From positions 1 through 25,048 of IMG/VR virus record IMGVR_UViG_3300035661_000314: a stretch of DNA of 25,048 nucleotides. One strand, written 5' to 3'. The notes beneath the pieces were generated by a model. It had not been told where the DNA came from and did no database searches. It worked only from the letters and a program-made list of their open reading frames with translations. This document shows, piece after piece, positions 1 through 25,048 of this stretch (position 1 is the stretch's first letter; every line of letters starts with the position of its first letter). A program made the translations under genes and the position numbers. Source of the DNA: a virus.

Positions 1-2
1 AA

Positions 3-560
3 TACGGGTGTGCAATAGATTTTGTCGAGAATCAAACTGAAGAATTGTGCATAGCCGCAGTCATGGTTGACCCTGACGCACTAGCATTTATTCGTAAAAA
101 GACACATAATATCTATATGGCCGCAATAGAGGCATCTGGGTCTGCAATATCATATGTTAGCACCGGTACCCAAACACCTGAGATGCGCATGACCGCAGTA
201 AAACAAAATGGTGATAATATACGTTTTGTGTCAATTGGAGAGCGTTGCGGTGAACTGGCCTTGGTTGCCGTAACAAACAATGGTGCAGCATTGGCGTACA
301 TACCAACTATGTTTCAGAGCCCAGAAATTTGTATGACGGCAGTTAAGCAAAATGGGTTAGCATTACGACATGTTTTTGATTATTTTGTAACATCTGAGAT
401 TTGTATGGCCGCTGTTCGATCAGAGTGGGCGGCTTTACAATTTGTAAAGGAACAAACCCAGGAGATCATCATGATGGCAATCATGATGGATGACCGTGCA
501 ATACGATATGCTGACAAACGGGTGCTTGAGCAGCAACCCGTAGTTGCAATAGAAGCGTAA
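3..560 (+). CDS. DUF4116 repeat protein, 5' end cut by window edge
   Basis: The reading frame is open from base 3, so the gene begins before the window; a TTG at 45 is an internal Leu codon, because the upstream residues (YGCAIDFVENQTEE) already fit the repeat. About seven degenerate copies of a roughly 22-residue unit follow, each with a core like ELCIAAV or EICMAAV, then a hydrophobic pair (ALxFV) and often QTP/QTQ. This is the signature of DUF4116, a family of unknown function described from bacteria and large DNA viruses. The alternation suggests two short helices per unit and hence an alpha-solenoid, which is inference. The last unit decays before the stop. Related genes lie at 1129, 1539 and, on the other strand, near 22231-22882. 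Recognition as DUF4116 is fairly secure; no enzymatic motif is visible. Confidence 0.85.
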   Translation, partial: YGCAIDFVENQTEELCIAAVMVDPDALAFIRKKTHNIYMAAIEASGSAISYVSTGTQTPEMRMTAVKQNGDNIRFVSIGERCGELALVAVTNNGAALAYIPTMFQSPEICMTAVKQNGLALRHVFDYFVTSEICMAAVRSEWAALQFVKEQTQEIIMMAIMMDDRAIRYADKRVLEQQPVVAIEA

Positions 561-569
561 TCAAATCAC

Positions 570-597
570 TTGAACTTATAGTAAAAGATGCTATTAT
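570..597 (+). promoter_or_regulatory. sigma70-like promoter, candidate
   Basis: TTGAAC at 570-575 is followed after 16 bases by TATTAT at 592-597, close to the bacterial -35/-10 consensus. It lies in the 65-base gap before the 626 gene. This gene has no TATAAATA-type late box, so a host-polymerase or early promoter would fit. The call rests on sequence match only. Confidence 0.4.
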
Positions 598-625
598 GCT
601 TATGTAAAATCAATGGAGGTTAGCT

Positions 626-1132
626 ATGGCAAAACTTAAACTCACGAGTACTACTAATATCTTTGGCACTACGGTAAAGCTCGAAGGGAAGAATGTCCCA
701 GCTATTACCATTGGTGAAGGACTTGAATATGATCCTGTGAAGAAATTGAAGAAGACAATGCCAGATGGTTATTTGTTCCGTAGTCCAAATTTGGATCCAG
801 ACAATTTGAACGAAATTTGGCCAACAGTTGGCCGGTTCTCCGGTGATGCCACATTGTGGGTAGAACATACCCCTGCAAAAGTTGACAAGAAGGCAACTAC
901 ACCGTCCGAAGATCATGGCAAGTTTACAGGTTTTGCGCGAATTGCAGACCAATCCGACGCGGCGTTGTTTGCGTACACTCATAGTTTGTTCGAAAAATGG
1001 AGCGATGCTCTAGAAGAAGAAGCTCAAGCAGAAGCCAAGAAGAAGCAGGAATCGCGTATCAAGGTTGATAAGGACGGCAAGATCACCATGGACGTTGAAG
1101 TTGTGACCTTGCGCGATGAAGACCCTGAGTGA
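626..1132 (+). CDS. unrecognised 168-aa protein coupled to DUF4116 genes
   Basis: The ATG is preceded by a strong ribosome binding site, TGGAGGT at 614-620. The product has a beta-rich-looking N-terminal two thirds, a Glu/Ala/Lys helical stretch at about residues 130-146 (LEEEAQAEAKKK) and a short acidic tail. I do not recognise the family; there is no signal peptide, transmembrane segment or catalytic motif. Its stop codon overlaps the GTG start of the next gene (GTGA at 1129-1132), which in turn overlaps the 1539 gene, so the three form one translationally coupled unit with two DUF4116 proteins. A shared function with them is a fair inference, but the nature of it is unknown. Confidence 0.8.
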   Translation: MAKLKLTSTTNIFGTTVKLEGKNVPAITIGEGLEYDPVKKLKKTMPDGYLFRSPNLDPDNLNEIWPTVGRFSGDATLWVEHTPAKVDKKATTPSEDHGKFTGFARIADQSDAALFAYTHSLFEKWSDALEEEAQAEAKKKQESRIKVDKDGKITMDVEVVTLRDEDPE

Positions 1133-1542
1133 TTTATACTACTAAATTAGTATACAGAGATGATGAGCTCGAAGATCTGCTACCGTTTGCCTCCGCTGAA
1201 ACGGTAGCGTTATGTCTTGCCAGAGTTAAGCACAATGGTCTGAATCTGAGAAATCTCATATTTCAAAATCATGACATTTGTCTTGCTGCTGTTACAGCCG
1301 GAGGATGGTCTATAGACTATGTACGTGATCAAACACCGGAGATTTGTATTGCCGCTGTATCAAATTCAGCCGATGCGTTGCAATATGTTAACGAACAAAC
1401 TCCCGAAATTTGTATGGCTGCTATCCGTAACGATCCATATGCCCTCGAATTTGTAAGAGAACAGACTCGTGAATTATGTATGTACGCTTTGATGATAAAT
1501 GAGGATGTGTTGGACTTTATTAAACCTGTGGTATTGATATGA
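1129..1542 (+). CDS. DUF4116 repeat protein, 137 aa
   Basis: The GTG start overlaps the stop of the 626 gene by four bases, and its own stop (TGA) overlaps the ATG of the next gene at 1539. About five 22-residue DUF4116 units are visible, with cores ALCLARV, DICLAAV, EICIAAV, EICMAAI and ELCMYAL separated by hydrophobic pairs and QTPE/QTRE. The first unit and the last (ending IKPVVLI) are degenerate, as expected for solenoid caps. It is the shortest of the plus-strand DUF4116 genes. The two central units are nearly consensus, suggesting recent duplication or strong constraint. Function is unknown. Confidence 0.85.
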   Translation: MIYTTKLVYRDDELEDLLPFASAETVALCLARVKHNGLNLRNLIFQNHDICLAAVTAGGWSIDYVRDQTPEICIAAVSNSADALQYVNEQTPEICMAAIRNDPYALEFVREQTRELCMYALMINEDVLDFIKPVVLI

Positions 1543-2546
1543 CAACTAAGGCAGATTACATTAAGGTCAAAGCGCACCCACCCAAGCTTGCAAATGTACG
1601 AAACCAAACCAACAGAATCTGTATGATGGCTGTACAGTTAGATGGTGTGATGCTGCGATTTGTTAATAAGCAAACACCGGAAATTTGCATGGCGGCTGTT
1701 AGTAATACGTGGCGTGCATTAGAATTTGTTGAAGAACAAACGCAAGAATTATGTTATATTGCCATAGGACAACATGGCTCTGCATTAAAATATGTAAAGA
1801 AACAAACGCCTGATATGTGCGAGGCGGCTGTAACTACAGATGCTATAGCCTTCAAATATGTTAAAAGACAAACATCGGAGGTGTGTTATCTTGCGGTAGA
1901 GTATGACCCTGATCTCATACAATATGTCCATAAACAAACACAAGACTTGTGCTTGCTAGCTGTCAGCAGATATGGCGAATCTTTAAAATATGTCAGAACA
2001 CCAACAGACGATATATGTCTTGCTGCTGTTAGGAATGATGGCAATGCATTAATGTGGGTCCCTAGGGAGTTTAAAACACCCAAGATATGTCTCGAGGCTG
2101 TTAAGCAATCGTCGCATGCATTGCGTTATGTTAACAGACAAACACGTCAAATAGTTACCACGGCTGTGTCAAGGAATGGATATCTGTTACGATATGTTAA
2201 AAGGAAGTCACCTGAGGTTTGTCTGATGGCCGTAACGAATTACGGGGCAGCATTGGAATATGTAAAGAATCAAACAAATAAGATATGCATGGCAGCGATA
2301 AAAGAGGACCCTAGTTCGGTTAGGTATGCTAAACACGTAACACGTAAGATGGCACTGATTGCAGTGAGTCGTGATCCCGGATGTGTTATGTGGGTTCCAC
2401 AAACGCCTTCTATATGCTTGCTTGCTATTCAACAAGATCCAATGTGTTTGCAGTATATTCGTAAACAGACAAAAGAACTTTGCATGTTAGCAGTATTATT
2501 GGACAGTGATGCCGCACAATATGTAAATGGGGACGTCTTGGGTTGA
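1539..2546 (+). CDS. DUF4116 repeat protein, 335 aa, about 14 repeats
   Basis: The ATG overlaps the preceding stop (ATGA). From about residue 25 to the end the protein consists of some 14 tandem units of 22 residues (24 in places), with cores such as RICMMAV, EICMAAV, ELCYIAI, DMCEAAV, DICLAAV, EVCLMAV and KICMAAI, each followed by a hydrophobic pair (ALEFV, ALKYV) and Q-T-P/Q-T-K. The cysteine in the core is kept in most units. There is no other domain apart from a short basic N-terminus. An extended alpha-solenoid used for protein binding is the simplest structural guess. It ends four bases before the convergent 2551 gene, with no terminator hairpin visible between them. Confidence 0.87.
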   Translation: MTTKADYIKVKAHPPKLANVRNQTNRICMMAVQLDGVMLRFVNKQTPEICMAAVSNTWRALEFVEEQTQELCYIAIGQHGSALKYVKKQTPDMCEAAVTTDAIAFKYVKRQTSEVCYLAVEYDPDLIQYVHKQTQDLCLLAVSRYGESLKYVRTPTDDICLAAVRNDGNALMWVPREFKTPKICLEAVKQSSHALRYVNRQTRQIVTTAVSRNGYLLRYVKRKSPEVCLMAVTNYGAALEYVKNQTNKICMAAIKEDPSSVRYAKHVTRKMALIAVSRDPGCVMWVPQTPSICLLAIQQDPMCLQYIRKQTKELCMLAVLLDSDAAQYVNGDVLG

Positions 2547-2550
2547 AATT

Positions 2551-2931
2551 TTAATTATCTGACCGCACCAGCTGTATGGTCCGGCGCTTTATTCGTTTGT
2601 TCATCATATCTTTCAGATTAACTACCGGACCTTGAACTACGTTCGTATCTTTGCTAGCAAATGTTTTCAAATATGGTTTGTATGGTCTGAATCTGTCACG
2701 CAAGAACATGTTAATTGGTATACACCGATTACTTTCCCACCACCATGCATCACCACAACTTATAAAGTCTTGTTTCATTTCTGGAGTGAACGACGAATCT
2801 ATAGCATAGATGCTTACATAAAGGTTATCTGAATGTTGGATGATTCCTATGTATTCGTTACCGAGATGATTAATGATTGTTAGGAACGGAAATTTCTCTT
2901 GTAATAGCTTATACGTATCGTTAATTGGCAT
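2551..2931 (-). CDS. unrecognised 126-aa phage protein
   Basis: The frame is open back to 3198, but upstream of about 3037 it overlaps the plus-strand 3038 gene. The ATG at 2931 (MPINDTYKLLQ) is the best start: a late-type ATAAATA box on the minus strand at 2960-2966 predicts transcription from about 2954, leaving a 23-base leader with an AAGAG-like site. The product has a CGDAWWWESNR segment followed by a basic stretch (RDRFRPYKPY) and a basic C-terminus (KRIKRRTIQLVR). The WWWESN segment looks like something conserved in T4-like phages, but I cannot name a family. It is convergent with the 1539 gene, 4 bases apart, and divergent from the 3038 gene. Confidence 0.65.
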   Translation of the reverse strand: MPINDTYKLLQEKFPFLTIINHLGNEYIGIIQHSDNLYVSIYAIDSSFTPEMKQDFISCGDAWWWESNRCIPINMFLRDRFRPYKPYLKTFASKDTNVVQGPVVNLKDMMNKRIKRRTIQLVRSDN

Positions 2932-2959
2932 GATCACTCTTGAGCTTGATATATGTTTG

Positions 2960-2966
2960 TATTTAT
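2960..2966 (-). promoter_or_regulatory. T4-type late promoter box
   Basis: ATAAATA on the minus strand, seven of the eight bases of the T4 late consensus TATAAATA. The predicted start of transcription near 2954 is 23 bases before the ATG at 2931. It lies back-to-back with the plus-strand box at 3006-3012. Confidence 0.5.
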
Positions 2967-3005
2967 GTGCATATTTAATCCATTTTAAAAAATGTAGATT
3001 ATACG

Positions 3006-3012
3006 ATAAATA
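3006..3012 (+). promoter_or_regulatory. T4-type late promoter box
   Basis: ATAAATA within CGATAAATAC, matching the T4 late -10 element. The predicted transcription start is near 3018, about 20 bases before the ATG of the 3038 gene. Confidence 0.55.
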
Positions 3013-3037
3013 CAAGTCAACGAGACGACGATGATCA

Positions 3038-3877
3038 ATGCCAACTGTATATCTATTCAAATTTCCAGAATATATTCCACTAGTTCGCTGGGATGATCGC
3101 GCTCCAAACATTAATTGGCCCATGATACAGTACGATACCAAGATATTCAAAGGTGTACCAAACAACATAGAGTTTGCAATCAAGAATAACGATCGCAAGA
3201 CTGTGAAATTGGTAGATTATCAACTAGAGGCACAGATCCAGGCTGTTAATTCGCCGAGTGATAGTAAGGGCTTTTTTCCAGAGTTGATATTAACAAAACA
3301 ATGCATCATCATTGATGAACTGTTTGGTAAAGCTAGATTACAGCTATTACCAGAAGAAATAGATACATGGTCACCGGGCTATTATAGATATGTTATTCGT
3401 TTAACAGACGGTGCAAACAATAGTGAATATCTATATACTGACGTCAACAAGAGTGCATTTGGTATATTTGAATTGAAAGAAGGCGTTGTAAGTAGTTTAG
3501 CACCAGCTATCACTATAGATAGCACCCATTTTACTGCTACACCTATTTCATCATTCAACGAAACATGTTTTGTTAGTAGTGGTATACAAGGCGATAGTCA
3601 AACTGGACGAACAAACGGTACTCATACTATAGCAGTATATCATAATAATTTTCAAGGTAAGTTCTGGGTCCAAGGCAGCCTCAATAACGAACCGCCACTT
3701 GAATCAGAATGGTTTGACATTAAGCTATCGGCTGACAACGATTACTTGACCATTTTAAAAGATACAACTAGTCCAACCTTAATTAGTTTCACGATGAACC
3801 TATATTGGTTGAGATTTATATACAAAGAAGATGCTGCAAACACTGGTAAATTTTTGCAAGTATTGTATAAAGGCTAA
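3038..3877 (+). CDS. unrecognised 279-aa protein, probably virion-associated
   Basis: The ATG at 3038 follows a late-type promoter box with a 20-base leader; the ribosome binding site is weak. The sequence is rich in alternating polar/hydrophobic segments typical of beta-sandwich proteins (FWVQGSLNNEP, IAVYHNN, YLTILKD) and ends FLQVLYKG. The first 110 residues, with an NDRKTVKLVDYQLEAQ segment, recall the N-terminal beta domains of phage structural proteins, and the remainder resembles a second beta domain. No enzyme motif is seen. A late promoter plus beta-rich composition suggests a virion component; the exact role is not recognisable. Confidence 0.75.
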   Translation: MPTVYLFKFPEYIPLVRWDDRAPNINWPMIQYDTKIFKGVPNNIEFAIKNNDRKTVKLVDYQLEAQIQAVNSPSDSKGFFPELILTKQCIIIDELFGKARLQLLPEEIDTWSPGYYRYVIRLTDGANNSEYLYTDVNKSAFGIFELKEGVVSSLAPAITIDSTHFTATPISSFNETCFVSSGIQGDSQTGRTNGTHTIAVYHNNFQGKFWVQGSLNNEPPLESEWFDIKLSADNDYLTILKDTTSPTLISFTMNLYWLRFIYKEDAANTGKFLQVLYKG

Positions 3878-3891
3878 TTTACGAGTATAAT
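3863..3891 (+). promoter_or_regulatory. sigma70-like promoter with start at the primase ATG, candidate
   Basis: TTGTAT at 3863-3868 and a perfect TATAAT at 3886-3891 are separated by 17 bases. A start seven bases after the -10 box falls on base 3898, the first base of the primase ATG, so the transcript would be leaderless. The -35 part lies in the tail of the upstream gene. Confidence 0.4.
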
Positions 3892-3897
3892 TTATGT

Positions 3898-4917
3898 ATG
3901 GCGTTGATTCATCAATTGATGACAGAAAACTTGCCACTGCGGCACAGAACGGGTTCTCGCGGCTGGATCACATTTAACGCAGTTTGTTGTCACCATCGCG
4001 GGCATAAACATGATACTCGTTCACGTGGCAATTTCTTGTTTGTTCCGGATGGAACTATTGTTTACAATTGCTACAATTGCGGATTCAAAACAGTGTATGA
4101 TAACGTAAATCTATCTCGCAACTTTGAGTCATTGATGTCTTGGATGAATGTATCTCCAGATGACATAAAACGTGTCAAAATGGAATTGCTCCAAAATAAA
4201 TTAGATGGAGTTGAAGCTGCTGGTGAGGCATTACCTATACGTCTTACATCTACATTTGATGAAGTGCAATTACCGGTTGGTGCATTACCAATAACATCTG
4301 TTGCAATGAATGATGACATACCAGACGAATTTATAAAGGTCATTGAATACCTAAATACCAGAGGGTATACTATAGCAGACGGATGGAATTATCATTGGAG
4401 CCCCTCTACAAAGTGGGATCTGAATAAACGAATAATTATCCCGTTCTATTATAAGAATAAGGTAGTAGGTTGGACTGCTAGATATGCAGGTACACCTCCG
4501 CACGGAACCCCCAGATATTTTAACAGTGAGTTGCAACAAGGTTATATGTTTAATTTGGATGTCATAAATCTGCATGAACGGAAATATATACTCATTGTCG
4601 AAGGTCCGTTTGATGCAATAGCTATAGACGGTATAGCAGTGTCTGGCAGTGAACTAAACAAAGAACGATTAGCTTGGCTTAGTAGTTCGCCAGCTGAGAA
4701 AATAATAGTACCAGACAGGCAACGGAACAATCAAGGTTTGATAGATGCCGGTGTAGAGAATGGCTGGTCGGTTAGTTTTCCCGAATGGGAAGAAGATATA
4801 AAAGATGCTGCCGCAGCATCTGCAAGATATGGGAAATTGTTTACGTTGCAGACTATACTAAAGTCACGAACTAAGAATCAATTACAAATAGGTATACAAC
4901 GAAGGATGTTCAGATAA
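3898..4917 (+). CDS. T4 gp61-like DNA primase
   Basis: Synthesises RNA primers at the replication fork together with the gp41-type helicase encoded at 5622. The N-terminus carries a zinc-binding motif: C31/H33 and, after a loop, C58-x-x-C61 (YNCYNCGFK). A TOPRIM-like centre follows: IVEGPFDA with E235 and D239, then VPDRQ with D273. In canonical TOPRIM domains the second motif is DxD; here position 275 is Gln. The tail WSVSFPEWEEDIKDAA recalls other phage primases of this type. Length 339 aa is close to T4 gp61 (342). No ribosome binding site precedes 3898, and a TATAAT lies just upstream. The stop overlaps the next start (TAATG). Assignment to the primase family is confident. Confidence 0.88.
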   Translation: MALIHQLMTENLPLRHRTGSRGWITFNAVCCHHRGHKHDTRSRGNFLFVPDGTIVYNCYNCGFKTVYDNVNLSRNFESLMSWMNVSPDDIKRVKMELLQNKLDGVEAAGEALPIRLTSTFDEVQLPVGALPITSVAMNDDIPDEFIKVIEYLNTRGYTIADGWNYHWSPSTKWDLNKRIIIPFYYKNKVVGWTARYAGTPPHGTPRYFNSELQQGYMFNLDVINLHERKYILIVEGPFDAIAIDGIAVSGSELNKERLAWLSSSPAEKIIVPDRQRNNQGLIDAGVENGWSVSFPEWEEDIKDAAAASARYGKLFTLQTILKSRTKNQLQIGIQRRMFR

Positions 4918-5576
4918 TGACTATAGTGCTAATAACAGATGCATGTAACACACCCACACCTAACAAAGAATATATTAGGGCTGCGTCATTACTCGGAGAC
5001 GAAGCAGCCATCAAATCGTTTGAGATAATCGACACAGAGCTTCTGAGTGATTTGGATATTAGCGTCAATGCTGCATTAATAGGTGTGACAACCGAAGAAG
5101 CATTGGAGATGTTTATGCGACTCAACAAATCTGAAAAAATTGTTATAACTAGACTTAAGGATACTATGAGTAGTGACTTTGAAATAATCAAATTGGCAAA
5201 TGATTATAATGTTAACGCTGCATGGTTTGTTAACAATAAACAAGCAGACATAGCATGGGTATTGTATGACAGTTCAACTAAGAATTTTTCGATATTAGAT
5301 ACCACGGCTACTGCAAAAGACTCAAAAAATGTAGTACTGGTCCCAGGCCAATGGACAACTATGCAACGTTCAACCACCGGTAAAGAAATGCTATTAGTTC
5401 TCGGCGGCAATGCATCTGTATATACTATAGATGCTAGCAGTGACTTAGAATTACATGGACGATACCAATCACTAGAACATACTATAATACCAACAAACTT
5501 TTGGTATCAGATTACTAATGAAGGTGTAACACCTGCTACTATTACCGTTACTAGTCATGACTTATCACACATATAA
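4917..5576 (+). CDS. unrecognised 219-aa protein between primase and helicase, cupin-like C-terminus
   Basis: The ATG shares a base with the primase stop (TAATG). The N-terminal about 120 residues look alpha/beta: an initial strand MTIVLITDA, an acidic helical region, and a second strand KIVITRLKD. The C-terminal about 80 residues (VVLVPGQW, EMLLVLGGNASVYTI, TIIPTNFWYQITNEG, ATITVTSHD) follow the strand pattern of a small cupin/RmlC-like beta barrel, but the metal-binding histidines are not evident, so this is only a weak structural resemblance. Its place between the two fork enzymes suggests co-expression with replication genes. I cannot assign a function. Confidence 0.72.
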   Translation: MTIVLITDACNTPTPNKEYIRAASLLGDEAAIKSFEIIDTELLSDLDISVNAALIGVTTEEALEMFMRLNKSEKIVITRLKDTMSSDFEIIKLANDYNVNAAWFVNNKQADIAWVLYDSSTKNFSILDTTATAKDSKNVVLVPGQWTTMQRSTTGKEMLLVLGGNASVYTIDASSDLELHGRYQSLEHTIIPTNFWYQITNEGVTPATITVTSHDLSHI

Positions 5577-5621
5577 AATTCGTGGACTACAAGAAATTAC
5601 GTTATAGTGTTATGAGGAACA

Positions 5622-7031
5622 ATGGCTCAAGAAGAATACGAAAATAGCAACGATTACGGTGAAGATAAACAGAAACTCTTGATAGACATTCTATTGAGTA
5701 GTGAAGAAGTATTTTCACGTTGCCAAAACATACTAAATGCATCACATTTTATAAACAAATTCAGACCTGCAATGCGATTCATATTGAAATATGCAGATGA
5801 ATTTAAAGTGTTGCCTAAGATAGAACATGTTAATGCAGAAACTGGTTCACACTTTACTCACATTGACAATATATCAATCCAACATCAAGATAGTTTCCTA
5901 AAAGAGATTGAAAGCTTTAGTAAGAATAAAGCATTAGCTAATGCTGTATATGATGCAGTGGAACTTATCGACAAAGGCAATTACGGAGAAGTTGAGAAGA
6001 GAGTTAGAGAAGCAATTCTCATAAGCTTACAAAGTGATCTTGGTACTAACTACTTTGACGATCCGCGAGCACGATTGTTGGCTATTAAAGATGGCAACGG
6101 ACAAGTTAGTACAGGTTGGAAAGCGGTAGACGAAAAACTCTATGGTGGTATAAACAGGGGTGAGATTACTATTTGGGTAGCAGGGTCGGGTGTTGGTAAG
6201 AGTTTGTTCTTACAAAATCAAGCATTGAATTTAGTTAAGCAAGGTCTTAACGTTGTTTACATATCACTGGAGCTTAGTGAAGGTTTAACATCTATGAGAA
6301 TGGACAGTATGTTAACTGAGTTTGGTACTCGTGACATATTTCGTAATTTGGATGCAGTTGAGATTAAAGTAAAGCAGTCACAACGTAAGTCGGGTGACTT
6401 GTATGTTAAGCAGATACCACAGGGTAGTACGTGTAATGATATAAAAGTGTATCTTAAGAATTATGAAATAGAACGTCAACGACGTCCAGATGTATTGATT
6501 GTGGACTATCTTGATCTTGTGTTCCCTAACAACAAGAAGATTAATCCAAGTGATTTGTTTATTAAGGACAAATTTGTTACTGAGGAAATGCGTGGCATTG
6601 GTGTTGAATACAAGATGATAGTGTTAACTGCATCACAATTGAATCGTAGCGCTATTCAAGAACAAGAACACGATCATAGTATGATTGCAGGTGGTATTAG
6701 TAAGATTCAAACAGCTGACAACGTGATCAGTATTTTTGCGAGTACAGCTATGAAAGAACGTGGACAATATCAAGTGCAATTCTTAAAAACAAGATCTAGC
6801 AGCGGTGTTGGTAGTAAGGTGTATCTTGGATTTGATCCAAATACATTGCGCATATTTGATTTAGATGAGGATGCATCTATAGTTGCAGCGGGAATGAGTG
6901 GGGCCGATGTATTTACAGACTTAAGACGTAAGAATTCAGCTAATGCTAAACTAGATTCCACTAATGTAACTGATCAACAGGCTAAGCCGGCCACAGATCT
7001 GAGTAACCTACGCAATCTAATTAGGCGTTAA
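5622..7031 (+). CDS. T4 gp41-like replicative DNA helicase (DnaB family)
   Basis: ATP-driven hexameric helicase that unwinds DNA at the phage fork and binds the primase encoded upstream. The ribosome binding site GAGGAA is at 5614-5619. Residues 1-145 match the position of the DnaB-type N-terminal domain. The RecA-like core has Walker A GSGVGKS with K193 (base 6198), the strand VVYISLELSEG, and Walker B VLIVDYLDLV with D290 and D295, then TASQLNRS (the sensor-type H3 region) and a KTRSSS segment near the arginine-finger position. Length 469 aa agrees with T4 gp41 (475). The C-terminal 50 residues are a polar tail. Its stop overlaps the stop of the convergent 7028 gene. Confidence 0.93.
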   Translation: MAQEEYENSNDYGEDKQKLLIDILLSSEEVFSRCQNILNASHFINKFRPAMRFILKYADEFKVLPKIEHVNAETGSHFTHIDNISIQHQDSFLKEIESFSKNKALANAVYDAVELIDKGNYGEVEKRVREAILISLQSDLGTNYFDDPRARLLAIKDGNGQVSTGWKAVDEKLYGGINRGEITIWVAGSGVGKSLFLQNQALNLVKQGLNVVYISLELSEGLTSMRMDSMLTEFGTRDIFRNLDAVEIKVKQSQRKSGDLYVKQIPQGSTCNDIKVYLKNYEIERQRRPDVLIVDYLDLVFPNNKKINPSDLFIKDKFVTEEMRGIGVEYKMIVLTASQLNRSAIQEQEHDHSMIAGGISKIQTADNVISIFASTAMKERGQYQVQFLKTRSSSGVGSKVYLGFDPNTLRIFDLDEDASIVAAGMSGADVFTDLRRKNSANAKLDSTNVTDQQAKPATDLSNLRNLIRR

Positions 7032-7501
7032 TTTGCTTTATGAATAGCCCTGAGTTTTGTTAAGATTCGGCTAGTTGTGCTAGCATCAGCAGCTAATAGC
7101 TTATCAAATGCTATTGCAAGTTCACGAACTTGTGCTGAATTTGACGGCATTTTGCCTGCTTTAAGTGAATTGAATGCAGCATTGAATGTCTTTACATTCG
7201 TTAGTCCTAAGTCTTTAGCAAGTGTTTGGATGCTTATTCCGCCAGTTAAACGTTCTGGCTTCTTCTCTTGAGTCATTAAATCTGTAGCAGATTGATCAAC
7301 TGCTTCTGTATCTGCAGGTCCGTCGGTTCCTTCTGCTTCTGGTGCAGCGTCAGCTTCATCTGGAACAGGGCTACCGTCTGGCACTTCTTCACCGTCTGCA
7401 CCACCGGTTTCGGTAGCATCATCATGTAGATCTTCGTCAGCAATCTCTGCCAATCGTTGCGCTATTTTGCGGAAATCTTCTGCCAAGAATCTGTTGTTCA
7501 T
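7028..7501 (-). CDS. acidic 157-aa protein with prohead-protease-like N-terminus
   Basis: The ATG at 7501 is preceded on the minus strand by AAGGTG. The protein has three parts: a short amphipathic N-terminal helix (MNNRFLAEDFRKIAQRLAEI), a low-complexity acidic Asp/Glu/Pro/Ala linker at about residues 23-75, and a C-terminal helical domain (LAKDLGLTNVKTFNAAF onward). LAE at residues 6-8 fits the [L/I]-x-E site of T4-type prohead proteases, so a scaffold or internal head protein is possible, but I do not recognise the family. A late-type box lies upstream inside the 7529-7560 palindrome. Its stop codon overlaps the helicase stop on the other strand. Confidence 0.72.
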   Translation of the reverse strand: MNNRFLAEDFRKIAQRLAEIADEDLHDDATETGGADGEEVPDGSPVPDEADAAPEAEGTDGPADTEAVDQSATDLMTQEKKPERLTGGISIQTLAKDLGLTNVKTFNAAFNSLKAGKMPSNSAQVRELAIAFDKLLAADASTTSRILTKLRAIHKAN

Positions 7502-7528
7502 TGCTACACCTTGTATTACTATTGTTAG

Positions 7529-7560
7529 TATTTAGTCTGATGGACAGTTTAGACTAAATA
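7529..7560. promoter_or_regulatory. palindromic divergent late-promoter pair
   Basis: A perfect 10-base inverted repeat, TATTTAGTCT at 7529-7538 and AGACTAAATA at 7551-7560, with a 12-base spacer. Each arm ends in a CTAAATA box resembling the late promoter on its own outward strand, aimed at the 7501 gene (minus) and the 7592 gene (plus). It could also act as an operator. The boxes match 6 of 8 late-consensus bases. Confidence 0.5.
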
Positions 7561-7591
7561 TCACATAACTATTAGCTTAGGACAATGAACT

Positions 7592-7837
7592 GTGACTAAT
7601 TTAAAGAACTTTTTAGATGAATTGGACAATATTATTCCCGCTAAGAGTAAGCACAGTATTGTTGAGAGCCGTGCCACTCATATCATAGCTAGTACTGTAA
7701 ATTTGGTACATCTTATCAAAGAAAGCTATTCGGAAGAAGAAGCAAAGGATCTAATTAAGCGTCTCTATCGTAGTATAATGACAGAGGATGATCGCAAGTT
7801 TACCCGTAAGATACGAGAACTAAAAGGTAAGAAATGA
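7592..7837 (+). CDS. unrecognised 81-aa protein
   Basis: The GTG start follows TTAGGA (7578-7582 region) at a suitable distance; the ATG at 7585 opens only a four-codon frame. The product is mostly helical with a basic C-terminus (DDRKFTRKIRELKGKK). An IVES motif near residue 24 and the FLDELDNI N-terminus are reminiscent of small T4-like head-associated proteins, but no family is recognised. The stop overlaps the ATG of the following gene (ATGA at 7834-7837), so the two are coupled. Expression probably comes from the plus-strand box at 7554-7560. Confidence 0.7.
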   Translation: MTNLKNFLDELDNIIPAKSKHSIVESRATHIIASTVNLVHLIKESYSEEEAKDLIKRLYRSIMTEDDRKFTRKIRELKGKK

Positions 7838-8424
7838 AGTATAAAGATCTCACAGAATCAAATTCAGATCTTATAACTGAAGCAGGACAATTGCTATCTA
7901 TAGCAAATTGGTTTAAAGATAAGTACGGCTCTGTATTAAAGCGCATCGGTGAGAAAGAAACTAAGAGTTTCGTAAATCAACATCAACGTTTCTTTTTACG
8001 TTGGATGGGTAGATTCCGTGCAGAATGGTCAACTATTACAATGAATGTCGTATATCAATATATGCATTCTGTAAACAAACTATCAGATATGGATATCGTC
8101 GACGTAGTTAATAAAGTTCTTAAAGAACCAGAGACCGCCGGAGACCAACTAACAATTGCACAGATTCGTGATCATGATAGATCATTGTTAGTAAGCAGTT
8201 TAAGTAAAGTTCCTAAATCGAATCAAGGACAAATTATAACAGAGAAAATGATTGCGTCAGGGTCAATGCGCCAATTAGAACAACATTGGTCACAACAGGC
8301 ATCTGCACAATACGGACGTAAATCTGTTAAAAGTGCAGGCAGCGGTTATAAGACACAAAGCGGTCCACCTGTTGCTAGAACTGCTGAAATAGATTCTGCT
8401 ATTAGCCAATTGGAAAAATTATAA
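7834..8424 (+). CDS. 196-aa candidate internal head protein
   Basis: The start overlaps the previous stop (ATGA), and the stop shares a base with the next ATG (TAATG). The N-terminus MKYKDLTESNSDLITEAGQL has two [L/I]-x-E sites (LTE at 6-8, ITE at 14-16), closely resembling the capsid-targeting leader of T4 internal proteins that the prohead protease removes. The rest is helical with many basic and aromatic residues (FFLRWMGRFRAEW) and a Gly/Ser/Gln-rich loop near the C-terminus. It does not resemble a named enzyme. A role inside the capsid is inferred from the leader and from the neighbouring genes with similar leaders. Confidence 0.72.
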   Translation: MKYKDLTESNSDLITEAGQLLSIANWFKDKYGSVLKRIGEKETKSFVNQHQRFFLRWMGRFRAEWSTITMNVVYQYMHSVNKLSDMDIVDVVNKVLKEPETAGDQLTIAQIRDHDRSLLVSSLSKVPKSNQGQIITEKMIASGSMRQLEQHWSQQASAQYGRKSVKSAGSGYKTQSGPPVARTAEIDSAISQLEKL

Positions 8425-9074
8425 TGAGATTGAATAATATCAAGCCATTGACCGAAGCAGACCTAAATGATAAGAAGGTTGCCAGAATATTGCAGAATAT
8501 AGCTGACGGTATAGAAGCCTCTGCTAAAGGTTCTATAGTAGGAACAGTAAGTAATGCATACAAGAGTCTTGTTGGCAAGAATCCGGAAGGTATTTGGAAA
8601 AAAGCCGGTAGTCCTATTGAGAGCAATGCGATATACTCTGTTATGATTAAAGCAGGAATACCACAAGACATTGTCAACAAAGCCTTTAAAGTTTCACGTA
8701 TACAATACGGGACCAATGCCGCACCAACGAAAACCGACGTCGGTGTTATAAGTACTGGTAATATTGCACTAGATGCATTTGTCAATGATTTGGTTTCTAA
8801 GTATGGTAAAGAATATGCTATTCAATATCTTCAAAATTTGAAACGTTCGAAACCTAGTACAAAGTCTACAGCACAATCACAAAATGCTGGCAAGAATCAA
8901 ATTGCATATAAGGCATCAGATGGCCAGACATATAAGTTGAGTGTTGGTAAGATGGGCGATCGTCTTTGGGTTAATGCACAGACGGGTGCAGAAGCATCTG
9001 ACGAGATTGATCAAGAATTGGAAAAGGCAGAAGCTGCTAAAGCGGCGGCGCCCCGTAAAGTTTTAGGACTATAA
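8424..9074 (+). CDS. 216-aa candidate internal head protein
   Basis: Coupled to the upstream gene by TAATG. The leader MRLNNIKPLTEADLND contains LTE at residues 9-11 followed by Ala, a good match to the T4 prohead-protease site. The middle is helical and Lys/Ala/Gly-rich; a beta segment at about residues 160-190 (YKASDGQTYKLSVGKMGDRLW) is followed by a charged Glu/Ala-rich helix and a short tail. I do not recognise a family. The organisation (cleavable leader, basic body) is what T4-like encapsidated proteins show, so packaging is inferred but unproven. Confidence 0.72.
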   Translation: MRLNNIKPLTEADLNDKKVARILQNIADGIEASAKGSIVGTVSNAYKSLVGKNPEGIWKKAGSPIESNAIYSVMIKAGIPQDIVNKAFKVSRIQYGTNAAPTKTDVGVISTGNIALDAFVNDLVSKYGKEYAIQYLQNLKRSKPSTKSTAQSQNAGKNQIAYKASDGQTYKLSVGKMGDRLWVNAQTGAEASDEIDQELEKAEAAKAAAPRKVLGL

Positions 9075-9077
9075 CAC

Positions 9078-10403
9078 ATGCGATTGCAAGACATATCGTC
9101 ACCGCGTATACTGACAGAATCTAAAGCCAGAATAGATCATCCTGAGGATTTAGTATTCATGGATGGTATAGCAGGTGCACAACGGGCATTGAATGCCATG
9201 TTGTCTTTGGCAAATGATCCATCTAATGTGACTGTTAAATTTGATGGTAGCCCCAGTCTTATATTTGGATGGGATGCAGATGGTTTTGTATTAACTGATA
9301 AGAGTGGATTCAACTCTAAGAAATATGATGGCATGCCACGAAGCACAGAAGCTGTGAACGCAATGCTAGCCGGTGATACTGGCAGACGTCTAACAGATAC
9401 AACCCCAGAAGGGTTGAAGAAGAGACAGGTATATGCTAGTGGCATAGCGGCCTTATACGAATTGTTGAAGTCTATAGTTCCTAAGACAACAGTTGGATAT
9501 ATTCAAGGCGATCTGTTATGGCAAGGTACACCGCCGATAGTTGATGGCAAATATGTATTTGGTCCTGTGAAGATACATTATAAGGTTCCAACTAACAGTG
9601 ACCTCGGCAAGAATATTGCAGTAAGTAAGGCTGGTATAGTAATACATAGTATCTTTAAGAGTCGTGCAGATATGGAACCACGTACTATAAATGACATTAC
9701 TAAATTAAATCTAATTCACAATCCACAGATTGTAGTTGTACCTCATAAAATGAAAGCAACAGAACAACTAACATTGCCAACAGACATTGTTGCATCTGTA
9801 AAGAACTTAATCGAAAAGCACGGCGCCGAAATAACATCATTCTTAAATGATAGTGTTAAGTCATTGCCAGCATTATTAAAATCATTTGCTGCGTATAAAG
9901 CTAGTACTGGTAATAGTAACTATGACAATGCCGGCGAAGAATTTGTTACATGGTTGGGCACCGACAGTGCTAGCATAAAGATGCAATCTAGCATACGGGT
10001 GCATATTAGCAGTAATAGCACAGGTTATGCAGCATTGTGGAAATTAATTCAAACTCTAACACAACTTAAATTGAATCTCAAATCACAATTAGATAACAGG
10101 ACACAGAGTGTTGTTGCCGCAGAATATGGACATAATGCCCATAAAACATTGCACGGTAAACGCGGACACGAAGGTTTTGTCGCTGACACACAATATGGTA
10201 AGATAAAGCTAGTTAATCGTCATGAATATATGCATAAGCCTCAAGCTGAAATAGCTGAGAATGCAAGTGCAGGCGGAACATCGGCTGGCGGTATTGCAAG
10301 TGTAGCTAATCCTGTGGGACCAACTATAAGTAGAACTCCGAACCTCTTTGGTTATGTCCCTGTAAAGCGTAAAAAGACCAAGAAGAAACCAAGCGTAAAG
10401 TGA
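9078..10403 (+). CDS. DUF6267-like protein with KxDG nucleotidyltransferase signature
   Basis: The ATG follows AGGA at 9065-9068 with a 9-base spacing. The body resembles the phage family DUF6267 (from memory, not searched): GIAGAQRALNAML at 30-42, then VKFDGSPSLIFG with K54-F-D-G57. KxDG is motif I of the DNA/RNA ligase and capping nucleotidyltransferase superfamily, where Lys takes the AMP or GMP. Later segments could be motifs III to V: GYIQGDLLW (140-148), GPVKIHYKV (162-170) and KAGIVIHS (184-191). The leader MRLQDISSPRILTES has LTE at 12-14. The C-terminus is a Gly/Ser linker and a very basic tail (KRKKTKKKPSVK). A packaged adenylyl- or RNA-ligase-like enzyme is possible; activity is inference. 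Confidence 0.75.
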   Translation: MRLQDISSPRILTESKARIDHPEDLVFMDGIAGAQRALNAMLSLANDPSNVTVKFDGSPSLIFGWDADGFVLTDKSGFNSKKYDGMPRSTEAVNAMLAGDTGRRLTDTTPEGLKKRQVYASGIAALYELLKSIVPKTTVGYIQGDLLWQGTPPIVDGKYVFGPVKIHYKVPTNSDLGKNIAVSKAGIVIHSIFKSRADMEPRTINDITKLNLIHNPQIVVVPHKMKATEQLTLPTDIVASVKNLIEKHGAEITSFLNDSVKSLPALLKSFAAYKASTGNSNYDNAGEEFVTWLGTDSASIKMQSSIRVHISSNSTGYAALWKLIQTLTQLKLNLKSQLDNRTQSVVAAEYGHNAHKTLHGKRGHEGFVADTQYGKIKLVNRHEYMHKPQAEIAENASAGGTSAGGIASVANPVGPTISRTPNLFGYVPVKRKKTKKKPSVK

Positions 10404-10422
10404 GTAATTTTTACATTCTGGC

Positions 10423-10429
10423 ATAAATA
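10423..10429 (+). promoter_or_regulatory. T4-type late promoter box
   Basis: ATAAATA within GCATAAATAAC. The predicted transcription start near 10435 leaves a leader of about 33 bases that includes the GGAGA ribosome binding site of the 10468 gene. Confidence 0.6.
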
Positions 10430-10467
10430 ACACGCAAAACAATTTTGCATTTTATGGAGAATTAAAA

Positions 10468-11208
10468 ATGGCAAATAAAGTAAACGGAAATGCTCGCGCT
10501 GGCGAGTTTCTTTCTGGCAATATGGACTTTTATAGCATAGCTACAATCGTTCCAGTAGCACAGACAAACGTTGACGTACCAGTAGTTGACCTTCCAGGTT
10601 ATGCTAACTATGTTAACTTGGGTTCATGGACTACAGTAACAGTTGTTAACGGTGCAGGCACAGCAGTAGACTATGCAACACTTAACGCATACCTCGATGC
10701 TTTCTATCAGCAACGTAACTTGGATAAGTTGGTTTCTTGCTTCGCAGCTCGTGCTAACCCAGTTGCTATCAGTGTTAAGACACTTGCTTCAAGCATCAAC
10801 GGTGCTGCAATCAATGCTAACACAAGTGCATATTTTGCTCAGGCAGGATACACTAACTCAGCTGGCAGCCACGTATTTGGTTCAAGCTTCACAACAGGCA
10901 AGACTATTTCTATCGTTAACATTGCGACAGAAAAGTCAGGTTTGTGGGTAGCTGCAGGTGCTGGTGACAACGTCACTGGTTACAGCTTGCTATCAGCTAA
11001 CTCAACAGCAGGTGGTCTACACTTGCTAGCTGCATACGACACACAGAGCGCCCAGGTATTTGGCGACAGTACATCAACAGCATCTGATGCTTGGACTGTT
11101 AAGAACACTGTAGCTCCTTACGTTAATGCATTTGATACTAGTGCTGCTTCAACAGGCAACACAATGCTTGTTTCTGGAGCTGCTCTAGGCGCAACAACAT
11201 TGGCTTAA
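10468..11208 (+). CDS. abundant virion structural protein, 246 aa, candidate
   Basis: This is the only gene in the window with all three: a late promoter (10423-10429), a strong ribosome binding site (TGGAGA at 10455-10460) and its own rho-independent terminator (11232-11263). That arrangement suggests high-level late expression as a single gene. The protein is rich in Ala, Thr, Ser, Asn, Gly and Val with few charged residues, and shows alternating beta segments (TIVPVAQTNVDVPVVDL, SIVNIATEKSGLWVAAG), like a structural or decoration protein. The N-terminus MANKVNGNARAGEFLSGNMD is reminiscent of virion proteins of T4-like cyanophages, as a recollection only. It carries no signal peptide or enzyme motif. 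Whether it belongs to head, neck or tail cannot be read from the sequence. Confidence 0.75.
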   Translation: MANKVNGNARAGEFLSGNMDFYSIATIVPVAQTNVDVPVVDLPGYANYVNLGSWTTVTVVNGAGTAVDYATLNAYLDAFYQQRNLDKLVSCFAARANPVAISVKTLASSINGAAINANTSAYFAQAGYTNSAGSHVFGSSFTTGKTISIVNIATEKSGLWVAAGAGDNVTGYSLLSANSTAGGLHLLAAYDTQSAQVFGDSTSTASDAWTVKNTVAPYVNAFDTSAASTGNTMLVSGAALGATTLA

Positions 11209-11231
11209 TAGGCTAATATATACTACTAAAG

Positions 11232-11263
11232 AAAAGGGTGCCATGTGCACCCTTTTTGTTTTG
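11232..11263 (+). terminator. rho-independent terminator
   Basis: The 10-base arm AAAAGGGTGC (11232-11241) and its exact complement GCACCCTTTT (11247-11256) enclose a 5-base loop and run into TTTTTGTTTTG. It directly follows the 10468 gene and precedes a new late promoter, so it isolates that gene. Confidence 0.9.
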
Positions 11264-11271
11264 ATACTATG

Positions 11272-11279
11272 TATAAATA
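11272..11279 (+). promoter_or_regulatory. perfect T4-type late promoter box
   Basis: TATAAATA exactly. By the T4 geometry transcription would start about six bases further on, at 11285, which is the A of the next gene's ATG. Confidence 0.65.
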
Positions 11280-11284
11280 TTACC

Positions 11285-11449
11285 ATGAGCAATAAATCAC
11301 AAATAAAAGACATGTTTGAAAACATTGGTATAAAACTTAAGTTTGTTCGAAAGAATGGAAAACTTAAAATTGAACAATGCACAGGTGATGCACAATCTGA
11401 CGAACATGTTCCTCATCCAATGTTTCCAATTAGTAAGGTACGAAAATGA
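11285..11449 (+). CDS. unrecognised 54-aa protein
   Basis: The frame is open from an ATG at 11243, but that codon lies in the loop of the terminator hairpin and before the promoter at 11272, so the ATG at 11285 (MSNKSQIKDMFENIGIKL) is the likely start. No ribosome binding site precedes it, and the predicted transcript starts at this codon, so initiation may be leaderless; the ATG at 11312 is an alternative. The product is a small basic protein with alternating KLKFVRKNGKLKIEQ strands. Its stop overlaps the next ATG (ATGA), which supports it as a real coupled gene. Function unknown. Confidence 0.65.
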   Translation: MSNKSQIKDMFENIGIKLKFVRKNGKLKIEQCTGDAQSDEHVPHPMFPISKVRK

Positions 11450-12219
11450 AAAGCCTTACAGATTATATTGATAAATTAACTATGACAGATTCTGACAATA
11501 TCACGGAGGATGATGCAATGAAGAAACTACGACGTTATGCACAGGTAGACTTAGTTGGCAATGAAGGATTATACGATACAGAGATTGATAGATGGAGCAG
11601 AAATGCTAAGCATCCATTGAGTAAAGTAGAATTGTTATCAGCAAATGATCTACCAAATTTCACACAAGGCGATATAGCAATGTTTGAAGGCAAGGAAGTA
11701 GAAGTACGTATTCCTCAAGGCCCTAAGCAAACAACAGGTATTATGTTAGAAGGACATCTCACTATGGTTAAGACAACAAAACTAGATAAGATAGAAGAAG
11801 GCGTTATGGGCGGTGTCCGCACAATGACTCCTATTAATAGAATCATGCAACTTGCAGGATTGGAACATGGTACATCTGTTATAGCAGAACCCACTGTTGC
11901 AGAATCAGAAGAAGACACAGAATCGGAAGTTGTTGCTGAGGAAACACTAGAAGAAGATAACAACATAGCAACAGCGTTCTCAAAATTAGTAACGTCAGCG
12001 CCGCTACCGTACAATGCACCTGGTAATGAAGAAGCTGCTAGACTGTATGTTATGGGTGGCATCATAAGTGCAATAGCAAAAGACTTACAAACAAGTCCAT
12101 TGCAATCACCTACTGCAATAAACAGTACTCATACACTTAATTCATTGGCGCCGATGGGTGCAGCTCTATTGCAGACTGCTCAGACATTAGCAAATAAGAA
12201 ACCAGGTACACCGCAGTGA
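11446..12219 (+). CDS. 257-aa protein with prohead-protease-like leader
   Basis: The start overlaps the preceding stop (ATGA), and the end overlaps the following GTG start (GTGA). The N-terminus MKSLTDYIDKLTMTDSDNIT is followed by Glu-Asp, giving an ITE site at residues 19-21. A compact central domain follows (SKVELLSANDLPNFTQGDIAMF, hydrophobic VEVRIPQG), then an acidic low-complexity stretch at about 145-172 (EEDTESEVVAEETLEEDNN), and a helical C-terminus with an Ala/Gly-rich segment. No family is recognised. The leader and acidic linker resemble the other candidate internal or scaffold proteins here. Confidence 0.72.
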   Translation: MKSLTDYIDKLTMTDSDNITEDDAMKKLRRYAQVDLVGNEGLYDTEIDRWSRNAKHPLSKVELLSANDLPNFTQGDIAMFEGKEVEVRIPQGPKQTTGIMLEGHLTMVKTTKLDKIEEGVMGGVRTMTPINRIMQLAGLEHGTSVIAEPTVAESEEDTESEVVAEETLEEDNNIATAFSKLVTSAPLPYNAPGNEEAARLYVMGGIISAIAKDLQTSPLQSPTAINSTHTLNSLAPMGAALLQTAQTLANKKPGTPQ

Positions 12220-12443
12220 AATTTATAGAGATACGTGGCGGTATGCAAGTGCCGATTAGTAATGACGAACAGCTTGTTTTAGAAAAGATAAAACAATCTG
12301 CAGAACCATTGCCAAAACGTATACTGAATTTGCGGGAACAAGAATTAGCCCGTCAATTAGTGCATAGAAGCGTAATAGATCGTATAGTAATTGATGAACA
12401 AATATGCTTCATCTATAACGAACTAGATGATATATGGAGTTAA
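12216..12443 (+). CDS. small conserved-type T4-like phage protein, 75 aa
   Basis: The GTG start overlaps the previous stop (GTGA at 12216-12219). The sequence MKFIEIRGGMQVPISNDEQL followed by a helical Arg/Glu/Leu-rich middle (LREQELARQLVHRSVIDR) and a strand pair ending YNELDDIWS looks like a winged-helix-sized domain; small proteins of this shape are found in T4-like phages, though I recall no characterised function. The region REQELARQLV is a plausible recognition or dimer helix. It is followed after three bases by the 12447 gene and shares its operon. Confidence 0.7.
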   Translation: MKFIEIRGGMQVPISNDEQLVLEKIKQSAEPLPKRILNLREQELARQLVHRSVIDRIVIDEQICFIYNELDDIWS

Positions 12444-12446
12444 ACA

Positions 12447-13106
12447 ATGGCAGTGACACCAGAAGATACAAATGCAATGAAACGATTACTAGAAATGATG
12501 GAAGGAAAATCTCCATCATCGCCACCGGTTTCATACGGTAGTAATCAATCTGGTGCACCTGTTGAATTGGCAGGTGCCGGACAAGTCACGTCCCGTGATA
12601 TCGGTGCTATGGCAGATGTCCTCAAGAAACTAAACAACGTAACAAATTCTGTATTACGTGAGAGCGAATCTGATCAACAGTTAGGCAATGCTGTTAATAC
12701 ACAACGTAATGCTAAAGGTGTTAAGGTTGGCAATTATCAGATTATGGTTAAAGAAGATGCCACACGAATTGCTGGTAAACAATATTACAGCATATATCAC
12801 ACAAAGACTGAAGACGTAATTGCGGATGATGTTAGTTTGTATGAGACAGCACTAGAGGTCGTTAAGAGACTAAATTCTGGTAAGTTTGTAAATGATCCGT
12901 CTATTTTAAAATTATTCGAAGCAGACGATCACTACACTTCACACAGAACTGATGCAATACGCTTTAAAGCACGTATGAATAATGCTAACAAGGTAGGCGA
13001 TGTTGCCAAGCATGACATATATGAAAGTAGATACCAAGCGAGTATCGCAACAGCTATGAATCATAAGCGTGAAATCAAAAATATTATTACCGGTAATACA
13101 AGATGA
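12447..13106 (+). CDS. unrecognised 219-aa protein, virion-type
   Basis: A GGAG site lies just upstream of the ATG at 12447. The N-terminal half is a flexible Ser/Pro/Gly-rich region with a helix (EDTNAMKRLLEMMEG) and a second helix (MADVLKKLNNVTNSVLRES). The middle has a beta segment (VKVGNYQIMVKED, KQYYSIYHTKTEDVIADDV) and the C-terminus is a basic helical array (AIRFKARMNNANKVGDVAKH). This order of parts looks like proteins seen in T4-like phage structural clusters, but I cannot name a family. The stop overlaps the next start (ATGA). Confidence 0.72.
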   Translation: MAVTPEDTNAMKRLLEMMEGKSPSSPPVSYGSNQSGAPVELAGAGQVTSRDIGAMADVLKKLNNVTNSVLRESESDQQLGNAVNTQRNAKGVKVGNYQIMVKEDATRIAGKQYYSIYHTKTEDVIADDVSLYETALEVVKRLNSGKFVNDPSILKLFEADDHYTSHRTDAIRFKARMNNANKVGDVAKHDIYESRYQASIATAMNHKREIKNIITGNTR

Positions 13107-13438
13107 AGCTATCCGAAGTACAATTATTACCAAGCATCAGCCGAAGCGATAAAGAAGGTAGTGTCACATTCAACGACAACGTCAAACTTTACAAGAATGG
13201 TGTGCGTAATAGATATGATGATAGCGTGTATGAATTCAAGACTATAGCAACAACAAAGAATCATACAATCGTGTCTGATGTTGACGACGATGGCGGTGCG
13301 TATATAGCAGTGAATACAACCACCCATCTGACAGATATGGTTGTATATGGTGATATCCGTAAACGAGCAGCAGGTTGGAAAAACGTTCTATATAGATACG
13401 TTGAACGGACGAACAAACAGTACTTTAAAAGCATATGA
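13103..13438 (+). CDS. 5' part of a frameshifted gene (reads on into 13700)
   Basis: The ATG overlaps the previous stop. The first about 92 residues (MKLSEVQLLPSI, then FNDNVKLYKNG and GGAYIAVNTTTHLTDMVVYG) read as one domain up to AAGWK at about 13376-13381. After that the frame gives an unconvincing basic tail to 13438, while the frame one base on (ending 13700) continues a smooth sequence: WKTFYIDTLNGRTNSTLKAY. Dropping one A from the run of five at 13379-13383 joins them into a protein of about 198 aa. The joined product resembles the N-acetyltransferase-like layout of some T4-like phage proteins. The function itself is not recognised. Confidence 0.6.
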   Translation: MKLSEVQLLPSISRSDKEGSVTFNDNVKLYKNGVRNRYDDSVYEFKTIATTKNHTIVSDVDDDGGAYIAVNTTTHLTDMVVYGDIRKRAAGWKNVLYRYVERTNKQYFKSI

Positions 13439-13700
13439 ATTTTATAGAACAATATTGTTAAAAACAAATGTAATTTTTGTTACAGATTCGCAGAGCTATG
13501 GCGGATTGCGAACATGGCAAGAATTAGCAAAATACAAAGATATAACTGTATTTGGTTGGTCAAACGGGAAACCAGTTAATGTAACTCCGGCTGAACCGGA
13601 GGATACGCACATTACTACAGGTGAAATTCTTAGCAATCCCGAACCAGGTGATGTAGATATTTTAAAAATGAAATTAGTCGCCCATCGTAAGGTGAAATGA
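13341..13700 (+). CDS. 3' part of the frameshifted gene
   Basis: This frame is meaningful from about 13380 (KTFYIDTLNGRTNSTLKAYE) to the stop at 13700; the codons between 13341 (a TTG) and 13380 lie in the other frame of the 13103 gene and have no ribosome binding site. The segment LKAYEFYRTILLKTNVIFVT, then DSQSYGGLRTWQELAKYKDI, then TVFGWSNGKPVNV resembles the GNAT-like C-terminal half I associate with several phage proteins (VSD-S-GG-W-L pattern). It most likely continues the 13103 gene rather than being independent. It is followed one base later by the IscA-like gene. Confidence 0.6.
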   Translation: MYMVISVNEQQVGKTFYIDTLNGRTNSTLKAYEFYRTILLKTNVIFVTDSQSYGGLRTWQELAKYKDITVFGWSNGKPVNVTPAEPEDTHITTGEILSNPEPGDVDILKMKLVAHRKVK

Positions 13701-13701
13701 T

Positions 13702-14010
13702 ATGATAATCACAAAAGAAGCAGAATTACGGTTTAAGCAACTAATAATAGATGATAAGCTACCGAGAGTTGAGATAATAGCAGGTGGTTGTAAAGGTTTT
13801 GAGAAGAAGGTCGCATTGGATACTGTTGAAACAGATGATATCCAAATACAACTTAGCAACGGTGCTACTATAATTATGGATCCTATAACCCACAAAATGC
13901 TAGCTAACAGTATCATAGATTTCAAAACAAGCATCTCTAGCAGTATGTTTCACATAGATATACCCGAAGCAATAAGCACTTGTGGATGCGGAACTAGTTT
14001 TACTTTCTGA
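13702..14010 (+). CDS. IscA/HesB-family A-type Fe-S cluster carrier
   Basis: The ATG starts one base after the preceding stop. The 102-aa product shows the three cysteines of the family: C30 (AGGCKGF) and C94-G-C96 near the end (STCGCGTSFTF), with the spacing of A-type carriers such as IscA, ErpA and HesB. Such proteins receive and pass on 2Fe-2S or 4Fe-4S clusters to client enzymes. The SxCGCGxSF tail is well kept, so metal binding is probably intact. HesB-like genes are known from T4-like cyanophages. It closes a run of coupled small genes and is followed by the late promoter of the next block. The client protein is not evident here. Confidence 0.85.
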   Translation: MIITKEAELRFKQLIIDDKLPRVEIIAGGCKGFEKKVALDTVETDDIQIQLSNGATIIMDPITHKMLANSIIDFKTSISSSMFHIDIPEAISTCGCGTSFTF

Positions 14011-14033
14011 TAACAACTACCCGCCTCAGCTAA

Positions 14034-14040
14034 ATAAATA
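14034..14040 (+). promoter_or_regulatory. T4-type late promoter box
   Basis: ATAAATA within GCTAAATAAATATC, in the 77-base gap before the 14088 gene. The predicted start near 14046 gives a leader of about 42 bases carrying the GAGGAA ribosome binding site. Confidence 0.6.
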
Positions 14041-14087
14041 TCAATAAGCAACACTATCGCACGACCTAACTAGTTGAGGAATCAAGT

Positions 14088-15491
14088 ATGTATATTAACA
14101 ATTTTAATAATAGCAATGAATATAGATTGCAGCAGGTATTACATACCCTTAAGAATGTATATGGTGCAGAATTGGCGCTAGATAAGCAATCAGACGATGA
14201 TCTGGTGTCATTAAGCCAAAGTAGTGAAATTGTTAAGAACAGTATCATAAGCGAAAGTCGCTTTAATACATACAATTCAAATCCAGAATATGCAAAGCAT
14301 ATGTTGATTATGGAAGCAGTTAGATTATACCTAACAGAAATAGCTCCAAAACGCGCACCTAAGCGCAAGATTAAAGAAAGCACAGAACGTGATACTAACG
14401 ACCTTGTTAAATTGGGTCGTGAGATGATGGCATATAGTGCAAAAACTAATCACGGTGGCAACGAACGAGAACTTAGCATTCTTAATGCTATTAGTAAGGT
14501 TGGTGATAAGTTAACACAAATGGGCGAACCGTTTGGTCCAAAAGGTTTAACAGATACAGATAAGAAGATTCTAATAATTGCAAAGCGTAGATTAGGCTTA
14601 ATAGCCCCAGCACAAGGCGATCAAGATTCTATGCAAGGTTTGGCAGAAGGTCGTACAGATGCAGAACTTGAACAAGCAATTAATAAGCATGATACAATGC
14701 GTACGAGACACGAAGATCAATCTATATATTGGGGCAATAAAGAAGGTAAAGCTACGCACCCTGGTGCCCAACAACAATACTTTGATAAGTCTATACAGCA
14801 TAAAGAAGCAGCAGAAAAGCATGAGAAGGCCGGCAAGGTTGCAGCAGATATGTTGGCATCGCGTCAGACAAAATTAAACGAAATATCAAAAGAAACATTG
14901 GGTTCATATATTAGTCGGGCTGCTGATGATGCAGTTGATCACAGTCACTTAGCAACAATAAAAAGTAGTTCACCTAAGTTCTCAGATAACAAAGAAGCAA
15001 ACGCACATAGCATCCGCCACTTCAATAGAATTGAAGGTATTAAGAAAGCAACTAGTAGACTAGTAAATGGTCATGTCAACGAAGCAGACGATAATGACGA
15101 TGCTATGTTGCAGAGAATAAAGAACGAGTTAGCTTCGATTGAAGCAGAACTTAATAGCATTATACAAGACGATGATGTTGCGTTAGATGAAATGATGGGC
15201 AAAGGTAAAATACCAGCCGCCGTTAGACATCACCAATCGGCATACAATACCCATGCTAAAGCATTTAGAACACATTCAGAGAGAGCAGACGAGTTAGAAG
15301 ATACTGGTGGCTTTGAAGATGCTATCGAGAAGCATGAAGATCTAGCAAAAGACAGTCATTTCAGAATGATGAGAAGTGATGCTAGGGTTGCACATGCACG
15401 TGGCTTACTTGACAAAGTAGAAGCTAATAAAAAGCTTAAGGCAGCTAATGATCAAATACGAGTAGCTAAATTAGATAAGAAGGATTGGTAA
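14088..15491 (+). CDS. 467-aa virion-type protein with repeated His-rich helices
   Basis: GAGGAA at 14075-14080 precedes the ATG. The N-terminal about 100 residues (including YAKHMLIMEAVRLYLTEIAP, followed by basic KRAPKRKIKE) form one helical domain with LTE at about 82-84. The remainder holds three degenerate, helical, His/Lys/Ala-rich units at about 190-250, 267-325 and 370-440; the second begins LNEISKETLGSYISRAADDA, a motif I know from many T4-like phage proteins. Each unit looks like a helical hairpin ending in an Ala-rich helix. No enzymatic motif is present. The stop shares a base with the next start (TAATG). A virion or internal head protein is likely; the exact function is unknown. 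Confidence 0.75.
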   Translation: MYINNFNNSNEYRLQQVLHTLKNVYGAELALDKQSDDDLVSLSQSSEIVKNSIISESRFNTYNSNPEYAKHMLIMEAVRLYLTEIAPKRAPKRKIKESTERDTNDLVKLGREMMAYSAKTNHGGNERELSILNAISKVGDKLTQMGEPFGPKGLTDTDKKILIIAKRRLGLIAPAQGDQDSMQGLAEGRTDAELEQAINKHDTMRTRHEDQSIYWGNKEGKATHPGAQQQYFDKSIQHKEAAEKHEKAGKVAADMLASRQTKLNEISKETLGSYISRAADDAVDHSHLATIKSSSPKFSDNKEANAHSIRHFNRIEGIKKATSRLVNGHVNEADDNDDAMLQRIKNELASIEAELNSIIQDDDVALDEMMGKGKIPAAVRHHQSAYNTHAKAFRTHSERADELEDTGGFEDAIEKHEDLAKDSHFRMMRSDARVAHARGLLDKVEANKKLKAANDQIRVAKLDKKDW

Positions 15492-18268
15492 TGTCAGAGA
15501 TTAAACGGGCTAGAGATATTTTAAATAACGTCGGGAAGGAATTGCCGGCTGCTAAGTCAGCTATTTCGGAGGACTTTAATCCTGCACAAACACCGCCACC
15601 GGGACAGGCAATAGCACCCGTTGCACCAGTTCAACCAGTTACTGCCGGAACACAACAACCTAAGCCAGGTGACCCTCAAACAAAGCCAACTCCCGGTATG
15701 GTCACTGTACAAAAAGGTACAGTTAAGAAGACAATACCAGCTGCACAACTTGCAACATATCAGAAGCAAGGTTACACAGTAGTTTCTGATAGCGCAATTA
15801 AAGAAGATTGGGGTAGCAGCGATTGGTATCCAATTCTTACAGGCATGGATAAGTATATTGCTGAACACGGATTTACACCAGAGAATGTTGCAGAAGTAGC
15901 AAAAGAAATGGCAGAACGTTATAACGAACATATGGGATATGACGATATAGAAGATTGTACTGACAGAATTGTTCACCGTTGGTTGATGCATAAGGGTTAT
16001 AAGAAGCCTACAGACACACTATCAGAATCAGTGGATGACGATGGATATCATTCTAACATGGCAAGAAGTGAACTATTCCGTAACACAAAGTATGCCACTG
16101 AAATGACAAAGATGTTACATGCAGATGATGACATCGAACCACTGATTGCAAAATCGTTGGATAAGGCTGTCGAATACTTAAAAGATGTCTCGTCACAGTT
16201 AGAAGGCTCAACCGATATTGTTCCTATGGATATGGACAGTGAAGACGAAGAAATTGCCGATGACGAAGATGATTCAACTATCTCACTTGATTCGGTTAAT
16301 GAAGCATTATCTGACATAGTACATTATAGCACTAGTTTGTTTAGTTCTATTCAACCAGGTGACAAGTTGCCGGGTTGGGTAACAATGAAACTAACAAAGG
16401 CTAGCGAATGTGTCAGCAGTAGTAAGCACTATTTAGAATATACACAATTTGAAAAACACGCCGGCGATATGCTAGGTGATATACAGAAAATGGCTACAGA
16501 AGGAGCTAAAATGAGTAAGAAACCAGTTCGCGAAAGTGTTGGCCAGAAGTTAGCACGTATGATGATGACAGAGGATCAAGATTTGCAGCAAGCGCAAACA
16601 TTGACCGCTGCTAAAGCATTAAGTGATGATTTGCAAAGCATGGCAGAAAAAGTTGCACGTATGAGTGTAGAAGATTTGATGCCATTGGTAGATACAATGA
16701 AGGATCAATTCGGACAAGAAGCTGCCGAAGGATACAATTCGGCAATGAAAGAAGGTTTAACTGCATTGCTTGATACTGTAACAAAGGCTAAAGAAACAAG
16801 CGACAATGCAATACATGTATTGCAGGGTGGTGAACCAATGGCAACAGATGCAAATGCAGAACAAGATTTGTCTGCAGAACTTCCTGCAGGTCCAGAAGAT
16901 GCAGACTTAGATGCTGCGGCACCAACAGGTGAAGAGCCGATGGGCGACGAAGAAGCAAATCTCCCTTTAGGACGTGAAAAAAAGGATGATGCTGAACTAA
17001 GTGAATCAAAATCAGGACGTCGTCCAAAGAAAGAAAACTTTCTTAAGGCTGGTACTGTAATATTTGAATCTGCTCCAGCAGGTAAGAAGGCAGAAGACTT
17101 TATTAAAGGTAACAAGGCTTCTTTTAAAGAGCGTTATGGCAAGAAGGGTGAAGAAGTCCTTTATCGTACAGCTTGGAAGAAGTTCGGCGCTAAGAATGAG
17201 AACTACGTAAAAGCAGAAGCAATGTTAGAGACTAACAAGAAAGCACTTGCGCAATTGAACAAGATGTTCGAATCTCACAAGGCAAAGTATTCTAAGATGC
17301 TTAAGGAAGGTAAAGTCGACGATCCGTTGAATATGGGTTATGGCTTAGAAGGCGAAAACATATTAGACAGAATTGTTAAGACAACAACACGAATCACTAA
17401 GCTTAAGGAAGCATTGATGCGTGATATTACTGCCGGCGCAACACGTATTATTATGAGTGAACAGGCCTCTACTAAAGCTGCTAAGTTAACAGCGGCAAAG
17501 TCTGCTGCACCATACGGCGTATTGTTCAAGGACACGGATGGTACAAAGCAGCGTAAGTTTTTCGAAAGTGCAAAACTCCGTGGCATGTGGATGGACCTTA
17601 ATACAAAAAGCTTGAACGAGCATGTATTGGTAAACCCAGAAGACTTTGATACTCAGATCAATAAGTTGAATGAAACAACCGCTCAGAAGATGGCTAACCG
17701 ACTAATGTCTACTGGTAGCATGGATCGCAGCCCTGGTGATAAAGTTCTTAATAAGAACATAAAGAAGTGGACAGAAAAGATTGCCGATCTCGAGGTAGAT
17801 AAGACTAGCAAGGCAGCCAATGCAGATCAAATTAATAATTTGAAGAAGATGATTGCAGACGCAAAAAAAAAATTAAATAAAAAGCCTGTAGAAGAAGCAG
17901 CCAAGAAGGATGATAAGAAGCCAGTTGGCGAATACTATGCAGAATTCGACAAAGCTGATGGTCTCTGGTGTGTATTCAACACAGACGATGTTGGCAAGAA
18001 GAAGAGCGGACATTGCTTCGGTGCCCATAGCACAAAGGCACAAGCCGACGATGATGCTAAGAAGCGTAATGATGCAACATCTAAGAAAATAAACGAATCT
18101 AAGACAGAAGCTGGACTTAAGGACAATGAACCACGTAAAGTGAGTGGTGTGAAAGGTGCAAAGTCTACACCATTTACTAAGAAGTTTAAGAACAGTGCAG
18201 CAATGGATAAGTGGATGGATTCAGACGAAGCCGGCGACTACACAGTCGACACAATAGAACGTTGCTAA
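15491..18268 (+). CDS. 925-aa multidomain virion-type protein
   Basis: The frame opens at a TTG (15485), but the ATG at 15491 has AAGGA at the right distance and couples to the previous stop. The leader ends with ISE (26-28) followed by Asp. Proline-rich linkers join blocks: SESVDDDGYHSNMARSELFR (a motif I have seen in T4-like phage proteins), an acidic segment, then LQQAQTLTAAKALSDDLQSM with a following helical domain that resembles T4-like head proteins. A basic block, KSGRRPKKENFLKAG, follows. Internal LSE, MTE and LNE sites recur. From residue 791 a run of 10 A (17863-17872) separates a C-terminal domain with YYAEFDKADGLWCVFNTDD. It is the largest protein here; no enzyme motif was recognised. 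Confidence 0.75.
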   Translation: MSEIKRARDILNNVGKELPAAKSAISEDFNPAQTPPPGQAIAPVAPVQPVTAGTQQPKPGDPQTKPTPGMVTVQKGTVKKTIPAAQLATYQKQGYTVVSDSAIKEDWGSSDWYPILTGMDKYIAEHGFTPENVAEVAKEMAERYNEHMGYDDIEDCTDRIVHRWLMHKGYKKPTDTLSESVDDDGYHSNMARSELFRNTKYATEMTKMLHADDDIEPLIAKSLDKAVEYLKDVSSQLEGSTDIVPMDMDSEDEEIADDEDDSTISLDSVNEALSDIVHYSTSLFSSIQPGDKLPGWVTMKLTKASECVSSSKHYLEYTQFEKHAGDMLGDIQKMATEGAKMSKKPVRESVGQKLARMMMTEDQDLQQAQTLTAAKALSDDLQSMAEKVARMSVEDLMPLVDTMKDQFGQEAAEGYNSAMKEGLTALLDTVTKAKETSDNAIHVLQGGEPMATDANAEQDLSAELPAGPEDADLDAAAPTGEEPMGDEEANLPLGREKKDDAELSESKSGRRPKKENFLKAGTVIFESAPAGKKAEDFIKGNKASFKERYGKKGEEVLYRTAWKKFGAKNENYVKAEAMLETNKKALAQLNKMFESHKAKYSKMLKEGKVDDPLNMGYGLEGENILDRIVKTTTRITKLKEALMRDITAGATRIIMSEQASTKAAKLTAAKSAAPYGVLFKDTDGTKQRKFFESAKLRGMWMDLNTKSLNEHVLVNPEDFDTQINKLNETTAQKMANRLMSTGSMDRSPGDKVLNKNIKKWTEKIADLEVDKTSKAANADQINNLKKMIADAKKKLNKKPVEEAAKKDDKKPVGEYYAEFDKADGLWCVFNTDDVGKKKSGHCFGAHSTKAQADDDAKKRNDATSKKINESKTEAGLKDNEPRKVSGVKGAKSTPFTKKFKNSAAMDKWMDSDEAGDYTVDTIERC
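17863..17872 (+). repeat. A10 homopolymer inside the 925-aa gene
   Basis: Ten consecutive A form the end of GCA plus three AAA codons (Ala791, Lys792-794). Loss of one A gives a TAA after codon 794, and gain of one gives a TAA after codon 796. Runs of this length are known sites of polymerase slippage, so the site could yield a protein about 130 residues shorter. Confidence 0.6.
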
Positions 18269-18288
18269 TCACAAGTAAGGACAACTAA

Positions 18289-18639
18289 ATGCGTTATGCA
18301 GATCTTACATCGTTACCAGGAACAACCGAGGAGGCTAAAAACAGCATCCTCGACCTGGTGGCTATATATGCAAGTAAGAATAAAACTGAAATACCAATGA
18401 AGGTTGTTCTTGCTATATTGCATGACCAAGGGTATGATATGACACCTAAGATGATCATTGACATTGTTACAGGTAATAGCAGTGTTAAGGATACTACAAC
18501 CGATATGATTACACTTAAAGGTGCAGATGATGCCGGACTTGACGTCGAGGGCGCAGAAGATCAAGTCAACAAAGATAAAGAAAAAAATCAAAAGCATGTT
18601 GAGAAACTAGCACAAAAAGCAGCAAGGAAGCGTCAATAA
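18289..18639 (+). CDS. unrecognised 116-aa helical protein
   Basis: AAGGA at 18277-18281 precedes the ATG. The first 65 residues form a compact helical domain (LDLVAIYASKN, VVLAILHDQGYDM, TPKMIIDIV) and the C-terminal 40 residues are a highly charged Lys/Glu/Ala coil (NKDKEKNQKHVEKLAQKAA). The leader MRYADLTSLPG resembles those of neighbouring candidate capsid-targeted proteins but lacks a strict [L/I]-x-E site. The charged tail contains a run of seven A. The stop shares a base with the next start (TAATG). Function unknown. Confidence 0.7.
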   Translation: MRYADLTSLPGTTEEAKNSILDLVAIYASKNKTEIPMKVVLAILHDQGYDMTPKMIIDIVTGNSSVKDTTTDMITLKGADDAGLDVEGAEDQVNKDKEKNQKHVEKLAQKAARKRQ

Positions 18640-21122
18640 TGGCAACTACTAACACTATTTTTATATCAGCAGTAGATGCAAGACAAAACCCAATCCGTAA
18701 TCGTGTAGTACATGATGAAGGACGTGCAATCGAAAGTGCTATATTAGAAGCGGCCGCATTAGGTATGTATAGTGTCACAGTATCTGACAATACACCGATG
18801 ACACAAAGTACGTCTGATACTGTAGTTGTTAATACATTTGACAATAACACCGGGACATTTTACGTTCCCGGACATCCGTTTACAACTGGTGAAATGGTTA
18901 GTATTAGTTCTACAACTAACTTGCCTTCACCACTTAATTCTACAGCATATTATTTTGTTGTATATGTTGATGCTGATCACATACGCTTAGCAACTACATT
19001 ACAAAATGCAGTCAATAGTCGGCCAGTTACAATAGCTATTACTAGCGGTGTTAGTGGAATAGTTGTTAATGATAACGGTGCAGGTTACGAATCGGCACCA
19101 ACTGTTACTTTATTAGGTGGTGGGAGCACTACTCCTGCAACTGCGGTGGCATATCTTGCTAACTACGGCGACGTGAGTAGTATTGCAGTAATAACCCCAG
19201 GCAGTGGTTACACAGATGTACCAACTGTACAAATATCGCCGCAAGGTGCTGGTGCAACGGTCGGATCGGTTACGTTTAAAGTTGTTGCCGCAGTAATATC
19301 CACCCAAGGTCAGAATTATAGACTAAATGATGTATTGTCTGTAGTTGGTGGTACAGGCACGTCATGTACAGCTAAGGTCACAAGCGTAGATAACGTTGGT
19401 GCCGTGACATCTATAACAGTTACAAATGCCGGTAACTATAGTGCCTTACCTACATTGGCTAACGTTGCTACAACTTCTAGTCCAAGTGGCGGTACAGACT
19501 GTGTGCTCGATCTTACAATGGGGTTGTCGACGGTAACACTATCTGCAAATGGTACAGGGTATGTTGACATACCAAATGTTGTAGTAGCCGGCGGTGGTGG
19601 AACAAATGCCACAGCAATTGCACAGATTGTTGCAGGCACAGTAGCTAGTATTATAATCACAAATGCTGGATCGGGGTACACCTCTGCACCATCTATAGAT
19701 GTGTTAACTGGACAGAGTGCTTATGCAGTGCCTGTATTACAACCAACGTCAGTTGGCAACATCATACTTACTAACAATGGTGGCAACACTTATGTGATTG
19801 CTCCCTCTGTTACTATCAGTGCTGCAGGTACCGGCGCAACAACCGGAACAGTGTATACAAAAGTAACATCTGTTGTTATGTCAAATGGTGGTAGTGGTTA
19901 CGTAGTCGGTGATACATTATTAGTAGCCGGCGGCGCCGGTAGTCAGAATGCCACTATAGTGGTTAACTGCATCGGGTCAATCGGCGACATTGTGGCATTC
20001 ACATTAGCAACAAGCGGACTGTACACTCAGATGCCAGTATTAGATAATAACAGTGTTATTGGTGGTAGTGGCCACGCAGCCAGCTTTAACCTATCTATGG
20101 GTATAGACAACATAATATTAACAAACGGCGGCAGTGGTTATACATCGTCGCCAACGGTAGTAGTGAATAGTACCACAGGTTACGGCGCATATGTTATTGC
20201 ACAAATGGATGGTGATGCAGTTCTCGGACTTGCAGTTATAACATCTGGCACTGGATACAAAACAACTCCTACTATAACAATTAACGGCGGAAGTGGTGCC
20301 ACAGCTATAACAACACTGTCGCCGACATCTGTTGATACTATCTCAATTAATACTGGTGGTAGTGGATATACAAGTGCAACCGCATCGATAACAGGCAATG
20401 GTACAGGTGCTACAGCTAACGTTACTGTCGCTGGTGGAGCTGTCACAGCAGTAGTGGTTACAAACGGCGGCAGTGGATACACTATTCCTCCGACAGTTAC
20501 TATATCGGGCGATGGCGCAGGTGCAACAGCATCAGCATACCTTGTTGCTACTACTATTGCTACCATAACATTAGTATCAGGCGGTAGCGGTTACACATCG
20601 CCGCCAACAGTTTATATCACAGGTGCAGGTACAGCTAGAACTTCGTTAACACCGACAGGTGTTGACAGAATAGACGTAACAGATGGCGGCAATGATTACA
20701 GCAGTAATCCGATGATATACATAATACCATCGTCTAACCAAATTCTCAGTGTTGTATCACCTAGTATGACAGTCACTAGAGGATTTAGCATTGCAAACAT
20801 AGTTGTTATCAATCCGGGTAATGGTTATGTCTCTGCGCCAGATGTTTATATAAGTGCACCACAATCAGCAGTCGGTGCATACGCATCGGCGGCAGCAAGT
20901 ATCGGTGCCACAACCGGAACAATGACTATTGTATCTTATCCAACAAGCAATGATTATTTTGCTGCATGGAAAGGCTATACTATAAGCAATGATCAGTACA
21001 TCCGTCCATATAACGATTACATGGATACTATCATTGCTTATTTTACAAGCTTGGGATATACGATAAACCGAATTACAAATCCTGCTACAAATAATACGTT
21101 AGCATGGAATGTTAAGTGGTGA
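18639..21122 (+). CDS. 827-aa Gly/Tyr beta-repeat structural protein
   Basis: Coupled to the previous gene by TAATG. An N-terminal region (VDARQNPIRNRVVHDEGRAI) precedes a small beta domain, then about 16 repeats of the form G-x-G-Y-x-x-x-P-x-V-x-I run from about residue 140 to 745; examples are GAGYESAPTV, GSGYTDVPTV, GSGYTSAPSI, GTGYKTTPTI and GSGYTIPPTV. The C-terminal domain is distinct and rich in Asn, Tyr and Trp (YFAAWKGYTISNDQYIRPYN). The composition and repeats fit a beta-solenoid or stack-type virion protein, perhaps a tail or fibre-associated one. Recombination among repeats is easy to imagine. No lyase or protease motif is seen; its receptor or partner is unknown. Confidence 0.78.
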   Translation: MATTNTIFISAVDARQNPIRNRVVHDEGRAIESAILEAAALGMYSVTVSDNTPMTQSTSDTVVVNTFDNNTGTFYVPGHPFTTGEMVSISSTTNLPSPLNSTAYYFVVYVDADHIRLATTLQNAVNSRPVTIAITSGVSGIVVNDNGAGYESAPTVTLLGGGSTTPATAVAYLANYGDVSSIAVITPGSGYTDVPTVQISPQGAGATVGSVTFKVVAAVISTQGQNYRLNDVLSVVGGTGTSCTAKVTSVDNVGAVTSITVTNAGNYSALPTLANVATTSSPSGGTDCVLDLTMGLSTVTLSANGTGYVDIPNVVVAGGGGTNATAIAQIVAGTVASIIITNAGSGYTSAPSIDVLTGQSAYAVPVLQPTSVGNIILTNNGGNTYVIAPSVTISAAGTGATTGTVYTKVTSVVMSNGGSGYVVGDTLLVAGGAGSQNATIVVNCIGSIGDIVAFTLATSGLYTQMPVLDNNSVIGGSGHAASFNLSMGIDNIILTNGGSGYTSSPTVVVNSTTGYGAYVIAQMDGDAVLGLAVITSGTGYKTTPTITINGGSGATAITTLSPTSVDTISINTGGSGYTSATASITGNGTGATANVTVAGGAVTAVVVTNGGSGYTIPPTVTISGDGAGATASAYLVATTIATITLVSGGSGYTSPPTVYITGAGTARTSLTPTGVDRIDVTDGGNDYSSNPMIYIIPSSNQILSVVSPSMTVTRGFSIANIVVINPGNGYVSAPDVYISAPQSAVGAYASAAASIGATTGTMTIVSYPTSNDYFAAWKGYTISNDQYIRPYNDYMDTIIAYFTSLGYTINRITNPATNNTLAWNVKW

Positions 21123-21132
21123 TATTCACTAG

Positions 21133-21375
21133 ATGCGTAGTACGTTACACGGTCCAGAAGTATACCTGCTAAAAAGCAAAAAACCACGGATAGTAGCACT
21201 GATAGCGGCCGCCAAGGAAATGTCTATAGAGGACATTGAAAAGCTTGAAGAAAAACCCGACATAATAGCCGGTTTATTAAAACTCAAGAAGATTGAAACA
21301 GACGGTGATTCAATGTTACTCGCCGAAAGATTGGCAGACTTAATGACTGCTAAACATCATCCAAATTTAAAGTAA
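21133..21375 (+). CDS. unrecognised 80-aa protein
   Basis: The ATG is ten bases after the preceding stop, without a strong ribosome binding site, so it may be translated by reinitiation. The product is helical and charged (MSIEDIEKLEEKPDIIAGLL, then LKKIETDGDSMLLAERLADL). It ends in KHHPNLK. It is the last gene of the 14088 block and abuts the stop of the convergent 21376 gene. No family is recognised. Confidence 0.65.
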   Translation: MRSTLHGPEVYLLKSKKPRIVALIAAAKEMSIEDIEKLEEKPDIIAGLLKLKKIETDGDSMLLAERLADLMTAKHHPNLK

Positions 21376-22191
21376 TTAATTACCGATTTGACCTTGTGCA
21401 GTATCTTGACTAATCAATGACACATGGTTCTTACTGTCAGATTCTGGCCATGCATAAATGTAATCGCCAAACTGATCCTTAACAAGCTTGAATCGTATTG
21501 CACCAACAACATAGTGTTGAACCTGTGCAGTATATCCTGGCATAACAGTATCAAAGTCTATAGCAGCATCATCAACCTTTTGACCATACTTAACTACCCA
21601 TGCTGACACAGCTTTAACTTCTCTAGTTGAGTTGGGTCCTTGACCGCCAACATTGCCAATCATGACAATATCTTCTGTCGGTGTCGTAGTGAATTCACGG
21701 AACAATGCTTTGCCCAATGTTAAAATAGATCTACTCATGTTACCCGGAAGATGTGATACTGTATGCCATGTTGGGTTTATCGCATGCGCATCTGTCATGG
21801 CAATTTCTCTGCTTATAACAGCAGGAACTTGTTCTGGCGTAACATGTGGAATTACTGCATCATGATCGGGGATTATCTCTTCGTCGTCCATTCCTTGGTC
21901 GTCGCCCATATCTGCCATGTCACCAAGGTCTAACTTAGACATAAGATCGCGCATTGCATCTGTATGTTGAATGTTAGAAGTTGCATGCAATGTGTCTGCT
22001 TTTGTTCCGCGCTTAAGGTCAGACACTTGCTTAATAACAGGATCTGGGTGTGCATTTGTTTTATTCTGAGTAGCAAGCGGTGTTGTTGGCGCCGGTTCAT
22101 CCAATATTGTATCCCAGTCTGTTACACCTGGTGTTTTGAAATCTGTCTTTGCTTCTAGTATCTTCTTAATAGCTTGTTTAAAGGAACTCAT
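21376..22191 (-). CDS. 271-aa candidate capsid-targeted protein
   Basis: The ATG at 22191 follows a GGGG-like ribosome binding site and a perfect late-promoter box at 22218-22225. The N-terminus MSSFKQAIKKILEAKTDF has ILE at 11-13 followed by Ala, a good prohead-protease-type site. A flexible Pro/Thr/Ala region and an acidic stretch at about 94-112 (DMADMGDDQGMDDEEIIPD) precede a C-terminal beta-rich domain (IVMIGNVGGQG, AVSAWVVKYGQKV, HYVVGAIRFKLVKD, YIYAWPESD). No enzyme family is recognised. Its stop codon lies immediately beside the stop of the convergent 21133 gene, and it reads in the same direction as the DUF4116 gene just upstream of its promoter. Confidence 0.72.
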   Translation of the reverse strand: MSSFKQAIKKILEAKTDFKTPGVTDWDTILDEPAPTTPLATQNKTNAHPDPVIKQVSDLKRGTKADTLHATSNIQHTDAMRDLMSKLDLGDMADMGDDQGMDDEEIIPDHDAVIPHVTPEQVPAVISREIAMTDAHAINPTWHTVSHLPGNMSRSILTLGKALFREFTTTPTEDIVMIGNVGGQGPNSTREVKAVSAWVVKYGQKVDDAAIDFDTVMPGYTAQVQHYVVGAIRFKLVKDQFGDYIYAWPESDSKNHVSLISQDTAQGQIGN

Positions 22192-22217
22192 ATTGACCCC
22201 ACATTCATGTCATGATG

Positions 22218-22225
22218 TATTTATA
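22218..22225 (-). promoter_or_regulatory. perfect T4-type late promoter box
   Basis: Minus-strand TATAAATA. The predicted start near 22212 leaves about a 20-base leader before the ATG at 22191. Confidence 0.65.
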
Positions 22226-22230
22226 TAGAA

Positions 22231-22593
22231 TTAGCTTGCATTAATACTTTGTAGAATAGCATCAAGTTCTGGCCACGCCACTCCGACCGATTTAATGGCG
22301 CTGCAACATTGATTTATTTTGGTTCTACCATAATTAGCTCCATTGTCGCCCATGGCACCATAATAAAGGGTTAGTTGCAATATTACTTTTATTATCAAAT
22401 TTTTATATTTGTCTATATTAGCTTCGAGCCAATCGCGGTTATTCGGCTTTAATAGAGTATCCAACGGCTCATAATAATTAGGAATTTTACTTGCCATAGC
22501 TGCTATGCATTTCTCGGGAGTTTTATTTGCAACAAATTTTAATACGTTGCCGTCTTGTTTTAGTGCTGTTAAACATACATCAAGTGTTTGCAT
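22231..22593 (-). CDS. 3' part of frameshifted DUF4116 gene
   Basis: This minus-strand frame begins with two further DUF4116 units (MQTLDVCLTALKQDG, then KTPEKCIAAMASK) and continues into a different C-terminal domain of about 80 residues (YYEPLDTLLKPNNRDWLEAN and later SAIKSVGVAWPELDAILQSI). No ribosome binding site is expected at the ATG, because the sequence just upstream already encodes the preceding DUF4116 unit in this same frame. The upstream part lies in the 22580 frame, one base off at the T9 run 22619-22627. The non-repeat C-terminus is not found in the other DUF4116 proteins of the window. Function unknown. Confidence 0.65.
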   Translation of the reverse strand: MQTLDVCLTALKQDGNVLKFVANKTPEKCIAAMASKIPNYYEPLDTLLKPNNRDWLEANIDKYKNLIIKVILQLTLYYGAMGDNGANYGRTKINQCCSAIKSVGVAWPELDAILQSINAS

Positions 22594-22882
22594 CCATATA
22601 AACTCTAAATACTTTGGATTTTTTTTTAACAGCAGCCATACAAATTTCCGGGGTTTGGTCTTTTACATATCGTAATGAATGGGGGTTGTTTCGTATAGCT
22701 GCCATACATATTTCGGGAGTTTGCTCTTTTACATATTCGAGTGCATTGCCATAGGCTTGTACAGCCGCCATACATATCTCAGGAGTTTGATTCTTAATAC
22801 GGTACAACGCCTCTTGATTGTGTTTGACTGCAAACAAATCATCCGAATTAGTCTTAACAACTGTGGAGTTTTTTTGCCTCAT
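22580..22882 (-). CDS. 5' part of frameshifted DUF4116 gene
   Basis: The frame is open from 22951, but the ATG at 22882 (MRQKNSTVV) is the better start because a minus-strand ATAAATA at 22909-22915 puts transcription at about 22903. Three near-identical DUF4116 units follow (NQTPEICMAAVQAYGNALEY, then EQTPEICMAAIRNNPHSLRY, then DQTPEICMAAVKK). After the run of nine A (22619-22627 on this map, T on the plus strand) the frame degenerates to KSKVFRVYMDANT and stops. Removing one A would give AAVKKNPKYLEF, joining directly to the 22231 frame and making a protein of about 216 aa. The gene is thus broken, erroneously sequenced, or expressed by slippage. Confidence 0.65.
   Translation of the reverse strand: MRQKNSTVVKTNSDDLFAVKHNQEALYRIKNQTPEICMAAVQAYGNALEYVKEQTPEICMAAIRNNPHSLRYVKDQTPEICMAAVKKKSKVFRVYMDANT
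22619..22627 (-). repeat. A9 homopolymer at the frame break of a DUF4116 gene
   Basis: Nine T on the plus strand, nine A in the sense strand of the minus-strand DUF4116 gene. One base fewer restores the consensus repeat across the break. Confidence 0.65.
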
Positions 22883-22908
22883 ATATGATATCACTAAATC
22901 GCATCTAT

Positions 22909-22915
22909 TATTTAT
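22909..22915 (-). promoter_or_regulatory. T4-type late promoter box
   Basis: Minus-strand ATAAATA within AATAAATAATAG. It sets the likely start of the DUF4116 gene at 22882. A TATAAAGA on the plus strand (22921-22928) lies back-to-back with it. Confidence 0.5.
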
Positions 22916-22952
22916 TGCAGTATAAAGATAGACATCAACGATGATGCACATG

Positions 22953-22958
22953 TATAAT
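22953..22958 (+). promoter_or_regulatory. TATAAT -10 box upstream of exonuclease, candidate
   Basis: Perfect TATAAT ending six bases before the ATG at 22964, with no convincing -35 hexamer. The predicted start coincides with the start codon within one base, as for the primase. Confidence 0.3.
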
Positions 22959-22963
22959 CATAC

Positions 22964-23641
22964 ATGAAAATTAATCCATTATATACATATAGCAAACTTA
23001 GCCGCAAAGATTTGCCAGAGGGACGACGTTATGTGCTTCCAGATGGTACTAGTACAGCAGCAAGTGTCACAACTATCCTCAGTAAAACTAAAGATATGTC
23101 CCATTTAATTAAATGGAAAAAACGTATCGGCGAAGATAAAGCTAAGGTAATTACAGAAGAAAGTTCCGGATTAGGAACAACTATGCATGCCCATCTAGAA
23201 GCATATGTGACAAACCAACCACGCCCAGGTGGAACTAATTATGGACGTATGATGGCTGCTAAGATGGCAGATGTTATCATAAAAGAAGGTTTGGTTGATG
23301 TAGATGAAGTATGGGGCGTAGAAGCTAGTTTGTATTACGACACGCTCTGGGCAGGCACCACAGACCTCGTGGGTTTATACCAAGGCAAGCCTGCTATAAT
23401 GGATTTCAAAACAACTATTAAGCCTAAGAAACCCGAATGGGTAGAAGATTATAAATTACAGTTGGCAGCATATCAGATGGCGCATGACAACATACATAAA
23501 ACTGATATACAGACAGTGGTTGTGTTTATGGTTAGTAGAGACTTTGAATTTCAGAAGTTTGTTTGGTCCGGTCCGGTCTTAGAAGAAGCACGAGTCCAAT
23601 GGGCACACAGAGTTAGTGATTATTACAATCGTTTTACGTAA
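22964..23641 (+). CDS. PD-(D/E)XK family exonuclease
   Basis: A nuclease-fold protein of the RecB/Cas4-like PD-(D/E)XK class, known in T4-like marine phages as a putative exonuclease for DNA recombination, repair or host DNA turnover. The key residues are visible: GTTMHAHLE (about 71-79) with the helix-borne His, D134 in AGTTDLVGL, D147-F-K149 in IMDFKTTI, and QLAAYQMAH, the Q-x-x-x-Y motif. Length 225 aa fits a single-domain nuclease. There is no 4Fe-4S cysteine cluster of the Cas4/AddB kind. No ribosome binding site is apparent. It is divergent from the DUF4116 gene and convergent with the metallopeptidase, whose stop is two bases away. Confidence 0.87.
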   Translation: MKINPLYTYSKLSRKDLPEGRRYVLPDGTSTAASVTTILSKTKDMSHLIKWKKRIGEDKAKVITEESSGLGTTMHAHLEAYVTNQPRPGGTNYGRMMAAKMADVIIKEGLVDVDEVWGVEASLYYDTLWAGTTDLVGLYQGKPAIMDFKTTIKPKKPEWVEDYKLQLAAYQMAHDNIHKTDIQTVVVFMVSRDFEFQKFVWSGPVLEEARVQWAHRVSDYYNRFT

Positions 23642-23643
23642 GT

Positions 23644-24030
23644 TTAGACTATTGGTTTTAAATTAAAGAATTCTGGATTTGCTCTGTTAAATTTGCGCAT
23701 GACAACACCAGCTGTAGAATTAGCTTCATTCTCTTCGGTGCTGCCTGTATCACCGCTTTTAGCATTTATTCTACCTTCTGTCCACTGCTTAAAGTGTGTA
23801 AGCTCGTGAGCTAAAGTTCTCATTATATCTAACGGGTGCCTATTGCATATCATAATATGGATAGTTTGATCGTTTTTCACAAAAACACCAAAAGTATGCT
23901 TCTTACTAGATAACTGTTGGTCATTTATCCAATGTATAGTTGGTAGCTTTTCTAACTTTAGTTCATCTTTGCAGAGTGCTAGAAATTCTTTCATGCTGTC
24001 AACAAATGCTTCGGTATTTTGGTCTTTCAC
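23644..24030 (-). CDS. HExxH metallopeptidase-like protein
   Basis: Reads from a GTG at 24030 with AGGA six bases upstream on the minus strand. The 128-aa product carries a zinc-protease motif HELTH at residues 75-79 (AHELTHFKQW), and a plausible third ligand in EENEAN (E99-E102), as in gluzincin-type enzymes. The layout, an N-terminal helical part, a beta hairpin (HTFGVFVKNDQTIHIMI), then HExxH and a C-terminal helix, resembles small phage and SprT-like metallopeptidases. Without a signal peptide it acts in the cell or the virion. The substrate is unknown. It has its own late-type promoter at 24064-24070. Confidence 0.75.
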   Translation of the reverse strand: MKDQNTEAFVDSMKEFLALCKDELKLEKLPTIHWINDQQLSSKKHTFGVFVKNDQTIHIMICNRHPLDIMRTLAHELTHFKQWTEGRINAKSGDTGSTEENEANSTAGVVMRKFNRANPEFFNLKPIV

Positions 24031-24063
24031 TTTCAGTCCTACTTATGTTATTGTATAATGTTA

Positions 24064-24070
24064 TATTTAT
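24064..24070 (-). promoter_or_regulatory. T4-type late promoter box
   Basis: Minus-strand ATAAATA, with the predicted start near 24058, about 28 bases before the GTG of the metallopeptidase gene. It forms a divergent pair with 24088-24094. Confidence 0.55.
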
Positions 24071-24087
24071 TGTCCGGAGATGTATTG

Positions 24088-24094
24088 ATAAATA
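24088..24094 (+). promoter_or_regulatory. T4-type late promoter box
   Basis: ATAAATA within GATAAATATC. The predicted start near 24100 is 20 bases before the tail-spike ATG; AGGA at 24103-24106 is a possible but distant ribosome binding site. Confidence 0.6.
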
Positions 24095-24119
24095 TCATAC
24101 ATAGGATTGATAAAACATA

Positions 24120-25048
24120 ATGTCGATAACAAGTATTTCCCGTATGCAGCACCGCAGGGGTCTTAAGACAGACTTACCTACAGACCTTTATGAGGGTGAA
24201 TTTGGCTGGTGCATTGATACTAGAGAACTATTCATCGGTAACGGCCCTACTTATACAGGTAACACCCAAATATTAACAAAGCTTAGTCCAAACAGAGATT
24301 TGATAAGCTATGCTTATAGAGGTGTGTCACCGGGACAAGTTTCAACATCTGCATCACGATCAATTGGGCAAAAACTAGATGACTTTCTCAATGTCAAAGA
24401 TTATGGTGCAGTGGGCGACGGTGTCACTGATGACACAGCAGCAATAAATTCTGCGATCGCTGACAGATGGGCAACTATTCCTGCATTACCAACAAGCCAA
24501 CTTGTTAGCATGAAACCAATATATATTCCGGCAGGTACATATAGAATCACCAGTCCAATTAAGTTATACCCAAATACGTCAATCATCGGCGATGGTGCAA
24601 GTCGTACAAAGATTGTCATGGATACAACATTAGTATATTCGTATGTTATGACAACAGTAGATAATTTAGGCCAGGTAGATTCCAACGTTGGCTTGAACGG
24701 TGCTAAGTTACCATCTGATATATCTGTTTCTGGTATTACAATTGACAACTCAAATAACTTTGGTGGCGACGGAATACGAATCAACAGAGCTAGTAAGGTT
24801 AGTGTGTCTGATTCAACAATCATTGGCTTCTGGACAAATGGTGATGATATTGTCTATGGAACAAGTGGCATATTGATTGAAACACTCGGAACGGCTGTAT
24901 CATCAACAGATATAAAGTTCAACAGAGTCCGAGTTACTAACTATGTGAATGGACTTGTATGTAATGACCCTGTTACATTTATTAACGTGACAGGATCTAG
25001 TTTTGATTCATGCTATTACGGAATCTACATAGGCGGTGCCGCAGTATT
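24120..25048 (+). CDS. pectate-lyase-fold tail spike or fibre, 3' end outside window
   Basis: Open from the ATG at 24120 to the window end. The N-terminus (SRMQHRRGLKTDLP, then YEGEFGWCIDTRELFIGNGP) matches the short capsid- or tail-attachment domain of phage fibres of the Mtd N-terminal type. Then comes the hallmark of the Pectate_lyase_3 parallel beta-helix family at about residues 89-113 (FLNVKDYGAVGDGVTDD), the YIPAGTYRITSPI turn, and repeated beta-helix coils rich in Asn, Gly and Thr. Such proteins bind or cleave cell-surface glycans for host recognition. The active-site residues and C-terminal chaperone or receptor domain are outside the window. Confidence 0.88.
   Translation, partial: MSITSISRMQHRRGLKTDLPTDLYEGEFGWCIDTRELFIGNGPTYTGNTQILTKLSPNRDLISYAYRGVSPGQVSTSASRSIGQKLDDFLNVKDYGAVGDGVTDDTAAINSAIADRWATIPALPTSQLVSMKPIYIPAGTYRITSPIKLYPNTSIIGDGASRTKIVMDTTLVYSYVMTTVDNLGQVDSNVGLNGAKLPSDISVSGITIDNSNNFGGDGIRINRASKVSVSDSTIIGFWTNGDDIVYGTSGILIETLGTAVSSTDIKFNRVRVTNYVNGLVCNDPVTFINVTGSSFDSCYYGIYIGGAAV

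Follow-up and report, generated by a model that had tools for sequence, protein, structure and literature searches.

DUF4116 repeat genes as lineage-specific cargo in a probable jumbo-phage fragment

Why does a short piece of phage DNA hold several genes of one repeat family, DUF4116 (PF13475), and is their presence as unusual as a first-pass annotation had proposed? We addressed this in a complete IMG/VR record, a linear fragment of 25,048 bases (hereafter, the window). The repeat genes and the gene lying between them were as follows:

3..560, plus strand: d1, DUF4116 gene, 5'-truncated by the contig edge, seven units of 22 aa (Pfam E 1.3e-22, 79.5 bits)
626..1132, plus strand: g168, conserved non-repeat gene between DUF4116 genes and landmark of the insertion site; homologues precede m215 in many relatives
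1129..1542, plus strand: d2, DUF4116, 137 aa, five units; its GTG start overlaps the g168 stop (GTGA) (Pfam E 1.8e-17, 63.1 bits)
1539..2546, plus strand: d3, DUF4116, 335 aa, 14 units; ATGA overlap with d2 (Pfam E 2.2e-45, 152.4 bits)
22580..22951, minus strand: d4, first frame, DUF4116 units; an ATG at 22882 is also possible (Pfam E 1.6e-18, 66.4 bits)
22231..22593, minus strand: d4, second frame, last DUF4116 units and a C-terminal domain

In hmmscan of the window ORFs, all four DUF4116 ORFs scored above the Pfam gathering cut-off of 24.9 bits, and 18 separate domain matches were detected in the window versus none in 14 control genomes. The family assignment, made earlier from the letters alone, was thereby borne out (E 1.8e-17 to 2.2e-45), as was the presence of such genes at separate places, three on the plus strand and one on the minus strand; the first, d1, had not been recognized as cut off by the contig start. 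The fourth gene, placed earlier at 22231-22882, does lie on the other strand but consists of two overlapping ORFs in different frames. The estimate of about 30 units of 22 residues also held, with 29 clear units phased plus two or three degenerate ones. The unit core is kept at positions 3, 4, 7, 8, 11, 12, 18, 19, 21 and 22, including Ala at position 11 (28 of 29 units) and Cys at position 8 (23 of 29). This cysteine had been singled out previously; it is indeed kept but not special to the phage here, since 96% of 978 units taken from other loci have it too, which makes it the consensus of the family. Positions 17, 20, 1, 2, 13 and 14 are variable, column 17 most of all (3.84 bits in the 978 outside units, 3.56 in the window). 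The intervening gene g168 received no name from Pfam or PHROG.

Its sequence makes a jumbo phage related to PA5oct, Atu_ph07 and Phosso the most likely source of the window. Among isolates, its helicase (5622-7031) shares 47% identity with the PA5oct protein and 51% with the Atu_ph07 and Phosso ones; the figure reaches 79% in IMG/VR contigs, some of 155, 216 and 518 kb. The gene order matches that of PA5oct and is the one conserved in this group of jumbo phages: structural gene, primase, DnaB helicase, virion genes, exonuclease. Because of these identities and this order, the earlier description as a T4-like phage is right about the phage, but "T4-like" fits in a loose, wide sense only. Promoter and terminator scans, and counts of the T4 late-promoter word TATAAATA, gave numbers no higher than in shuffled sequences.

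Several other window genes were recorded. A tail-spike-like gene (24120-25046) combines an Mtd N-terminal domain with a pectate-lyase-like domain (PF12708, E 5.2e-26). An 827-aa protein (18639-21122) with many GGSGYTSPPTVTI-like repeats is kept in relatives and has no Pfam match. The product of m128 (23644-24030, minus strand) contains a HELTH zinc-peptidase-like motif; a similar stretch occurs in the 518-kb contig G027 (L190, 5355-7154), within a protein of 599 aa in which a VVYPGRFQPVHRGH nucleotidyltransferase-like motif is present as well.

The place of the repeat genes was assessed by comparing the order of all window ORFs with that in relatives' contigs. Besides g168, four genes define the insertions:

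2551..3198, minus strand: m215, conserved gene, right border of the d2-d3 insertion; directly adjoins g168 in relatives
21133..21375, plus strand: g80, conserved gene that borders the m271-d4 insertion on the left; lies beside the exonuclease gene in L079 and L080
21376..22191, minus strand: m271, shares its insertion with d4; its N-terminus, MSSFKQAIKKILE/A, is capsid-targeting-like (here and below, a slash marks the putative cleavage site)
22964..23641, plus strand: exonuclease, right border of the m271-d4 insertion (phrog_298 E 8.7e-49; synteny)

Relatives share a conserved block in the same order: g168, m215, structural gene, primase, helicase, further genes, g827, g80, exonuclease, m128 and spike. 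In L011, L012, L014, L016, L019, L020, L022, L026, L031, L033, L034 and L036, some of which may be near-copies of one phage, g168 adjoins m215 without d2 and d3. The gap between g80 and the exonuclease gene, without m271 and d4, is 6 bases in L079 (same contig as L011) and about 40 in L080 (same contig as L036). Within the records L011, L079, L036 and L080, our own unit profile found no DUF4116 match. Since about a dozen contigs are empty at one junction and two of them also at the second, the DUF4116 genes are lineage-specific cargo at junctions of the conserved block. That the same genes might sit at the same place in all relatives, which the first-pass annotation had named as grounds for abandoning its view, is rejected by this synteny. 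Upstream of g168, at the place of d1, relatives have a gene of 200-214 aa, annotated DnaE-like in Phosso; the window ends before the comparison point. Only one of 42 IMG/VR records found via the helicase, many of them short, had a Pfam DUF4116 match, namely the 518-kb G027. No Pfam match was found for m271, nor a homologue among the relatives compared.

Other small genes occur at these junctions in L029, L035, L037, L081 and L082. At the g80-exonuclease junction of L081 (9968-10360) and L082 (4784-5278), the larger of these resembles a RelE-type toxin by eye; a Pfam search found no match.

The fold was predicted for d3, whose 335 residues had been put forward for a solenoid check. The AlphaFold2 model, built with 16 aligned sequences, is a regular alpha-solenoid of high confidence (pLDDT 94.5, pTM 0.82) in which each 22-residue unit folds into two helices, of 10 and 6 residues, in agreement with the unit phasing. 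DUF4116 had already been modelled as an alpha-solenoid in a contact-based study (PMC8078820). In HEAT/ARM comparison, the best VIA Z was 7.0 and no Foldseek match fell under 1e-3; matches to PDB structures were those of a generic solenoid, and by sequence d3 matched no PDB chain. In BFVD, the fold matched DUF4116 proteins from giant viruses (some named F-box or kinase), from Atu_ph07 and from a siphovirus.

We lean modestly towards the DUF4116 genes being lineage-specific jumbo-phage cargo that encodes intracellular binding scaffolds for a target, probably a host protein. A jumbo phage would carry them at junctions of the conserved replication and virion block, and each product would be a rigid alpha-solenoid. 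We infer that the variable unit positions form the surface gripping a partner, that this partner is a protein, and one of the host's own, whose binding might serve counter-defence or takeover. Variable columns are typical of exposed sites in any solenoid and are by themselves no proof of binding. The giant-virus F-box and kinase proteins share the fold, which fits a target-binding role. PADLOC and NCBIfam searches gave no meaningful match.

A further clue comes from the C-terminus of d4:

22234..22500, minus strand: "WPE" helical domain, defined by profile matches and common to DUF4116 proteins of L148 and the 518-kb G027

The last 85 or so residues of d4 match stand-alone genes of 108-110 aa in L029 and L035, which occupy the other insertion site, flanked by g168 and m215. 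A profile of d4 and the L029 and L035 genes independently matched DUF4116 proteins of L148 and L077 at their C-termini. The motif, K..I...W-P-E-[LI]-x-x-I-x-x-S, was recovered in d4 with an E-value of 1.9e-27 by a profile that includes d4. With a seven-sequence profile, 33 matches were found in G027, mostly in a cluster at 199-221 kb and with up to six copies per protein. Fusion of WPE to DUF4116 was seen in the single DUF4116 protein found in L148 and in all four found in G027, of which two had been in the profile and two had not. No Pfam or PHROG family covers WPE, and the six-copy protein had no match in 50,697 phage records. The domain was modelled as all-helical with moderate confidence (pLDDT 79), and the model matched no PDB structure. 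In d4, WPE may add a second module, specific to the lineage, by which the solenoid is capped or tethered. The domain and its repeated union with DUF4116 look like the part that is new; the rest is a known family in a moderately unusual place.

The G027 cluster (IMGVR_UViG_3300017917_001342, 199-221 kb; L190 and L191) covers about 22 kb; its long ORFs reach 890 aa and contain from one to six WPE repeats. In one ORF these are joined to a nucleotidyltransferase domain (PF18765, E 3.7e-8).

Alternatively, the capsid could carry the proteins and eject them into the host together with the DNA, as happens with the T4 internal proteins. Many proteins of these phages begin with M-[KR]-x-x-x-[IL], soon followed by [IL]xE and then A or S, a pattern resembling the T4 capsid-targeting sequence. 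Such starts occur on DUF4116 proteins of SCTP-2 (MKxKHITQYLFE/S), L148 (MRLSQLILE/A) and, in one case, G027 (MQDIRHHIKLIE/S). The motif exceeded shuffled expectation in SCTP-2 (9 of 57 proteins; 9 of 2000 shuffles reached the count) and in the G027 clusters (10 of 22; 0 of 2000). The G027 WPE cluster, with many N-termini of this kind, looks like a packaged-protein family. T4 propeptides have 10-20 residues and are cleaved after Glu (PMC5694885), and T4-type internal proteins are a diverse defence set with the capsid-targeting sequence as their sole common feature (PMC3012670). Against this stands the window itself, where enrichment was weak (5 of 28; 86 of 2000 shuffles) and where d2, d3 and d4 lack a capsid-targeting sequence with a post-Glu cleavage site, the start of d1 lying outside the contig. 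As the motif is found on the SCTP-2, L148 and G027 proteins but not on d2-d4, packaging is plausible for jumbo-phage DUF4116 proteins as a family, whereas for the copies in the window it is unsupported and, we hold, unlikely. Elsewhere in the window (7028-10403 and 21376-22191), the starts of m157, g196, g216, g441 and m271 carry capsid-targeting-like motifs that end in LAE/D, LTE/S, LTE/A, LTE/S or ILE/A.

A broader proposal, which we regard as more doubtful still, is that DUF4116-WPE proteins are a new modular effector family of jumbo phages: interchangeable helical arrays, often with capsid-targeting N-termini, that would be delivered to or made in the bacterium and bind host targets. WPE ties DUF4116 to some ten clustered multi-domain genes of the 518-kb relative, many with capsid-targeting-like N-termini, and the delivered-effector hypothesis is therefore testable by virion proteomics. 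If true, such effectors would be to bacterial viruses what repeat-based adaptors are to giant viruses.

A role inside the phage particle or its assembly, as scaffold or assembly factor, is improbable. It would suit the position of the DUF4116 genes among virion genes and the helicase-to-exonuclease block, which corresponds to a run of PA5oct genes with products found by mass spectrometry, but close relatives keep that block without DUF4116 genes, which sit at variable junctions.

Whether the genes have any present function was considered in light of the broken frame of d4:

22619..22627, minus strand: run of nine A at which the reading frame of d4 changes, from the sequence

The repeat register of d4 crosses this run only with a +1 frame change, going on as NPKYLEFIWMQTLDVCLTALKQDG / NPKYLEFIWMQTLDVCLTALKQDGNVLKFV and ending at 22231. 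The run is possibly an assembly error, a mutation or a slippage site; an exact search of IMG/VR for the stretch of d4 beside it found no match. Because its frame is split, this one copy may be dead, which would agree with neutral or decaying cargo. For the set as a whole we find decay very unlikely, since the three other frames are open, the overlaps of d2 and d3 with the conserved g168 allow coupled translation, and residues are kept while synonymous sites are saturated.

The age of the units was estimated from codon use. In unit pairs with at least 12 identical residues, the same codon was used at 110 of 246 identical degenerate residues, compared with 101 expected from codon usage; across all unit pairs the figures were 1313 of 3041 and 1215. 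The closest pair had 74% nucleotide identity. Mean best identity was 12.1 of 22 residues among window units as against 12.5 with size-matched units from outside, and the inside value was reached by 295 of 300 outside samples; the outside set had been gathered with near-consensus patterns and is thus biased toward consensus. Conserved residues together with saturated synonymous sites argue for long purifying selection on the core. By these counts, the near-consensus units are held by selection and not freshly copied. A recent local burst of unit and gene duplication, the "continuing duplication" read earlier from several near-consensus QTPEICMAAV units, is scarcely credible and was rejected, codon matches being at expectation and window units no closer to each other than to outside ones.

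Binding scaffolds carried as cargo remain our preferred reading. Jumbo phages have hundreds of genes without known function. With its old core, its few varying positions and its presence or absence at fixed junctions, a repeat family of this kind is a good candidate for proteins that bind in a host-specific way.

The occurrence of DUF4116 in other phages was examined with tblastn of two different DUF4116 protein queries against the 50,697 phage records, of which five and six matched, depending on the query: Slicky01, SCTP-2, Atu_ph07 (two records), Manatee Spring podovirus and, with the second query only, a faecal phage. Three DUF4116 genes lie near one another in Slicky01; SCTP-2 carries at least seven such genes, and Atu_ph07 carries at least three. 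The claim that a multi-gene phage family is unusual thus stands as to rarity (6 of 50,697 records) but not as to precedent, three of those phages being multi-gene. Larger sets exist in IMG/VR contigs that may be phage or giant-virus (95 matches in 145 kb, 61 in 320 kb). A terminase is present in four DUF4116-rich contigs; an NCLDV capsid profile had no match anywhere and therefore cannot sort giant-virus from phage contigs. The very large sets of the 144.8-kb contig (L133, L140) and the 320-kb contig (L129-L134) share N-terminal domains of the MDTISKVKIDHKLQTGKK and MHWMTNVTKEQLNDVIQAV types. A bacterial DUF4116 protein (Prevotellaceae, L095, ORF 4941-6023) has a C-terminal part that is LRV-repeat-like (DENEAVRVRVAENPHTCHNTLYALARD) by eye only.

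Compared with known systems, the window proteins agree with PF13475 in their tandem 22-residue QTPEIC-AAV-NG-AL-YV unit, in scores far over the cut-off and in the alpha-solenoid; what differs is the setting, a jumbo-phage fragment in which about 23 kb hold four such genes, and the WPE domain appended to one of them. SCTP-2 (Salicola), Atu_ph07 (Agrobacterium) and Slicky01 (Pseudoalteromonas) likewise encode DUF4116 in several genes per genome, but at different places; some SCTP-2 copies have long N-terminal parts with capsid-targeting-like starts, and none of the DUF4116 proteins examined in these three phages carries WPE. With the T4 internal proteins (IPI, Alt), the likeness lies in the notion of varied accessory proteins that act on the host and in a similar N-terminal signal on some relatives of the window proteins, whereas d2-d4 lack that signal and the fold is unrelated. 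The giant-virus DUF4116 proteins (Marseillevirus LCMAC201, Klosneuvirus, Sylvanvirus; F-box, kinase) have the same fold in BFVD (best E 2.9e-18), but their hosts are eukaryotic and they carry effector domains such as F-box that are absent from the window proteins.

Follow-up and report, generated by a model that had tools for sequence, protein, structure and literature searches.

The block and its predicted leaders

We analysed a stretch of viral DNA of 25,048 nucleotides (the window), a fragment from the genome of a T4-type jumbo phage akin to RaK2 and GAP32. Genes are named here by their first coordinate. Profiles of the window families match GAP32 284, 285, 286, 287, 291, 292, 293, 294 and 295, in this order. 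Pfam found little for most genes of the block, and the 9078 and 15491 proteins of the window, used as direct queries, returned none or few close relatives; the family of related records was reached afterwards with the helicase as query.

The earlier note had pointed to short N-terminal [L/I]-x-E motifs in seven products, and every one of them was found where it had been placed: LAE-8 (also LAE-19) in 7028, LTE-8 and ITE-16 in 7834, LTE-11 in 8424, LTE-14 in 9078, ITE-21 in 11446, ISE-27 in 15491 and ILE-13 in 21376. The 157-aa acidic protein of 7028 (7028..7501, minus strand) has relatives with [LIV]xE/A (the slash marks a predicted cut) at about residues 17-25 in the ortholog alignment. The conserved column, [LIVM]xE[SANGTD], holds in 10 of 13 rows; the window row has Asp, with an LAE three residues upstream. 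The LAE-8 that had been named lies earlier than the conserved site.

The 196-aa product of 7834 (7834..8424, plus strand) starts with the predicted leader MKYKDLTE/SNSDLITE/A. At its ITE-16 the E is aligned in all four ortholog rows, P3 being I, I, L and L, and all four rows start with M[KR]. The site of the 216-aa 8424 protein (8424..9074, plus strand; leader MRLNNIKPLTE/AD) is preserved though it is internal in longer relatives, as QLDE/AD in L010 and NLSE/VD in L015/G005. For these two genes, as for 9078 (8 of 8 aligned rows), the leader sites proposed earlier are kept in aligned orthologs. The possible leader of the 257-aa 11446 protein (11446..12219, plus strand), ending NITE/DD, is weak: the E is aligned in part of the orthologs, but P3 is not conserved. 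The 271-aa 21376 protein (21376..22191, minus strand), with the leader MSSFKQAIKKILE/A, has a single ortholog (G004), which shows YLKE/A near the matching place (LKE/A versus ILE/A). In the 219-aa 12447 protein (12447..13106, plus strand) the site VLRE-72/S stands directly before the conserved domain in 9 of 9 rows. Such sites inside proteins and between fused domains had been overlooked in the earlier reading.

The DUF6267 protein and its C-terminal peptide

The 9078 product begins with the leader MRLQDISSPRILTE/ (9078..9119, plus strand), which ends in a conserved site and of which residues 1-15 are disordered in the structure model. [LIVM]xE occurs at most 13 residues before the DUF6267 anchor in 37 of 40 sequence clusters, against a background of 11.6% (P about 2e-31); seven of 80 DUF6267 loci had no anchor, the profile match there having begun in a fused upstream region, and were dropped. 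Control residues in place of the E gave Asp 1, Lys 5, Gln 1, Asn 3 and Arg 3 over the same 40 clusters. In 33 of the 37 clusters the residue after the E is A, G or S, and also in 33 of the 37 the site lies 5-6 residues from the anchor. For DUF6267, a site at so fixed a junction with silent controls refutes chance, the explanation that so short a motif as [LI]xE turns up often and that its matches were hand-picked.

The junction site is either the end of a short leader or the seam to a fused upstream domain. Among leaders shorter than 30 residues, 23 of 29 start M[KR]xx[DE][FIL]. Fourteen other homologs divide into 10 leaderless ones with a Met start near the junction, found in cyanophages, and four with leaders ending LAE (DLP6), LVE (HTVC008M), ITE (Melnitz) and LME (L037). 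L294 was scored leaderless through the choice of start, and an upstream frame with a site exists there.

These homologs bear on the explanation that leader and E belong to the fold or to translation (a helix start or start-codon context) and mark no protease site. Several start codons in the block overlap or adjoin the preceding stop, which places the N-termini under coupling constraints, and helices are predicted at some of the 15491 sites. However, the leaderless DUF6267 homologs are without the site, the model shows the leader as disordered, and the site persists where a fused domain replaces the leader; this makes the fold or translation explanation highly improbable.

The DUF6267 domain (9120..10259, plus strand; Pfam PF19782, 4e-29) has a proposed KxDG ligase-like nucleotidyltransferase fold. 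In the structure model the folded core spans almost exactly the interval between two predicted cuts, and K54, D56, G57, D145, G186 and K377 are invariant among nine DUF6267 sequences. Ligases made up almost the whole of the top 50 structural matches, with Z at most 6.5; the best Foldseek E was 0.049. The sequence gave no relevant match against the PDB, and no description of DUF6267 was found in open-licence papers. We propose that DUF6267 may be a ligase-like enzyme with a nucleotidyltransferase fold.

Downstream of the predicted cut at IAE-394, the 9078 protein ends in a mobile, arm-like peptide, NASAGGTSAGGIASVANP...LFGY...KRKKTKKK (10260..10400, plus strand; phrog_17311; disordered at 387-441 in the model). 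The same small peptide gene is present in GAP32 as GAP32_288, which as query found 42 records; a 67-aa peptide as tblastn query gave no matches in isolates. At the predicted cut before the peptide, E is found in 38 of 38 cases (the search pattern partly imposes E) and P3 is L, I, V or M in 33 of 38. In its first 14 residues the peptide matches gp23 at the mature N-terminus; in T4, the N-fist of gp23 comprises residues 66-91.

A more speculative and, in our estimate, rather unlikely extension is that a small peptide, released by the protease and imitating the gp23 N-fist, is exchanged among these phages; freed by the same protease as the leaders, it could stand alone or end any core protein. 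Freed in the prohead, it would move with the N-arms during expansion and dock in N-fist sites left empty by gp23 (e.g. at the vertices or the portal ring), its basic tail holding DNA or core, and so would act as a head-made mobile cement peptide. In the accessible part of the open-licence literature, no earlier description was found of the peptide or of leaders in this phage group.

Site conservation, the multi-site protein and virion evidence

Counted bare within residues 5-30, [LI]xE occurs in 10 of 33 window proteins against 9.7+-2.4 in shuffles, which is no enrichment; in this list the 11446 gene began at 11518, so its ITE was missed. The corresponding counts were 43 of 178 proteins in G001 (z 1.2) and 51 of 239 in G005 (z 1.7). 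The chance-level window count speaks for chance, as does the 15491 motif, which proved internal. Against it, conserved site columns concentrate on E and in the block: 22 E columns compared with 6 for D, 1 for K, 2 for Q, 7 for R and 2 for N, some of the 22 being counted twice as the 14088 and 15491 alignments have common members. Outside the block genes there is one conserved E column. Chance as a general explanation is quite improbable, and conservation rescues the predicted leaders of most genes despite the chance-level bare counts.

Pooled over related genomes, leader-type starts and sites were associated (20/54 versus 113/1480), with a pattern defined partly after some of these leaders had been viewed. 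Five S77 isolates failed to reproduce it (2/11, p 0.24); there the regular expression used does not match T4's own leader. A whole-proteome scan for site density recovered gp22, gp21 and gp23 in the T4 control, where the four highest ranks went to 104117 (at the gp22 place), 103023, 103448 (the protease) and 104945 (gp23), each gene being given by its position. In G001, G004 and G005, the scaffold and the 14088/15491 homolog were both in the top three, and the P1 controls D, Q, K, N and R were nearly silent. The scan flagged no proteins in SPO1, which is without S77, and none at P <0.01 in S-WAM1, HTVC008M and P-SSM2, all of which have it.

The multi-site protein is encoded in two parts, 14088..15491 and 15491..18268 (both plus strand), that form one gene in G001, G003, G004 and G005. 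The second part, a homolog of GAP32_293 and CBB_298, has 11 [LIVM]xE[SAGN] sites against 3.9 expected. Its ISE-27 had been taken for the end of a leader; we rejected this, as the N-terminal stretch aligns inside longer orthologs. A preference of the sites for disordered linkers was likewise unsupported (7 of 11 at pLDDT <50 versus 51% of residues).

The site density of 14088/15491 equals that of the scaffold, and the two could be head proteins whose motifs mark the wholesale breakdown of a second scaffold, not the release of modules; T4 gp22, gp67 and gp68 are cleaved into small peptides (PMC9958956). On the other hand, one site in the 15491 family is followed by a core domain that is conserved, and the short homolog CBB_298 is reported in the mature CBB virion with 10 unique peptides and 35.8% coverage (PMC5259590). 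We regard a second scaffold as a possible, less favoured account of these two genes.

Further virion evidence comes from other block genes. The 81-aa product of 7592 (7592..7837, plus strand; phrog_11854) is a homolog of the virion protein GAP32_287/CBB_292 (E 2.5e-19), that of 12216 (12216..12443, plus strand; 75 aa) is a homolog of GAP32_291, annotated as a virion structural protein (E 1.7e-7), and that of 18289 (18289..18639, plus strand; 116 aa) matches the virion protein GAP32_294/CBB_299 by profile. Six window genes (3038, 7592, 12216, 14088, 15491 and 18289) have homologs annotated as virion proteins in GAP32. In the CBB virion mass spectrometry, CBB_292 has one unique peptide and CBB_299 two (PMC5259590, Table 4); CBB_293, 296 and 297, which are homologous to the peptide, to 12216 and to 12447, are missing from the virion table of that paper. 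Virion evidence for the block thus comes through orthologs in the particles of another phage (CBB_292, CBB_298 and CBB_299), and there was none for DUF6267.

The 25-kb window, itself a fragment, has no match to an S77 (gp21-type) protease. Among the relatives, S77 occurs in 4 of 13 related records, exactly the four with full gp23, and the gp23 of G001 bears ILFE/SATPG. S77 is also present in 7 of 8 isolates tested and in just 2 of 16 further contigs carrying block genes, the majority of these contigs being fragments.

A predicted prohead-core block and its counterparts

We interpret the block as a wide expansion of T4-like capsid targeting and maturation, in which prohead-core proteins of a T4-type jumbo phage would be cut after E, and give this reading a probability of about 0.82. 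By likeness to the T4 capsid targeting sequence, the short leaders, M[RK]xx[ED][FIL]...[LIV]xE, would target proteins to the prohead. A gp21-type S77 protease would cleave after E before a small residue and take off the leaders, and would also cleave the same motif within longer proteins and between fused domains. As each module would be freed by the cut, it would make little difference whether a module is encoded separately behind a leader or fused to a neighbour, which would explain the fusions and splits among relatives. The observed elements of this reading are the sites conserved at leader and domain junctions, the protease together with gp23 in relatives, and the detection of orthologs in virions of another phage. 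The earlier proposal of a capsid-packaged block gains from the S77 genes of relatives, the CBB virion orthologs and the conserved sites, but not from the motif counts, which are at chance level. Of the seven leaders, several families keep their sites, but the one on 15491 was wrong, that on 11446 is weak and the cut in 7028 was misnamed.

Most genes of uncultured giant phages have no known function, which makes a simple, checkable rule for head cargo useful: in a genome that encodes S77, a leader or a domain junction whose end is [LIV]xE, with A, G or S as the next residue. By this rule the ligase-like DUF6267 enzyme is probably cargo, and it could work on DNA or RNA just as infection begins. 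The reading would account for the free gene fusion and splitting in the region, and phrog_17311 would be a tiny gene family mimicking the mature start of the shell protein.

In T4, gp21 (S77) matures IPI-III, Alt, gp22, gp23 and gp24, and capsid targeting sequences are known. The window resembles T4 in leaders of the M-K-x-x-x-E-F-x-x-E type, about 10-20 residues long, with a predicted head-protease cut after [LI]xE, and in a scaffold with multiple predicted sites. A 10-residue IPIII leader suffices to bring a protein into the T4 head (PMC9026906). Unlike T4, the block has leaders on many unrelated proteins and sites at the seams of fused enzyme domains as well, together with a free peptide that reproduces the start of mature gp23. 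In the jumbo phages phiKZ and SPN3US (gp175, gp245) a diverged gp21-type protease likewise cuts head proteins after Glu; SPN3US gp245 is described as cutting after A-x-E, with mostly long propeptides, and phiKZ after the S-x-E type (PMC10052503, PMC5694885). The window group differs from these in its [LIVM]xE motif and in a protease that is a direct Pfam S77 match. With the RaK2-like jumbo phages (GAP32, CBB, RaK2) the window has the primase-to-exonuclease gene order in common, but those phages have few leaders of the window type, and in GAP32 DUF6267 is absent by profile search and a single 215-aa homolog corresponds to the about 1,390 aa of the two genes 14088 and 15491.

Genome context and the head protease

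The 25,048-base IMG/VR virus fragment encodes a primase, a DnaB-type helicase and an exonuclease, and the block of genes between them is poor in database matches. Its helicase is 47–79% identical to those of 42 other viral contigs, including the related records G001 (155,688 bases), G005 (216,498) and G004 (518,643). Profiles of the window families match collinearly the genes of GAP32, a RaK2-like jumbo phage of Cronobacter (284, primase 285, helicase 286, 287, 291–294 and exonuclease 295).

PF03420 (Peptidase_S77, T4 gp21) has no match in the window, itself a fragment. Four of the 13 related records do have a match, and these are the four that carry a full gp23 (a fifth has a gp23 fragment only); matches also occur in seven of eight isolates tested, the exception being SPO1. 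After the protease gene, G001 has a scaffold-like gene and then gp23. The predicted cut in gp23 (after [LIVM]xE, before a small residue; marked by a slash) reads ILFE/SATPGATSAGNVAT in G001 and MLRE/SATAGATSAGNIAT in GAP32.

The window also has other genes of note. Those at 1539–2546 (+) and 22580–22951 (−) carry DUF4116 repeats (PF13475; of these two, both tested, the first gave 7 stretches and the second 3), similar-looking repeats lie at 45–560, 1129–1542 and 22231–22593, and the repeat genes have weak relatives in G004. The domain of a 128-aa protein with HExxH (AHELTHF; 23644–24030, −) is embedded, in G004, in a 599-aa protein whose start resembles a leader. The 4917–5576 (+) product aligns with its relatives in the C-terminal half alone; their N-terminal half is nucleotidyltransferase-like (GGFDPIHSGH), and this motif is absent from the window product. 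Within the structural block, 13702–14010 (+) encodes an iron-sulphur cluster biosynthesis domain (PF01521, 4.1e-7), conserved in relatives. The 827-aa glycine-rich repeat protein of 18639–21122 (+) matches many structural PHROGs (head closure, baseplate, virion).

Conservation of leader sites

The earlier note had proposed N-terminal leaders ending in [L/I]-x-E, cut as in T4, on seven proteins, and every motif is present where it was placed. The bare motif occurs at chance in the window proteins (10/33 versus 9.7 from shuffles), and its counts are uninformative in relatives too (43/178 in G001, 51/239 in G005). Under a narrower, partly post hoc definition (M[KR]xx[DE][FILVYM] start with [LIV]xE[ASG] within residues 6–32), the pooled related genomes showed a site in 20/54 proteins with the leader start versus 113/1480 without it (odds ratio 7.1). 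With Asp replacing Glu, the count was 1/54. This association was not repeated in five S77 isolates (2/11). A second run of genes with leaders was observed in the 518-kb phage G004 at about 193926–221437 (L091–L093; for example MKANEFINE/S, MRLADLYGDLFE/S, MKLDDIFE/A, MKITELSE/A), where one gene has a Polbeta nucleotidyltransferase and one a cytidylyltransferase-like domain.

At the level of sequence, the decisive test of leader-site conservation was the count at the DUF6267 junction. The product of 9078 (genes are named by their lower window coordinate) is a DUF6267 protein (PF19782, 4e-29). Viral contigs contained 451 relatives, of which the best 80 were retrieved. A usable domain anchor could be placed in 73, with 7 excluded, and grouping by the last 25 residues (60% identity) gave 40 clusters. 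[LIVM]xE was found at most 13 residues before the anchor in 37/40 clusters, compared with a background of 11.6% for windows taken within these domains; with another residue in the place of Glu, the counts out of 40 were 1 (Asp), 5 (Lys), 1 (Gln), 3 (Asn) and 3 (Arg). The following residue was A, G or S in 33/37, and the site-to-anchor distance was 5–6 residues in 33/37. Short leaders, such as MRFYEFKQINTKPLVE/ADARIQH, were present in 29 of 66 distinct N-termini. About one third of the 66 have some 220–330 residues fused upstream with the site at the joint, one such piece weakly matching Polbeta nucleotidyltransferases (E 0.036).

A further 14 homologs were compared, 13 of them from named records and one being the locus L037. 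Ten of these, from cyanophages and a marine single-cell record, lack a leader and start MAKNTHLEHLED or similar; therefore, the DUF6267 fold is independent of the leader. Since the leaders of DLP6, HTVC008M, Melnitz and L037 end (LAE, LVE, ITE, LME) at the same point as these leaderless starts, the predicted cut would leave nearly the same N-terminus. In S-WAM1, an annotated cytidyltransferase adjoining DUF6267 (L006, 9173–10228) starts MRFRQFIIE/AAAAAAKK, so that the leader is on the neighbour while DUF6267 there has none.

The 9078 model (mean pLDDT 72) is mostly disordered at residues 1–15 and 387–441, and the folded part thus fills nearly the whole stretch between the two predicted cuts. 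Its structural matches are RNA or DNA ligases almost throughout (best Z 6.5), and all of nine sequences share a motif-I-like K54-x-D-G. The protein may be a ligase-like cargo enzyme; we offer this activity as a proposal because the fold match is weak.

Conserved sites extend to other block genes. The 7028 family has [LIVM]xE in 10/13 rows, 12447 has an internal [LIVM]xE[SN] in 9/9 rows just upstream of its conserved part, and the 8424 site is retained though its relatives have several hundred additional residues upstream. Among conserved [LIVM]x(P1)[SANGTD] columns, block families (3,282 residues) had Glu at P1 in 22, a few of them the same sites since the 14088 and 15491 alignments overlap, with Asp in 6, Lys 1, Gln 2, Arg 7 and Asn 2. 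Other genes (2,453 residues) had Glu in 1 and the rest in 10.

A multi-site protein and a gp23-like peptide

14088 and 15491 form a single gene of 878–1,189 residues in G001, G003, G004 and G005, and the ISE-27 leader proposed for 15491 is therefore no leader. The G006 homolog is split at a different place, and that of GAP32 and CBB is a 215-residue virion protein. [LIVM]xE[SAGN] sites exceed expectation in 15491 (11 versus 3.9) and its homologs in G001 (15 versus 5.1), G004 (16 versus 4.8) and G003 (20 versus 5.1), and the Asp controls in this family did not exceed expectation. When every protein of a genome was ranked by site density, the top T4 genes were at 104117, 103023, 103448 and 104945; from the T4 map, we take 104117 to be in the scaffold place, 103448 the protease and 104945 gp23. 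The scaffold and the 14088/15491 homolog ranked first and second in G005 and G004, and first and third in G001; in G003 the homolog was first. No protein reached P 0.01 in S-WAM1, HTVC008M or P-SSM2. The 15491 model has low confidence (mean pLDDT 53.6) and consists of islands linked by disorder, and the sites are not clearly concentrated in its disordered stretches.

Residues 395–441 of 9078, following IAE, form a peptide (NASAGGTSAGGIASVANPVG...RTPNLFGYVPVKRKKTKKK). It recurs as a separate, leader-bearing gene of 65–69 residues (L020, L022, L024, L028, G002, G004), as the C-terminus of two block-gene homologs (7834 in G001, 8424 in the locus L010), and in the isolate GAP32 as GAP32_288. In 38 further contigs, Glu precedes it in 38/38 (imposed by one of two search patterns) and P3 is [LIVM] in 33/38. 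In some of these contigs it is on its own, with a leader that can be as short as MKIRDILE/; in others it closes, or lies close to the beginning of, a protein of up to 1,129 residues. A peptide profile built without GAP32 and searched against 3,713 proteins found the five copies present first, then gp23 of GAP32, G004, G007, G001 and G005 (E 9e-4 to 0.011); the next protein had E 1.3, and gp23 of T4, S-WAM1, HTVC008M and P-SSM2 was not matched. The alignment covers 14 residues, beginning at the first residue past the predicted gp23 cut, and the independent profile phrog_17311 matches both peptide and gp23. The corresponding part of T4 gp23, residues 66–91, is described as the N-fist, which links adjacent capsomers once the shell has expanded and is disordered at positions facing the portal (PMC9958956, PMC7136217).

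Small proteins of another repeat family (L062, G004:265816; L058, G009:1713) carry a gp23 N-arm piece (PF07068 positions 5–42) near the N-terminus, a second indication that segments from the N-terminal region of the shell protein are exchanged.

Proposed processing and comparison with T4

The predicted head-cargo reading is based on the conserved sites, on the protease and gp23 in relatives, and on CBB_292, CBB_298 and CBB_299, orthologs of block genes that are reported as detected in CBB virions (PMC5259590). For T4 IPIII, the first ten residues are described as sufficient for head targeting and cleavage as dependent on residues 8 and 10, Asp at 10 blocking cutting and not targeting (PMC9026906). 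By analogy, we infer that leader targeting and Glu cutting operate here as in T4: the leader would bind the core, the protease would cut after Glu once the shell has closed, and cutting would free the modules. In T4 IPIII, targeting and cleavage are known; here, cleavage and packaging are predicted from sequence conservation and orthologs.
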